64,000 nt of DNA from Cellulomonas sp. ES6 (GTDB taxonomy: Bacteria; Actinomycetota; Actinomycetes; Actinomycetales; Cellulomonadaceae), in assembly GCF_030053835.1 (NCBI RefSeq), contig NZ_CP125655.1:1736001-1800000 (forward strand), in the 5' to 3' direction. Positions 1 through 64,000 of this stretch are shown here, one piece after another. A model generated the notes under the pieces. It did not search any database. It saw only the letters and a program-made list of their open reading frames with translations, and had not been told where the DNA came from. Made by a program: the position numbers and the translations under genes. How positions within the stretch are numbered: the first letter of the stretch is position 1; every line of letters begins with the position of its first letter.

Positions 1-180
<180 letters not shown>

Positions 181-293
181 TCACTCTGGCTCGTGGTTCG
201 GCCGGTCGGTGCCCGCGACGGACGGTCGCTCCGGCCCGTCGGTCATGTCCCGTCGGGCGGTGCGACCTCACCGGGTCGGCCTGGGTTGTCATT

Positions 294-320
294 CTGTCAC
301 TCTCGACCCGAGAGTGCTAA
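294..320. promoter_or_regulatory. CIRCE operator 1 (HrcA site)
   Basis: CTGTCACTC - nine bases - GAGTGCTAA. The right half matches the CIRCE consensus exactly; the left half keeps the CACTC core. It lies 129 bases upstream of groEL and is the usual binding site of the heat-shock repressor HrcA. Confidence 0.85.
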
Positions 321-329
321 CACCAATGG

Positions 330-356
330 TTAGCACTCGACCCTGGTGAGTGCAAG
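330..356. promoter_or_regulatory. CIRCE operator 2 (HrcA site)
   Basis: TTAGCACTC - nine bases - GAGTGCAAG. The left half is a perfect consensus and the right half has two differences. It follows CIRCE 1 after nine bases, so the dyad centres are 36 bp apart. It also lies 47 bases before the ATG of the plus-strand gene at 403, so it could affect both directions. Confidence 0.85.
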
Positions 357-402
357 GCGCTCCGCCCTCGGCGGACGCGTCCGGGCCGGTAGCCTGCCGC
401 GC

Positions 403-1695
403 ATGCCCGCTCGCCGCACCACCGCCGTCGTGCTGCTGGCCGCGCTGGGCACGGGACTCGTGGCGTGGGGCGCGTCGGGGCCGCGGGACGCGTCGCTGCC
501 GCTCTACGCCCAGGGCGTGGCCCTCGACGCCACCGGCGCCGTGGTGGACGTCCCGGTCGGGTCACCGGCGGCGCTGCACGACGGCACCCGCGTGCTGGAC
601 GTCCCGGGCACGCGCGCGGACGACGCGCTCGCGGAGGAGCAGCGGGCGTGGCTCGCCTCCGGCTCCCTGCCCGGCGGGGCCGACGGGCCGTACGCGGACA
701 TGGTCGCCGACGCGCTGCTCGACCTGCACACCCTGCTGCTGCCGGACGGGGCGGCGGTGGCAGCATGGACCGACCGGTGGCGCTACGTGTGGCCCCGCGA
801 CGCCGCGTTCGTCGCGGTCGCGCTGGCCCGGACGGGGCACGGCAACGACGCCCTGGACGTGCTCGGCTTCCTCGACCGGGTGCAGGCGCCCGACGGCTCG
901 TTCGAGGCGCGGTACCTGCCCGACGGGTCCGGGCCGCCGGACGGCCGCGCGCCGCAGACCGACGGCACGGGCTGGGCGCTGTGGGCGGCCGGCGAGGTGG
1001 TCGACGCCCAGCCCGCGGACCGGCGCCGGGCGGTGGCCGAGCGGCTCCGCGGGCTCGTGACGCGGTCCGCCGCCGGCGCGGTCGCGCTCACCGCCGACGA
1101 CGGCCTGCCGCCCGCCTCCCCGGACTACTGGGAGGTCGCGGAGGACGAGCTGACCCTCGGGACGGTCGCGCCGCTGCTCGCGGGCCTCGAGTCGGCGCCG
1201 GCGCTCCTGGAGCTGCTCGGCGAGGACGGGGCTGCGGCCGCCGCCCGGGAGGCCGCCGGGCGCACCCGGGGCGCCGTCGAGCGGGAGTTCGGCGACGACA
1301 CCGCGTACGGCCGGTACGCCGGCGGAAGCGTCCCGGACGCCGCGAGCGCGTTCGTCCTGCCCCCGTTCCAGCCGGAGCCGCTGACCGGGGCGCTCGACGC
1401 GTGGCAGGCCTCGGCGGAGGCGATGGCACGTCCCGCGGGCGGCCTCGCGCCCGGGGCGGCGTGGAAGCGCGACGGCATCTCCTGGACGCCGCAGACCTCG
1501 CTCTACGCCCTGGTGGCCGCGGAGAACGGCCGGCCGGACGAGGCGCGGGCCCGGCTGGACTGGCTCGACGCCCACCGGACGACGCTCGGCGCGCTGCCGG
1601 AGAAGGTGCTCGCGGACGGCTCACCCGCGGCGGTCGCCCCGCTGGCGTGGACCGCGGCGTGCGTGGTGCTGGCCGTCGGCGCGCTGGACGGCTGA
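403..1695 (+). CDS. Exported glycoside hydrolase family 15-like protein
   Basis: A 430-residue protein with an N-terminal hydrophobic segment (residues 8-24, AVVLLAALGTGLVAWGA) that is a signal peptide or anchor. The body resembles the (alpha/alpha)6 barrel of GH15 glucoamylase/glucodextranase-type enzymes: WRYVWPRDAAF near residue 128, PDYWEVAEDE near 245 (position of the general acid in the family) and LPEKV followed by PLAWTAA near the end (position of the base). GH15 enzymes hydrolyse alpha-glucosidic bonds; the substrate here is not evident. ATG at 403 was chosen because the hydrophobic segment follows directly. It is divergent from groEL and has no obvious operon partner. Family placement is by motif only. 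Confidence 0.75.
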   Translation: MPARRTTAVVLLAALGTGLVAWGASGPRDASLPLYAQGVALDATGAVVDVPVGSPAALHDGTRVLDVPGTRADDALAEEQRAWLASGSLPGGADGPYADMVADALLDLHTLLLPDGAAVAAWTDRWRYVWPRDAAFVAVALARTGHGNDALDVLGFLDRVQAPDGSFEARYLPDGSGPPDGRAPQTDGTGWALWAAGEVVDAQPADRRRAVAERLRGLVTRSAAGAVALTADDGLPPASPDYWEVAEDELTLGTVAPLLAGLESAPALLELLGEDGAAAAAREAAGRTRGAVEREFGDDTAYGRYAGGSVPDAASAFVLPPFQPEPLTGALDAWQASAEAMARPAGGLAPGAAWKRDGISWTPQTSLYALVAAENGRPDEARARLDWLDAHRTTLGALPEKVLADGSPAAVAPLAWTAACVVLAVGALDG

Positions 1696-1720
1696 CCCGG
1701 CGCGCCGACGGCCGGGGCTC

Positions 1721-1924
1721 TCAGAGCGGGCGCACCTGCTCGGCCTGGGGGCCCTTGGTGCCCTGGCCGACCTCGAAGTCCACCGACTGACCCTCCTCGA
1801 GGGTCCGGTAGCCGTTCGTCTGGATGGCGCTGAAGTGGACGAACAGGTCCTGGCCGCCGTCGGCCGGGGTGATGAACCCGTAGCCCTTCTCGGCGTTGAA
1901 CCACTTGACGGTTCCCTGCGGCAT
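1721..1924 (-). CDS. cspA: Cold-shock protein, CspA family
   Basis: A complete 67-residue cold-shock domain. RNP1 is seen as KGYGFITP (residues 13-20) and RNP2 as LFVHFSAI (residues 27-34), preceded by the canonical GTVKWFN start. These OB-fold proteins bind single-stranded nucleic acid and act as RNA chaperones or antiterminators. A strong AGGAG ribosome-binding site lies 7 bases upstream of the ATG. The 127-base gap upstream probably includes its leader. Several csp paralogues are normal in actinobacteria, so the exact paralogue name is arbitrary. Confidence 0.96.
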
Positions 1925-2051
1925 GCGGTGCTCCTGATGACGACGTGACCGGTCGCCGACGGCCCCCGTCCCCCGGCGGGCCGGCGGGCAGGCACCGCGA
2001 CGCGCCGAGCGTAGCCGCGCCCCCTCACGGGCGGAAGAGGCGGCCGGACCT

Positions 2052-2669
2052 TCAGCCCGCGAAGTCGGCCAGCAGGAGCACGACGACGCCCTGGTCCGCG
2101 ACCTCGGCCGACTCGACCACGTTCGTCAGGCCGAGCGTGGCCGCGACCTGCTGCGCGGTGACCGCGAGGTCGGCGTTCGCGTAGAACACCGTGGAGGCGG
2201 TGCTCCCGCCGGCGTTGCCGTTCCCGGCCGTGACGTCGGTGAAGCCGGCGCCCTCGAGCTGCTCCGCGGCACCGCCGGCGAGCCCGCTGATGTTCGCGGC
2301 GTTGAGCACGCGGACCGGCACGGACAGGTCGGGGGCGGGCGGCGGGACCTCCTCGACCGGGGCGTCCCCGGTCTCCTCCGGCGCCGGGGCGCCGCCCGTG
2401 TCGTCCGGGCTCGCGGCGGGGCCGGACGACGAGGGGGGCGCCGAGGCGTTCGTGTCGTCGCCCCCGCCGATCACGGGCAGCTTGCCGTCCCAGGACGCGG
2501 CCCACAGCACGGCCGACACCGTCAGGGCCGGCACGACCACGACCACCGCGACGAACGGCCACCACCGGCTCCACCAGCTCCGGGGTGCACGGTGCACGCC
2601 GATCGGTGCGTCCTGCGCCGGACCGGCGTCGAACTCGTCCTCCGGGAAGCGGGAGCTGGCCTTGGTCAC
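2052..2669 (-). CDS. Membrane-anchored LytR C-terminal domain protein
   Basis: 205 residues. A cytoplasmic N-terminus of about 35 residues precedes one transmembrane segment (about 36-58, [20 protein letters not shown]), then a Pro/Ala/Glu-rich extracytoplasmic linker (about 70-115) and a LytR_C domain beginning [19 protein letters not shown]. LytR_C domains are extracytoplasmic modules found on cell-envelope proteins; this one lacks the LCP catalytic domain, so an enzymatic role is not supported. It sits 53 bases downstream of the DUF3263 gene on the same strand, a pairing that recurs in actinobacteria. Start at the ATG at 2669; no frame problem is seen. Confidence 0.85.
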
Positions 2670-2722
2670 GGCGGACAGGCTAACGGCTCAGCCTGGCGGG
2701 ACGGTCCAGCACGCCGCGCGGG

Positions 2723-3052
2723 TCAGGCGTCGGCGCCGAGGCGGCGGGCGGACCGCGCCCGCTGCCGGGTGGACCGCATGCGCCGGAGCCGCTTGACGAG
2801 CATCGGGTCGTGCGCGAGGGCGGCCGGCGAGTCGATCAGCGCGTTGAGCACCTGGTAGTACCGGGTGGCCGACATGTCGAACAGCTCGCGGATGGCCTGC
2901 TCCTTGGCGCCGGCGTACTTCCACCACTGCCGCTCGAACGCCAGCACCTGCTGGTCGCGCTCGCTGAGCCCGTCGGCGTCGGCGCCGCCGTCGACCGCGA
3001 CGAGGGCGGGCCGGGCGGCCGTGCCGAGGTCGAGCCCCGCCGTCGCGTCCAT
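2723..3052 (-). CDS. DUF3263 domain protein
   Basis: 109 residues from the preferred ATG at 3052; an upstream in-frame ATG at 3094 is possible. The core LSERDQQVLAFERQWWKYAG followed by KEQAIRELFDMSATRYYQVL looks like a small helical, sigma-like helix-turn-helix module and matches DUF3263. The tail is strongly basic (KRLRRMRSTRQRARSARRLG), consistent with nucleic-acid binding. Function is unknown in the family. It is divergent from ung, with a perfect palindrome at 3105-3124 in the gap. Confidence 0.82.
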   Translation of the reverse strand: MDATAGLDLGTAARPALVAVDGGADADGLSERDQQVLAFERQWWKYAGAKEQAIRELFDMSATRYYQVLNALIDSPAALAHDPMLVKRLRRMRSTRQRARSARRLGADA

Positions 3053-3164
3053 CCGTGCCCTCCCGTGCCTGCCGCCATCCGGTCCGCCGCCCATCGTACG
3101 GCCGGAATGACACGGCTGTCATTCGTCGCGGGGGCCACGGGGCGGTCCGCTAGCGTGGGTCGCC

Positions 3165-3845
3165 GTGAGCCCCGCCGCACCGCTGTCCGAGCTCGTCGCC
3201 GCCGACTGGGCCGCCGCGCTCGCCCCGGTCGAGGACCGGGTGCACGCCGCCGGGGAGTTCCTGCGGGCCGAGGTCGCCGCCGGGCGGGGCTACCTGCCCG
3301 CCGGGCCGGACGTGCTGCGCGCCTTCACCCGGCCGCTCGCGGACGTGCGCGTGCTGGTGGTCGGCCAGGACCCCTACCCGACCCCCGGCCACCCGATGGG
3401 GCTGTCGTTCTCCGTGCAGCCGCACGTCCGGCCGCTGCCGCGGTCGCTCGCCAACATCTTCACCGAGCTGCAGGCCGACCTCGGGGTCCCCGCGCCCACC
3501 ACCGGGGACCTGTCCCCGTGGGCGGACCGCGGCGTCATGATGCTCAACCGGGTGCTGACGGTGCGCCCCGGCGAGCCCGCCTCGCACCGCGGCAGGGGCT
3601 GGGAGGCCGTGACCGACCGTGCGATCGCGGCGCTCGTCGAGCGGGGCGGCCCGCTGGTCGCCGTGCTGTGGGGCCGCGACGCGCAGTCGCTGCGACCCGC
3701 GCTCGGGGACGTGCCCGTCGTGGCCAGCGCCCACCCGAGCCCCCTGTCCGCGAGCCGCGGGTTCTTCGGCTCCCGGCCGTTCTCCCGCGTGAACGCGCTG
3801 CTCGCCGAGCTGGGGGCGGACCCCGTCGACTGGTCGCTGCCCTGA
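3165..3845 (+). CDS. ung: Uracil-DNA glycosylase, family 1
   Basis: 226 residues, the usual length of family-1 UDG. It removes uracil from DNA to start base-excision repair. The water-activating motif [16 protein letters not shown] (about residues 67-82) carries the catalytic Asp, and the DNA-intercalation motif [13 protein letters not shown] lies near residue 190 with the catalytic His. [12 protein letters not shown] and [15 protein letters not shown] are further family blocks. GTG start at 3165, chosen because the family N-terminus is short. The gene stands alone, divergent from DUF3263. Confidence 0.97.
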
Positions 3846-3918
3846 GACGACCGGCCCGCGGCCGCGGCCGGCGTCGGAACCTCTGACACACCCGGGCCGC
3901 CGGGGGCACACTGCGGGG

Positions 3919-4785
3919 GTGAGGACGCACGACAGCAGGGGACCCGCACGCACCACCGGCCAGCAGCCCGCGGCCGGCGCCGACCCGGCCCACGACGGCG
4001 CACCGCCGCGCTGGGAGCGCTACGTCGCGATCGGCGACTCGTTCACCGAGGGCCTGTGGGACACGCCCGAGGGCGAGGACGGCCCCGTGCGCGGCTGGGC
4101 CGACGTGCTCGCCGGCCTGCTGTCCGACCGGCGGCGCGCGGCCGGGCTCCCGGCGCTGCGCTACGCCAACCTCGCGGTGCGCGGCCGGCTGCTGCGCCCG
4201 ATCGTCGCCGAGCAGCTGCCACGGGCGCTGGAGCTCGGCCCGGACCTGGTCAGCCTCGTCGGCGGCGGGAACGACATCCTGCGCCCGGGCGCCGACCCGG
4301 ACCGCCTGGCGCGGGACCTGGAGCGTGCGGTCGCGCTCGTCCGGAGCACCGGCGCGGACGTGCTGCTCGCCACCGGCTTCGACTCCTCGGGGTCCCCGCT
4401 GGTCTCCACGACGCGTCCGCGGGTCGGCGTGTTCAACGCCCACCTGTGGTCGATCGCGCGCCGCCACGGGGCGCACGTGCTGGACCTGTGGGGCATGCGG
4501 CACCTGCGCGACCTGCGGATGTGGGCGCCGGACCGGATCCACCTGACCACGGAGTCCCACGCCCGGGTCGCCCAGGGCGCGCTCGCCGCCCTGGGGATCG
4601 AGCCGGACGACCCGGCGTGGGACGAGCCGCTGGCCCCGCTGCCGCGCCTCCCCCGCGCGCAGCAGGCGCGCCTCGACGCCCGCTGGGTGCGGCTGTACGC
4701 CTACCCGTGGGCGACCCGGCGGCTGCGCGGCCGGTCGTCGGGCGACACCCGCGCCGCGAAGCTCCCGGCGCTCACGGAGCTCTGA
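3919..4785 (+). CDS. SGNH/GDSL-family hydrolase
   Basis: 288 residues. Block I is YVAIGDSFTEGL (about residues 35-46, nucleophile Ser), block III is GGGNDIL (about 116-122, oxyanion Asn) and block V is DRIHLT (about 205-210, catalytic Asp/His). These define the SGNH fold of esterases and lipases. There is no signal peptide; the N-terminal 30 residues are polar and probably disordered. The C-terminal 60 residues (RLPRAQQARLDARWVRLYAYPWATRR...) are rich in arginine. GTG start at 3919. Substrate cannot be predicted; actinobacterial cytosolic SGNH proteins of this type are mostly uncharacterised. Confidence 0.88.
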   Translation: MRTHDSRGPARTTGQQPAAGADPAHDGAPPRWERYVAIGDSFTEGLWDTPEGEDGPVRGWADVLAGLLSDRRRAAGLPALRYANLAVRGRLLRPIVAEQLPRALELGPDLVSLVGGGNDILRPGADPDRLARDLERAVALVRSTGADVLLATGFDSSGSPLVSTTRPRVGVFNAHLWSIARRHGAHVLDLWGMRHLRDLRMWAPDRIHLTTESHARVAQGALAALGIEPDDPAWDEPLAPLPRLPRAQQARLDARWVRLYAYPWATRRLRGRSSGDTRAAKLPALTEL

Positions 4786-4794
4786 GCGCGGCCC

Positions 4795-5208
4795 TCAGCC
4801 GACGGCCGGGGTGTCCGTCACGAGGGCCAGCGACACGCCGGCGACGTCCTCGGCGGGCACCACGGTGCCGTCGAGCGCCACGACCGTGCTCGGGGCGGTC
4901 ACCGGCGTGCGTGCCTCGGCGAGCGCCCGGTCGCCGGGGCCCCGCAGCGTGAGCGCGACCTCCCGGCCCGCGCAGCCGTCCGGGACGCCCGACAGCGAGG
5001 CCCGCGTCACGGCGTAGCCACCGAGCGCCGCGTCGTAGTCGACGTCGTAGCCGACGCTGATCCGGCTCACGACGCACGCCCCCGGCGGGGCGGCCTCCCC
5101 GCCGTCCCACGTCATCGCGCGCGCCATCGAGACCGCCAGCCCGGCGCACCCGAGCCACGCCAGGGTGACCCCTGCCACGCGACGTGCGCGGACGTGCTCG
5201 TGCGCCAT
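4795..5208 (-). CDS. Small exported protein of the SipW-type locus
   Basis: 137 residues from the ATG at 5208, chosen over upstream in-frame starts because it places a hydrophobic segment (about residues 13-29, VTLAWLGCAGLAVSMA) at the N-terminus. The rest aligns with the two other exported proteins of this locus: a first Cys (ACVVSRISVGY), then GGYAVTRASLSGVPDGCAGR with a second Cys, then alternating beta-like segments ending VAGVSLALV. I know no function for this domain. It lies 118 bases downstream of the second exported protein, so it may have its own promoter or be last in the operon. It probably acts outside the membrane; unlike the other two, its AxA-like site is weak (SMARAMTW). Confidence 0.7.
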   Translation of the reverse strand: MAHEHVRARRVAGVTLAWLGCAGLAVSMARAMTWDGGEAAPPGACVVSRISVGYDVDYDAALGGYAVTRASLSGVPDGCAGREVALTLRGPGDRALAEARTPVTAPSTVVALDGTVVPAEDVAGVSLALVTDTPAVG

Positions 5209-5326
5209 GGGCGCCCCCTCCGTGGACCCTGCCCGGTCGATCCGTCGACCTGACGGGCCCATCGTCCGCCCGGCGCCGCCGTTGAGCACGCCGGGGCACG
5301 GTCCACCCCATCGGGGGACGCCGGGG

Positions 5327-6424
5327 TCAGCGGCTGCCGGCGCAGATGCCGAAGGTCTGGGGCACGTCGTCGCGGATGCCGAGGGCGCTCCAGCCCTGCC
5401 GGGGCGTGACGCGGTAGACGGTCCCGCCGAGCGGCGCCACCGACAGCTCGCCCGTGCTGGTGCGGATCCTCGAGGTGTCGAGCGACCGCCCGGACGCCGC
5501 GAAGAACGTCTGCAGCGGCTCGAGGTCCACGTCGGCGCGCCAGCCCGCGAAGAACTGCGGCGTGCCCGTCACCCGGACGGTCGTGGTGAAGCAGGCGTCG
5601 TAGGCGCTGCCGGTCACCGCGGTGGAGGTCTGGCTGTACGTCAGCGCGGGGTCGTACGCCGGGGCGGGCAGGCGGTAGTGGCAGATCTCCACCTCGAACG
5701 ACTGCCCCGCCTGCAGCACGGCCGCGCCGGGCATGCCACCGGAGGCCACGCCCCCCACCTGCACCACGCCGTCGACGGGGCGCGGGTCGAGCACCTTCGC
5801 CCAGTAGGGGGTGTGCACCTCGAAGCCCGAGCCGTCGGCGACGCCGTTGAACGGCCGCTGGTCCAGGTGCAGGTCGATCCGCCAGGTCGTGCCCGCGTCC
5901 CCCGAGACCGGCACCACGACGCACGCCTGCGTGCCGGACTGCGGCAGCACCGTCCAGCGCAGCGGGCCGAACACCGTCCCGGGGCCGGGCGTGACGGGGC
6001 CGGACGGGCCCGCCTGGGGCGCGGCCCAGGTGACGGGGACGCCCCACGTGCCGACCGTGAGCGCGACGCCCGCGACCCGCGAGGCGGCGTACGCGGGGAC
6101 CGTCACGGTGGTGGTGTCGGCGGCGGCCAGGGTCACGGAGGCGTCGGACGCGGCGAGCGGGGTGCCGTCCGCCGTGTGCAGCCGCAGCGTGGCCTGCTGG
6201 CCGCGGCAGGCCGCGGGGACGCCCGACAGCACCACGGTGGTGAGCGTGCCCGACGCGCCGCCCGTGCCCGCCGCGAGCGCCGCGGTGGTGCAGGGCGCCG
6301 CGGCGGCGGTGGTCAGCCCGCCGGAGGACAGCAGCAGGCGGGCGGCGCTGGCCGGCGTGAGGAGCAGCAGCACGAGCAGGCCGGCGGTCGCGGCGACGAC
6401 GGCGGCGGCCCGGCGACGGGTCAC
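5327..6424 (-). CDS. Large exported protein of the SipW-type locus
   Basis: 365 residues. The GTG start at 6424 overlaps the stop of the signal peptidase gene (GTGA), implying translational coupling. N-terminal TRRRAAAVV, hydrophobic run (about 10-24) and ASAARLLLSSGGL match the unusual signal sequence of its neighbour at 7055. Residues about 40-125 form the shared domain (PCTTAAL ... TVVLSGVPAACRGQ ... VAGVALTVGTW). The remaining 240 residues contain three further cysteines or more (TQACVV, VEICHYR, YDACFTT, FGICAGSR) and look beta-rich, suggesting disulphides outside the cell. No enzyme motif was found. It may be a surface or filament subunit processed by the adjacent peptidase; that is inference. 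Confidence 0.75.
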   Translation of the reverse strand: MTRRRAAAVVAATAGLLVLLLLTPASAARLLLSSGGLTTAAAAPCTTAALAAGTGGASGTLTTVVLSGVPAACRGQQATLRLHTADGTPLAASDASVTLAAADTTTVTVPAYAASRVAGVALTVGTWGVPVTWAAPQAGPSGPVTPGPGTVFGPLRWTVLPQSGTQACVVVPVSGDAGTTWRIDLHLDQRPFNGVADGSGFEVHTPYWAKVLDPRPVDGVVQVGGVASGGMPGAAVLQAGQSFEVEICHYRLPAPAYDPALTYSQTSTAVTGSAYDACFTTTVRVTGTPQFFAGWRADVDLEPLQTFFAASGRSLDTSRIRTSTGELSVAPLGGTVYRVTPRQGWSALGIRDDVPQTFGICAGSR

Positions 6425-7041
6425 GGGGCGCGCTCCGGCGCGGCGCCCGGCACCGGCGCGGCATCCGGCACCGGCGCGGCATCCGGCACCGGCGCGGCAT
6501 CGGCATCGGCCTGCGCCTCGGGGCGTCCCGGCCACAGCAGCACGCCCGCGGCCACCACGAGCAGCGACGCCCACGCCCAGGGGTCCAGGAGCAGGGACGC
6601 GACGCGGCCGACCCCGGGCAGGTGGAGGCGGGCGATGCCGAGCACGTCCTCCTGGTGCGGCCGCCACGGGTCGGTGAAGCCGTTGTTGTCGCCCTGGATC
6701 GACCAGCCGGCGTCCGCGTCGCCGCCGACGACCCGGTGGATGATCCGCCCGTCGACGCCGGGCGGGGTGTAGACGACGACGTCCCCGGGCTCCGGGACCC
6801 CGCACCGGGACACGACGAGGTCGCCGGTGCGGTACGTGGGCTCCATCGAGTGGCCGGAGACGATGGTCAGCGTGGTGCAGCCGCCGAGCGTGCTCGGCCA
6901 GCCGAACCAGAGCAGCAGCCCCACGACGCCGGCGGTGAGCAGCCAGCCGGCGGCGGAGCGGGCGCGCCCGGGCACGCCGGAGGGCCGGCGCGGGGCAGAC
7001 GTGCTGCCCGCGCCGGCCCGGTCGGCGTGCTCGCCGGGCAC
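6421..7041 (-). CDS. SipW-type (ER-type) signal peptidase I
   Basis: 206 residues. First transmembrane segment about 33-48 (LLTAGVVGLLLWFGW); catalytic Ser in SGHSMEPTYRTGDLVV (about 62-77). The second conserved box reads GRIIHRVVG, with His where ordinary bacterial signal peptidases carry the catalytic Lys, the hallmark of the SipW/archaeal/ER class. Then GDNNGFTDP (about 117-125), and a second transmembrane segment about 153-170. The C-terminal tail contains a perfect PVPDAA tandem repeat. It lies 13 bases after one exported protein and overlaps the next by 4 bases, so these proteins are its likely substrates. Confidence 0.9.
   Translation of the reverse strand: MPGEHADRAGAGSTSAPRRPSGVPGRARSAAGWLLTAGVVGLLLWFGWPSTLGGCTTLTIVSGHSMEPTYRTGDLVVSRCGVPEPGDVVVYTPPGVDGRIIHRVVGGDADAGWSIQGDNNGFTDPWRPHQEDVLGIARLHLPGVGRVASLLLDPWAWASLLVVAAGVLLWPGRPEAQADADAAPVPDAAPVPDAAPVPGAAPERAP
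6442..6495. repeat. 18-bp tandem repeat, three units
   Basis: Three consecutive 18-bp units (6442-6459, 6460-6477, 6478-6495); the last two are identical. In frame they encode the PVPDAA repeats of the signal peptidase tail. Copy number could vary between strains without breaking the frame. Confidence 0.85.
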
Positions 7042-7054
7042 GACGGGTCCGGCG

Positions 7055-7507
7055 TCAGCCCGCGATGACGGCCGCGACGCCCTTGACGTCGGCAGCCTTC
7101 GGGGAGCCGGTGACCGTCAGGGTGACGGTGCCGCCGCCCGTGGGCACCGTGGCCTGGGCCCGGCCGAGGGACGTGCCCGCGGTCGTGGCGGCCGGGTCGG
7201 CGTCGAGCAGCTCGACGCTGACGGTCTGGCCCGCGCAGGTGTCGGCGACGTCGGTCAGCGTCACGCCGCTGACGGTGTAGCCCTTGGCGGCCACCGAGAA
7301 GGTGTTGGTGAAGCCGACCTTGACGCCGTTCGTGTCGCAGGACGCGACGACGGTGGTGCCGGCGCCCAGGGAGCCGGCGTTGAGGGTGAGCTGGGCGGCG
7401 GACGCCAGGCCGAGCCCGGCGACGCCGAGCGCGACGACGGTGACGGCGACGACCTTGCGGCGGCCGGTGCGGCGGACGGGGGTGGGACCGGCGGTGCGGC
7501 GGGACAT
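7055..7507 (-). CDS. Exported protein with SipW-dependent-type signal sequence
   Basis: 150 residues. N-terminus RRTGRRKVVAVTVVALGVAG is basic then hydrophobic, followed by LASAAQLTLNAGSLGAGT, the pattern typical of SipW-dependent signal peptides in actinobacteria. The mature part has two cysteines (VASCDTNG and ADTCAGQTVSV) flanking GYTVSGVTLTDV, and ends in VTLTVTGSPKAADVKGVAAV. It is the shortest example of the domain shared with the proteins at 5327 and 4795. An AGGAG ribosome-binding site sits about 7 bases before the ATG at 7507. As the first gene of the locus and a compact exported protein, it is a candidate major subunit; no filament motif can be proved. Confidence 0.78.
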   Translation of the reverse strand: MSRRTAGPTPVRRTGRRKVVAVTVVALGVAGLGLASAAQLTLNAGSLGAGTTVVASCDTNGVKVGFTNTFSVAAKGYTVSGVTLTDVADTCAGQTVSVELLDADPAATTAGTSLGRAQATVPTGGGTVTLTVTGSPKAADVKGVAAVIAG

Positions 7508-7759
7508 GGGACTCCTCGCGGACGACGGCTCGCCAGGGCGAGGCGCGGCCGTGGAGCCGGGGGACGGACGCGCCTTCCGGCGCACCGAGGTCCCCCTGGC
7601 CCGCGCGCGCCGGCTGCCGAACGGTAGGGCCTGCGGCTGCGTGGTCGTGCACCCGTTTGGGTGGCAGCACCCCCGCCGTGGTACGTCAATTGCGAATTTG
7701 CACCAGATAGCCCCACAAACCGGACATATCGGGCGGGTGAACTTCGGTCGCGACGCTGG
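7508..7759. promoter_or_regulatory. Upstream region of the SipW-type operon
   Basis: 252 bases between the end of the sensor kinase and the first exported-protein gene. Most is GC-rich, but 7680-7745 is distinctly AT-richer than the surroundings (AATTGCGAATTTG; ACAAACCGGACATATCGG). It contains CGGACATATCG (7721-7731), whose reverse complement holds the TGTCCG core that also occurs twice in the kinase/regulator gap (8975-8990). A promoter here is likely; no confident -10/-35 pair is claimed. Confidence 0.5.
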
Positions 7760-8908
7760 TCAGCGCGCCGCGGTGCGCAGAGATTCCACCGGAAGGCGGG
7801 CGACCACCTGGGTGCCGTTCCCCGGGACGGATGTCACCCGGAGGTCGCCCCCGGCCAGACGCAGGCGGTCGCCGAGCCGAGCCGTCCCGGAGGCGGGCAC
7901 GGACCCCGGCACGAAGCCGACGCCGTCGTCCGCCACGCGCACCTCCAGGGCGTCCCCGACCACCGCGACCCGCACGTCGACCACCGCCGCGTGCCCGTGC
8001 CGCAGCGCGTTCGTGACGCCCTCCTCGACCACGCGCACCGCGAGCAGCCGCTCGGACCGGGTCAGACGTGGGTCCGCCGGGTCGTCGAGCACCCGCACCT
8101 CGTCCGCGACCCCGAACCGGGTGTTGACCGTCGTCGGGATCCGCCCGAGCAGGGCGCGGACCGCCGGGACCATGCCGACCTCGAGCTGGTCCGGGTAGAG
8201 CATGCGCGAGGTCGAGCGCACGTCCGTCTCCCGCACCAGCTCGATCTGCTCGCGCACCTCCCCCAGCAGCTCGAGGTCCTCCGGCTCCGCGCGGCCGGAC
8301 AGCCGGTCGCGCAGCCGGTCGAGCCGCGCGACCACGAGCACGAGGCGCTGCTGCATGCTGCCGTGCAGCCCCTCCGCCACCTCCCGGCGGACACGCACCT
8401 CCTCGTACTGCAGCGCCTGGAGCGCGAGCTCGATCTGCAGGCGGCTCTCCGCCGCGGCCGCGACCTGGGTCCGCAGCCGGCGCTGCGACAGCATGGCGGC
8501 CAGGCCCATGAACCCCGCGATCCACGCCACGACCGCCCCGCTGACGACCTCCGCGAGCACGACCGAGCGCGCGGGGTGGGGGTAGATGCCCAGCGTGACC
8601 TGCACGCCGAACCGGACGCCGGCCGCGGCCACCCCGGCGGCGAGCACCCCGAGCACCACCAGGGTCGTGGGACGACGCGGACGCGCCACCCCCACCACGA
8701 CCAGCAGGACGAGCATGCCGACCACCGCCGTCAGGTTCGCCGCGATCCGCAGCAGCACCGGCACGGACCCGCCCTGGTTGCCGTAGACCCACGCGGTCTG
8801 CGCCGCGGCACCGACCGCGAACACCGACATGACGGTGCCGGCGGCCAGCAGCAGCGTCCGCCGGTCGGCCCGCGCCGCTGCCGGGTCGTCCGCCGTCGCT
8901 GCGGGCAT
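7760..8908 (-). CDS. NarL-type sensor histidine kinase
   Basis: 382 residues from the ATG at 8908, preceded by GGGGGAG. The N-terminal half has about six hydrophobic segments and no large sensor domain. The dimerisation/phosphoacceptor box is RREVAEGLHGSMQQRLVLV (about residues 196-214); the usual LHD is LHG here, as in some members of this class. The ATPase has an N-box-like VVEEGVTNALRHGHA (about 300) and a G1 box VADDGVGFVPG (about 333). The partner is the divergent regulator at 8984, 75 bases away. The input signal is unknown; the adjacent export locus is a plausible target. Confidence 0.87.
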   Translation of the reverse strand: MPAATADDPAAARADRRTLLLAAGTVMSVFAVGAAAQTAWVYGNQGGSVPVLLRIAANLTAVVGMLVLLVVVGVARPRRPTTLVVLGVLAAGVAAAGVRFGVQVTLGIYPHPARSVVLAEVVSGAVVAWIAGFMGLAAMLSQRRLRTQVAAAAESRLQIELALQALQYEEVRVRREVAEGLHGSMQQRLVLVVARLDRLRDRLSGRAEPEDLELLGEVREQIELVRETDVRSTSRMLYPDQLEVGMVPAVRALLGRIPTTVNTRFGVADEVRVLDDPADPRLTRSERLLAVRVVEEGVTNALRHGHAAVVDVRVAVVGDALEVRVADDGVGFVPGSVPASGTARLGDRLRLAGGDLRVTSVPGNGTQVVARLPVESLRTAAR

Positions 8909-8983
8909 GTGCACTCCCCCATCCGTGGGACCGTTCGCGCGCCGACCCGGCGTCCGCGGGTCACATTGACCATACTGTCCGAG

Positions 8984-9655
8984 ATGTCCGATCCCACATC
9001 CACCCAGGTCCGCGTGGTCGTCGTGGAGGACCAGCCGCTGTTCCGGTCGATGCTGGAGCTCACGCTGGGAGCCGCCGACGACGTGCGCGTGGTGGCCTCC
9101 GTCGGCACGGTCAGCGAGGGAGCCGCGGCCCTGCGGCCCGGTGCCGCCGACGTGGCCGTGCTCGACATCGACCTGCCCGACGGCAACGGCATCGCGCTCG
9201 GCGTCACGCTGCGGCGCCGGCAGCCGGACCTCGGCATCCTGCTGCTGTCGGCGCACGACGCCATGGACCTGCTGCTCGACCTGCCCCCGGACGTCGCCAG
9301 CGGGTGGTCCTACCTGTCCAAGACGTCCTCCACGAGCGCGCAGACCCTGGTCGCGGCCATCCGGGCCACCGCGGCGGGCCGCACCACGCTGGACCCGGCG
9401 CTGCTCGACCGGATGGCGCCGCGCGCCGGGTCGACGGTCGCCCGGCTGACCGACCGGCAGTACGCCGTGCTGCGGCTGCTGGCGCAGGGGCTGTCCAACG
9501 CCGGGATCGGCGAGGCGCTGCGCATCACCGAGAAGTCGGTCCAGAACCACATCAACGGCATCTACGGGACCCTCGGGATCGACGTGGACCCCGGCCGCAA
9601 CCCCCGCGTCACGGCGGCGCTCCGGCTCCTGGAGGAGACCGGCCGCGCGTCCTGA
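8984..9655 (+). CDS. LuxR/NarL-family response regulator
   Basis: 223 residues. The receiver domain starts VRVVVVEDQPLFRSML, with the phosphorylated Asp in VAVLDIDLPDGNG (about residue 58) and the conserved Lys in SYLSKTSS (about 113). The C-terminal LuxR-type helix-turn-helix is LTDRQYAVLRLLAQGLSNAG followed by ITEKSVQNHINGIYGTLGI (about 155-200). It pairs with the divergent histidine kinase. The two TGTCCG motifs overlap or adjoin its own start, so autoregulation is possible. ATG at 8984 gives the normal family N-terminus. Confidence 0.92.
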   Translation: MSDPTSTQVRVVVVEDQPLFRSMLELTLGAADDVRVVASVGTVSEGAAALRPGAADVAVLDIDLPDGNGIALGVTLRRRQPDLGILLLSAHDAMDLLLDLPPDVASGWSYLSKTSSTSAQTLVAAIRATAAGRTTLDPALLDRMAPRAGSTVARLTDRQYAVLRLLAQGLSNAGIGEALRITEKSVQNHINGIYGTLGIDVDPGRNPRVTAALRLLEETGRAS

Positions 9656-9718
9656 CGCGCCGCACGACCACGGGTGGCCCCGGCGCCCCAAGATGCCTGG
9701 CATCCGTTCGGGTGAGAG

Positions 9719-9796
9719 TTGCCCACCGCGCCGCGGCGTGGGTTACAGTAGGCACGCCCTCGGTCGCCTGCCCCCTGCGCGGCCGAGGGCTTCTTC
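9719..9796 (+). ncRNA. Candidate short terminated transcript
   Basis: A possible promoter, TTGCCC (9719-9724) and TACAGT (9744-9749, 19-base spacing), faces a hairpin only a few bases downstream: GCCCTCGG (9756-9763) pairs perfectly with CCGAGGGC (9783-9790), with an inner CGC/GCG pairing and a C-rich loop, followed by TTCTTC. A transcript of about 40-45 nt would form and terminate. It lies between the convergent ends of the regulator and the hydrolase gene. It could equally be a convergent terminator; the promoter is the only evidence for an RNA. Confidence 0.4.
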
Positions 9797-9864
9797 ATGC
9801 CCGGGCCCCGCCCGCGCCGTACCCGGGCCCTGCCCGCGCCCGACCCCGGCGGCCGGCCCCGCCC

Positions 9865-10401
9865 TCAGAGCACCAGCCGCTCCAGCAGCGGGAACTCGTC
9901 GTACGGCTGGTCCCAGTCCCCGAAGTGGCCGTCGTCCCGCACCACGAGCGTGCCGCCGAGCCGGTCCAGCAGCGCCCGACCCTGCGTCGCGTCGCAGCCG
10001 TACGGGTCCCGCACGGAGTTCACGAACACCAGGTCGCCCGCGTGCGCGCGGATGCGGTCCCAGTCGTAGGTGTCCTGCAGGACGGGCTCGTCGGCGTCGT
10101 TCGGCGGCGTCGCGTACCCGGCGACCAGGACGGCCTGCGCCACGCGGGCGGGGGCGTGCTCGAGCACGGCGAGCAGCAGCGCGGCCCCGCCGGAGTGACC
10201 GACCAGCACGGTGTCCCCGTCCAGCGGGTGCGCGGCCAGGAACCGGGGCAGCGTCTCGGCGACGGGCTCGACGTTGAGGCGCGGCAGGTGCGGGCGCTCC
10301 ACGGCGTACCCGCGCGCGGTGAGCCGGTCCGCCAGCCACGGGTACCAGACGTTGTCCGGGTGGCCGCCGGTGCCGTGGACGACGATCGCGCGGCGCGCCA
10401 C
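9865..10401 (-). CDS. RBBP9/YdeN-type alpha/beta hydrolase
   Basis: 178 residues, typical of the short RBBP9/YdeN serine-hydrolase family. N-terminal strand and oxyanion region IVVHGTGGHPDNVWYPWL (about residues 6-23), nucleophile elbow VLVGHSGGAALL (Ser about 74), acidic member in VNSVRDPYG (about 125) and catalytic His in VVRDDGHFGDW (about 150). The physiological substrate is not known. The GTG start at 10401 lies just downstream of the LysR gene (5-base gap), suggesting co-transcription with it, and hence a link to the aldo/keto reductases under the same regulator. Confidence 0.87.
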   Translation of the reverse strand: MARRAIVVHGTGGHPDNVWYPWLADRLTARGYAVERPHLPRLNVEPVAETLPRFLAAHPLDGDTVLVGHSGGAALLLAVLEHAPARVAQAVLVAGYATPPNDADEPVLQDTYDWDRIRAHAGDLVFVNSVRDPYGCDATQGRALLDRLGGTLVVRDDGHFGDWDQPYDEFPLLERLVL

Positions 10402-10406
10402 GGCGC

Positions 10407-11354
10407 TCAGCCCCGCCCCGGCGCGGCGGCGACGGCGCGGCCGGGTCCCTGGGCGGCCCCGCGCTGCGCGACCGCGGCGGCCACGTCCTCGTCCGCGTCG
10501 AGCAGCTCGAGCAGGCGCGGCGCGAGGCCGGGTGCGGACCCGACGACGGCCGACACGACCCACCACGCCTGCTGCGGCAGCCGGACCGGCACCAGCCCGG
10601 CGGCCTGCGGCTTGGCGGCCACGTGCTGCGGCACGAGCGCGATCCCGAGCCCGCGGTCGACGAGGTCCAGCAGCGTGTGGATGTCGTTGACCGTGCAGCG
10701 CACGTGCCGGGCGACCCCGCGGGCCGCGCACACCGCGTCGTTGAGCGACCGCACCCCCCAGCTCGGCTGGAAGTCGATGAAGTCGTGCCCGGACAGCGCC
10801 TCCCAGTCCGCCTTCGAGGCGGCGCTCAGCGGGTGCCCGGGCGGGCACAGCAGCACGACCTCCCGGCGCCCGAGCTCCACGGGCCGCACGCCCGCGAGGT
10901 GCTCCTGCGTGGCGACGAACGCGACGTCGAGCTCGCCCGCGCGCACCGCGGCGACCAGCTCGTGCGAGCCGGCCTGCGTGAACGCGATGTCCACCTGCGG
11001 GTAGCGCCGGCGGAACCGCTCGAGCAGCGGCGGCACGTCCACCACGCCGAGGCACTGCTCGGCACCGAGCCGCAGCGTGCCGCTCAGCTCGTGGGTGGCG
11101 CGGACGACGGCGTCCCGCCCGGCCGCCGCCTGGTCCAGGACCGCCCGCGCGTACGGCAGCAGCGCGAGGCCCGCCTCGGTCGGCGCGACCCGGCGCGTGG
11201 TGCGCGCGAACAGCCGGGTGCCCAGCTCGTCCTCGAGCGCCCGGATCGCGGCGGACAGCCCGGACTGCGAGACTCCGCAGAGCGCGGCGGCGCGCGTGAA
11301 CTGCTCCTCCTCCGCCAGCGCGACGACGTATTCCATCTGCCGCAGGTCCATCAT
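10407..11354 (-). CDS. LysR-family transcriptional regulator
   Basis: 315 residues. N-terminal winged helix-turn-helix MDLRQMEYVVALAEEEQFTR with the recognition region CGVSQSGLSAAIRALEDELG (about 26-45), then a substrate-binding domain beginning GTLRLGAEQCLGVVDVPPLL. This is the normal architecture and length. It is divergent from two aldo/keto reductases (98-base gap), the usual layout for a LysR protein controlling its neighbours with a small-molecule co-inducer. A Met pair leaves the start ambiguous by one codon. Confidence 0.93.
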   Translation of the reverse strand: MMDLRQMEYVVALAEEEQFTRAAALCGVSQSGLSAAIRALEDELGTRLFARTTRRVAPTEAGLALLPYARAVLDQAAAGRDAVVRATHELSGTLRLGAEQCLGVVDVPPLLERFRRRYPQVDIAFTQAGSHELVAAVRAGELDVAFVATQEHLAGVRPVELGRREVVLLCPPGHPLSAASKADWEALSGHDFIDFQPSWGVRSLNDAVCAARGVARHVRCTVNDIHTLLDLVDRGLGIALVPQHVAAKPQAAGLVPVRLPQQAWWVVSAVVGSAPGLAPRLLELLDADEDVAAAVAQRGAAQGPGRAVAAAPGRG

Positions 11355-11451
11355 CGGCCTCGCTTCTGAATCCCATGAGTCCCAGTCGTTGGACTTGTGG
11401 AGCCAGCGTACCTACGGTCGAGGCACGACCCCGACGACGTGAGGTGGACAC

Positions 11452-12309
11452 GTGCAGCAGCGCACCCTCGGCAACCGCACCGTGAGCGCGATCGGACTCG
11501 GCGGCATGCCGATGTCGATCGAAGGACGACCCGACCGCTCCCGGTCCCTGGCCACCATCCACGCGGCGCTCGACGCCGGCGTGACCCTGATCGACACGGC
11601 CGACTCGTACCACCTGCACGCCGGGGAGGCGGGCCACAACGAGGAGCTCATCGCCGAGGCGCTGCGCACCTACGGCGGCAGCACCCAGGACGTGCTGGTC
11701 GCCACGAAGGCCGGGCACCTGCGCCCCGGTGACGGCACCTGGACGCAGGACGGCCGGCCCGAGCACGTCAAGGCCGGGGCGAAGGCGTCCGCGCGGCGCC
11801 TGGGCGTCGAGGCCATCGGGCTGTTCCAGTTCCACCGGCCCGACCCGCAGGTGCCGTACGCCGACTCCGTGGGCGCGCTCGCCGAGCTGCTCGACGAGGG
11901 CGTGATCCAGCAGGCCGGCATCTCCAACGCCACGGTCGCGCAGATCGACGAGGCGCAGCAGGTGCTCGGCGGCCGGCTCGTGTCGGTGCAGAACCAGTTC
12001 TCGCCGGCGTTCCGGTCCAGCCTGGACGAGCTGCGGCACTGCGCCGACCTCGGCATCGCGTTCCTGCCGTGGTCCCCGCTCGGCGGCATCACCCGGTCCG
12101 GCGAGCTCGGCGAGCGTCACGCGGCGTTCCGCGAGGTCGCCGACGCCCACGGCGTCAGCCCGCAGCAGGTCGCCCTGGCGTGGGAGCTCGCGCTCGCGCC
12201 GGTCGTCATCCCGATCCCCGGGGCCTCCCGGCCCGAGAGCATCACCGACTCGGTGCGCGCCGCCGACCTGGTGCTCGACGCCGACGAGCTCGCGCGGCTC
12301 TCCGCCTGA
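11452..12309 (+). CDS. Aldo/keto reductase
   Basis: 285 residues. TIM-barrel AKR features: N-terminal hairpin RTLGNRTVSAIGLGGMPM, catalytic Asp/Tyr in VTLIDTADSYHLHAGEAG (about 44-60), catalytic Lys in VLVATKAGHL (about 83) and the NADPH-binding C-terminus VIPIPGASRPESI (about 258). It probably reduces an aldehyde or ketone with NADPH; substrate unknown. GTG start at 11452 with GAGGTGGA upstream. It is followed after 31 bases by a second AKR of a different subgroup; both are divergent from the LysR gene. Confidence 0.92.
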   Translation: MQQRTLGNRTVSAIGLGGMPMSIEGRPDRSRSLATIHAALDAGVTLIDTADSYHLHAGEAGHNEELIAEALRTYGGSTQDVLVATKAGHLRPGDGTWTQDGRPEHVKAGAKASARRLGVEAIGLFQFHRPDPQVPYADSVGALAELLDEGVIQQAGISNATVAQIDEAQQVLGGRLVSVQNQFSPAFRSSLDELRHCADLGIAFLPWSPLGGITRSGELGERHAAFREVADAHGVSPQQVALAWELALAPVVIPIPGASRPESITDSVRAADLVLDADELARLSA

Positions 12310-12340
12310 CCCCCCGCACCACCGTCCCGAGAGGCACCCC

Positions 12341-13276
12341 GTGAAGACCTTCACCCTGCCCGGCACCGACATCGAGGCACCCAACGTCGTGCTCGGCCTC
12401 ATGCGGATCGCCGAGAAGTCCGACGACGAGATCCGCGAGCTCGTGCGCACCGGCCGCGACGCCGGCACCACGTTCCTCGACCACGCCGACGTCTACGGCC
12501 GCGAGCTGCACGAGTGCGAGGCACGGTTCGCCCAGGCGCTCGCCCTCACGCCGTCCGAGCGCGACGAGTACACGATCCAGACCAAGTGCGGCATCGTCCG
12601 CGAGGGCCCGTACTTCGACTTCTCGTACGAGCACATCCTCGAGTCCGTCGAGGGCTCGCTGCGCGCCCTGCGCACCGACCACATCGACGTGCTGCTGCTG
12701 CACCGCCCCGACGCGCTCGTCGAGCCCGACGAGGTCGCCCGCGCGTTCGACGAGCTCGAGGCCGCGGGCAAGGTGCGGGCGTTCGGCGTCTCCAACCACA
12801 CGCCCCGGCAGATCGACCTGCTGCGCCGCTCCGTCCGGCAGCCGATCGTCGCCAACCAGCTGCAGCTGTCGATCACCCACGCGGCGATCGTCACGCAGGG
12901 CCTCGCGGCCAACATGGTCGGCGCCGAGCAGTCCGTCACCCGCGACGCCGGCGGCATCCTCGACTACTGCCGCCTGAACGACATCACCGTGCAGGCGTGG
13001 TCGCCGTTCCAGGCCGGGTTCTTCACCGGCACGTTCCTGGACAACCCCGAGTTCGCCGAGCTGAACCAGGTGATCGGCGAGCTGGCCGCCGCCTACGACG
13101 TGCCGCCGATCGCGATCGCCACCGCGTGGATCACCCGGCACCCGGCCCGGATGCAGGTCGTGCTCGGCACCACGACGCCCGAGCGCGTCGCCGGCGCCGC
13201 CCAGGGCTCGGACCTGCCCCTGACCCGCGCGCAGTGGTACGCCCTGACCCGCGCGGCGGGCCACATCGTCCCCTGA
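12341..13276 (+). CDS. Aldo/keto reductase, YdhF-like
   Basis: 311 residues. Catalytic residues appear in TTFLDHADVYGRELHECE (Asp/Tyr, about 45-60) and IQTKCGIVREG (Lys about 85); HIDVLLLHRPDALVEPDEVA and VRAFGVSNHTPRQIDLL are typical of the YdhF branch. It is only distantly related to the upstream AKR, so this is not a recent tandem duplication. The 31-base gap and shared strand suggest one transcript. GTG start at 12341. The stop is followed by a repeat-rich gap and a tRNA gene. Confidence 0.92.
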   Translation: MKTFTLPGTDIEAPNVVLGLMRIAEKSDDEIRELVRTGRDAGTTFLDHADVYGRELHECEARFAQALALTPSERDEYTIQTKCGIVREGPYFDFSYEHILESVEGSLRALRTDHIDVLLLHRPDALVEPDEVARAFDELEAAGKVRAFGVSNHTPRQIDLLRRSVRQPIVANQLQLSITHAAIVTQGLAANMVGAEQSVTRDAGGILDYCRLNDITVQAWSPFQAGFFTGTFLDNPEFAELNQVIGELAAAYDVPPIAIATAWITRHPARMQVVLGTTTPERVAGAAQGSDLPLTRAQWYALTRAAGHIVP

Positions 13277-13303
13277 CGCCGGCCCGCCCGGCTTGACCCC
13301 CGC

Positions 13304-13369
13304 GAGGTCGTCACCTCGGCACGAGGTCGTCAGGTCCGCCTGACGACCTCGTCCGCACGTGACGACCTC
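13304..13369. repeat. Four-copy palindromic 10-mer cluster
   Basis: GAGGTCGTCA occurs at 13304-13313 and 13323-13332, and inverted at 13341-13350 and 13360-13369. The inner pair extends to a perfect 14-bp stem (13321-13334 with 13339-13352) closed by TCCG. There is no T-run after it. It fills the gap between the aldo/keto reductase stop and the tRNA. Confidence 0.85.
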
Positions 13370-13394
13370 GCGCGCCGTGCGCGGACCTCGTCGG

Positions 13395-13468
13395 AGCCCC
13401 CTGTCGGATTCGAACCGACGACCTGCTGTTTACAAGACAGCTGCTCTGGCCAGCTGAGCTAAGGAGGC
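13395..13468 (-). tRNA. tRNA-Thr (anticodon UGU)
   Basis: On the minus strand the sequence folds into a full cloverleaf: acceptor GCCTCCT pairing with AGGGGGC, D-stem GCTC/GAGC, anticodon stem GCTGT/ACAGC with loop CTTGTAA giving anticodon TGT, and T-stem GTCGG/CCGAC with TTCGAAT loop. The anticodon reads ACA threonine codons, which are rare in this genome. No CCA is encoded. Confidence 0.96.
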
Positions 13469-13511
13469 GGGCGCGCGCCGCGGCGTCGCGCGGGGCCAGC
13501 CTACCGGCGCG

Positions 13512-14795
13512 TCAGGGCTGCGGGTCGCGGGCGTCGTAGCGCCAGAACCCGCGCTGCCACCGCACGAGCGCCCACAGCAGCACCACGCACGCGAGCCCGC
13601 CGACGAGGGCCGCCCCGCCCTCCCCGAGGTGCTCCGAGACGGCGCCGAGCAGCAGCTCGCCCAGGCGCGGGCCGCCGGCGACGACCACGACGAACACGCC
13701 CTGCAGCCGGCCGCGCATGTCGTCGGGGGTGGCGGTCTGCAGGATCGTCTGCCGGAACACCGCGCTGACGGCGTCCGCCGCGCCGGCGGCGGCGAGCGTG
13801 AGGACCGCGAGCGCCAGCGACCACCACAGCACGTCGTCCGGGTGGGAGCGCCCCGCGAGCACCAGCACCAGGCCGAAGCCCGCGACCGCGAACCCCCAGA
13901 CGGTGATGGCGAGCACGATGATGCGGCCCTGCCAGCGCACGCGCGCGAGCCCGCCCGAGAACACCCCCGCGAGCATCGCCCCGGCGGCCACGGCGGCGGT
14001 CATGACGCCCGCGGTGGTCTCGCCGCCGCCGAGGTACACCAGCCCGACGGCGGGGAACAGCACGCGCGGGGAGGACGTGATCATCGCGATCAGGTCGACG
14101 AGGAACGTCATCCGCACGTTCGGCCGGGTCCCGAGGTAGCGCAGGCCGTCGAGCACCGACGCGAGGCCGGCGCGGGCCCGGCGCGTCCCGGACGGCTCCG
14201 GCGGGATGGGCGGCAGCCGCAGCAGCGCGGTGAAGGCGAAGGTGAACAGCAGCGCGTCGGCGGTGTAGACGACGCCGTAGTCGAGCGCGGCCACCAGACC
14301 GGCGCCGAGCAGCGGCCCCAGCGTCAGCGCCACGTTCCACCCGACGGTCTGCAGGGCGTTCGCCGCGGGCATCAGCCGGGGCTCCAGCAGCCGCGGGATG
14401 ATGGCCGACCGCGCCGGGCTGTTCACCGCCCCCGCGCCGGACTGCACCGCCACCAGGGCGTACAGCACGCCGACGTGCTCGTTGCCGGCCCACCCCTGCG
14501 CGGCCAGCCCGAGGGTCGCGACCCAGCTCACCGCGGACGCCACCAGCGCGACGGTGCGACGGTCCGCGTGGTCGACGATCGCGCCGCCGTACAGCCCGAA
14601 GACGACGAGCGGCACCAGCGCGCAGAGCCCGACCAGGCCGACCGAGAAGGTGGAGCGGGTCAGCTCGTACACCTGCAGCCCGACCGCGACGACCGTCAGC
14701 TGCGCGCCGAGGTTCGCCACGGACAGGCCCCACCACAGGCGGCGGAACTCGGGGCTGACGCGCAGCGGCGTCAGGTCCACGAGCAGGGAGGGCAC
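13512..14795 (-). CDS. MFS transporter, EntS-like
   Basis: 427 residues with about twelve hydrophobic segments. The N-terminal LRVSPEFRRLWWGLSVANLG and the loop GGAIVDHADRR after TM2 are typical of the EntS/DHA3 branch; RGRLQGVFVVVVAGGPRLGE near residue 370 also fits. Such proteins export siderophores or drugs with proton antiport; the substrate here is not predictable. It is the last gene before the tRNA on the same strand, and an 18-bp inverted repeat separates it from the upstream DsbA-like gene. Confidence 0.88.
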   Translation of the reverse strand: MPSLLVDLTPLRVSPEFRRLWWGLSVANLGAQLTVVAVGLQVYELTRSTFSVGLVGLCALVPLVVFGLYGGAIVDHADRRTVALVASAVSWVATLGLAAQGWAGNEHVGVLYALVAVQSGAGAVNSPARSAIIPRLLEPRLMPAANALQTVGWNVALTLGPLLGAGLVAALDYGVVYTADALLFTFAFTALLRLPPIPPEPSGTRRARAGLASVLDGLRYLGTRPNVRMTFLVDLIAMITSSPRVLFPAVGLVYLGGGETTAGVMTAAVAAGAMLAGVFSGGLARVRWQGRIIVLAITVWGFAVAGFGLVLVLAGRSHPDDVLWWSLALAVLTLAAAGAADAVSAVFRQTILQTATPDDMRGRLQGVFVVVVAGGPRLGELLLGAVSEHLGEGGAALVGGLACVVLLWALVRWQRGFWRYDARDPQP

Positions 14796-14827
14796 GAGCG
14801 CTCAGCCTACGTGCCGCGGCGACGTGG

Positions 14828-14895
14828 CCCCGGACGCGGACCGCCTGGAGCACCCCCTGCGCCGGGCGCTGGGGGCGGGCGGTCCGCGTCCGGGG
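14828..14895. terminator. Large inverted repeat between MFS and DsbA-like genes
   Basis: A perfect 18-bp stem, CCCCGGACGCGGACCGCC (14828-14845) with its complement at 14878-14895. The 32-base interior can form a second GC hairpin (CCCCC...GGGGG). No T-tract follows. It lies downstream of the DsbA-like gene, where it could end that transcript. Confidence 0.6.
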
Positions 14896-14903
14896 TGGTG
14901 GCG

Positions 14904-15758
14904 TCAGCCCGCGACCGCCTGGAGCAGCGCCGAGGGGTCGGTCCAGTTCTCCGTCCAGATGGTGCCGTCGACGAGGATCGTCGGCGTGCCGAAGTTCCCC
15001 GACTGCGGGTTCACGAGGTCCTGGTTCGCCGAGGCGGCGTTCGTCGCCGACGTGACCCACTGGCCGAACCGGTCGAGCGCGGTGCCGTCGGAGATCAGCG
15101 CCGTGACGGCGTCGGGGACGCCCGCGTCGCTCGCGATGTCCGCGATCTCGTCGTTCGTGAGACCGGACGTGCCCTCCTCGGGCTGGCCCGCGAACATCTG
15201 CTCGTTGAACACGGGGAACGCCTCGGGCGCCTGCTCGGCGACGAGGGCGGCCGCCGAGGCGGCCCGGGTCGAGAAGCCGGTGCCGTTCGAGTACCGGTTC
15301 AGGATGGCGATCGGGTGGTACACGATCGTGGCCTGCCCGTCGGAGGCGAGGGAGACCAGGTTCTCGCCGTTCGTCTGCTCGAACGCGCCGCACGCGGGGC
15401 ACATGTAGTCGAGGTAGACGTCGACGCGCGGCAGGTCCGCGTCGATCTCGGCGCCGACGCCGTCGGCGCCGACCGCGATGCCGCCGTCCTCCAGGGCCAC
15501 GTTCGGCGCGTCCGTGACCTCGCTCAGCGGGGTGTCGGCGTACTCCGGGAGGCCCTCGCCGCCGGAGCCCTGGTTGAGGAGCCAGAACACCACGCCGCCG
15601 AGCGCGATGATGGCGACGCTCAGGGCGCTGATGCCGACGATCTTGTTGCGGCGGTCCCGCTTGGCCTGCTGCTCGCGGAGGACCCGCGCCTGCTCCCGGG
15701 CGGCGTCGCGCCGCTCGTTCTTGGTCTGCTTCCCCTTGCCGGGGGTCGTGCTGCTCAT
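14904..15758 (-). CDS. Membrane-anchored DsbA-like thioredoxin-fold protein
   Basis: 284 residues. A basic, coiled-coil-like N-terminus (KNERRDAAREQARVLREQQA) precedes one transmembrane helix (about 39-61), then an extracytoplasmic DsbA/DSBA-like thioredoxin domain. The active site is DYMCPACGAFE (about residues 118-128), and the cis-Pro loop is FGTPTILVDG (about 258). Such actinobacterial proteins handle disulphide exchange in exported proteins. The downstream-strand neighbour at 15795 is a small membrane protein of unknown role, 36 bases upstream on the same strand, so the two may be co-transcribed. Confidence 0.9.
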   Translation of the reverse strand: MSSTTPGKGKQTKNERRDAAREQARVLREQQAKRDRRNKIVGISALSVAIIALGGVVFWLLNQGSGGEGLPEYADTPLSEVTDAPNVALEDGGIAVGADGVGAEIDADLPRVDVYLDYMCPACGAFEQTNGENLVSLASDGQATIVYHPIAILNRYSNGTGFSTRAASAAALVAEQAPEAFPVFNEQMFAGQPEEGTSGLTNDEIADIASDAGVPDAVTALISDGTALDRFGQWVTSATNAASANQDLVNPQSGNFGTPTILVDGTIWTENWTDPSALLQAVAG

Positions 15759-15794
15759 GGGTTGTCCTGCTCTCGTGGGTGTCCGGTGGTGGGC

Positions 15795-16343
15795 TCAGGC
15801 GAGCGCCGGCGGAGGGCCACGGTGGGGGTGCCGCTCGCGCGGGACCCGTGCGGGACGGGAGCGCTCCGCCAGCCACGTGAGGGGCTGCGGGGCGGAGGCC
15901 GGCTGCGGGCCGGCCGGGCGGGGCAGCGCGTGGACGACGGCCCCGAGGACGCGGCGCGCGCTGCCCGCCAGGCGGAGCAGCAGCGCGGTCAGACCCGCCC
16001 CGGCGGCGGCCAGGGCGGCGTGGGCGGCCAGCACCGGGAGGACGAGCCCCAGGGTGAGCACGGCGCCGTGCGACGGGTCGGGGGTGACGGCGAGCGTGCC
16101 CGTCGGGCAGTCCGCGACGTCCTGCAGCAGCGAGAGGCGGATGCCGAGCGCGGCCAGCGGCTCGTCGAGGCGCACGCACTGGTGGAGCACCACCCGCGCC
16201 GCGCCGGTGGTCGTCCCGGCGGCGAGCACGGCGACCGCGGCCAGCGCGGCGAGGACGGCCGGCAGGTGCGTCCGGGTGCGGCGCACGACCACGCCGGCGG
16301 GCACGCCGGGGCCCGGCACGCGCGCTCGGTCGTCCCCGGTCAT
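15795..16343 (-). CDS. Membrane protein of unknown function
   Basis: 182 residues from the ATG at 16343. Two hydrophobic segments are clear: about 28-46 (LPAVLAALAAVAVLAAG) and about 95-125 (LTLGLVLPVLAAHAALAAAG...). Between them lies a loop with two cysteines (VVLHQCVRLDEP and LLQDVADCPTG) that could form a disulphide outside the membrane. The C-terminus is Pro/Arg-rich. I recognise no family. Its position directly upstream of a DsbA-like protein, and the paired cysteines, make a redox link worth considering, but that is inference only. Confidence 0.65.
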   Translation of the reverse strand: MTGDDRARVPGPGVPAGVVVRRTRTHLPAVLAALAAVAVLAAGTTTGAARVVLHQCVRLDEPLAALGIRLSLLQDVADCPTGTLAVTPDPSHGAVLTLGLVLPVLAAHAALAAAGAGLTALLLRLAGSARRVLGAVVHALPRPAGPQPASAPQPLTWLAERSRPARVPRERHPHRGPPPALA

Positions 16344-16389
16344 GGGGCACAGGGTACGGGGTCGGGCCGGGCGTTCCCGGGGCTGCGGG

Positions 16390-18365
16390 TCAGCCACCCA
16401 CGGTGGTGGGCAGCGACGGCTCCGGCAGCGGCGTCCAGTCGACGGCAGTCCCCCGGCGGCCAGCGCCACGAGCACGCCGGCGGCGAGCAGCGCCACGACG
16501 ACGACCGCCGTCGCCCCGCCGCGCCCCGGCGCCACCCCGGCGAGCAGCCGGCGCGCCCCGTCGCGGGTGTCGCGGGCGAACGGCCCCGCCCAGAGCGCGA
16601 CCAGCCCCGCGACCGCGGCGACCGCGAGCAGCACGGGCACCGCGTCCGGCGCGGGAGCGTCGTCGGCCGCACGCAGGGGGCCCGCCTCGAGCGTCCCCGT
16701 GCCGACCAGCCACCACCCGACGCCGAGCACGATGACGACGACGCTCGCGGCGACCAGCAGCGACGGCAGGCCGGTGACCAGCGCCCGCAGCAGGTGCCAC
16801 GGGCTCGAGGCGACGGCCACCAGGGTGTCGCTGCGCCGGGCACCCGCACGCTCCCGCCGGCGGGCGACCGCGCGGGCCGCCGACCCCACGGTGCGCGCGA
16901 GCAGCAGCAGCGGCAGCAGCGCGACGAGCGTCCAGCCCGGGGCCAGCGCCGCGCCCGCGACCGTCAGCAGCGCGAGGGCGAGCAGCGACCCGGCGCGACG
17001 CGGCGGCGCGGGGGCGGGCTGCGGGTCGCCGTCCGGCCACGCGCCCGCCGGCCCGGCACCGTCGGGCCACGCACCGTCAGGCCCCGCACCTCCCGGCCAC
17101 GCGCCTCCCGGGGCGGCACCGTCGTGGCCCGCCGCACCCGGCCACGCCTGCTCCCCGGACGGCCCCGCGGCGGCGGGCGCGACGGACGGCGGCGCGAACG
17201 CCCGCGTCGCCCCGTCCCGCACCGGCGCCTCGGCGGGCGCGACGACCGCCGTGCCGTCGGAGCGCGGCCACGCCTGCGTCGCGGCGGTCCCGGCAGGTCC
17301 CGCGGCGCCCGCCCCGGGCGGCAGGGCCTGCGTCTGGTCGGTCGGCGGCCCCCGGCGGGCCACGCGGCCGTCGCGGCGGTCCCCGTCGCCGGCAGCACCG
17401 CCGGCGGCACCGGCCCGGTCCCCGACGCCTGCGCGACGGTCGGCGTGGCGTCCGCGGCCGGGAAGGCCACCGTGCTGCCTGCTGCCGTCGCGGCGGGCGG
17501 CGGGGACGGCACGACCGTGCCGAGCGCCACGGTCGCCGCCTCGGGCGAGTACCGCTCCCCCGCCGCTCGGCCTCCGCGAGCGCGGCGACCACCTCGTCCG
17601 GCTGCGCGCGGTCCGCGGGGTCGGCGGCGAGCGCGTCCCACAGCGCGCCGGCGGTGACGGGGCCGAGCCCGGCGAGGTCGGCGTCGCCGGAGCGGGTGCG
17701 CACCAGCACGGCCTCCAGCGGCCGGGTGCCGAACGGGGCGCGGCCGGTGGCGGCGAACGCGAGCAGGGCCGCCCAGCCCCACCAGTCCGTGGCGGGCGTC
17801 GGCTCGGCGCCGTCGACGAGCTCCGGCGCCAGGTACCCCGGCGTGCCGACGACGAACCCCGTCGACGTCACGCGGGTCTCGTCGACGGCCTGCGCGATGC
17901 CGAAGTCGATGAGCACCGGGCCGTCCGGCGTGACCAGGACGTTGCTGGGCTTGAGGTCCCGGTGCACCACCCCGGCGGCGTGCACCGCCGCGAGCGCGTC
18001 CCGCAGCCCGTCGGCCAGCCGGTGCAGCGCGGCGGCGTCGAGCGGACCCCGCCGGCGCACGCGCTCGCTGAGGTCCTCGCCGGGCACCAGCTCGGTGACG
18101 AGGAACGCCTCCGTCGAGTCGGCCTCCGCGTCGAGCACCGCGGCGACCCCCGGGTGGCGCAGCCGCTGCAGGGCGAGGACCTCCCGGCGCAGCCGCTCCC
18201 GCGACGTCGGGTCGGCGCCGATGTGCGGGTGCAGCAGCTTGAGGGCGACCGGAGTCCCCCGCCGTCCACCGCCCGGTACACCGTGCCCATGCCGCCGGAG
18301 CCGAGCGGCGCGAGAATGGTGTACCCGCCGATCTCGGCGCCCGGTGCCAGGCCGATGCGCTCCAT
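16390..18365 (-). CDS. Membrane-linked Ser/Thr protein kinase (frame broken)
   Basis: The eukaryotic-like kinase domain starts IGGYTILAPLGSGGMGTVYR and continues with VHRDLKPSNVLV (catalytic loop), LIDFGIAQAV (DFG) and GTPGYLAPELVDG (APE). It is followed by a long Ala/Pro linker containing AWPGG/AWPDG repeats (about 17030-17160) and about four hydrophobic segments, ending in LPTTVGG. There are no PASTA repeats, so it is not a PknB-type muropeptide sensor. Four frame breaks (near 18257, 17557, 17352 and 16450) each vanish if one G/C is restored in a run; I treat it as one intact gene. Start ATG at 18365. Confidence 0.8.
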
Positions 18366-18522
18366 GCGGGCACGGTAGCCGCCGCCCCGGTGGCGCGCGG
18401 GGTCGGCACGCGGGGCCGGCGGTGGAGACGCCACCGGGCCCGGACCTGTCGTCCGACGTTTCCCGGGCGGGACCGCAAAGGTCACGTTAGGGTCAGGATG
18501 ACACCAAGGAGCTGATGGATCC

Positions 18523-19954
<1,432 letters not shown>

Positions 19955-19966
19955 GGAGGACCCCGC

Positions 19967-20820
19967 GTGACCGACGACCTGCGCACCGCCCTGCTCGACG
20001 CGGTGTCCGACCCCGGGCGCCTGCCCGTGCTGCTGGCGCTCGACTTCGACGGCACCCTCGCGCCGCTGCAGGACGACCCCGAGCTGTCCCGCGTGCTGCC
20101 CGAGGCTGCGGCCGCCCTGCGCTCCCTGGCCGGCAGCCCCGCACGGGTGCGCCTGGCGCTCGTCTCCGGGCGCGCCATGGCCGACCTGCACCGGCTCGCC
20201 GAGGTCCCCCCGGCACCGTGCTGATCGGCAGCCACGGCGCGGAGCGGGCCCGCGTCACGGAGCACGGGCTGGACCGCGACGTCATCGCCCTGACCGACGA
20301 GCAGGCGGACCGGCTCGCGGCGCTCGGCGGCGAGCTGCAGGCGGTGGCCCGCGGCCGCGACGGCGTCTGGGTGGAGACCAAGCCGGCGGCCGTCGCGGTG
20401 CACACCCGCCTGGCGGACCCCGAGGTCGGCGACCGGGCGGAGTCCGAGGCGCTGGCGGTCGGCGAGCGCCTCGGCTCCGTGACGCTGCACGGCAAGAAGG
20501 TGGTCGAGGTGTCGGTGCTCGACGCCGACAAGGGCGCCGCGCTCGCGGCCCTGCGCGACGAGCTGCACGCCGCCACGGTGGTCTTCGCCGGGGACGACGT
20601 CACGGACGAGCACGCGTTCCGGGCGCTCGGCCCGCAGGACGTGACCGTGAAGGTCGGCGACGGGGCGACCGCCGCCCGGTTCCGGGTCGCGGACCCCGAG
20701 GAGCTCGCGGCGCTGCTGTCCGGGCTCGCGGCGGCCGTGGCGGGCGCACCGGACGACCCCCGGGCACGCCCGGGTCCCGCGGGGCGGGGAGCGCCGCCGG
20801 GGCGTAGGTTGCGGCCATGA
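19967..20820 (+). CDS. otsB: Trehalose-6-phosphate phosphatase (frame broken)
   Basis: HAD-superfamily phosphatase. Motif I is LALDFDGTLAPL (nucleophile Asp about residue 26), with LVSGRAMADL as motif II and VVFAGDDVTDEHAF as motif IV. One break near 20209, in a run of six C, restores VPPGTVLIGSHGAE when a seventh C is added. It removes phosphate from trehalose-6-phosphate made by OtsA. GTG start at 19967, 12 bases after otsA; its stop overlaps the next ATG (ATGA), coupling it to the beta-propeller gene. Confidence 0.95.
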
Positions 20821-22374
20821 GGGGCGACCGCGCCGCCATGCAGGACGTCGAGCTGGTCGACGTCGGGACCGGCGCGGACCTCGCACCCGACGACCCGGCC
20901 TCCGAGGCGGAGCGCAGCCGCCGGCTCGCCCGCCGCCGTCGTCGGCTGCGCCGGTGGTGGCCGGTCCCGGTCGGTCTCGCGGCCGTCCTGGTCGGGACGC
21001 AGGCCGTCCTCGCCGCGCGCGAGCAGGCCGAGGTCGCGGCCCGGCAGCGCGTCGACGGCGTGCTGCGCACCGTCGGCCCGGCGCTGGAGGCGACCCGGCG
21101 GCTGCCCGACGCCGTCGCGCCCGTGGTGTTCAGCGGGATCACCGCCGAGGGAGGTCTGCGGGTCGGGCCGTCGCAGCCCGAGTGGGACGACCCCCGCGAG
21201 CTGATCGCCGTCGACGCGCAGGGGAGACCGTCTGGCACGTCTCGCTGGAGGACGACGGCGCCGGCCCCGCGGTGCCCGGGCTCGGCGCGGAGTACCCGCT
21301 GTGCGCCGGCGACGGCGACCCGGCGGCGGTGGTGGACTGCGTCGTGCTGGACCGCTCCGCCCTGGCCGTGGCCGCGGCCGACGACGGCAGCAGCGTCGCC
21401 GGCCCGCCGGAGGCCGGGCGGCTGGTGTCGTTCGACGCCCGCACCGGCGAGCGGCTGGGCTCGCGCTCGGTGCCGCCGGTGTCCGGCTGGGCGGGCGACG
21501 CCTCCGTGCACGCCCTGGCCTCCGTGACCAGCGGGGCGCTCGTCGTCACGGCGTGGGAGCCGGGGGCGCGCTGGCCGGCGAGCCGCGCTGGCGCACCCGC
21601 GTCCCGCTCGACCCGGCCGCGCTCACGCGCGAGGCGCTGACCTACCCGCCGTCCGTCGGCATGGAGCGCGGGCACGTGATGGTCCAGGGCGCGCTCGGGT
21701 CGTGGGCGCTGTCCGCCGCGGACGGGCGCGTGGAGAGCGCCGGGTCGCAGTACCTGCAGGCGACCCGCACCGGCCGCCTCACCGCCCCGGGAGTCCCCGT
21801 GCGCGTCCTCGACGGCGCCGGCCGGACCGTCGCCACCCTCCCCGGGCCGCCCGCGGTGCTGCTCGTCGACGACGGCAGCCTGCCGGACGTCGAGGTGGTC
21901 GTCACCGACGGCGAGCACGGGCGGGACCTCGTCGGCTACGACGTCGCCGGGGACCGGCGGCGCTGGTCCCTGCCGCGGCCGCTGTGGGTCGACTCGGGCC
22001 TCGTGCTGCTGGAGGGCACCCTCTACGGGCAGGACCGCGAGGCGGTGTGGGCGGTGGACGTGGCCACCGGCCGGGAGCTGTGGCGCACCGCCGCACCCGT
22101 CGTCGCCGACTTCGGCGGCGTGCTCACCGACGGCCGGCACGTCCTGGCGATCGGGATCACCACCGAGGTCGTCGCGGCCGGGACACCCGTGGAGCCGGCC
22201 GCGGGCCAGGACGCGCGGCCGCCCGCCGCGTCGTCGCGCACCCTGCTGGCGTTCGACCTCGGCACCGGCGCGCTCGCGTGGGCGACCCGGCTGCCCGACG
22301 CCGTGCAGGGCGTCTGGGCCTGGCACGGCGACCTGCTGGGGTTCGGGCCCGACGACGTGCTGGTCCTCAACTGA
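20817..22374 (+). CDS. Membrane-anchored PQQ-like beta-propeller protein (frame broken)
   Basis: About 519 residues after repair. A basic cytoplasmic stretch (RRLARRRRRLRRWWPVPVG) precedes one transmembrane helix (about 48-65), then an extracytoplasmic region with repeats of the type GRLVSFDARTGERLG, DVATGRELWRTAAP and LLAFDLGTGALAWATRLP, typical of PQQ-like propeller blades. Breaks near 21226 (CAGGGGAG) and 21567 (CCGGGGGC) each need one G. The gene overlaps the otsB stop by 4 bases. No catalytic or PQQ-binding residues are evident. A role with the trehalose genes is suggested only by coupling. Confidence 0.75.
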
Positions 22375-22442
22375 GCGCACTCCCCGCAGATGTGACCGAC
22401 GTCCCACCGGCGGGCCCGGGTGTGGTTTGATGTCCGTGGACC

Positions 22443-22530
22443 GAGGGGGGTCACCCGACCTCCCTCGAGCCGTGTCAGCGAAGACACACTGACACTCTTC
22501 ACGACGGATCGTCCGGCACGTACCTGCCGG
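22443..22530 (+). promoter_or_regulatory. Structured 5' leader of the msiK-like gene
   Basis: Three consecutive hairpins precede the gene: GAGGGGGGTC (22443-22452) with GACCTCCCTC (22457-22466, one G-U pair); GTGTCAG (22472-22478) with CTGACAC (22489-22495); and CCGGCA with TGCCGG (about 22513-22530). The last ends about 18 bases before the ATG, so it could mask the ribosome-binding region. No known riboswitch is recognised. Confidence 0.5.
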
Positions 22531-22548
22531 TGAAGGGACTGATCACGC

Positions 22549-23673
<1,125 letters not shown>

Positions 23674-23695
23674 CGCACGACATCTCCACCTCGGA

Positions 23696-23732
23696 GGGGC
23701 GGGGCCGGCACACCACCGGCCCCGCCCCTTCG
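23696..23732 (+). terminator. Intrinsic terminator after msiK
   Basis: Perfect 13-bp stem GGGGCGGGGCCGG (23696-23708) with its complement (23716-23728), a 7-base loop and TTCGTCG after it. It begins 22 bases after the stop. Confidence 0.88.
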
Positions 23733-23756
23733 TCGTCGGATGGGAGAATCACCCCA

Positions 23757-25025
23757 TGACCCCTCGCACGCGCCTGCAGATCACCGCGGCCGCGCCGGAC
23801 CCGGCCCTGCTCGACCTCCCGTGGGACGTCCCGCTGGCGGACTGGCCCGCGGACCAGCTCGCCGCGCTGCCCCGAGGCATCTCCCGGCACACGGTGCGGT
23901 TCGCGCGGCTGTCCGGGCGGGTCATCGCGATCAAGGAGATCGGCGAGACGGTCGCGTACCGCGAGTACGAGCTGCTGCGCCAGCTCGGCCGCCTCGACGT
24001 GCCGAGCGTGGAGCCGGTCGGCGTCATCACCGGTCGCACCTCCCCGACGGCGAGCCGCTCGAGGCCGTGCTCATCACGAAGCACCTGCGGTTCTCGCTGC
24101 CCTACCGCGCGCTGTTCAGCCAGTCGCTGCGCCCCGACACCGCGACCCGGCTCATCGACGCCCTCGCGGTGCTGCTCGTGCGGCTGCACCTCGCGGGCTT
24201 CTACTGGGGCGACGTGTCCCTGTCGAACACGCTGTTCCGGCGCGACGCGGAGACGTTCGCGGCGTACCTCGTCGACGCGGAGACCGGGGACCTGCACGAC
24301 AGCCTCACGGACGGGCAGCGGGGCTACGACCTCGAGGTCGCGCGCGTCAACATCATCGGCGAGCTCATGGACCTGCAGGCCGGCGAGTTCCTCGAGGAGG
24401 AGGTCGACGCGGTCGCGATCGGCGACATGCTCGCGGAGCGCTACACCGAGCTCTGGACCGCCCTGACCAGCTCCGAGTGGTTCGGGCTCGACGAGCGGTG
24501 GCGCGTGCAGGCGCGCATCGAGCGGCTCAACGACCTGGGGTTCGACGTCGGCGAGCTCGACATCACCACCGACATCGACGGCACCTCCGTGCGCATCCAG
24601 CCGAAGGTCGTCGACGCCGGCCACCACTCCCGGCGGCTCATGCGGCTCACCGGGCTCGACGTCCAGGAGAACCAGGCGCGTCGCCTGCTCAACGACCTGG
24701 ACCAGTTCCGCGCCGCGACGGACCGGCAGAACGACGACGAGACGTTCGTCGCGCACGACTGGCTGACGGAGGTCTTCGAGCCCGCCGTCCGGGCCGTGCC
24801 GCGCGCCCTGCGCCCCAAGCTCGAGCCCGCGCAGATCTACCACGAGCTGCTCGACCACCGGTGGTTCCTGTCCGAGCAGGAGCGGCGGGACGTGCCGATG
24901 CAGGAGGCCGTGCGGTCCTACATCGCGACGATCCTGCCGAACCGGCCGGACGAGGAGGCCGTGCTCGGCGTCTCCCCGCCGACCTGCGCGAGGACACGGA
25001 CGTCATCCCGGTCGTCCGGGACTGA
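23757..25025 (+). CDS. DUF4032 protein with kinase-like fold (frame broken)
   Basis: About 422 residues after repair. The N-terminal half resembles lipopolysaccharide-kinase/RIO-type folds: VIAIKEIGETVAYREYELL (Lys and Glu), GFYWGDVSLSNTLF (catalytic-loop-like Asp and Asn) and AYLVDAETGDLHD (metal-binding-like Asp). The C-terminal half (IERLNDLGFDVGEL...RRLMRLTGLDVQENQARRLL) is the DUF4032 part. Breaks near 24043 (CTCCCCGA) and 24977 (TCTCCCCGCC) each need one C and restore SPDGEPLEAV and SPADLREDTDV. Function is unknown in the family. It stands alone between a terminator and a convergent gene. Confidence 0.82.
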
Positions 25026-25066
25026 CGGCCCGCCGCGCGACGGGGCCGCGGTCCGCGGGCCGCACG

Positions 25067-25548
25067 TCAGAGCTCGACGCGCTCGTTCTCGCCCTCGAGG
25101 CGCTCCCCGCGGACCTTCGCGCGCACGAAGCTGAGCAGCGTCGCCAGCCGCCCGCCCGGCGCGTCCCAGTACTCGGCGGACTCCGCGCGCACGCGCAGCA
25201 GCACCGACTCCGCCGACTCCGGGCCTGCGGGAGCCACGCCTCGACGCCGGCGCTCCACAGCTCGCGCTTCTTGTCGACGTCGTCGACGAGCTCCGCGGTC
25301 CCCGCGACGGAGACCCAGGTGGCGCCGGACCCGACCGCGACGTTCACCCGCGGCTCGTACGCGACGTGCGCGAGCTTGCGCGACCCGCGCTCGGCGAAGA
25401 ACCACAGGTCGCCGTCGAACTCGACCTCCTGCAGCGCCATCGGGCGGGCGACGAGGGTCCCGTCGGGGGCGAGCGTGGTCAGCACCCCCAGGCGCTGGTC
25501 GCGCAGCAGCTCGGCGACGGTCCGGACGGCGGTGTCGTGGTCGGTCAT
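25067..25548 (-). CDS. PNPOx-like FMN-binding split-barrel protein (frame broken)
   Basis: About 160 residues after repair. [20 protein letters not shown] and [20 protein letters not shown] are typical of the general-stress-protein-26 branch of pyridoxamine-5'-phosphate-oxidase-like split barrels; [17 protein letters not shown] is the next strand pair. A break near 25227 needs one more G/C (CAGGGCCCGGAG) and gives WLPQGPESAES. Members bind FMN, haem or F420; which applies here cannot be decided. ATG at 25548; convergent with the DUF4032 gene. Confidence 0.85.
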
Positions 25549-25599
25549 ACCGCCATCGTCCGTCGCCGCCGGCCGGGCCGCACCCGGGAGGCCCGGGCG

Positions 25600-26594
25600 T
25601 CAGGACGCGCGGTGCCGCGCGACCTCGTACAGCGCGATGCCGGCCGCGACCCCGCGTTGAGCGACTCGACCTCGGAGGCGATCGGGATGGAGGCGATGGC
25701 GTCGCAGTGCTCGCGCACGAGCCGCGACAGGCCCTTGCCCTCGGAGCCGACGACGAGCACCAGCGGGTCGGTGGCGTACGGCAGGTCGCCGATCGCGACG
25801 TCGCCGCCGCCGTCCAGGCCCACGACGAAGCAGCCGGCCTCGTGCAGCCGCTCCAGGGCCCGCACGAGGTTCGTCGCCCGCGCGACGGGCACCCGCGCGG
25901 CGGCGCCGGCGGAGACCTTCCACGCCGACGCCGTCACGCCGGCCGACCGGCGCTCGGGCACCAGCACGCCGTGCGCGCCGAACGCGCCGGCCGAGCGCAG
26001 CACCGCGCCGAGGTTGCGGGGGTCGGTGACGCCGTCGAGCGCGACGACCAGCGGCGCGCGGTCGCTCGCCGCGGCGGCGTCCAGCAGGTCCTCGACGTCG
26101 CCGTACTCGTACGGCGGCACCTGCAGGGCCACGCCCTGGTGCACGGCGCCGTCCGTCATGCGGTCGAGCTCCGGCTTGGTGACCTCGAGCAGCGGGTAGC
26201 CCTCGTCGGCCGCCGTCCGCAGGATCTCGCGCGTGCGGTCGTCGCCCTCCAGCCGGGTCGCGATGTACACGGCGGACACCGGGATGCCGGCGCGCAGGGC
26301 CTCCAGCACGGAGTTCCGCCCCGCGACGACCTCCGTGACCGAGCCGGTGCGGTTGCGCCCGCCCCCGGACCCGCCGCGGCCCGTCGGCCGGCCCCCGGAG
26401 CGACCGCCGGCGGCCTGCCGGCGCTCGGCCGCGGCCTTCCGCTTCGCCGCCGGGTGGTACTCGCGCTCCTCCGCCTTGGGGGTCGGGCCGCGGCCCTCGA
26501 GCGCGCGGCGGCGCTGGCCGCCCGAACCGACGGTCGCGCCCTTCTTGGAGCCCGCCTTGCGGGTGGCGCCTCGGCGCTGGGAGTTGCCGGCCAT
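25600..26594 (-). CDS. rlmB: 23S rRNA 2'-O-methyltransferase, TrmH/SpoU type (frame broken)
   Basis: About 331 residues. A long basic, disordered N-terminus (residues 1-85, Lys/Arg/Gly-rich) is followed by the substrate-binding domain ([16 protein letters not shown]) and the SPOUT knot: [20 protein letters not shown] (motif 1), [14 protein letters not shown] (motif 2) and [20 protein letters not shown] (motif 3). The last motif is complete only after adding one G near 25651. It methylates the ribose of a 23S rRNA guanosine (G2251 in E. coli numbering). Its ATG overlaps the cysS stop by one base, the usual actinobacterial order. Confidence 0.93.
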
Positions 26595-28041
26595 CAGTCC
26601 TCGTCCTCGGTGGTGGGGCGCGCGGCCAGGGACCAGCGCGCGCCGGTGGCGGAGTCCTCGACGGCCACCCCGGCGGCCGCGAGTCGGTCACGGATCGCGT
26701 CGGCGGTCGCCCAGTCCCGGGCGGCGCGCGCGCGGCGGCGCGGGCGTCCAGCTCGGCGCGCACCAGCGCGTCGAGGGCGGCCGCGTGGCGGTCGTCGGTG
26801 GTGCCGGCAGCCCACTGGGGGCCGGCCGGGTCGAGCCCGAGCACGTCGAGCATCGCCCGCACGGAGACGAGCTCCGCGCGGACCGCCGCGTCGTCCCCGG
26901 AGGCGAGCGCGGTGTTGCCGGCCCGCAGGTGCTCGTGCACGACCGCGAGCGCGGCGGGCACGTTGAGGTCGTCGTCGAGCGCGGCGGCGAAGCCCTCGGG
27001 GAGCTCCGCGGCGGAGAGCTCGGCCGCGGTGACCTCGCCCGGGACGCGCTCGGCGGCGCGCTCCACGAAGCCGGCGAGCCGGTCCCACGTGGCCTCGGAC
27101 TCCGCGAGCGTGTCGGCCGTCCACTCCAGCATCGAGCGGTACTGCACCGCGGTGAGCGCGTACCGGACCACGGCCGGGCGCACCGACTCCAGCAGCACGC
27201 TGACCAGCAGCCCGTTGCCGAGCGACTTGCTCATCTTCGCGCCGGACTGCGTGACCCAGCCGTTGTGCAGCCAGTACCGCGCGAACCCGTAGCCGGCCGC
27301 GCGGGACTGCGCCTGCTCGTTCTCGTGGTGCGGGAACCGCAGGTCCAGACCGCCGCCGTGGATGTCGAACGTGTCACCCAGGTAGCGCTGCGCCATCGCC
27401 GAGCACTCCAGGTGCCAGCCCGGGCGGCCGCGGCCGAACGGGGTGTCCCAGGCGGCGGTGGCGGGCTCCCCGGGCTTCGACGCCTTCCAGAGCGCGAAGT
27501 CGTGCGGGTCGCGCTTGTCGTCCGCCGTGCCGTCGGGCGCCGGGGCCATGTCGTCGAGCCGCTGGCTGGTCAGCGAGCCGTAGTCGGCGTACGACCGCAC
27601 GTCGAAGTACACGTCGCCCTCGGCCGCGACGTACGCGTGGCCGGTGTCGACCAGGCGCTGCATGAGCGCCACCATCGCGGGGACGTGACCCGTGGCGCGC
27701 GGCTCGTACGTCGGGGGCAGCACGCCGAGCGCGTCGTAGGCCGCGGTGAACGCCCGCTCGTTCTGCATCGCCCACGCCCACCACGCGACGCCGGCCTCCG
27801 CGGAGCGGGCCAGGATCTTGTCGTCGATGTCCGTGACGTTCCGCACGAGCGTGACGTCGTGGCCCGTGCGGCGCAGCCACCGGACCAGCACGTCGAACGC
27901 CACCGCGGACCGGACGTGCCCGATGTGCGGCGGCGGGGCCTGCACGGTCGCGCCGCACAGGTAGATGCCGACCCGGCCCGGGACCACGGGGACGAAGTCG
28001 CGCACCTCGCGGGTGGCGGTGTCGAACAGGCGCAGGCTCAC
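26594..28041 (-). CDS. cysS: Cysteinyl-tRNA synthetase (frame broken)
   Basis: Class I synthetase. The HIGH-type motif is [11 protein letters not shown] (about residue 38), zinc ligands occur in IYLCGATVQ and WHLECSAM, and the KMSKS motif is [11 protein letters not shown] (about 272). The C-terminal helical domain ends [14 protein letters not shown] after one G/C is restored near 26735 in a GCGCGC tract. GTG at 28041 gives the compact [12 protein letters not shown] start; an upstream TTG at 28050 is possible. The stop overlaps the rlmB start. In related genomes ispF precedes it; here a LysR/EamA pair lies between. Confidence 0.95.
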
Positions 28042-28052
28042 GAGGGTCAAGG

Positions 28053-28967
28053 CTACCGGGGGCCGGTGCCGGCGGCGGCGCCGAACCGGGCGGCCTCCGC
28101 ACGCAGGGCCTCCAGCACGCGGCGGACGACGCGGCGCTCGACCCGGTCCGGCCGGGCCAGCACGTCGATGCGCCGCCCGGCACGGACCCCCGCGAGCGGG
28201 ACCAGGCGGGCCCCGCGGCGACCCGCCGTGAACCGCGGCAGCAGGCTGACCCCGTGCCCGGCGGCGACCAGCGCCTCGACGACGCCGAAGTCGTTGAACC
28301 GCTGCACCACCCGCAGCGGTGCGCCCGCCGCCGCGGCGACCACGTCGAGCACGCCCGCGACCGGGAAGCCCTCCCGCACGGCGATCCAGGGCTCGCCGGT
28401 GAGGTCCGCCGGCGTGACCGTCGCGCGGGAGGCCAGCGGGTGGTCCGGCGGCAGCGCGACGTCGAGCGGCTCGCGCAGCAGCGGGACCGCGCGCACGCCG
28501 GGCGGCCAGGGCGCGGCGTCGTCCGGGCGGTGCGCCACCACGAGGTCGAAGTCGGCGGTCAGCGCGGCGAACCGGTCCTGGGCGACGTCCTCGTCCCCGA
28601 GCTCGACGTCCACGCCGTCCATCGCCGCGACGCGCGTCAGCAGCCCGGGCAGCAGCAGCTCCGCGCCCGACTGGAACGACGCGACCCGCACCACGCCGTG
28701 CGGCGCGGAGCGGAACGCCTCGACCGCCGCCTCGGCCCGCTCCAGCGCGACCGCGACGTCGAGGGCGGCGTCCGCCAGGGCGTGCCCCGGTCCGGTCAGG
28801 CGGATGCCGCGACCGACCCGCTCGACGACGTCCGCGCCCGCCTCGCGGGACAGGGCGCGCAGCTGCTGCGAGACCGCGGAGGGCGTCAGGTGCAGCGCCG
28901 CGGCCGCCGCCGTGACGCCGCCGCGGTCCCGGACCGCCCGGAGCGTGGCCAGGTGCCGCGTGTCCAT
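28053..28967 (-). CDS. LysR-family transcriptional regulator
   Basis: 304 residues. Helix-turn-helix [20 protein letters not shown] with [20 protein letters not shown] (about 26-45), then a periplasmic-binding-like effector domain starting [20 protein letters not shown]. Divergent from the EamA transporter at 29040 (72-base gap), which is its probable target. It ends 12 bases before cysS on the same strand. Together with EamA it breaks up the conserved ispD-ispF-cysS-rlmB run. Confidence 0.92.
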
Positions 28968-29039
28968 GCAGCGACGCTACACGGTCTGTGTCCGATCTTT
29001 CGATGGTGCTGGACGATGCGGCCCGGGCAGCATCAGCAC

Positions 29040-30014
29040 ATGCCGACCCGCGACCGCCTGCTCGCCCTCACCGTCGCCGTCATCTGGGGGCTGAACTTCC
29101 CGGCGATCCACCTGTCGCTCGAGCAGTTCCCGCCGTTCTTCCTGGTCGCGCTGCGGTTCGCCCTGCTCGCCGTGCCGACGCTGCTGCTCGTGCCCCGGCC
29201 GGACGTCCGGCTGCGGTGGCTGCTCGGGTACGGCGTCGGGTTCGGGGTGCTGCAGTTCGCGTTCCTCTACCTCGCCATGCACACCGGCATGCCGACGGGC
29301 CTCGCGTCGCTCGTGCTGCAGGCCTCCGCCCCGTTCACCGTCCTGCTGGGCGCCGTGCTGCTGCGCGAGCGGGTCAGCGCCCGCCAGGCGCTCGGCGTGG
29401 CGGTCGCGCTCGCGGGGCTGGGGGCATCGCCGCGCTGCGGGCCGGGGCCGGGGCGTCCGCCGGGCTGCTGCCCGTGGTGCTCACGCTGTGCGGGGCCCTG
29501 GGGTGGGCGTTCGGCAACGTCGCCAGCCGGCAGGCGCAGCCCGGCAGCCCGCTGCGGTTCATGCTCTGGATGTCCGTCGTCCCGCCGCTGCCGATGCTCG
29601 CGCTGTCGCTGGTCGTGGACGGCCCGTCGGCGATCGCGCGGTCCGTGACGACGCTCGGCACGCCGACCGCCGCGTGGGCGCTCGGCGGGCTGGCGTTCAC
29701 GGTGCTGGTCGCGACCGTCGTGGGCTCCGGGATCTGGACGGCGCTGCTCGCCCGCCACCCCTCCGGCGTCGTCGCCCCGTTCTCGCTGCTCGTGCCGGTC
29801 GTCGGGATCGGGACGTCCTGGGCGTTCCTCGGGGAGCGGCCGGCAGCCGGGGAGCTGCTGCTCGGCGCGGTGATCGTCGGGGGCGTCCTGGTCGCGACCC
29901 GGCCCCCGCGCCGGGGCGGAGCCCGGCCGGCGGACGTCGCCCGGCGGGACGCGCGCACCCCTCGAGCGCACGACACCGGACCCGCTGCACCGCCACGCCC
30001 CGCACCCGGCCTAG
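29040..30014 (+). CDS. EamA/DMT-family transporter (frame broken, 3' end uncertain)
   Basis: Ten-helix drug/metabolite transporter with two EamA repeats. The start is [20 protein letters not shown]; the first repeat ends in [20 protein letters not shown] then [12 protein letters not shown], the second in [20 protein letters not shown] then [14 protein letters not shown] break near 29422 (CTGGGGGC) needs one G. Beyond 29900 the reading frame has no stop; the only nearby stop on this strand is TAG at 30012, reached only if further bases are missing in the G/C runs at 29895-29920. The end is therefore approximate. Probably an amino-acid or metabolite exporter controlled by the divergent LysR. 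Confidence 0.82.
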
Positions 30015-30084
30015 GGCCGGGGCCCGGGCCTGCGCGGCCGGCCGGCCGTCGACATCGCAGCAGGTGCGAGGTTCCGGGCCGCGA

Positions 30085-30140
30085 ACCCCGCACCTGCGGC
30101 AACCTCGACGCGCACGGACCCGGGCCGCACAGGCCGCGAG
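30085..30140 (+). repeat. 56-bp direct repeat, copy 1
   Basis: Starts ACCCCGCACCTGCGGC and matches the copy at 30280-30335 at 45 of 56 positions by my count, without gaps; the first 16 bases are identical. The two copies are 195 bases apart, start to start. Confidence 0.75.
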
Positions 30141-30279
30141 AGGCCAGAAGGCGGGCCCGCAGCCCGCGCCCGGCCCCCGGGTTCTGGCCGCTCGACACCC
30201 GGCCGACCGGGCCCGCTCCGCCCGATCAGGGCCGCGGCGGGCACCGGCGTCGCCGCAGGCGCGGGCGTCGCGGTGCGGG

Positions 30280-30335
30280 ACCCCGCACCTGCGGCGGCCC
30301 CGACGAGCACGGACCCGCTGGGTCCAGGCCACGAG
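30280..30335 (+). repeat. 56-bp direct repeat, copy 2
   Basis: Second copy of the element at 30085. It is preceded by a GC-rich half-palindrome (GCGGGACCCCGC) resembling the inverted repeat found in front of copy 1. Confidence 0.75.
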
Positions 30336-30400
30336 CGGGCGGCAGCGGGCCGCCACGCGCGCGGCCCCAGGTGGCCGGTCGGGGTCCCCGCCCCGTGGGC

Positions 30401-30892
30401 TCAGGCGCGGGGGCGACGAGGGCGGTCGCGATCGCGGCGACGCCCTCGCCCCGGCCGGTGAGGCCGAGACCGTCGGTCGTCGTCGCGGACACCGACACCG
30501 GCGCCCCGGCGGCGGCGGACAGCGCGGCCTCCGCCTCGGCGCGCGCGGGGGCCGAGCCGCGGCCTGGTGCCGATCACCTGGACGGCGACGTTGCCGATCT
30601 CGAACCCCGCCTCGCGGACCAGCCGGGCGGCCTCGGCGAGCAGGGCGGTCCCCGCCGCGCCGGCCCACTCGGGCCGCGACGTCCCGAACACCGAGCCGAG
30701 GTCGCCCACGGCGGCGGCGGACAGCAGCGCGTCCGCGGCGGCATGAGCGGCGACGTCGGCGTCGGAGTGCCCGGCGAGCGGGCGTTCGCCGGGCCACGCG
30801 AGCCCCGCGAGGTGCAGGACCGCCCCGGGCGCGGGGTCCGGGTCGTAGCCGTGGACGTCCACGCCGACGCCGGTGCGCGGCAGCCCGCTCAC
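30401..30892 (-). CDS. ispF: 2-C-methyl-D-erythritol 2,4-cyclodiphosphate synthase (frame broken)
   Basis: MEP-pathway enzyme making isoprenoid precursors. Metal ligands are seen in [11 protein letters not shown] (Asp/His) and [20 protein letters not shown] (His); the later parts are [29 protein letters not shown] and [19 protein letters not shown]. Two breaks, near 30555 (a CGCGCG tract) and 30410 (GCCCCCGC), need one base each; the second lets the protein end at the TGA at 30401. The GTG start overlaps the ispD stop (GTGA), so the two are coupled. Normal length about 165 residues. Confidence 0.93.
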
Positions 30893-31605
30893 GCCCGCAC
30901 CCCGGCGCGCGCGACCAGCTCGGCGACCGCGAGGTCCCGCGGTGTCGTGATCTTCGCGGCGGACTCGTCACCGGGCACGACCCACACCTGCTCACCGAGC
31001 GCCTCGACCAGGGCGGCGTCGTCGGTGGCAGCGGTCGCCTCGTCCGCGGCGCGGTGGGCCCCGGCCGCGTGCGCCGCGTCGAGCAGCGCCCTGTCGAAGC
31101 CCTGCGGGGTCTGCACCGCGCGCAGCGCGGCACGTGCGACGGTCGCGACGACGGGCGCGGCGCCGTCGCGGTGCACGCCGACCTGCTTGACGGTGTCCGT
31201 CACGGGCAGCCCGGGCACGACCGCCCGGTGCCCCGCACGGACGGCTCGCTCCACCGACCGGACGAGCGCGGGTGACGCGAGTCCCCGCGCCGCGTCGTGC
31301 ACGAGCACCACGTCGGCGTCGGGCGGCACGGCGGCGAGCCCGGCCGCCACGGAGGCCTGCCGGGACGCCGCGTCCCCCTCGACGAGCACGACGGGCACGT
31401 CCACGTCGCCGAGGGCGGCACGGAACGCGTCGGTGCACCCGGGCGGCACCGTGACCACGACGGACGCGATCACGCCCGAGGCCGCCAGCCGGCGTGCGGC
31501 GTGCTGCACGAGCGGCACCCCGCCCACCTCGGCGAGAGCCTTCGGCCCGGGCAGCCCGAGCCGTGTCCCGCTGCCGGCGGCGGTCAGGATCGCGGCGGTC
31601 GACAT
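30889..31605 (-). CDS. ispD: 2-C-methyl-D-erythritol 4-phosphate cytidylyltransferase
   Basis: 238 residues. Nucleotide-binding start [20 protein letters not shown] (G-rich loop with Arg and Lys), [17 protein letters not shown] (CTP/Mg Asp region), [11 protein letters not shown] and [16 protein letters not shown] are the family blocks. It transfers CMP to MEP in the non-mevalonate pathway, feeding IspF encoded immediately downstream with a 4-base overlap. Intact frame. carD lies 21 bases upstream on the same strand. Confidence 0.96.
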
Positions 31606-31626
31606 GCGCGCGTGGTCAGCGCGGGG

Positions 31627-32109
31627 TCAGGACGCGAGCACCTCGTCGAGGATGGCCTCGGCCTTCTCCTCCTCGGTGTGCTCGGCGAGCGCGAGCTCCG
31701 AGACGAGGATCTGCCGGGCCTTCGCCAGCATGCGCTTCTCACCCGCGGACAGCCCGCGGTCGGCGTCCCGGCGGGACAGGTCGCGCACGACCTCGGCGAC
31801 CTTGATGACGTCGCCGGACGCGAGCTTCTCCAGGTTCGCCTTGTAGCGGCGGGACCAGTTGGTCGGCTCCTCCGTGTACGGGGCGCGCAGCACCTCGAAC
31901 ACCCGGTCCAGGCCCTCCTGGCCCACGACGTCACGCACACCCACGAGGTCGACGTTCTCCGCCGGCACCTCGATGGTCAGGTCACCCTGGGCGACCTTCA
32001 GCTTGAGGTAGATCTTGTCCTCGCCGCGGATGGTCCTGGTCTTGATCTCCTCGATCAGCGCTGCACCGTGGTGCGGGTAGACAACAGTCTCCCCAACAGT
32101 GAAAGTCAT
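31627..32109 (-). CDS. carD: CarD-family RNA polymerase-binding regulator
   Basis: 160 residues. N-terminal RNA-polymerase-interaction domain [20 protein letters not shown] (Tudor-like, with the V-YPHHG signature), then a helical DNA-binding domain with [20 protein letters not shown] and [20 protein letters not shown]. In mycobacteria CarD stabilises open promoter complexes, notably at rRNA promoters. Intact frame; ATG at 32109 with an AAAGGGGA ribosome-binding site. It heads the carD-ispD-ispF run. Confidence 0.97.
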
Positions 32110-32472
32110 CTGCAGGTGTCCCCTTTCGCGGAAGCCCAGTCTACCACGTGGACCTGGGGGACTTCGTGGAGATCTCCGGCGTTTGCCCTGGTCAGAGCGT
32201 TGCGGGCCTCGTCAGGGGTCCGACACGCCGGGCGGAGCACGCGCATCCGGCGTCGCGCGTGGCTAGTCTCCGACCAGGCCCATACCGCGCTCCTGAGCCC
32301 TGTGACCTGCGGCGACGGTGACCGCAGGCCGTCGCCGCCGTCGCCGCCCCGCCCGCCACCGGGCCGTGCGGAGCGGCGCCAAGCCCACGTAGGCTCAGCA
32401 CCGCACGCCCCCGCGTGCGCCCGAGCGTCCGCGCACCGCAGCGCCCCGTCGTCCGACACCCGAGGAGTCACC
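32110..32472. other. Divergent intergenic region carD / lipoprotein
   Basis: 363 bases without a supported gene. Near carD, minus-strand TAGACT (complement of 32138-32143) could be a -10 element about 30 bases before the ATG; no convincing -35 is seen. A CTGCGG/CCGCAG pair near 32308-32328 flanks CGACGGTGA. On the plus strand, TAGGCT near 32391 is a possible -10 for the lipoprotein gene. Otherwise nothing recognisable. Confidence 0.4.
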
Positions 32473-32953
32473 GTGGCCCGCAGCCGCACGTCCACCCGTC
32501 CCGTCCTCGCCGGCGCGGTCGTCGTCCTGGCGGCCGCCCTGACCGGGTGCTCCGCCACGAACGAGATCACGTCGATGGACGCGTACTCCGCGTCGGACGG
32601 CGTGCGGGCGACGCTCGGCACCGTGACCGCCGAGAACCTGCTGCTGGTGGCCGCCGGCGCCGACGAGCCGGGCGCGCTGCAGGGCGCGCTGTCCAACCGC
32701 GGCGACGACGGCGTGACGGTGACGGTCGTCCTCGGCGAGGACAGCGCGCGGGTGTGGCTGCCCGCCGGCGACACGGTCCTGTTCGGAGGCTCCGACGGGG
32801 ACGAGGTCGTGCTGACGACGCCCGTGGCCCCGGCGCGGTCGCCGACGTGACCCTCAGCACGGGGGCGGACGGCGAGGTCGGCGTCCCGGTGCCGGTGCTC
32901 GACGGCACGCTCCCGGAGTACGCCGACCCGTGCCGGCGGCCGACGGCGCCTGA
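32473..32953 (+). CDS. Small putative lipoprotein (frame broken)
   Basis: About 160 residues after repair. A signal sequence with a lipobox, VVVLAAALTGCSATNE (Cys about residue 27), points to a lipoprotein on the outer face of the membrane. The mature part is beta-like (AENLLLVAAGADEPGALQGA, VTVTVVLGEDSARVWLPAG, GAVADVTLSTGADGEVGVPV) and of unknown function. Breaks near 32833 (GGCCCCGG) and 32933 (GACCCGTG) each need one C; the second gives an end at PVPAADGA. GTG start at 32473. A hairpin terminator follows at 33085. Confidence 0.7.
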
Positions 32954-33084
32954 CACCCGCCGCCCGGCCCCGCGGCCACACAGCCGGGGTCCGGCACCCG
33001 GGGCGGCGGCGTCCCCCGGGCACGCCGGTCCCGCGCGGCGCGACGACGCGCCCCCGACGACGCCCCGCGCGCCCCACGACGCAC

Positions 33085-33119
33085 AGCAGCCCCTCCCGGT
33101 CCGCCGGGAGGGGGCTGCT
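33085..33119. terminator. Bidirectional hairpin terminator, lipoprotein / pstB
   Basis: AGCAGCCCCTCCCGG (33085-33099), loop TCCG, and CCGGGAGGGGGCTGCT (33104-33119) with one bulged G. It lies between the two convergent genes. Confidence 0.8.
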
Positions 33120-33139
33120 GGCGTCCGGGCAGGCCCCGG

Positions 33140-33919
33140 TCAGCCGAAGCGGCCCGAGATGTAGTCCTCGGTCGCCTGCTCCTTCGGCGACGAGAACATC
33201 GTCGCCGTGTCGTCGATCTCGATGAGCCGCCCGGGCTGGCCCGTGCCCGCGATGTTGAAGAACGCCGTCTTCTCGGACACGCGCGCGGCCTGCTGCATGT
33301 TGTGGGTGACGATCACGATCGTGTACTGCGACTTCAGCTCGGCGATGAGGTCCTCGATCGCGAGCGTCGAGATGGGGTCGAGCGCCGAGCAGGGCTCGTC
33401 CATGAGCAGCACCTGCGGCTTGACCGCGATGGCCCGCGCGATGCAGAGGCGCTGCTGCTGGCCGCCGGACAGCCCGGAGCCGGGCCGGTCGAGGCGGTCC
33501 TTCACCTCGTTCCAGAGGTTCGCCCCGCGCAGGGACTGCTCGACGAGGTCGTTCGCGTCGCCCTTCGAGATCCGCCGGTTGTTGAGGCGGATGCCGGCGA
33601 GCACGTTCTCGGCGATCGACATGGTGGGGAACGGGTTCGGCCGCTGGAACACCATGCCGACCTGACGCCGGACGGCCACCGGGTCGATGTCCGCGCCGTA
33701 CAGGTCGACGCCCTCGACGGCGACGGTGCCCTCGACGCGGGCACCGGGGATCACCTCGTGCATCCGGTTGAGGGTGCGCAGGAACGTCGACTTGCCGCAG
33801 CCGGACGGGCCGATGAACGCGGTGACCGAGCGGGGCTCGATGGTCATGTCCACGTCGGCCACGGCGCGGAACGAGCCGTAGAAGATGTTGAGGTTCTTGA
33901 CGTCGATGCGCTGGGCCAT
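33140..33919 (-). CDS. pstB: Phosphate ABC transporter ATPase
   Basis: 259 residues. Starts [20 protein letters not shown]; Walker [20 protein letters not shown] (about 38), signature [17 protein letters not shown] (about 150), Walker [21 protein letters not shown]. It energises high-affinity phosphate import by PstSCA. ATG at 33919 with GGAGAC upstream. Last gene of the pst operon, 41 bases after pstA; intact frame. Confidence 0.97.
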
Positions 33920-33960
33920 CGGGTCGTCTCCTTGCCGGTCAGAGGGGGAGGTCGGGGAGG

Positions 33961-34926
33961 TCAGCGGGCCTTCGGCGCGAACCAGCGGTTGACGAGACGT
34001 CCCACGAGGTTCAGCAGCATGACGATGAGGAACAGCGTGAGGGCCGCCGCCCACGCCCGCTGGAGGTTGATGTCGGGGACGCACGCCAGGTCGTCGGCGG
34101 AGCACGGCACGAGACCCTGGGCGTACTGCCGGTACACGTAGACGGGCAGCGTCATCATGCGGCCGTCGAACAGGTTGGTGTTGATGGAGTCGACGACGCC
34201 GACGGTGAGCAGCAGCGGCGCGGTCTCGCCGATGACGCGGGCGATCGCCAGCATGACGCCGGTGGTGAGGCCCGCGACGGAGGTCCGCAGCACGACCTTG
34301 ATGATCGTGAGCCAGCGCGGCACGCCCAGGGCCAGCGACGCCTCGCGCAGCTCGTTCGGCACGAGCCGCATCTCCTCGCTGGAGCGGATGACCACGGGGA
34401 TCATCAGCACCGACAGCGCGACGGAGCCGACGAGGCCCATCCGCACGCCGGGTCCGAAGATGAGCGCGAACAGCGCGTAGGCGAACAGGCCGGCGACGAT
34501 CGACGGGATGCCGGTCATGACGTCGACGAGGAACGTGATGAGCCGGGCCAGGGCGCCCCGCCCGTACTCGACGAGGTAGATCGCGGCGAGCAGGCCGATC
34601 GGCACCGAGATCACCGTCGCGAACAGCGTGATCAGCAGGGTGCCGACGATCGCGTGGTAGATGCCGCCCGCGTCCATGCCGCCGTAGACGCCGCGCATGG
34701 AGTACAGCAGGAAGTCGGCGTTCATCCGGCCGATGCCGCGGGACACCACGGTCCACGTGAGCGAGATCAGCGGCAGCATCGCGAGCAGGAACGCCCCGGT
34801 GACCAGGACGCGCATGACGACGTCAGTGCGCCGGCGGCGCCGGTCGGTGGTCTGCAGCAGCTCGCGCAGCGTGGCGGAGCCGTCGGCGGCGGGGCCGGCG
34901 GGCGTCGCGGGGGTGGTGGCGGTCAT
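33961..34926 (-). CDS. pstA: Phosphate ABC transporter permease PstA
   Basis: 321 residues with six transmembrane helices. The ABC-permease (EAA) loop is [20 protein letters not shown] (about 210). The stretch [18 protein letters not shown] near residue 280 ([20 protein letters not shown]) is an actinobacterial insertion. It forms the channel with PstC. ATG at 34926; pstC ends one base away (stop 34928-34930), implying tight co-translation. Confidence 0.95.
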
Positions 34927-34927
34927 G

Positions 34928-35939
34928 TCAGTTGGCCCCCGAGAAGTCCTTGCGCCGCGCGACGATGCGCGGGCGGCCATGTTCACGGCCAGGGTGATGA
35001 CGAACAGCGCCAGGCCGGTCGCGATGAGCGTCGCGACGCCGGTCTGGTTCGCCTCCGGGAACTGCGCGGCGATGTTCGCGGCGATGGTCTGCTGCTGACC
35101 CGCGGCGAGCAGCTGGAACGAGTAGAGGAACCCGGGCGACAGGATCATCAGCACGGCCATGGTCTCGCCGAGCGCGCGGCCCAGGCCGAGCATGGCGGCC
35201 GACACGATGCCGGAGCGGGCGAACGGCAGCACGGCCATCCGCACCATCTCCCACTGCGTCGCGCCGAGGGCCAGCGCGGCCTCCTCGTGCAGGCGCGGCG
35301 TCTGCAGGAACACCTCGCGGCAGATCGCGGTGATGATCGGCAGGATCATGACGGCCAGCACCACGCCGACGGTCATCATCACGCGGCCCGTCGGGGAGAC
35401 CGCGCCGGAGAAGAACGGGATCCAGCCGAGGTACCTCCCGAGGACCTCCCACAGCGGCTGCACCAGCGGGCTGAGCACCAGCCCGCCCCACAGGCCGTAG
35501 ACGACCGAGGGGATCGCGGCCAGCAGGTCGACCACGTAGCCGAGGGCGGTCGCGAGGCGCCGCGGGGCGTAGTGGGAGATGAACAGGGCGATCCCGATGG
35601 CGACCGGGGTGGACAGCAGCAGGGCGAGCGCGGCGGCGAGCAGGGAGCCGAAGACCAGCGGCCCCACGAAGCCGAGCAGGGACGTGTCGTCCGGGAACCA
35701 GCTGACCGCGTCCGCGAGGTCGGCCGGGTCCGCGCTGAGCGCCGGCCACGCCCGCTGCACGAGGAACACCGCGACCGCGGCGAGGATCACGAGGATCAGG
35801 ACGCCCGCGCCGGTGGCGAGCCACCGGAACACGCGGCTGCCGCCACGGTCCGCGGGGCGGTTCCTCCCGCGGCGGGCGGCGGCGGCCGGGTCCGCGGCCG
35901 GCCGGGGGTCCCCGTCGTGCGGGGCTGGGTGCTGGTCAC
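34928..35939 (-). CDS. pstC: Phosphate ABC transporter permease PstC (frame broken)
   Basis: About 337 residues after repair. Six helices; the hallmark motifs are ALLLSTPVAIGIALFISHYA, LGYVVDLLAAIPSVVYGLWG and the permease loop AALALGATQWEMVRMAVLPF. Two breaks: near 35912 (CGGGGACC, one G missing) linking the GTG start at 35939 (TSTQPRTTGDPRPAADP) to the body, and near 34967, which gives the proper end RAIVARRKDFSGAN. Without repair the frame would fuse wrongly into pstA. The length matches actinobacterial PstC. Confidence 0.93.
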
Positions 35940-36053
35940 ACTGTCTCCAGGGGAGGGGGAGGAGCGGGCCTTCGCGCCGAGGGCCGGCCCACGCGTGTGG
36001 ACCGGCCGCGGGCGGGACCGGCGGCCGGGTCGCGGCCGCCGGTCCCCTCCGGC

Positions 36054-37169
36054 TCAGGACGCCAGGGTGATCGCGTCGATCGAGGCCTGGACGTCGGTGC
36101 GCAGCGCGTCGGAGATCGGTGCGGACCCCGCGGCGGACTCGGAGGCCGACTGGCCCTCGGCGCTGGCGATGTACGTGGCGAAGGCCTTGACCAGGTCCAC
36201 GTCCTCCTGGGTGTCGTACGCCTGGCACACGACCAGGTACGACGCGAGGATCAGCGGGTAGGCGCCGTCGGCGGTCGTCTCGCGGTCGATCGCGATGACG
36301 ATGTCGCCCTCCTCGCGGGTCTCGTCGCGCGGCGAGGCGTCGAGCGCGGCCGCCGCGGCCTCCTCGGTCGGCGCGACGAACGAGTCGCCGACGCCGATGG
36401 AGACGATGCCGAGGTCGCCGGCCTTCGAGGCGTCGGCGTAGCCGATGGTGCCGTCGCCGCCCTGGACGGCCTGGATCAGGCCGGAGGTCTGGGCGCCGGA
36501 CTCGCCGCCGTCGATCGGCCAGTCACCGGAGGGCTCGTCCGCCCAGGCACCGCCGGACGCGGCGGCCAGGTACTCGGTGAAGTTCTCCGTGGTGCCCGAC
36601 TCGTCGGAGCGGTGCACGGGCGTGATGGCGGTGCTCGGCAGCGTCACGTCCGGGTTGGCCTCGGCGATCTCCGGCGCGTCCCAGGTGGTGATGGTGCCGT
36701 TGAAGATGTTCGCGATGGTCTCGGCCGACAGGTTCAGGGAGTCGACGCCCTCGAGGTTGAAGACCACGGCGATCGGGGAGATGTAGACCGGCAGGTCGAC
36801 GGCGTTCGAGCCGAAGCAGCGCTCCTGCGCCTGGGCCAGCTCGTCCTCGTCCAGCGCGGCGTCCGAGCCCGCGAAGGCCACGGAGCCGTCGAGGAACGAC
36901 GTGCGGCCGCCGCCGGAGCCGACGGGGTCGTACGAGACGGTGACGTCGGGGTTCGCGCTCTGGAACCCGGCGCGCCAGGCCTCCATGGCCGACTCCTGCG
37001 ACGAGGCGCCCGCGCCGACGAGCTCGCCCGAGAGCGAGGTGTCGGAACCGGTGTCGGTGCCGCCGGTCGAGCCGGAGCCGGTCGGGTCGTCCGAACCACA
37101 TGCCGTGAGGGAGAGGGCGACGACGCCGGCGAGGGCGAGGGCACCCGTACGACCGCGGTTGAGCTTCAC
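36054..37169 (-). CDS. pstS: Phosphate-binding lipoprotein PstS
   Basis: 371 residues. Lipoprotein signal LAGVVALSLTACGSDDPTGS (lipobox Cys about 24) and a Gly/Ser/Thr linker. The mature protein has ELVGAGASSQESAMEAWRAG and SVAFAGSDAALDEDEL, and phosphate contacts in PVHRSDESGTTENFTEYLA and IGYADASKAGDL. It captures extracellular phosphate for PstCA. Intact frame, ATG at 37169. A PHO-box-like repeat lies 94-111 bases upstream. The pstC gene follows after 114 bases. Confidence 0.96.
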   Translation of the reverse strand: MKLNRGRTGALALAGVVALSLTACGSDDPTGSGSTGGTDTGSDTSLSGELVGAGASSQESAMEAWRAGFQSANPDVTVSYDPVGSGGGRTSFLDGSVAFAGSDAALDEDELAQAQERCFGSNAVDLPVYISPIAVVFNLEGVDSLNLSAETIANIFNGTITTWDAPEIAEANPDVTLPSTAITPVHRSDESGTTENFTEYLAAASGGAWADEPSGDWPIDGGESGAQTSGLIQAVQGGDGTIGYADASKAGDLGIVSIGVGDSFVAPTEEAAAAALDASPRDETREEGDIVIAIDRETTADGAYPLILASYLVVCQAYDTQEDVDLVKAFATYIASAEGQSASESAAGSAPISDALRTDVQASIDAITLAS

Positions 37170-37262
37170 GTTGTTCCGTCCTGTCGTGACGCGGCGCGCA
37201 CCCGTCTGTGCGCGACCTGACGCCGACGCTAGGGAGCGGAGGTGACCAGCCCTCCGTCGCCC

Positions 37263-37280
37263 GGTGAACCCCAGGTGAAC
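37263..37280 (-). promoter_or_regulatory. PHO-box-like direct repeat upstream of pstS
   Basis: Read on the minus strand, GTTCACC occurs twice with an 11-bp period (37274-37280 and 37263-37269). This matches the 11-bp direct-repeat units described for Streptomyces PhoP. A weaker GGTCACC (37241-37247) sits 22 bp further on, in phase. It is placed to activate the pst operon under phosphate limitation via the adjacent two-component system. Confidence 0.75.
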
Positions 37281-37325
37281 GACCGGCCAATCCTGGCGGG
37301 CACCCGCCGCCGCGGACGCGGGCGG

Positions 37326-38039
37326 CTACGCGGGCCCGTCGTCGAGCAGCTTGTAGCCCAGGCCCCGGACGGTCACGAGCAGGGTGGGGTTCGCGGGGTC
37401 GGGCTCGATCTTCGCGCGCACGCGCTTCACGTGGACGTCGAGGGTCTTGGTGTCCCCCACGTAGTCCGTGCCCCACACGCGGTCGATGAGCTGCCCCCGG
37501 GTGAGGACCCGACCGGCGTTGCGCAGCAGCAGCTCGAGCAGCTCGAACTCCTTGAGCGGGAACGCGACGACCTGGTCGCCGACCGTGACGGTGTGCCGCT
37601 CGACGTCCATCCGGACCGGGCCGGCCGCCAGCACGCCGTCGTCCTCGTCGTCCGGGGCGGGCGCCGCGGCCGCCGGTGCCTGGCGGCGGCGCAGCACGGC
37701 GCGCACCCGGGCCAGCAGCTCCCGCGAGGAGTACGGCTTGGTGACGTAGTCGTCCGCGCCGAGCTCCAGGCCGACGACCTTGTCGATCTCCCCGTCCTTC
37801 GCGGTCAGCATGATGACGGGGACGTCGCTGCGCGCCCGCAGCTGGCGGCAGACCTCCGTGCCGGACAGCCCGGGCAGCATGAGGTCGAGCAGCACCAGGT
37901 CGGCGCCCTCGGCGTCGAACGCGGTCAGGGCGTCCGGGCCCGTCGCGGCGGTGGTGACCTCGAAGCCCTCGCGGCCCAGCAGGTAGGCCAGCGGGTCGCG
38001 GTACGACTCCTCGTCCTCGACGAGCAGGATGCGGGTCAC
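37326..38039 (-). CDS. regX3: Phosphate response regulator, RegX3/PhoP type
   Basis: 237 residues. OmpR-family receiver starting TRILLVEDEESYRDPLAYLL, phosphorylated Asp in LVLLDLMLPGLSG (about 54), Lys in DDYVTKPYSSREL (about 103). The winged-helix domain ends TKTLDVHVKRVRAKIEPDPA and VRGLGYKLL. GTG start at 38039, 4 bases after the sensor kinase stop, so one operon. It probably binds the GTTCACC repeats upstream of pstS and phoU. Named RegX3 for the senX3-regX3-phoU arrangement. Confidence 0.93.
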   Translation of the reverse strand: MTRILLVEDEESYRDPLAYLLGREGFEVTTAATGPDALTAFDAEGADLVLLDLMLPGLSGTEVCRQLRARSDVPVIMLTAKDGEIDKVVGLELGADDYVTKPYSSRELLARVRAVLRRRQAPAAAAPAPDDEDDGVLAAGPVRMDVERHTVTVGDQVVAFPLKEFELLELLLRNAGRVLTRGQLIDRVWGTDYVGDTKTLDVHVKRVRAKIEPDPANPTLLVTVRGLGYKLLDDGPA

Positions 38040-38043
38040 GGGG

Positions 38044-39244
38044 TCAGTCCTCCGGGGTGGGGTCGGCGGGTCGGTCGGCGGGGCCGTCGTCGGGGCGGTC
38101 GGGCACGGTCTGGGGGGCGGGGCGGGCCGCCTCGGGCAGCCGCAGCGTGAACGTCGACCCGCGGCCCGGCTGCGACCACACCTGCACGTCGCCCCCGTGG
38201 TCCGCGGCGACGTGCTTGACGATCGACAGGCCCAGGCCGGTGCCGCCGGTGTCGCGGCTGCGCGCCGGGTCCACGCGGTAGAACCGCTCGAACACGCGCT
38301 CCTGCTCCTCCGCCGAGATGCCGATGCCCTGGTCGACGACGGCGATCTCGACGAGGCCCTCGCACGTCCGCACGCCGACGCCGACGTGGGTCCCCTCCGG
38401 GGAGTACGACACGGCGTTGTCGAGCAGGTTCCGCACGGCCTGCACCAGCATCGTGTGGTCGCCGAACACCTGCGCGCCCGTCTCCCCCCGACGTCGAACG
38501 CCATCTCCTTGGCGGCCGCGCCGGTGCGGGCGCGGTCCACGGCCTCCGCGACGACCTCGTCCACGTCCACCACCGCGATGTCCTGCAGCGCGCCGGCCAC
38601 CTGCAGCCGCGACAGCTCGAGGATCTCGTGCACCAGCGCCGAGAGCCGGGCGGACTCCCCGACCATCCGGCCCGCGAACCGCCGGACCGCGACGGGGTCG
38701 TCCGCGGCGTCCTGCACGGTCTCGGCGAGCAGCGACAGCGCGCCCACCGGCGTCTTGAGCTCGTGGGACACGTTCACCACGAAGTCGCGGCGGATCGCCT
38801 CCAGCCGCCGGGCCTGCGTCCGGTCCTCCGCCAGCACCAGCAGCAGCCCCGGCCCGACCTGCGCGACCCGCACCTGCAGCATGAGCGTCCCCGGGCCGAG
38901 CGGACCGCGGGGCAGCTCCAGCTCCGTCCCGGATGACGCCGGTGCGCCGCACGTCCGCGATGAGGTCCCGCACGGCGGGATGCACCACGGCGCCGTCCCG
39001 CACCACGTTCAGCGCGTACGCGGGCGGGCTCGCGCGCACGACCCGGTCGTCGTCGTCGAGCACGACCGCCGCGGACCGCAGCACCGCGAGCACCCGGACG
39101 AGGCCGTCGTCGAGCTCCCGCTCCGGCGGCTCGGGGAGTGTGCTGCGCGCGCTCGCTCCAGCGGAACGCCAGCGTCGCGCCGATGCCCGTCACCAGGCCG
39201 AGCGCGCCGGCGAGCAGCACGACGAAGCCGTTGAGACCCTCCAC
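38044..39244 (-). CDS. senX3: Phosphate sensor histidine kinase, SenX3 type (frame broken)
   Basis: About 400 residues. One N-terminal transmembrane segment ([20 protein letters not shown]), a PAS-like region ([20 protein letters not shown]), the H-box [20 protein letters not shown] (phosphoacceptor His) and the ATPase: N-box [20 protein letters not shown]1 [10 protein letters not shown]2 [14 protein letters not shown]. Three breaks: near 39135 (one base lost), near 38933 (a net one-base gain or two-base loss, the only one of that sign) and near 38488 (GGGGGG, one G lost). GTG start at 39244. The layout with regX3 downstream and phoU divergent is as in mycobacteria. Confidence 0.9.
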
Positions 39245-39316
39245 GTGCGTCAGCGTACGGTCGCCGCGGGGTGCCACGGGCCGTGCGGGCCCGCGCCGGG
39301 CCGCGCGGCGCCCAGT

Positions 39317-39367
39317 GTTCACCGCCGTTCACCTGGGGGCGGCCGATCGTTCACCGCGCCGTTCACC
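39317..39367 (+). promoter_or_regulatory. PHO-box-like array between senX3 and phoU
   Basis: Four exact GTTCACC units at 39317, 39327, 39349 and 39361. The spacings are 10, 22 and 12, centred on an 11-bp period; a lost or gained base would account for the 10 and 12. The region reads as two near-copies of GTTCACCGCC-GTTCACCTGG. It serves the divergent senX3-regX3 and phoU promoters. Confidence 0.78.
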
Positions 39368-39437
39368 TGGTCGTGCGAGCGTGGCACCCGGACTGTTCTG
39401 TGCCCCAGACGCGCGCACGCGCGGACGAGAGGAAACC

Positions 39438-40103
39438 ATGCGGGAGATCTTCGACGCCGAGCTCAAGCAGCTCGGTGACGACCTGGTCGCGATGAGCCGG
39501 CGGGTCGAGCACGCGATCGCGGCGGCCGGGCAGGCGCTGCTGCGCCAGGACCTGGCCCTCGCCGAGACCGTCATCGCCGACGACCTGGCGATCGACGCGC
39601 TGGAGCGGGACCTCGACGAGCGCTGCGTCCTGCTGCTCGCCCAGCAGCAGCCGGTCGCCACGGACCTGCGGGTCGTCGTGTCGGCGCTGCGGATGAGCGC
39701 CACCCTGGAGCGCATGGGCGACCTCGCCCGGCACGTCGCCCAGGTGGCGCGGGCCCGCTACCCCCACGGGGCGATCGACCCGGCGCTCATCGGGGTGTTC
39801 ACGGAGATGAACGACGCGGCGGTGCGGGTCGCCCAGCGCACCACGCAGGTGCTCAGCACGCACGACCTCGCCGAGGCCGAGGGCATCGAGCGGGACGACG
39901 ACCTGCTCGACAGCCTGCACGAGGAGACGTTCCGCGTCCTGCTCGGCGGCTCCTGGACGGGCACGCCCCAGCAGACCGTCGACGTCACGCTGGTCGGCCG
40001 GTACTACGAGCGGTTCGGGGACCACGCCGTGTCCGTCGCGCGGCGCATCGTGTTCCTCGTGACCGGCGAGTTCGCCGCGGAGCGTTCCGCCACCACGCGC
40101 TGA
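39438..40103 (+). CDS. phoU: Phosphate transport/signalling regulator PhoU
   Basis: 221 residues, two three-helix PhoU repeats. EIFDAELKQLGDDLVAMSRR starts the first; RMSATLERMGDLARHVAQVA and VTLVGRYYERFGDHAVSVAR carry the conserved E-R-GD metal-binding motifs of each repeat. PhoU represses the phosphate regulon when phosphate is ample, linking Pst to the sensor kinase. ATG at 39438 after GAGAGGAAA. Intact frame; a strong bidirectional terminator follows. Confidence 0.95.
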   Translation: MREIFDAELKQLGDDLVAMSRRVEHAIAAAGQALLRQDLALAETVIADDLAIDALERDLDERCVLLLAQQQPVATDLRVVVSALRMSATLERMGDLARHVAQVARARYPHGAIDPALIGVFTEMNDAAVRVAQRTTQVLSTHDLAEAEGIERDDDLLDSLHEETFRVLLGGSWTGTPQQTVDVTLVGRYYERFGDHAVSVARRIVFLVTGEFAAERSATTR

Positions 40104-40132
40104 CACCGCCGCCCCGCGCCGGGGCGGAGACG

Positions 40133-40172
40133 ACGAGGGCCCGGTCCGACGGCTGTCGGACCGGGCCCTCGT
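40133..40172. terminator. Bidirectional terminator phoU / gpmA
   Basis: Perfect 18-bp stem: ACGAGGGCCCGGTCCGAC (40133-40150) with its complement (40155-40172), loop GGCT. It separates the convergent phoU and gpmA genes. Confidence 0.88.
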
Positions 40173-40191
40173 GCGTGCGTGCGACCGGGGC

Positions 40192-40932
40192 TCAGCGGCC
40201 CTGGTTGGCGACCGCGGCGATGGCCTCCGCGGCGGCGTCCGGGTCGAGGTACGTGCCGCCCGGGTTCGTGGGCTTCAGCGTCTCCTCGTCCAGGTGGTAG
40301 ACGAGCGGGATGCCCGTCGGGATGTTGATCCCGGCGATCGTCGCGTCGTCCACGTCGTCGAGGTACTTCACGATCGCGCGGATCGAGTTGCCGTGCGCGG
40401 CCACGAGCGTGGTCTTCCCGGCCTTGAGGTCCGGGACGATGTCCGACTGCCAGTACGGCAGCGCGCGGTCGAGCACCTGCTTGAGGGCCTCCGCCCGCGG
40501 GATCGGCTCACCGGCGTAGCGCGGGTCCTGGTCCTGCGAGAACTCCGAGCCGAGCTCGATGTCCGGCGGCGGCACGTCGTACGACCGGCGCCAGAGCATG
40601 AACTGCTCCTCGCCGTACTGCTGCAGGGTCTGCTTCTTGTCCTTGCCCTGCAGGTCGCCGTAGTGGCGCTCGTTCAGGCGCCACGAGCGCTTGACCGGGA
40701 TCCACAGGCGGTCGGCGGTGTCGAGCGCGTAGTTCGCGGTCATGATCGCGCGACGCAGCAGCGAGGTGTGCACGACGTCCGGGAGCACACCCGCGCCGGT
40801 CAGCAGGGTGCCGCCGCGCTTGGCCTCCGCGACGCCCTTCTCGGACAGCGCGACGTCGACCCAGCCGGTGAACAGGTTCTTGGCGTTCCATTCGCTCTCG
40901 CCGTGGCGGAGCAGAACGAGGGTGTAGGTCAT
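40192..40932 (-). CDS. gpmA: 2,3-bisphosphoglycerate-dependent phosphoglycerate mutase
   Basis: 246 residues. Phosphohistidine motif [20 protein letters not shown] (His about residue 9), [12 protein letters not shown] (about 85-95) and the second catalytic His in [17 protein letters not shown] (about 182). It interconverts 3- and 2-phosphoglycerate in glycolysis. ATG at 40932; a further in-frame ATG three codons upstream is possible. Intact frame. It stands alone, divergent from a DUF385-type gene. Confidence 0.97.
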
Positions 40933-41020
40933 GGGTCCCATCCTGCCGCACCCGGCCGCGACGCGTCGGGGGACGTTCGGCCCGCGGAACACGGCCGGCC
41001 CGGTGCGCGTTGTCGCGGTC

Positions 41021-41461
41021 ATGCCGATCACCGGAGAGTACGCACCGAGCACCGACACCCGGACCCGCGAGCAGGTGGAGCTCTACGAGAGCTCCGGCGG
41101 CACGCAGGGCACGACGATGCGCGGGATGCCCGTCGTCGTCGTCACCATGCGGGGAGCGACGTCCGGCAAGGTCCGCAAGATCCCGCTGATGCGCGTCGAG
41201 CACGACGGCACCTACGCGGTCGTGGCGTCGCTCGGCGGCGCGCCGAAGCACCCCGTCTGGTACCGGAACCTGCTGGCCGACCCGCACGTCGAGCTGCAGG
41301 ACGGCCCGGAGCGGCGCGACTACGTGGCGCGCGAGGTCACGGGCGCCGAGCGGGACCTGTGGTGGGACCGCGCCGTCGCGGCCTACCCCGACTACGCGGA
41401 CTACCAGCGCCGGACCGAGCGCGTGATCCCCGTGCTCGTGCTCGAGCCCGTCGGGGCCTGA
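41021..41461 (+). CDS. DUF385/DDN-like split-barrel protein
   Basis: 146 residues. [20 protein letters not shown] and the sequence [20 protein letters not shown] followed by [20 protein letters not shown] is the signature of deazaflavin (F420)-dependent nitroreductase-type proteins (DUF385). These reduce diverse substrates with F420H2 or bind the cofactor. ATG at 41021 because the family N-terminus is short. It converges with mshA. The real substrate is unknown. Confidence 0.88.
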
Positions 41462-41512
41462 CCCCGGGCACCCCGGGCACGGGCCCTGCCGGGCTCCCGC
41501 CCGGGGCGCGCG

Positions 41513-42770
41513 TCAGAGCACGAGGCGGGCGCGCCGCTCGGAGGCGAGGGCGTAGACCTTGAGCACCTGCTCGGCCGTCGCGTCCCAGCCGTACTGCTCG
41601 GCGACCCTCCGCGCGCCCCGCCGCCACGGGCCGCGCACCGCCGGGTCGGCGAGCGTCGTCGCGAGCGCGTCAGCCCACACGACCGGGTCGTGGCCGCGGA
41701 CCTGACGGCCGGAGACCCCGTCCTGCACCACCGACCGCAGTCCGCCGACCGCCGACGCGACGACGGGGGTGCCGGCGGCCTGCGCCTCGACGGCGACCAG
41801 GCCGAAGGACTCGGACCGCGACGGCATCGCGACCACGTCGGCGGCGGCGAACCACCGCGCCAGCTCCGCACGCGGGACCGGCGGACGGAACAGCACGTGC
41901 TCCGCGACCCCCTCGGTGGCGGCGAGCGCCTGCAGCTCCCGCAGCGCCGAGGCCCGGCCGCTGGGCCCGCCCAGGACCACCAGCAGCGGCAGCGGGCGGC
42001 CGGTCGCGCGCAGCACGCCGAGCGCGCGCACCAGCACGTCCGGCGCCTTCAGCGGCTGGACGCGACCGGCGAACAGCACCACGTCCCGGTCCGCCGGCAG
42101 GCCCAGCTCCCGGCGCAGGTCCGCGACGTCACCGGGCCACGGCCGGAAGGCCCGCAGGTCGACCCCGGCGCCACGACGTGCACCCGCTCCGGGTCCGCGT
42201 CGTACATGCCGACCAGGTCGTGCGCCTCCTCGGCGGTGCTGGCGACCAGCGCGTCCGCGGCGGCGACCACCTGCTCCTCGCCGATGACGCGCGTCGCCGG
42301 CTCGGGGCTGTCCCCGGGGCGAGCGCGGCGTTCTTCACCCGCGCCATCGTGTGCATCGTGTGGACCAGCGGCACGTCCCACCGCTCCGCCGCGAGCCAGC
42401 CCACCTGGCCGGAGAGCCAGTAGTGGGAGTGCACCACGTCGAACCAGCCCGCGGGTCGCGTCGCGCCGAACCGCAGCACGCCGGCCGCCATGGCGCAGAG
42501 CTGGCCCGGCAGGTCGTTCTTGTCGAGCCCCTCGTACGGCCCCGCGGGGACGTGGTGCACGAGCACCTGGTCGGCGGTCCCGTCGAGCGGCACCGTCTCC
42601 GGCAGCGCGGACGAGGTCGCGCGCGTGAAGATCTCCACCGCGGCGCCCCGGCGCGCCAGGGCCCGTGAGAGCTCCGCCACGTAGACGTTCATCCCGCCGG
42701 CGTCGCCCGTGCCCGGCTGGTCGAGCGGCGACGTGTGCACCGACAGCATGGCGATGCGCTGCTGCGGCAC
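41513..42770 (-). CDS. mshA: D-inositol-3-phosphate glycosyltransferase MshA (frame broken)
   Basis: GT4 enzyme making the first intermediate of mycothiol, the main actinobacterial thiol. N-terminal [20 protein letters not shown] then [20 protein letters not shown] are MshA signatures; [33 protein letters not shown] and the [20 protein letters not shown] nucleotide-sugar site follow. Two breaks near 42319 and 42172 (both CCGGGG) each need one G to give [11 protein letters not shown] and [15 protein letters not shown] at 42770. Single gene, about 420 residues. Confidence 0.94.
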
Positions 42771-42887
42771 GGCGGGCTCCTGCGGGCGACGGACGGTGGA
42801 CTGCTCCCATTGTCCGTCATCCGCGGGGTCCCGCGACGCGGACCGCGCACACCCGGGGACGCCCGGGGTACGCCGCGGGCCGGCGCG

Positions 42888-44310
42888 TCAGGCGCGAGCG
42901 GCCCGGAAGTCCTCCTCCAGCTGCTCCAGCGACCGGTCCCGCGTCTCGGGCAGCACGAACCGCACGAACAACCACGACAGCACGTTGAGACCGGCGAACA
43001 CCAGGAACGTCCCGTTGACGCCGATGCCCGCGACGACCGTCGGGAAGAACCCGGAGATCACGGCGTTCGACGTCCAGTTCCAGAACACGCACAGCCCGAT
43101 CGCGAACCCGCGCACACGCAGCGGGAACAGCTCGGCCAGGACCACCCAGCACACCAGCCCGACGGACGCCTGGTTGAAGCCGACGAACAGCACCAGGAAC
43201 GCCGTGACGGCCACCGAGCGGCCGGGCCCCTCCGGCAGCGCCGCCGAGCACAGGGCGATCATCAGGTGCGACGCGATGATGCCGGTGAGGCCCACCAGCA
43301 GCAGCGAGCGGCGGGTGACGCGGTTGATGACGCGCAGCCCGATCAGCATGCCCGCCACCGAGAACACCCCGTTGAGCACGTTCGCGACCAGCGCCACGTC
43401 GCCGGAGAACCCGGACTCCCGCAGCAGCTGGGTGCCGTAGTACATGACGGCGTTGATCCCGCCGAGCTGGTTCACGACCGCCACGCCGATGCCGACGAGC
43501 ACGAGGCGGCGCACCCACGGCAGCCGCAGCTCGGACCAGCCGCTGCGCGCCGGTGACTCCGCGCGCTCCTGCTCGACGAGCTCGCGCACCTCGAGCAGCT
43601 CCGCGGCCGCGCGCCCCGGGTCACGCACCTGACGCAGGACCGCGAGCGCGTCGTCGTCCCGGCCGCGGCTCAGCAGCCAGCGCGGCGACTCCGGCATCCG
43701 CAGCATCCCCGCGAACAGCGCGACGGCCGGCACCGCCTGGACGGCGAGCATGTACCGCCACACGCCCGCGTGGTCCGACCACACCGTGCCGATGACCGCG
43801 TTGACGACGAACGCCGCGAGCTGACCGACGACGATGGCGATCTCGTTGCGGCCCGTGATCGCGCCGCGGCGCGCTCCGTCGGCGCCAGCTCCGCCAGGTA
43901 CACCGGCACCGTCACGGACGCGCCACCCACAGCCGCACCGAGCACCAGCCGCATCGGCACCATGACCTCGAACGACGGCGCCGCGACGCTGCCCAGCGCC
44001 CCGAGGAAGAACACCACGGCCAGCACGACGAGCGTGCGCCGCCGCCCCAGCCGGTCCGCGAGCCGCCCGCACACCAGCGCCCCGAGCGCCGCGCCGACCA
44101 GCAGGCTGCTCGTCACCAGCCCCTCGGTCGCGGGCGTGAGCCCCAGGTCCGCCACCATCGGGTCGAGCGCCCCGTTGATGACACCCGTGTCGTAGCCGAA
44201 CAGCAGGCCGCCGAACGTCGCGACCACCGTGATGACGTCGAGCCGCCGCAGGTGCGGCCCGGCCAGCAGCGGGGCAGCGCGCGGCGCGCGCCCTCCGGGA
44301 CCGCGGTCAT
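42888..44310 (-). CDS. MFS sugar transporter, sugar-porter family (frame broken)
   Basis: About 474 residues, twelve helices. Sugar-porter signatures: GGLLFGYDTGVINGAL in TM1, GRLADRLGRRRTLVVL in loop 2-3, YLAELAPTERRGAITGRNEI in TM4-5, VNQLGGINAVMYYGTQLL in TM7, and FVLPETRDRSLEQLEEDF at the C-terminus. It probably imports a monosaccharide with protons. Breaks near 44283 and 43872, both in GCGCG tracts, each need one base. ATG at 44310 overlaps the stop of the upstream lactonase (ATGA), so the two are coupled. Confidence 0.9.
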
Positions 44311-45371
44311 GCCGGCACGACGCAGGCCGGGGCCGGCAGGGGCACGCGGGAGACGACCGCACCGTCGCGCAGGACCGTGAGCGTGCCCCCGCGCTCGTCC
44401 GCCACCACGGTCCAGCCGTCGACCACCGCGAAGTGGCGGGGCCACGCGCCGGGCAGCGCCGTCTGGCCGGCCGGGGCGAGCGTGCCGTCCGGGGCGGGCG
44501 CGAAGGTGGCGAGCACGTCCGCGCCACGCGTCGCCACCAGCACACGGTCGCCGACGCGGTCGATGTGGGACGGCAGCGGCCGGCCGCCCGACCCGGAACC
44601 GGCGCCGTCCTCGGAGGCGGGGACGTGCTGCACCACCCGCCCGGACGCCGTCGCCGCGTCCCAGGCCAGCACCGCCACCGTGACGTCGAGCTCGCACGCG
44701 ACGTACGCGATCCGGCCGTCCGCGGAGAACACCAGGTGCCGCGGGCCGGAGCCGGGACGCAGCGTCGCGGCGACGCCGTCCTCGGTGAGCAGCCCCGTGC
44801 CCGCGTCGCGCCGGTACCGGCGGATCTCGTCCGTGCCGAGGTCGCACACCAGCAGGTGGGCGCCGTCCGGGGTCAGGGCGGCGAAGTGGGCGTGGGACCC
44901 CTCCTGGCGGCCGGCGTCCGGGCCGGAGCCCTCGTGCGTCAGCACCTGGGCGGGGTCACCGGCGGCCGGGCCCTCCGGGCCGATCGCCAGGACGGCCACC
45001 GAGCCCGACGAGTAGTTCGCCACGTAGGCCACCCGGCCCGCCGGGTCGAGCAGCACGTGGCACGGGTCGTCGCCGCCGCTCGACGCCGAGCCCGCGGGCA
45101 CCAGGCCCGGCCGGCCGTCGGGTCCCGCGACCACGCGGAAGGCGGACACCGTCCCGGCGGCGTGCTCGCCGACCGCGAGCAGCAGGCCGGCCTGCCGGTC
45201 GACGGCCACGAACGAGGGCGCGGGCGACTCGACGACCAGCACGGGTCGGCCCAGCTGCCCCGTGCCCGTGTCGAGCGCGACGCGCCAGATGCCCTCCCCG
45301 ACCCCGGCGGGCGTCCCCGCGCCGGCCGAGGGGTAGGTCCCGATCCACAGGTCGCGCAGGTGCTCCGTCAC
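44307..45371 (-). CDS. Lactonase-family seven-bladed beta-propeller protein
   Basis: 354 residues from the GTG at 45371. DLWIGTYPSAGAGTPAGVGE at the start, PCHVLLDPAGRVAYVANYSS, GSHAHFAALTPDGAHLLVCD and SGPRHLVFSADGRIAYVACE mark the lactonase/6-phosphogluconolactonase (Pgl, YbhE-type) family. It probably hydrolyses a sugar lactone. The stop overlaps the start of the sugar-porter gene by 4 bases, so one product may take up a sugar while the other acts on its lactone. Intact frame; no signal peptide. Confidence 0.85.
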   Translation of the reverse strand: MTEHLRDLWIGTYPSAGAGTPAGVGEGIWRVALDTGTGQLGRPVLVVESPAPSFVAVDRQAGLLLAVGEHAAGTVSAFRVVAGPDGRPGLVPAGSASSGGDDPCHVLLDPAGRVAYVANYSSGSVAVLAIGPEGPAAGDPAQVLTHEGSGPDAGRQEGSHAHFAALTPDGAHLLVCDLGTDEIRRYRRDAGTGLLTEDGVAATLRPGSGPRHLVFSADGRIAYVACELDVTVAVLAWDAATASGRVVQHVPASEDGAGSGSGGRPLPSHIDRVGDRVLVATRGADVLATFAPAPDGTLAPAGQTALPGAWPRHFAVVDGWTVVADERGGTLTVLRDGAVVSRVPLPAPACVVPA

Positions 45372-45440
45372 GGCGAGGACTCTAGGCGACACCACCCCCA
45401 CCCGCCGCGCCCACCCCCACTCCCCTCCCCACCAGCACCG

Positions 45441-45526
45441 TCGGAGGCTCCGACGGGTCGTCGTGGTGCTCCGCGGACCACCACGATCCCGCGCGCCCAC
45501 CACCGAGCACGTTCCGGAGCCTCCGA
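45441..45526. repeat. Nested inverted repeat upstream of the lactonase
   Basis: Outer arms TCGGAGGCTCCGA (45441-45453) and CCGGAGCCTCCGA (45514-45526) pair over 12 of 13 positions. An inner pair TCGTGGTG / CACCACGA lies at about 45461-45468 and 45479-45486. It lies in the gap between the lactonase start and the ROK regulator end. Confidence 0.65.
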
Positions 45527-45583
45527 GGGGCGGGCGAGCGGCGGCGGGCAGTCAGGGTGGCGAGGGGCAGGGGTGGCGAGGGG

Positions 45584-46903
45584 TCAGGGGTGGGGCGGGA
45601 GGTCAGGGGGTGGTGGGGGGTCCAGCCAGGCGGCGGGGTCGGCGGCGACGGCGCGCAGGACGACGACCGCCGCGCCGGTCATGGCGGCGTGCGAGCCGCC
45701 CTGGGCGACGCCGACGCGGGCGTCCTCCCACGCGGCGCGAGGACGCGGGAGCGGAGCTGGGCGACGACGGCGTCCGTGAGCCAGGGGGCGAGGGGGGCGT
45801 AGATGCCGCCGAGCACGATGGTCTCGACGTCGACGAGGTTGACGAAGTTCGCGAGCGCGACGCCCAGGGCGTCCCCGGCGGACCGCAGGGCCCGGGCGGC
45901 GCGCTCGTCGCCGGCCGCGACGGCGCGCAGCAGGGCGTCGACGGGCTCCTCGACGTCACGGCCGGCGGCCCGGAGCAGGGCGTCCTTGCCGGCGTACTGC
46001 TCGAGGCAGCCGCGGGCGCCGCACGTGCAGCGGGGACCCTGCTGGTCGACGACGGTGTGGCCGAGCTCGCCGCTCCACCCGTGCCGGCCGGCGAACACCT
46101 CGCCGTCGAGCACGATCGCGGCACCGATGCCGACCTCGCCGGAGACGTAGAGGAACGACTGGCCGGCGGCGCCGGTGCGGGCCTCCGCGCGGGCGGCCAG
46201 GTTGGCCTCGTTGGCGAGCCGGACGGACAGCCCGTCGAGCTGCGGGTGCGCGCTGAGCAGCGTGACGACGTCGACGTCGCGCCACCCGAGGTTCGGCGCG
46301 AGCCGCAGCGGCCCGGTCACGCGGTCGACGAGCCCGGGCAGCGCCAGGCACATGCCCGCGAGGCGCGCCCCGTCCGGCAGCGCGGCCCGCACCTCGCCGA
46401 CGAGGCCGGCGAGCAGCCCGAGGACGTGCGCCGGGTCGCTGTGCCGGAAGTCCCCGACGGTGGTGCGGTCGGCCACGAGGTCCCCGGCGAGGTCGACCGC
46501 GCGCACGCCGATGTAGTCGACGTTGACCTCGGCGCCGAGACCGACGACGGTGCCGGACGCCGGGACGAGGGGGACGGCCGGTCGACCGGCCCGGGCGGTG
46601 GTCAGCGGCGGCAGCTCGGCGACGAGCCGGGCGCCGACGAGCAGGTCGACGAGGGCGGAGACGGCACCACGGGTCAGGCCGGTGGCCGTGGCGACGTCGG
46701 CGCGGGACGGCGGGGCCTCCCCGCGAGCGCGGCGTCGAGCACGTGCCGCAGGACGAGCGCGAGGTTGTGCTCCCTCAGCGACCCCTGACGCGCGGGCCGC
46801 GCGGGCGACCGGCGGCGGGCGGCGGTCCCGGACGGGGCGCCGCGACCGCGCCGAGCGGCACGCCGGCGGGCGGCGCGGCGGGGTCGGCGGCGGGGTCGGT
46901 CAC
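45584..46903 (-). CDS. ROK-family transcriptional regulator, XylR type (frame broken)
   Basis: About 440 residues after repair. The N-terminal winged helix is LREHNLALVLRHVLDAALAG with SRADVATATGLTRGAVSALV. The ROK/kinase-like domain has AEVNVDYIGVRAVDLAGDLV, GAAIVLDGEVFAGRHGWSGE and the zinc/ROK signature GHTVVDQQGPRCTCGARGCL. Breaks near 46795, 46720 (GCGGGGAG) and 45738 each need one base. GTG start at 46903; the end at 45584 runs into a Pro-rich tail encoded by G-rich tandem DNA. Divergent from xylA, so a xylose-responsive repressor of xylAB is likely. Confidence 0.85.
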
Positions 46904-47011
46904 GCGGTTGACCCTAGCCGGTTCCGGCGATAAGTTCATCCACAAGACAAACCCCGCTGTGCTCGCAGTGTCCGCAGCGGCCGCCGTGTTCTCGATGAGG
47001 AGTGAACCCCG
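46904..47011. promoter_or_regulatory. xylR/xylA divergent promoter region
   Basis: 108 bases. The AT-richest part, GATAAGTTCATCCACAAGAC (46930-46949), stands out in this genome and is the best candidate for the ROK operator and promoter elements. A GAGGAGTGA ribosome-binding site precedes the xylA ATG. Confidence 0.5.
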
Positions 47012-48199
47012 ATGGTGCGCACGCCTACCCCCGCCGACAAGTTCTCCTTCGGTCTCTGGACCGTCGGCTGGAACGCCCAGGACCAGTTCGGCTCGGCCAG
47101 CCGTCCGTGGCTCGACCCGGTGGAGTCCGTCCACAAGCTCGCGGAGCTCGGCGCCGCGCACGTGACGTTCCACGACGACGACGTGGTGCCGTTCGGCTCC
47201 GACGCCGCCGAGCGCGACCGCATCCTCGCGCGCTTCAAGCAGGCGCTCGCCGACACCGGCATCACGGTCGAGATGGTCACGACCAACACGTTCAGCCACC
47301 CGATCTTCAAGGACGGCGCGTTCACCTCGAACGACCGCCGCGTGCGCCGCTACGGCCTGCGCAAGGTCATCCGGAACGTCGACCTGGCCGCCGAGCTCGG
47401 CGCCGACACGTTCGTCATGTGGGGCGGCCGCGAGGGCGCCGAGTACGACTCGGCGAAGGACCTGAACGCCGCGCACGACCGCTACGCCGAGGGCATCGAC
47501 ACCGTCGCGGCGTACATCAAGGAGAAGGGCTACGGCCTGCGGATCGCCATCGAGCCGAAGCCGAACGAGCCCCGCGGCGACATCCTGCTCCCGACGATCG
47601 GCCACGCGCTGGGCCTCATCGCCAAGCTCGAGCACGGCGACATCGTCGGCCTGAACCCGGAGACCGGCCACGAGCAGATGGCGGGCCTGAACTACACGTC
47701 CGGCATCGCCGAGGCGCTGTGGGCCGGCAAGCTGTTCCACATCGACCTGAACGGCCAGCGCTCCATCAAGTACGACCAGGACCTGGTGTTCGGCCACGGC
47801 GACCTGTTCTCCGCGTTCGCGACGGTCGACCTCATCGAGAACGGCTTCCCGGCCGGCGGCCCGCGCTACGACGGCCCGCGCCACTTCGACTACAAGCCGT
47901 CCCGCACCGAGGACTTCGACGGCGTGTGGGCCTCGGCCAAGGCGAACATGGACACCTACCTCATCCTCAAGGAGCGCGCGCAGGCGTTCCGCGCGGACCC
48001 GGAGGTCCAGGAGGCCCTCGAGGCGTCCGGCGTGCTCGAGCTGGCCCAGCCGACGCTCGGCGAGGGCGAGACCCTGGCCGACCTGCTGGCCGACCGCTCG
48101 GCGTTCGAGGACTTCGACGTCGACGGCGTCGCGGCGCGCGGCTTCGGCTTCGTCCGCCTCAACCAGCTCGCGCTGGAGCACGCGCTCGGCGCCCGCTGA
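47012..48199 (+). CDS. xylA: Xylose isomerase, class I (actinobacterial type)
   Basis: 395 residues, the length of Actinoplanes/Streptomyces enzymes. Catalytic His in [13 protein letters not shown] (about 52), [13 protein letters not shown] (about 137), metal ligands in [12 protein letters not shown] (Glu/Lys about 180), [15 protein letters not shown] (about 213) and [16 protein letters not shown] (about 244). It converts D-xylose to D-xylulose; commercially the same class isomerises glucose. Intact frame, ATG at 47012. xylB follows after 114 bases; the ROK regulator is divergent. Confidence 0.98.
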
Positions 48200-48313
48200 G
48201 CACACGCCCGACCGCTGCCGGGGGCGGGTGCGACGACCCACGTCGTGCCCGCCCCCGGCGGTTCCCGTTCCCCCCTCAGCCCTGACCTCCCGAGCACAGC
48301 AAGGACGCATGCC

Positions 48314-49743
48314 ATGGCCCTCGTCGCCGGGGTGGACTCCTCCACCCAGTCCTGCAAGGTCGTCGTGCGCGACGCCGAGACCGGGGCGCTCGTGCGCACC
48401 GGCCGCGCCTCGCACCCGGACGGCACCGAGATCGACCCCCGGCACTGGTGGGACGCCCTGCAGACCGCCGTCCGCGATGCCGGCGGGCTGGACGACGTCG
48501 ACGCGGTCGCGGTCGGCGGGCAGCAGCACGGCATGGTCACGCTCGACGCCGACGGCGAGGTCGTGCGCGACGCCCTGCTGTGGAACGACACGCGCTCGGC
48601 GCAGGCCGCGCTCGACCTCATCGGCGAGCTCGGCGGGCCGCAGGCGTGGGCCGACGCGATCGGCTCCGTGCCGGTCGCGTCCCTGACCGTCACCAAGCTG
48701 CGCTGGCTGCGCGACCACGAGCCCGACGCCGCCGCCCGGGTGGCCGCCGTCGCCCTCCCCCACGACTGGCTGACGTGGCGCCTCGCCGGTCACGGGCCGG
48801 GCGCCGCCGACCTCGCCGCGCTGGCCACCGACCGGTCCGACGCGTCCGGCACCGGCTACTGGTCGCCGTTCACCGAGGACTACCGCCGCGACCTGCTGGA
48901 GCTCGGCCTCGGGCACGACGCCGTGCTGCCGCGGGTCGTCGCGCCGCACGAGGCCGCGGGGCGCGCGGGCGCCGGCGGTCCGGTGCGCGAGGGGGCGCTG
49001 CTCGGGTCCGGCGCCGGCGACAACGCCGCGGCGGCGCTCGGGCTCGGCATGGTCGCGGGGGACGTCGCGATCTCGATCGGCACGTCGGGCGTCGTCTCGG
49101 CGGTCGCCGCCCGGCCGACCGCCGACGGCACCGGCATGGTGACCGGCTTCGCCGACGCCACCGGCCGCTACCTGCCGCTCGCCTGCACGCTCAACGCCTC
49201 CCGGGTGCTGGACGCCGCCGCGCGGATGCTGGGCGTCGACCACGCCGGCCTGTCCGCGCTCGCGCTGTCCGCCCCGCCGGGGCCGACGGCCTGGTGCTGG
49301 TGCCGTACCTCGAGGGCGAGCGCACCCCCAACAAGCCCGACGCCACCGGTGCCCTGCACGGCATGCGGCTGGCGAACACCACGCCCGCCCACCTGGCGCG
49401 CGCCGCCGTGGAGGGCATGCTGTGCGCCCTCGCCGACGGCCTCGACGCCCTGCGCGCCCAGGGCGTGCCCGTGGAGCGGGTGTCGCTGATCGGCGGCGGC
49501 GCGCAGTCCGAGGCGGTCCGCCGCATCGCGCCCGCCGTGCTCGGCGTCGACGTGCTGGTGCCCACGCCCGGCGAGTACGTCGCCGACGGCGCCGCACGGC
49601 AGGCCGCGTGGGTGCTGTCCGGCGCCCAGGAGCCGCCCGCGTGGACCGCGAGCGGAGCGCCCGAGGTGTTCTCGGCGGAGGCCGCCCCGCGGGTCCGCGA
49701 GCAGTACGCGTCGGTGCGCGACCTCACGGCCACCCGCCCCTGA
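48314..49743 (+). CDS. xylB: Xylulokinase (frame broken)
   Basis: About 477 residues, FGGY kinase. ATP/phosphate site [20 protein letters not shown] at the N-terminus, [18 protein letters not shown] (substrate site), [13 protein letters not shown] and [13 protein letters not shown], and [20 protein letters not shown]. One break near 49281 (CGGGGCCG) needs one G to give [17 protein letters not shown]. The second of two close ATGs (48314) is in frame. It phosphorylates D-xylulose made by XylA for the pentose-phosphate pathway. A terminator hairpin follows. Confidence 0.95.
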
Positions 49744-49761
49744 CCCCGGCGGCCCGACGCA

Positions 49762-49798
49762 CGAAGGCCCGGTCCCCCTCGCGGGGGCCGGGCCTTCG
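49762..49798. terminator. Bidirectional terminator xylB / lsr2
   Basis: CGAAGGCCCGG with CCGGGCCTTCG forms a perfect outer stem, extended by CCCC/GGGG after one mismatch, with a short CTCGC loop. It separates the convergent xylB and lsr2 genes. Confidence 0.85.
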
Positions 49799-49815
49799 CG
49801 TGTCAGGACGACGCG

Positions 49816-50154
49816 TCAGTGCGCAGCGTCGTACGCCTCGCGGATCTCCGCGGAGATGCGCCCGCGCTCGGAGACCTCGAACCCGTTCTCCTTCGCCCAC
49901 GCGCGGACGGCGCCCGCGTCGGACGCCCGGCGGGGACGGCTCGCGCCGGCCGATCCGCCTCGGCTGCCGCCGGAACGACCACCGGTCTTGCGCGCGTGCC
50001 CGACCCACGTCGCCAGCGCGTCGCGCAGCTCGGTGGCGTGCTCGGTCGTCAGGTCGATCTCGTACGAGACACCGTCGAGCGCGAACGACACCGTCTCGTC
50101 GGCGGTTCCGCCGTCAATGTCGTCCACGAGCAGGACCTGAACCTTCTGTGCCAT
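49816..50154 (-). CDS. lsr2: Nucleoid-associated protein Lsr2
   Basis: 112 residues. The N-terminal dimerisation domain starts AQKVQVLLVDDIDGGTADET; a flexible Gly/Ser/Arg linker (about 58-75) leads to the DNA-binding domain VRAWAKENGFEVSERGRISA, whose RGR is the AT-hook-like minor-groove contact. Lsr2 is the actinobacterial H-NS analogue that silences AT-rich, often acquired DNA. Intact frame, ATG at 50154 with GGAGGG upstream. Its target in this window could include the AT-richer patch at 7.7 kb. Confidence 0.97.
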   Translation of the reverse strand: MAQKVQVLLVDDIDGGTADETVSFALDGVSYEIDLTTEHATELRDALATWVGHARKTGGRSGGSRGGSAGASRPRRASDAGAVRAWAKENGFEVSERGRISAEIREAYDAAH

Positions 50155-50251
50155 TTCGCCCTCCCGAGCCGTCGGCCGCCGCTTCCCCCGCCACCATCAG
50201 CGGCATGTATTCGTGCGGTCCGGAAAAGCATGACACCGTGGTGCGCGCGCG

Positions 50252-50449
50252 TCAAAGCGAACGCGCACCGGTGTCACTTTTCGGGGGCGTTCCGGGGGAT
50301 TTCTGCCGCTCGCGGTCCTGCGCATCCAGGCGCGCCAATGCGGCGCGTTCCGTGCGGTCGGCGTTCACCAGTGCCCGGATGACCAACCAGAAGACGAGCC
50401 CGACGCCGATCGACGGGATCAGCGCGGCGAGCGCGGGGCCGATGTCCAT
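50252..50449 (-). CDS. Small membrane protein of unknown function
   Basis: 65 residues. One hydrophobic segment near the N-terminus (about 5-27, PALAALIPSIGVGLVFWLVI), then a charged cytoplasmic tail NADRTERAALARLDAQDRER. No family is recognised. It lies between lysS and lsr2 on their strand, 34 bases after lysS. Small proteins of this shape are often seen at this spot in cellulomonads, from general recall. Real coding is supported by the ordered hydrophobic/helical pattern but not proved. Confidence 0.6.
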   Translation of the reverse strand: MDIGPALAALIPSIGVGLVFWLVIRALVNADRTERAALARLDAQDRERQKSPGTPPKSDTGARSL

Positions 50450-50483
50450 GACCTCAGCGTACGCCGCGCCGCGCGGGCGTCCC

Positions 50484-52013
50484 TCAGCCCTGAGGCTTCA
50501 CCAGCGGGAACAGGATCGTCTCGCGGATACCCAGGCCGGTGAGCGCCATGAGCAGCCGGTCGATGCCCATGCCCATGCCGCCGGTCGGGGGCAGCGCGTA
50601 CTCGACGGCGGTCAAGAAGTCCTCGTCGACGCGCATCGCCTCGTCGTCACCCGCGGCCGCGAGCAGCGCCTGGGCCTCGAACCGCTGCCGCTGGATCACC
50701 GGGTCGACGAGCTCGGAATAGGCGGTGGCGAGCTCGAATCCGCGCACGTACAGGTCCCACTTCTCGACCTGCCCGGGGACGGCCCGGTGGTCGCGCGTCA
50801 GCGGGCTGGTCTCGACCGGGAAGTCCCGCACGAACGTGGGTGCGTGCAGCCCCTCGCCGACCAGGTCCTCCCAGAGCACCTCGACGAGCTTGCCGTGGCT
50901 GACGCGCGCCGGGTCGAGCACCACCTCGTGCTTGTCGGCGATCGCCTGCAGGTGCGCCACCGACGTCTCCGGGGTGATCTCCTCGCCCAGCGCCTCGGAC
51001 AGCGAGCCGTACATGGTGAGCTGCGCCCACTCGCCGCCGACCTCGTACTCCGAGCCGTCGGCGAGCGTCAGCGTGGTCGTGCCGAGGACGTCCTGCGCGG
51101 CGGTCTGCACGAGGTCGCGGGTCAGGGCCGCCATCGTGTCGTAGTCGCCGTAGGCCTCGTACGCCTCGAGCATCGCGAACTCGGGCGAGTGCGAGGAGTC
51201 CGCGCCCTCGTTGCGGAAGTTGCGGTTGATCTCGAAGACGCGCTCCAGGCCGCCGACGGCCGCGCGCTTGAGGAACAGCTCGGGCGCGATCCGCAGGTAC
51301 AGGTCGATGTCGAACGCGTTCATGTGCGTGACGAACGGCCGGGCCGCCGCACCCCCGGGCTGCGTCTGCAGCATCGGGGTCTCGACCTCGAGGTAGCCCC
51401 GCCGGTGGAAGTTCTCGCGCAGCGACCGCACGACACCCGCCCGCAGCCGGACCGCGTCGCGGGCGGCCGGGCGCACGATGAGGTCGACGTAGCGCTGCCG
51501 GACGCGGACCTCCTCGGAGAGCTCCGGGGCCTCCTCGTCACCGCGCGCGTACAGGTTCGGCAGCGGCCGCAGCGACTTCGCCGCGAGCTGCCAGGCGTCC
51601 GCCATCACGGACAGCTCGCCGCGCCGCGACGACACGACGCGGCCGTGCACGAACAGGTGGTCGCCCAGGTCGACGTCCGCCTTGAACGCGGCGAGGCGGT
51701 CCTCGCCCACGTTCGCGAGGCTCAGCATGGCCTGGAGGCGGTTGCCCTCGCCGTCCTGGAGCGTCGCGAAGCAGAGCTTGCCGGTGTTGCGCAGGAACAC
51801 GACGCGGCCGGCGACGCCGACCTCGTCCTCGGTCTCCTGCCCCGGCTCCAGGTCGGGGTAGGCGGCCCGGACCTCGGCCACCGTGTGCGTGCGCGGCACG
51901 CCGACCGGGTACGGCTCGACGCCCTCGGCGATCAGGCGGTCGCGCTTCTCGCGACGGACCCGGAGCTGCTCGGGGAGGTCGTCGGCGGGGGCTGCGGCGG
52001 GGGCGTCGGTCAC
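50484..52013 (-). CDS. lysS: Lysyl-tRNA synthetase, class II
   Basis: 509 residues. N-terminal OB-fold anticodon domain ([20 protein letters not shown]; about 65-85), motif 2 in [20 protein letters not shown] (about 265) and motif 3 in [20 protein letters not shown] (about 480). It charges tRNA-Lys. GTG start at 52013, 9 bases downstream of nadC, so it is probably part of the long minus-strand operon. Intact frame. Confidence 0.98.
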
Positions 52014-52022
52014 CCGCCGATC

Positions 52023-52973
52023 CTACCGAGCGCCCGGGACCGGCCCGGACAGGCCCTCGACGAGGTCCAGCGCGAGGTCGAGGATCGGCGAGGAGTGCGT
52101 CAGCGCACCGACGGACAGGTAGTCGACGCCGGTGGCCGCGACCTCCGCCGCGCGGTCGAGCGTGAGGTTGCCGGTCGCCTCGAGCTCGACCCGGCCCACC
52201 CGCGGCTCCAGCGCCCGCACCGCGGCGACGGTCGCGGCGAGCACCGGGGTCGGCATGTTGTCGAGCAGCAGGAACCGCGCGCCGACCTCCACGGCCTCGA
52301 GCGCCTGCGCGGTGGTGTCGGCCTCGACCTGGACGACGACGTCGGGGAACCGCTCGCGCACGGCCCGCACGGCCGCCGCGACGCCGCCGGCCGCCACGAC
52401 GTGGTTGTCCTTGACCATCGCCACGTCGTACAGGCCCATGCGCTTGTTGGTGCCGCCGCCGCAGCGCACCGCGTACTTCTCGAGCTCCCGCAGGCCCGGG
52501 GTGGTCTTGCGGGTGTCGAGCACCTGCGCGCCCGACCCGGCGAGGGCGTCGGCCCAGCGCCGCGCGTGGGTGGCGACGCCGGAGGCCCGCGACGCGAGGT
52601 TGAGCGCCGTGCGTTCCCCGACCAGCAGCGCCTGCACGGGGCCCGTGAGCACGGCGAGCACGTCACCGGCGGCGACCGTGCTGCCGTCGGGCACGCGCTG
52701 CTCGACGGCCGGCGCGGCGAGGGCGAGGCGCGCGGCGACCTGGGCCAGCACCTCGGCGACGACCGGCAGCCCGGCGACGACGCCCGGCTCGCGCGCCACG
52801 AGGTGCGCCTCGCCGGTGGCGGCGGGGTCGACGGTCGCCTGCGTGGTGACGTCCCGGCCGGGCGCGGGGCCGAGGTCCTCGTCGAGCGCGACGGCGACGG
52901 TGCGGGCGAGCCACGCCGGGTCGAGCACGCCGGGCGCGGGGACCGTCGGGGCGGCGGGATCCGTGGAGGTCAC
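52023..52973 (-). CDS. nadC: Nicotinate-nucleotide pyrophosphorylase (carboxylating)
   Basis: 316 residues. Quinolinate and PRPP contacts appear in GERTALNLASRASGVATHAR, VLDTRKTTPGLRELEKYAVR, GGGTNKRMGLYDVAMVKDNH and ALTHSSPILDLALDL. It makes nicotinate mononucleotide from quinolinate in de novo NAD synthesis. GTG start at 52973. It follows nadB by 18 bases; nadA is not in the window. Intact frame. Confidence 0.97.
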   Translation of the reverse strand: MTSTDPAAPTVPAPGVLDPAWLARTVAVALDEDLGPAPGRDVTTQATVDPAATGEAHLVAREPGVVAGLPVVAEVLAQVAARLALAAPAVEQRVPDGSTVAAGDVLAVLTGPVQALLVGERTALNLASRASGVATHARRWADALAGSGAQVLDTRKTTPGLRELEKYAVRCGGGTNKRMGLYDVAMVKDNHVVAAGGVAAAVRAVRERFPDVVVQVEADTTAQALEAVEVGARFLLLDNMPTPVLAATVAAVRALEPRVGRVELEATGNLTLDRAAEVAATGVDYLSVGALTHSSPILDLALDLVEGLSGPVPGAR

Positions 52974-52991
52974 GGCGAGCAGCCTAGGACC

Positions 52992-54680
52992 TCACTCGAG
53001 CGGCACCCGCCGCTGCACGAGACCCCGTCCGGGTCCAGCGTCGCGACGACGCGCAGCAGCCAGGCGTCGTCGCTCGCCGGGTAGTCGCTGCGCAGGTGGC
53101 CGCCGCGGGTCTCCCGCCGGGTCGCCGCGGTGGCGGTCAGCACCGTGGCGACCTGGTGCACGTTGGTGGTCTCCCACTCCGCGACCTGGGGCCGGCGACC
53201 GGTGCCGAGCCGCCGCCGGGGGCGTGGTGGGCGTCCGTGCGGACCGTGCGCAGCGCGCGGCCGGCGGCCTCGAGACCGGCCGCGGACCGGAGGACGCCCG
53301 GCCCCTCGCTGGCGATCCGCTGGATGCGGGACCGCGCGGCGCCGGCCACGAGCGCGGCGTCACCGGGCCGCTCGAGGGGCTCCGACGGCCGCAGCGTGCC
53401 GGCGTCGAGCCGCTTCGCGACGTCCCGGGCGGCGCGGTGCGCGAACACCAGGCCCTCCAGCAGCGAGTTGGACGCGAGCCGGTTCGCGCCGTGCACGCCG
53501 GTGCAGGCGACCTCCCCGACGGCGTACAGCCCGGGCAGCGTCGAGCGGCCGACGAGGTCGGTGACGACGCCGCCCGAGTGGTAGTGCTGGGCGGGTGCCA
53601 CCGGCACGAGGTCGGTCGCCAGGTCGATGCCGTGCTCCGCGAGCCGGTCCGCGATGGTCGGGAACCGGCGGCGCAGCCGCTCGGCGCCGAGGTGGCGCGC
53701 GTCGAGCAGCACGTGGTCGGACCCGGTGCGGGCGAGCTGCCGCACGATGGCCCGGGCGACGACGTCCCGCGGCGCGAGCTCCGCGAGGGGGTGCACCTGC
53801 GGCATGAACCGGTGCCCGTCCGTGTCGACGAGCACCGCGCCCTCGCCCCGCACCGCCTCCGAGACCAGCGTGAGCTGCCCCTTGACGCCCGACCCGAGCC
53901 ACAGCACGGTCGGGTGGAACTGCACGAACTCCACGTCGCCGACGGCGGCGCCGGCGCGCAGGGCGGCGGCGAGTCCGTCCCCGGTGGCCTGCGACGGGTT
54001 GGTGGACGAGCGGAACACCTGGCCGATCCCGCCGGTCGCGAGGACGACGGCGGGCGCGAGGACGGCGCCGACGCCGTCGCGGCTGCCCTCCCCGATGACG
54101 TGCAGCGTCACCCCGCACACCGGACCCGGTCGCCCGTCGCGGCCGGGTGCGCCGGTGAGCACGTCGAGGACGAGCGCGTGCTCGACCACCTCGATGCCCG
54201 GGTCGGACCGCACGGCGTCGACCAGCGCCCGGGAGATCTCCGCGCCCGTGGCGTCGCCACCGGCGTGCGCGACGCGGTCGGCGTGGTGGCCGCCCTCGCG
54301 CGTGAGGCTGAGGTGCCCGTCGGGCTCGGTGTCGAACACCGCGCCGCGGGCGACGAGCTCCCGCACGCGGGCGGGCCCCTCGGTGACGAGGACCTCGACG
54401 GCGCGCGGGTCGCAGAGCCCCACGCCGGCCTCCAGGGTGTCCCGCAGGTGCGCCTCCGGGGAGTCCGCCGGGTCGAGGGCCGCGGCGATGCCCCCTGCGC
54501 CCACACCGTCGACCCGGAGAGCAGCACGTCCTTGGTGACGAGCAGGACGCGCGGCAGCCGGGCGCGCAGCACCAGCGCGGCGGTCAGGCCCGCGATGCCG
54601 GAGCCGACGACGACCGCGTCGGCCCGCGCCGTCCACCCCGGGGCGGGCGCCGCGAGCCGGCGTGCGACCCGCTCAGTCAC
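52992..54680 (-). CDS. nadB: L-aspartate oxidase (frame broken)
   Basis: About 563 residues after repair. FAD-binding start [20 protein letters not shown], then [40 protein letters not shown] (substrate/FAD) and [20 protein letters not shown] are NadB hallmarks. It oxidises L-aspartate to iminoaspartate. Breaks near 54494, 53189 (GGCCCCAGG) and 53022 (ACGGGGTC) each need one base; the last gives the end [15 protein letters not shown] at 54680 overlaps the panD stop; an ATG at 54689 is an alternative. Co-transcribed with nadC. Confidence 0.93.
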
Positions 54681-55170
54681 CGGCCGCACGGCCCGCCGGC
54701 CCTGCGGGGTCGCGCTCCACGAGCGCGCGGCCCTCGTCGAACGGCACCCCGCTCGGGTGCAGCCCGGAGTCGTCGGTCCACTGCGCGGGGACCGTGCCGG
54801 GGTCGTGGCCGGTGTCCACCACGCGGTTCCCGGCGTCCACCAGGACGACGCGCGGCTCGTAGGAGCGCGCCTCGGCGTCGGACAGCATCCCGTAGGCGAT
54901 GAGGATGACGACGTCGCCGGGGTGCACCAGGTGCGCCGCGGCGCCGTTGATGCAGATCTGCCCGGAGCCGGCCTCGCCCGCGATGACGTACGTGGTCAGC
55001 CGGGCGCCGTTGGTCACGTCGACCACGTCGACCTGCTGCCCGGGCAGCAGGTCCGCGGCCGCGAGCAGGTGCGCGTCGACGGTGATGGAGCCGACGTAGT
55101 GCAGGTCGGCCTGGGTCACGGTCGCGCGGTGGATCTTGCCGATCATCATCGGCCGCAGCAGCGAGGTCAT
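54673..55170 (-). CDS. panD: Aspartate 1-decarboxylase
   Basis: 165 residues, a little longer than the usual 120-140. The core is [20 protein letters not shown] and [12 protein letters not shown], where self-cleavage at Gly-Ser (about residues 27-28) makes the pyruvoyl group, then [20 protein letters not shown] and [20 protein letters not shown]. It supplies beta-alanine to PanC, which is encoded immediately upstream with a 3-base gap. The Ala/Gly-rich C-terminal 35 residues are an extension. Intact frame. Confidence 0.96.
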
Positions 55171-55173
55171 GCC

Positions 55174-56061
55174 TCAGCCCCACCTCACGTCGGAGTTGTC
55201 GATCAGGCGCGTGGCGCCCACGGTGGCCGCGAGCGCGAGGACCGACGTCGTGCCGGCCGGCCCGGGCCGGGTGACGTCCTCGAAGCCCGCCGGGTCCACG
55301 AGCGCCACGTAGTCGGTGGCGACGTCCGCGGCGTCCAGCACCTCGCGGGCGGCGGACCGGACGTCCTGCGGCGTCCCGCCCGCGGCGGCCGCGGCGGCAC
55401 CCGCCGCGAGGGCGCGGGACAGCGCGAGCGCCCGCTCCCGCTCCGGCGCCGAGAGGTACACGTTGCGGGACGACAGCGCCAGCCCGTCGTCGTCGCGGAC
55501 CGTGGGCACGCCGACCACCTCGACCGGCACCTCGAGGTCGCGCACCATGCGGCTGACCGCGACGAGCTGCTGCACGTCCTTGCGGCCGAACAGGGCCACG
55601 TCGGGCGCCGTCAGGTGGAGCAGCTTGAGCACGACCGTCAGGGCGCCGTCGAGGTGGCCCGGGCGGATCGCACCCTCGTAGACGGTGCCGATGCGGCCGG
55701 CGTCCACCCGCACCACGGGGTCGCCGTCCGGGTACATCTCGTCCGGGGCCGGGGCGAACACCACGTCCCCCTCACCCAGCAGGTCCGGGGCGGTCAGCGA
55801 CGCGAGGTCGCCCGGCAGGTCCCGGGGGTAGCGGTCGAGGTCCTCGTGCGGGGCGAACTGCAGCGGGTTCACGAAGATCGTGACGACCACCCGGTCCGCG
55901 CGCTCCCGGGCCTCCCGCACGAGCGCCAGGTGCCCGGCGTGCAGCGCGCCCATCGTCATCACGACGGCACGGCGCGCCCCGTCCCCGCCGGCCGCGAGGG
56001 CCGCCGCGAGCTCGGCGCGGGTGCGCACCACGGTGGGGGCACCGGTACGTGCCTGGGTCAT
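55174..56061 (-). CDS. panC: Pantothenate synthetase
   Basis: 295 residues. The HIGH-type motif is [20 protein letters not shown] (about 37-56); [40 protein letters not shown] and [20 protein letters not shown] (KMSKS-like) follow. It joins pantoate and beta-alanine with ATP. ATG at 56061 overlaps the upstream DUF2520 gene stop (ATGA). Intact frame. panB is not nearby. Confidence 0.97.
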
Positions 56062-57179
56062 GCCTGGTCCTCCTCGTCGGCGGGCGCCGGGTCGTCCCCG
56101 GGCCGGCCGCTCTCGTCGTGGTGCGCGCCGTGCACGGTACCCCCGTCGGGTCCCGGCACGTGACCGGGGGCGGCGTCCGACGGGCCGCGGTCCCGCCCGC
56201 CGGACGCGGGGACGTCGCCCGTCGCCGGGTCGTTCGTCGTGTCCGCCGCCGGAGCGGCCGCGAGCGCGTCCAGCACCACCTGGCCCTGGTCCGGCCGCAG
56301 CAGCCCGGCGGCGAGCGCCCGGCCGGCCGCCGCGCGCGCGAGCGTCCGGTACGACGCGGCGACGTCCGTCGCGCCCGTGCGGACGCCGAGCGCGCCGAGC
56401 TCCGCCAGGTGGTCCCGGAGGGTCCCCGCGTCGGCGCGGCGCACCGGCCCGGTGAGCGTGGTGATCGCGCCGTTGGTGACGTCGCCTCCGGCGTCGCGCC
56501 CGCCGCCCGCGGACTCCGCGCGCAGGGCGCCGTCCAGCGCGGCGGACAGCAGGGGCCGCAGCACCGCACCGGGGTCGGCGACGCCCGCCGCCGCGAGCGC
56601 CTGACCGGCCTGGGCGACGAGCACGACGAGGTGGTTCGCCCCGTGCGCGAGCGCCGCGTGGTACAGCGGACGCGCGCTCTCGGCGAGCACCACCGGCTCG
56701 CCGCCCATCTCGACGACCAGCGCCTGGCCGATCGGCAGCACCGCGGTCGGCGCCGTCACCGCGAAGGTGCACCCGACCAGCCGGGAGAGGTCCAGCGACG
56801 TCCCCGTGAACGTCATCGCCGGGTGCAGCGCGATCGGGATGGCGCCCGCTGCGCGCGCGGGGTCCAGGACGGCGGCGCCGTAGCGGCCCGCGGTGTGCAC
56901 GACGATCTGGCCCGGCTGCCAGGCACCCGTCGCGGCGAGCCCCGTGACCAGGCCGGGCAGGGCGTCGTCCGGGACCGCCAGCAGCACCAGCTCCGCGCGC
57001 CGGGCGACCTCCGGCACGTCGAGCACCGGCACCCCGGGCAGCAGCGCGTCGGCACGCTCGCGCGACGCCTCCGACACCGCGCTCACGGCGACCACCGGGT
57101 GCCCGGCCGCGCGCAGGGCGCTGCCCAGCACCGCGCCGACCCGGCCCGCGCCGACGACGCCGATCCCCAGCCGCGTCAT
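56058..57179 (-). CDS. Rossmann-like DUF2520 protein
   Basis: 373 residues. Nucleotide-binding start [20 protein letters not shown] (GxGxxG), a second strand [40 protein letters not shown], and the DUF2520 helical domain ([20 protein letters not shown]). The fold resembles pyrroline-5-carboxylate and ketopantoate reductases. It sits immediately before panC with a 4-base overlap, and no panE is seen, so a ketopantoate-reductase role is plausible but unproved. The last 70 residues are Asp/Gly/Pro-rich and probably disordered. ATG at 57179. Confidence 0.85.
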
Positions 57180-58834
57180 GCCCGGCGCATCCACTGCTCC
57201 GGCCCCGCCCCGCGCGCGCCGTCCGCGCGCGCGTCGACTGCTCGTCCAGCAGCCCGGCGGCGACCTGCGCGTCCAGGTGGTCGACGCGGGGCGACACCGG
57301 CCCGGGCGTCGAGTGCAGCTGGAACGACGCCAGGCCGAGCCGCCGCTGCAGCGGTCCCTGCGCGAGGCCGAGCGACTGCGTGCGCTCGTGCGGCACGACC
57401 ACCAGGCGGCGCACGAGCACGCCCGAGCGCAGCACGAGCGCGCGGTCGGTGACGGTCACGCCGTGCCGGCGCCATCCGACCGGGTCGAGCCACCGGGACC
57501 GGCGCGGCGCCACGGCCCAGGTGCCGTCGGCCTCCCGGCCCGTCAGGCCCGCGTCGACGAGCGCCCGCGGGTCCGGCGTGCCGAGGTCCGGCAGCACGAG
57601 CCACAGCGCGAGCAGCGCGTCGTCCCGGGTCCCGACGGGCAGCAGCACGTTCTCGGTGTGGGTCTGCTCGGTGCCGGCGCCGTAGCCCGCGACGTTCACC
57701 TCGACCCGCCACCAGTCGGCCCGCCGCCACAGCAGCCCCTGCGTCACCTGCACGGCCTGCACCCGGCCCGGCGGGACGGTCTGCGCGCGCGCCTCGGTCA
57801 GGCCGTGCCGCAGCCGGATGCCGTCCGGGGAGATCGCCGCGCGGAAGTTCGCGCCCCGGTTGAAGCGGGTCCAGGAGTACGACACCACGCCGAGCAGGGC
57901 CGGCAGCAGCGCGAACGCGGACTCGAACCGCCCGGAGGTGACGATCAGCGCGACGACGGCGACCAGGACCCCGATCAGCCAGAAGGTCGCGGACGACAGC
58001 AGGGTGGACCCGAGCAGCCGCCCGACCGGGACCTCGTAGACCGGGCGCTCCGGGGCGACCGGCGCCGGTCCGGTCCACCCGGGGGCCCCGGCGCCGGGCG
58101 TGCCGGGAGCGGGCGCTCCGGGCGTCGGCGCGCCGGTGCCGTCGGCGCCGCCCGGCTGGCCGGTGCCCGCGGACGTGCCGGTCCCGTCGGCCCCCTCGGG
58201 GACGGCGGCCTCGAGGTCGACGTCCGCGGGCACGGCCAGGGGCGGCACCCCGCGGGGCGGTGCAGCCCGGCCGCCCGGGCGAGCAGCTCCGCGCGCAGCT
58301 GCTCGGCCTCCGCCTCGCGCAGGAACGCGAGCGAGACGGCGGAGCCCGCGCCGCCGGCGACCTCGAGCCGCAGCTCGGACAGCCCGAGGATCCGGGCGAG
58401 CAGCGGCTGCACGACGTCGACCGCCTGCAGCCGGTCCAGCCGCGCCTGCCGCTGCTGCCGGAACAGCACGCCCGACCGCAGGTGGACCGCGTCGTCGGTG
58501 ACGGCGAACCGGGTCATGCGCCACGCGATCGCCGAGTACCCGAACCCGACCAGGCCGACCAGGACGACCCCGGCCGCGAGGAACAGCCACGCGCGGGCGC
58601 CGAGCCACTCGGCGAGCTCGCGCACGTCGTCCGCCGAGTTCCACACGATCACCGCGAGCACGGCCACGAGCACCTTCCACCCTTCACCGCGGGGGTGACG
58701 GGGTGCATGCGGCGCCAGCCGAGCGCGTCGTCCGGCGGCGGCTGGGGGGTCGGCGGCGCGGGGGTGCCGGCCGCGGCGGCCGTAACCGGGACGGCAGCGC
58801 CGGACGGGCCGGCCAGGCGCTCCTCGCCGCTCAC
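57176..58834 (-). CDS. Bacterial PH-domain (YdbT-like) membrane protein 1 (frame broken)
   Basis: About 550 residues after repair. Two YdbS/YdbT-type PH-like (bPH2) modules are seen: [20 protein letters not shown] with [20 protein letters not shown], and [20 protein letters not shown] with [20 protein letters not shown]; hydrophobic helices precede each, separated by a Gly/Pro/Ala linker (about 58080-58200). Breaks near 58677, 58258 and 57226 each need one base. GTG at 58834 overlaps the stop of the smaller PH gene (GTGA) and its own stop overlaps DUF2520 (ATGA). Function unknown; B. subtilis YdbST contributes to resistance to certain peptides. Confidence 0.8.
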
Positions 58835-59393
58835 AGCCCCGCCAGGCGGGCCTCGCCGCGCGAGGCGAGCTGGTCGCGCAGGCGGGCCGCCTCAGCCGTC
58901 GGCAGGCCGTCGATGGACGCGTCCGTGCCGGGCGACGCGGTGTGGAGCTGGACGGACGCGATCCCGAAGCGACGGGCGAGCGGTCCGGCCGTCACGTCCA
59001 CGTACTGCATGCGGCCGTAGGGCACCACCACCATCGACCGGAACAGGATGCCCCGGCGCAGCAGCAGGTCGTCGGCGCGCTCGGCGTAGCCCATCGCGCG
59101 GACCTGCCGCGGCACGAGCCACAGCAGCCACAGGGTCAGCACGGCGAGCACCGCGACCCCGCCCAGAGCCACGCGACGCCCGACAGCGCGGCGGCGAGCG
59201 CCAGCGCCAGCAGCGGCACCCCGAGCCAGCAGAGCCCGACCACGACGCGCGCGGTCGCCAGGCGGCTCGACACGGGCGTCCAGGCGACCCCGGCGGGCTC
59301 GAACGGCTCGCTGCGGGACACCGGCCCCGGCGGCGTCGCGGGCACGGCGTCGGGCTGCGGGAGGGCGGCGGCGCCACCGTCAGGCGTGGTCAT
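58831..59393 (-). CDS. Bacterial PH-domain (YdbS-like) membrane protein 2 (frame broken)
   Basis: About 187 residues after repair. Two transmembrane segments (VVVGLCWLGVPLLALALAAA and VAVLAVLTLWLLWLVP), then one PH-like module: YAERADDLLLRRGILFRSMV with VPYGRMQYVDVTAGPLARRF and GIASVQLHTASPGTDASIDG. A break near 59161 (GCGGGGTC) needs one G. ATG at 59393. Its stop overlaps the start of the larger PH gene, the same pairing as ydbS-ydbT in Bacillus. Confidence 0.83.
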
Positions 59394-59475
59394 GCGCCCA
59401 TCCTTCCACCGCGCCGGAGCCCCGCGCGGCCCGGAGGTCCGTCCCGCGCGACGCCGGCGCCGCTGCGGGGCGCGC

Positions 59476-59966
59476 TCAGCCGCGCGCGGCGTCCGGCGAC
59501 GGGTCGGGGCCCGCCGCGTCCTCCGGGTCGCTCGGCGGGGGATCCGGCAGAACCACTCCACGACGAGCCCGGTCACCGCGAGCACGACCGCCCCGAGGAC
59601 GGCCAGCCCGGCGGACGTCGCCCGGTCCCGCTGCGCCTCGATGTCGAGGTCCGCCAGCACGACGAGCACCTGCGCGGCGTACCAGCCGGACAGCAGCGCC
59701 CCGGTGTAGCAGGAGGCCTTGGCGAGCACCGCGGTCCGTGCGGCCCGGACCGGGTCGAGCGTCGGGTGCCTGCCCCGCAGGTACTGCCGCACGGACCAGC
59801 CCATGCCGAGCACGACGGCGGCGATGAGCAGCAGCACCGCGACCATCGGCCACGGCACGGGCGGCAGCTCCAGGCCCCGGCTGGCGAGCAGCCGCAGCAC
59901 GAGCCAGCCCAGCGCCGCCGTGACGGCGGCCACGAGCAGCAGCGTGCGGGCGTGGGTGCGCTGCAT
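59476..59966 (-). CDS. DUF3180 membrane protein (frame broken at 3' end)
   Basis: About 163 residues. Four hydrophobic segments (LLLVAAVTAALGWLVLRLLA; WPMVAVLLLIAAVVLGMGW; YTGALLSGWYAAQVLVVLA; AGLAVLGAVVLAVTGLVVEW) with AARTAVLAKASCYTGALLSG between the second and third, the DUF3180 pattern. A break near 59540 (ATCCCCCG) needs one C and gives the end RIPPPSDPEDAAGPDPSPD. ATG at 59966 shares one base with the fol gene stop. The family always neighbours folK in actinobacteria; function unknown. Confidence 0.85.
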
Positions 59967-61520
59967 CACAGGTCCCGGCGGTCGGGGGGACCGAGCGGGT
60001 CGAGGGGGTCGGCCGCGTCGGGCCACGCCGGTCCCTCGTCCGGCCACGCCGGCCCGACCTCCGGCCCCGCGTCCGGCCACTGCGGACCCGCGTCCGGCTG
60101 CGCGCCCGGGTCGGGCAGGGCCGCCGGCACCGGGGCCGTCAGCCAGTCCAGGGCCAGCCACCGCACACCGTCGCGGTCGGGCGCCGTGGCGGCCAGCGCC
60201 GCGACCGGGCCGCCGCCCAGGCCGTGCAGCACGGCGTCGGGGCGGACCTGCGCCCACGGCTGCAGGACGAACGCCCGCTCGTGCGCGCGCGGGTGGGGCA
60301 GCTCCAGGTCGTCGGTCACGGCGGACACCTGCCCGTACACGATGATGTCCACGTCCAGCGTCCGGGGGCCCCAGCGCACGGTCCGCTCGCGCCCGTGCAG
60401 GCGCTCGACCTCCGCGGTGGCCCGCAGCAGGTCCCGCGGGGAGAGCGTGGTGCGCGCGATGACCACGGCGTTGAGGAAGTCCGGCTGGTCGGGACCGCCG
60501 ACGGGTGCGGTGCGCGCGAGCGCCGACACGTCGACGACCTCCAGACCCGGCACGGCCGCCAGGTCGGCCACCGCGTCGCGCAGCGTGTCCTGCGCCGGGC
60601 CGACGTTCGACCCGATCGCGAGGACGACCTCCACCGGCTCGTCCGGCGGCACGTCCATCGCGTCCTGCACGAGCTCGGCGTCGACGACGTCGTCGTCCGC
60701 GGGCCACGCGTCCGCCGCGGTGCCTGCGTCGGGCGCGGGCGCTCCCGGCGCGCCCGGCGAGGCGGCGGCCGGGTCGACGCCGGCGCCCTCCTCCGGGTCG
60801 CCCGCCTCCCCGGGACCGTCCGCGGCGAGGGGCTCGCCGGCACCGAGGGCGGGCGCCGCGGCCCCCGGTCCGGGGAGGGCGGTGGCACCGGCGAGCGGCA
60901 GCACGGCCGTGGCGTCGGCGGCGGCCGGGACGGCGGGCACGGGCAGCGGCGTCGGCGGGGTCGGCAGCCCGACGGCGCCGAGGTCCGGGACCGGCAGGGG
61001 TGCGTCCTCGTCGGGGGCGCGGTGACCGCCGCGGCGGGATCGGCAGCCGGCGCCGCCGGTGCGGTCACCGGGTGCCACGGCACGGCCGTCTGCGTGTCGA
61101 GCGGCTCGGCGGCCGGCAGCCAGGACCGGTCCCGCCGCACCTCCACCACCACGTCCGCGAACGGCACCGTGATGGGCGCCTGCGGCTTGTGCACCGCCAC
61201 GTCGACGGCCTGCACCTGCGGGTGCCCGAGGACGGTCGCGGCGATGCGCTCCGCGACGGTCTCGACGAGGTCCGCGGGCTCCCCGCCAGCACGGCCGCGA
61301 CCTGCTCCGCGAGCGCGCCGTAGTCCAGCGTGTGCGCGAGGTCGTCCGTCGCGGCGGCGCGCCGGGTGTCGAGGTGGGCCGTCACGTCCGCCACGAAGGT
61401 CTGCCCCTCGCGGCGCTCGTGCTCGAACACGCCGTGGTAGCCCGTGGCCGTCACGCCCACCAGGCGGATCCGGTCGAGCCGCTGGCCCGTGCGGCCCAGG
61501 ACCTCGTCCTCGTCGCTCAT
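59966..61520 (-). CDS. folKB: Fused dihydroneopterin aldolase / HPPK, FolB-FolK (frame broken)
   Basis: About 518 residues after repair. FolB part (about 1-125): IRLVGVTATGYHGVFEHERR and LAHTLDYGALAEQVAAVLAG, with VDVAVHKPQAPITVPFADVV. A linker of about 150 residues, rich in Ala/Pro/Gly/Asp, follows. FolK part: VEVVLAIGSNVGPAQDTLRD, LNAVVIARTTLSPRDLLRAT, GPRTLDVDIIVYGQ and ELPHPRAHERAFVLQPWAQV. Breaks near 61282 (GCGGGGAG) and 61016 each need one G; the second joins FolB and FolK in one frame. The C-terminal tail has AWPDEGPAWPDAADP repeats. It carries out two successive folate steps. ATG at 61520 overlaps folP. Confidence 0.87.
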
Positions 61521-62399
61521 CGGTCGTCCTTCCCGGACGGCACCGCGGCCGTCCACCGGGCGGCGACGCGCACCGCGTCCGCCGTCCCCGAGCCTCGTGC
61601 ACGCGGACCCCCCACGCACCCGCCGCCGCCGCCAGCGCGGAGACCGCCGCCGTCGCCGCGTCCCGGTCCTCCGGCGGGGCGGGCGTCCCGTCCGGGCCGG
61701 CGAGCAGGTGCCCGAGGAACCGCTTGCGGGACGCGCCGACCAGCACCGGGAACCCGTCGGCGACGAGCTCCGGCAGCCGGGCGAGCAGCGGCCAGTTGGC
61801 GGCACCGGGCTTCGCGAAGCCGAGACCGGGGTCGAGCACCACCTGGTGGTCCGCGACCCCCGCCTCCCGCAGCTCCGCGACCCGCTGGGCGAGCTCCCGG
61901 CGCACGTCGGTCACCACGTCGTCGTACTGCGCCAGGTCGTCCATGACGTCCGCGTGGCCGCGCCAGTGCATCGCCACGTACACGACGCCGGTCCGTGCGA
62001 CCACCTCGCGGATCGCGGGGTCGGCGAGGCCGCCCGACACGTCGTTCACGACGACGGCGCCCGCCGCCACGGCGGCCTCCGCGACCTCCGCCCGCGTCGT
62101 GTCGACGCTGACGGGCACGCCGCGCCCCGTGAGCTCCCGCACGACGGGCAGCACGCGGTCGAGCTCCTCCGCGACCGGCACGCGGGCCGCGCCGGGACGG
62201 GTCGACTCGCCGCCCACGTCCAGCAGGTCCGCGCCGTCGGCGACCAGCGCCAGGCCGTGCGCCACCGCGGCGTCCGGCGTGAACCAGCGCCCGCCGTCGG
62301 AGAACGAGTCGGGCGTCACGTTCAGCACGCCCATCACGACCGCCCGGCCGGCCTGACCGGCGGCCGTCAGCGCGGGCGGGAGCGGCGAGGGGGACGCAC
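61517..62399 (-). CDS. folP: Dihydropteroate synthase (frame broken)
   Basis: About 295 residues. VVMGVLNVTPDSFSDGGRWF, GADLLDVGGESTRPGAARVP, VVVNDVSGGLADP, LDPGLGFAKPGAANWPLLAR and LVGASRKRFLGHLL are the DHPS blocks; the enzyme is the sulfonamide target. Breaks near 61587 (CGGGGACG) and, if the GTG at 62399 is the start, near 62393 (CCCCC). The first repair gives the end RVAARWTAAVPSGKDDR with a stop overlapping the folB start (ATGA). If the second break is not real, translation would begin at the GTG at 62337, which is unusually short. Confidence 0.93.
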
Positions 62400-62449
62400 G
62401 TGGCCAGCCTAGGGGGTGCCGGACCCGTTGCCGTCGACGGCCGCGGGGC

Positions 62450-63072
62450 TCAGCGACCCAGCACGAGGCTCATCGCCTCGGCGCGCGTCGCCGGGTTCCG
62501 CATCTGGCCGCGCACGGCCGACGTCACCGTGCGCGAGCCGGGCTTGCGGACCCCGCGCATCGACATGCACAGGTGCTCGCACTGCACGACCACGAGGACG
62601 CCCCGGGGCTGGAGGACCTCCACGAGCGCGTCGGCGATCTCCCCGGTCATCCGCTCCTGCACCTGCGGCCGGCGGGCGTACACGTCGACCAGCCGGGCGA
62701 GCTTGGACAGCCCGGTCACCCGGCCGGAGGCGCCCGGGATGTAGCCGATGTGGGCGACGCCGTGGAACGGGACGAGGTGGTGCTCGCACGTCGAGTACAC
62801 CTCGATGTCCTTGACCAGGACCATCTCCTCGTGCCCGATGTCGAAGGTCGCGCTGAGCACGTCCTTCGGGTCCTGGCGCAGGCCCGCGAAGATCTCCTGG
62901 TACGCCCGGGCGACGCGCGCCGGGGTGTCCCGCAGGCCGTCGCGGTCGGGGTCCTCCCCACCGCCAGCAGCAGCTCGCGGATCGCCGCCTCCGCGCGCGG
63001 GGCGTCGTACGGCGGCACCTCGCGCGGTGCCCGCCGGTCGTCGCCCGCGCGGGACCCGTCCGCGCCGGTCAC
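62450..63072 (-). CDS. folE: GTP cyclohydrolase I, FolE type (frame broken)
   Basis: About 207 residues after repair. Zinc ligands appear in [20 protein letters not shown] (Cys, His) and [20 protein letters not shown] (Cys). [20 protein letters not shown] and [18 protein letters not shown] complete the fold. A break near 62958 (GTGGGGAGG) needs one G to give [20 protein letters not shown]. It starts pterin synthesis from GTP. GTG at 63072, 16 bases after ftsH, so ftsH-folE-folP-folBK form one run. Confidence 0.95.
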
Positions 63073-63088
63073 GGTCGCACCCGTCCCG

Positions 63089-64000
63089 TCAGGCCCGCGG
63101 CCCGGCGTCGGGACCGGGCGCGTCCGGGGCCGCCTCGGAGCTCGCGGGTCCCACGTCCGGGGTCTGGCCCGGCGGCACCTCGACGACGCCGACCGCCGGG
63201 TGCTCGTCCTTCGCGGCGGCGGCCTCGTCCTGCGGCACCACGGAGCCGTTCTGCGCGGCCTTCTCCGACGGGGTGAGCACCGGCGGGCGGTCCGACACGG
63301 CGCGCTGCTCGCTGGACAGCCACACGTCGCGCGGCGGCCGCTTGGTGATCGGCGCGAAGATCTGCTCGAGCTCCGCCTGGTTGAGCGTCTCCTTCTCGAG
63401 CAGCTCCAGCACCAGCCGGTCCAGGACGTCCCGGTACTCGACGAGGATCTCCCACGCCTCGGTGTGCGCGGCGTCCATGAGGCGGCGCACCTCGACGTCG
63501 ACCGTGCCGGCCACCGTCTCGGAGTAGTCGCGCCCGTGGCCCATGTCGCGGCCCACGAACGGCTCGCTGCCGTCCTGGCCGAGCTTGACCGCGCCGACCC
63601 GCTCGCTCATGCCGAACTGGGTGACCATCTTGCGCGCGGTCGCCGTGGCCTTCTCGATGTCGTTGCTCGCACCCGTCGTCGGGTCGTGGAACACGAGCTC
63701 CTCGGCCACGCGGCCGCCCATCGCGTACGCGAGCTGGTCGAGCAGCTCGTTGCGCGTGGTCGAGTACTTGTCCTCCGTGGGCATGACCATCGTGTAGCCC
63801 AGGGCCCGTCCGCGCGGCAGGATCGTCACCTTCGTGACCGGGTCGGTGTACCGGAGCGCCGCCGCGACCAGGGCGTGGCCGCCCTCGTGGTACGCGGTGA
63901 TCTTCTGCTCCTTGACGTTCATGACGCGCGTGCGCTTCTGCGGGCCGGCGATCACGCGGTCGATCGCCTCGTCCAGCGCGCGGTTGTCGACGATCTGCGC
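63089..64000 (-). CDS. ftsH: ATP-dependent zinc metalloprotease FtsH, C-terminal part
   Basis: 304 codons of the C-terminal region; the gene continues past the right edge, so the membrane segments and AAA+ Walker motifs are missing. The zinc site is [20 protein letters not shown] (HExxH as HEGGH), with the third ligand region in [20 protein letters not shown]. It degrades membrane and some cytosolic regulators. The last 80 residues ([20 protein letters not shown]...) are a Pro/Ala/Glu-rich tail typical of actinobacterial FtsH. Intact frame in the visible part. Confidence 0.97.

Follow-up and report, generated by a model that had tools for sequence, protein, structure and literature searches.

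A conserved SipW-type peptidase locus of Cellulomonas may encode a sortase-independent surface fibre with a glycan-binding tip

A four-gene cluster of a Cellulomonas-type bacterium, located on the minus strand of the window (the whole 64,000-nt stretch analysed, from Cellulomonas sp. ES6), may encode a thin, SipW-like surface fibre that forms independently of sortase, with S1 as shaft, BIG as glycan-binding tip and S2 as end piece. We put the chances of this reading at about even. The genes follow the order S1, peptidase, BIG, S2, and both this order (small subunit, peptidase, large protein, second small protein) and the coordinates had been given correctly in the original prediction. S1 (7055–7507, minus strand like the other three) is a 150-aa exported beta-domain protein with a leader at about residues 1–37 and is the proposed main fibre subunit. 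Behind it lies an S26B archaeal/ER-type signal peptidase (6421–7041; Ser65, His102, Asp118), whose gene is GTGA-coupled to that of BIG (5327–6424) by a 4-nt overlap at 6421–6424. BIG, the proposed tip adhesin, is a 365-aa exported protein that joins an S1-like N-domain to two C-terminal beta domains. S2 (4795–5208), a 137-aa exported protein, has the S1 core without its N-terminal strand and is the proposed cap or anchor. The leaders reported earlier are present, ASAAQLTLNAGSL in S1 and ASAARLLLSSGGL in BIG. Scanning for promoters and terminators detected nothing, and S1, S2 and BIG, read by eye, lack an LPXTG-like C-terminal sorting signal.

The arrangement is strongly conserved. An S1-type gene lies directly upstream of the peptidase in 47/47 named loci (one of which, L058, is nearly identical to the window), and a BIG-type gene follows within three genes in 45 of the 47, both misses being at contig ends. 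The peptidase overlaps the next gene in 29/44 loci, and at five loci peptidase and BIG form a single open frame. A separate search with an S1 profile matched 24 of the 297 genomes of the order, and at all 20 loci fetched from it (the window's own included) S1 has both a peptidase and a BIG-type N-domain next to it. At the genus level S1 is matched in 26/58 genomes, its own included; the locus is dispensable at this level.

The peptidase was originally read as an ER/archaeal-type enzyme with His in place of Lys. Both motifs, SGHSMEPT and GRIIHRVVG, are present, and the protein passes the TIGR02228 cut-off (53.9 bits versus 51.85). S26B enzymes are recognized by a Ser-His pair, in which His replaces Lys, together with a conserved Asp; Ser65, His102 and Asp118 are invariant across 16 aligned peptidase sequences. 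Against the Bacillus SipW equivalog NF046067 the peptidase scores only 20.6 bits (cut-off 190). The idea that it is the sole S26B enzyme of the genome was rejected, as three more TIGR02228-type genes were found, two of them over the cut-off. Together with two bacterial-type signal peptidases encoded in the same genome, these genes would allow the enzyme to be a general peptidase whose position beside S1 and BIG has no meaning for processing. We consider this far-fetched in view of the invariable adjacency to S1 and the five fused frames; moreover, each of the other three TIGR02228-type genes adjoins exported proteins of its own.

As judged from sequence profiles, the BIG N-domain is homologous to the mature parts of both S1 and S2, and these are homologous to each other. 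Comparison of the mature parts gave scores of 62.5 for S1 and the BIG N-domain, 54.0 for S1 and S2, and 34.9 for the BIG N-domain and S2 (40 column shuffles of each pair reached at most 14.9, 15.5 and 16.6, respectively), and S1 used as a query against the whole genome retrieved S2 at E 1.5e–7. The earlier observation is therefore confirmed in part: the genes, the leaders and a common module above chance stand, as does the V-x-G-V ending, seen by eye in all three proteins, but (G)Y-x-V is limited to S1 and S2, and BIG carries TLTTVVLSGVPAACRG in its place (by eye). S2 is without the extension that follows the leader in S1 and BIG, and the S1–S2 profile match begins at position 18 of mature S1. 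We found no match of S1, S2 or BIG to the TasA/CalY/camelysin and SipW-cognate signal models PF12389, NF046066 and TIGR04088 at E up to 10, and 24 S1 proteins compared with NCBIfam at E up to 1 gave no such family either. Another locus of the same genome does have a gene that passes camelysin PF12389 (24.3 versus cut-off 22.5). A Pfam match of S1 residues 19–71 to Ail/Lom was set aside at 16.8 bits (cut-off 23). Sequence searches of the PDB with S1, BIG and their profiles returned nothing under E 0.001 (best 0.035), and TasA was not among the matches listed for the S1 or BIG AlphaFold models, an absence that excludes nothing.

The stretch that follows the predicted cleavage site is conserved, and its hydrophobic residues alternate. 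In S1 it spans residues 38–50 (AQLTLNAGSLGAG; 7358–7396, minus strand), with a mean information of 3.10 bits versus 2.14 at residues 59–150; in BIG the corresponding proposed donor strand is the mature N-terminus, residues 28–38 (6311–6343, minus strand). The AlphaFold model of S1 has pLDDT under 50 at residues 31–43 and 45–48 and mostly over 90 in the domain, the leader being low as well (45–57 per block). The BIG model falls under 50 at residues 26–32 and 34–38, with a protein mean of 89.1. In both models the conserved stretch is thus unplaced beside a confident beta domain, and we propose that it behaves as a donor strand. The two conserved cysteines of S1 (C91 in 111/111 rows, C57 in 110/111) probably form a disulfide; among the 47 named loci, genes for DsbA-like proteins are found nearby in 24 and for VKOR in five.

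The sequence of events might be as follows. S1, BIG and S2 would be exported by way of their N-terminal leaders, and the S26B peptidase of the operon would cut these off, so that S1 and BIG each expose the conserved strand at the new N-terminus. By donor-strand exchange, as in TasA, this strand would then complete the following S1 subunit's beta domain; S1 repeats would build the shaft, BIG with its lineage-specific glycan-binding domain would form the tip, and S2, sharing the core but not the strand, may end or anchor the chain. It is also conceivable that there is no fibre and that the three exported proteins, a lectin with its partners, are secreted in soluble or wall-associated form and use a signal peptidase of their own by chance. 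S1 is modelled with confidence as one domain, the BIG proteins of relatives have glycan-binding-like domains, and neither a sorting signal nor a C-terminal membrane anchor is seen by eye in the three proteins, all of which would suit such an explanation. Yet a conserved post-cleavage stretch with alternating hydrophobics is odd for a free tail, and its recurrence with an S1-like N-domain on BIG also argues for the fibre; we regard secreted proteins without a fibre as rather unlikely.

A peptidase-linked export locus of TasA-like logic with unrelated subunits, as originally suggested, gains support from the synteny at all 47 loci, the lack of a TasA/camelysin match and the unplaced conserved N-terminal strand. 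As far as the available parts of the sources describe them, tapA-sipW-tasA of Bacillus subtilis (PMC9674648) and sipW-tasA/calY of B. cereus (PMC13082335) are likewise small, sortase-free operons of a SipW-type peptidase and exported subunits, with a strand at the mature N-terminus and a second protein bearing the same strand (TapA there, BIG here). In TasA, according to PMC9674648, each subunit is completed by the strand that follows the cleavage site of the preceding one. In BsaA-SipW of Clostridium perfringens (PMC7395162), a SipW-type peptidase is also reported to be linked to an extracellular matrix protein, a likeness by description. Unlike the TasA systems, the window proteins match no TasA/camelysin model and have a conserved cysteine pair and a large glycan-binding-like part, a kinase and a regulator are attached at most window-type loci, and their leader is without the aromatic start that the eye finds at the three further TIGR02228-type loci of the genome.

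The C-terminal part of BIG varies among relatives and is often a beta domain remotely similar to CBM2; its apparent sugar-binding character strengthens the earlier guess that BIG could be a tip. In the window it comprises domains 2 and 3 (about residues 146–258 and 259–365; 5330–5989, minus strand). Type-B C-termini, present in 22 of 46 BIG proteins, align with CBM2 (PF00553) over 84 columns with a score of 33.3 (best of 100 shuffles 24.1, reversed 16.6; fn3 13.8). The window-type domains score 18.1 (domain 2; 12 shuffles up to 15.6) and 12.6 (domain 3; 12 shuffles up to 16.6), and among the PDB matches listed the structure nearest to domain 3 is a CBM2. BIG repeats 1 and 2 share a short match only (29.0 over 28 columns; 40 shuffles up to 22.3). 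Ricin-B lectin (PF00652) was found in 2/40 BIG proteins (best E 9.8e–22) and is absent, by profile search, from the window BIG, which has no Pfam family, CBM2 included, at E up to 10; nor is CBM2 among the nine Pfam families listed for the 40 proteins at E up to 0.1. Scoring of 8000 candidate proteins with the BIG profile yielded 39, for the most part close relatives, and brought up no further type of tip. Unlike CBM2, the BIG part is borne on an S1-like export module and not on an enzyme. The FimH-type tip adhesin of chaperone-usher pili joins a pilin-like domain to a variable lectin domain, and BIG similarly combines a subunit-like domain with a binding part. FimH came first when the BIG profile was compared with the PDB, but at a non-significant E of 0.4. 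In contrast to FimH, BIG carries its subunit-like domain at the N-terminus and its binding part at the C-terminus, and the present type of system is not known to have an outer membrane, usher or chaperone. Nor is a tip of lectin or CBM-like kind known to us from BsaA-SipW.

Upstream of S1 lie a palindromic site, GGGTGCTGCCACCC (7659–7672, minus strand; candidate regulator site), a sensor histidine kinase that is possibly the operon regulator (7760–8908, minus strand; HATPase_c 40.5 bits) and a divergent NarL/LuxR-type response regulator (8984–9655, plus strand; ATG at 8984 read by eye) with Response_reg and GerE domains over cut-off in the scanned part, 9014–9655. This two-component system and the palindromic operator probably help to switch the operon. 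GGGTG-N4-CACCC occurs at 22/35 kinase-linked loci (window included) and 0/13 others, with about 0.06 of 48 expected. Two of the 13 (L059, L061) end right at S1 and have no upstream DNA; Fisher's P-value is 2.4e–4 without them and 5.6e–5 with both. Kinase linkage is confounded with kinship, since most of the 11 kinase-free loci having upstream DNA are Actinotalea. The operator recurs as the same 15-mer 83–88 nt before a MarR-type gene in four genomes, so a MarR protein may bind it; the palindrome as operator of the two-component system is thereby weakened and kept as a candidate. Up to one mismatch, the genome has 24 copies of the 14-mer versus 16 of a reversed control, and only two exact ones, of which the second (L105) is close to a purS-like gene and falls within or next to a doubtful frame. 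A 1856-aa frame (L106) behind a mismatched site was left unused because it has no Pfam match and its end reads by eye like a wrong frame.

With a kinase homologue at 34/47 named loci, the exported proteins might be ligands or sensors of the adjacent system and not structural parts. This is very improbable, as S1, peptidase and BIG are kept without the kinase in 11/45 loci having upstream DNA. The kinase profile matches are UhpB- and LiaS-like, all below cut-off. Along with the disulfide-forming genes that flank many loci, they would fit an envelope coat or sheet that exposes BIG, with the kinase reading envelope state; mature S1 of just ~113 residues in one domain, and a locus matched in under half of the genus genomes, make such a coat improbable compared with the thin fibre.

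To our knowledge, little is known of how the cellulose-degrading genus Cellulomonas attaches to plant polymers. The locus is a concrete candidate for this role and is present in many Cellulomonas species. Among the literature titles and abstract openings searched, we found no paper describing an S1-peptidase-BIG-S2 locus; in the accessible part of a Cellulomonas secretome paper (PMC4780727), hypothetical proteins are placed in supplementary figures and tables. Tentatively, and with less confidence than in the fibre itself, the locus could represent a separate class of Gram-positive pili. These would combine a SipW-like peptidase with Ig-like pilins that carry a disulfide, are unrelated to TasA and polymerise through donor-strand exchange, and with a glycan-binding tip that can be exchanged (in some lineages one piece with its own peptidase); they would serve polysaccharide attachment in Cellulomonadaceae and some relatives and be co-switched with motility via a shared palindromic operator. 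If the fibre is real, the SipW-fibre principle would have been reached with unrelated subunits, and a FimH-like exchangeable tip would exist without usher or sortase.

The four-gene locus is real and conserved. In the window (positions 1736001–1800000 of a single-contig genome of 4.12 Mb), it runs on the minus strand from S1, the proposed fibre subunit (7055–7507), through the signal peptidase (6421–7041) and BIG, the proposed tip (5327–6424), to the small exported protein S2 (4795–5208); GTGA is the overlap of the peptidase stop with the BIG start. A histidine kinase gene (7760–8908) and a divergent NarL/LuxR-type regulator gene lie upstream of the operon; downstream is a gene in convergent orientation, identified by eye as an SGNH-type hydrolase. 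The closest named locus (L058, 99%) belongs to a metagenome bin labelled Micrococcales bacterium; the next closest loci, as well as the closest named protein matches to S1 and BIG, are from Cellulomonas. Literature searches listed no paper whose title or opening of the abstract describes the locus. The loci of 20 relatives retain the S1–peptidase pair, and 18 of them have a BIG-type gene; in L045 and L049 only an S2-like gene follows the peptidase. A scan of named genomes with the peptidase alignment gave 47 loci, from species partly shared with the former set, whose genes were labelled using our own profiles, BLAST and a gene caller. An S1-type gene stands immediately upstream of the peptidase in 47/47, and a BIG-type gene at most three genes downstream in 45/47, the remaining two loci ending there. 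In L077 the BIG-type gene is fused to that of the peptidase, and in L084 and L102 it encodes the N-domain alone (134–139 aa). L102 (Diaminobutyricibacter) is a three-gene minimal form of S1, peptidase and a 134-aa BIG N-domain. An additional S-type gene of some kind is found downstream in 34/47 loci, and a kinase is present in 34/47; the 13 without it include L059 and L061, both cut off at S1. Where a same-strand gene follows the peptidase gene (44 cases), the two overlap in 29. Searching with the S1 profile gave matches in 24 of 297 genomes from the order (10/94 genera), and peptidase and BIG N-domain adjoin S1 in all 20 loci fetched from these matches, the window's own included. Among 58 genomes, own one included, S1 is matched in 26 and the peptidase in 32; both are thus common, not universal.

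We compared the mature parts of S1, S2 and the BIG N-domain using hhalign, with 40 column shuffles per pair. S1 scored 62.5 against the BIG N-domain (top shuffle 14.9) and 54.0 against S2 (15.5), and S2 scored 34.9 against the BIG N-domain (16.6); an S1 query against the whole genome also retrieved S2 (E 1.5e-7). The C-terminal part of BIG shows no likeness to S1 (10.5). The shared-module motif of the original prediction holds overall in the three proteins, except for its Y-x-V part, which is absent in BIG. The stretch preceding the first cysteine is common to S1 and BIG and absent in S2. Among 111 S1 rows, Cys91 occurs in 111 and Cys57 in 110. Genes for disulfide formation adjoin many loci (DsbA-like in 24/47 named loci, VKOR in 5/47); none was seen in window 1–14000. 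Upstream of nine kinase-free loci, mostly Actinotalea (L070, L071, L076, L077, L084, L085, L090, L091, L096), are DsbA-like genes, some with MauE/DoxX-like or VKOR genes.

The peptidase passes TIGR02228 (53.9 bits, cut-off 51.85); with the SipW model of Bacillus it scores 20.6 bits, below that model's cut-off of 190. Its Ser65, His102 and Asp118 do not vary across 16 sequences. Among peptidases of the window's type in the named loci, 47 have both of two additional cysteines (LGGCT, RCG) and 3 have neither; a fourth that also has neither belongs to the classical type. Second operon copies lie behind the SGNH gene in L081, L086 and L099, and their peptidases lack both additional cysteines. The C-terminal tail of the window peptidase (6424–6510) consists, by eye, of PDAAPVP repeats near-identical at the DNA level too. 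The genome holds two bacterial-type signal peptidases above cut-off elsewhere and three additional TIGR02228-type genes (in L211, 2448500–2457500; L212, 741000–750000; L213, 3187000–3196000), two of them above cut-off. Exported proteins with leaders that end, by eye, in the classical aromatic way adjoin these three, and one neighbour (L213:4454–5071) passes camelysin PF12389; S1, S2 and BIG match no known substrate model. Since the other genes have their own classical-leader neighbours, the window peptidase and its exported proteins form a distinct pairing. Peptidase and BIG N-domain lie within one open frame in L142, L143, L145, L146 and L077 (462–491 residues, two extending past the fetched stretch; L077 frame, 5896–7299), so the peptidase and the proposed tip may be made there as a single protein, a possible peptidase–substrate fusion in other lineages.

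A palindromic site lies upstream of S1 (7659–7672). GGGTG-N4-CACCC occurs there in 22/35 kinase-linked loci (window and near-twin L058 counted) and in 0/13 others, 11 of which have upstream DNA; Markov shuffles predict it in 0.06 of 48 loci. Its association with kinase linkage gives a Fisher P-value of 2.4e-4 with 11 kinase-free loci, kinship ignored. Either the regulator of the locus or the MarR protein could bind the site. The palindromic 15-mer GGGTGCTRSCACCCA was found at 24 distinct places in 11/35 genomes (reversed control, 3 hits), 6 of them upstream of S1. All 18 non-S1 places were fetched and their neighbour genes named by eye: the 15-mer precedes a flgB-like gene by 203–218 nt (L111, L113, L120), a MarR-type gene by 83–88 nt (L112, L116, L117, L123), a pilB-like gene by 140 nt (L119) and large exported proteins by 92–221 nt (L110, L115, L121, L125), lies near purS at three places (L109, L114, L122) and falls in no group at three (L118, L124, L126). 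A surface regulon is possible, with the 15-mer common to S1 promoters and the flgB-like, MarR-type, pilB-like and large exported genes. Because the 15-mer stands before genes of other surface functions, the S1 operon may be switched together with them.

AlphaFold2 models S1 as a seven-strand beta domain, mostly with pLDDT > 90; residues 31–43 and 45–48 fall below 50, and the preceding leader is low too. The BIG model (mean pLDDT 89.1) falls below 50 at 26–32 and 34–38, its leader helix scoring better. The mature N-terminus of S1 ranks with the most strongly conserved regions of the sequence (38–50, 3.10 bits and 38–58, 3.14 bits, versus 2.14 for 59–150). The best conserved 13-residue stretch is 46–58 (3.28 bits), and leader residues 18–34 reach 2.95; Leu40, Leu47 and Ala49 are kept in 109, 93 and 107 of 111 rows. 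According to PMC9674648, the next TasA subunit is completed by the strand that comes directly after the cleavage site, and the N-terminus of TapA resembles this strand. By analogy, a conserved hydrophobic strand left unused by the modelled S1 and BIG monomers would fit a donor strand. The proposed fibre would work like tasA and the proposed tip like FimH, although the tests made do not establish membership in either family. Overall, we suggest, at roughly even probability, that the locus is best read as encoding a SipW-like fibre that needs no sortase and carries a glycan-binding tip.
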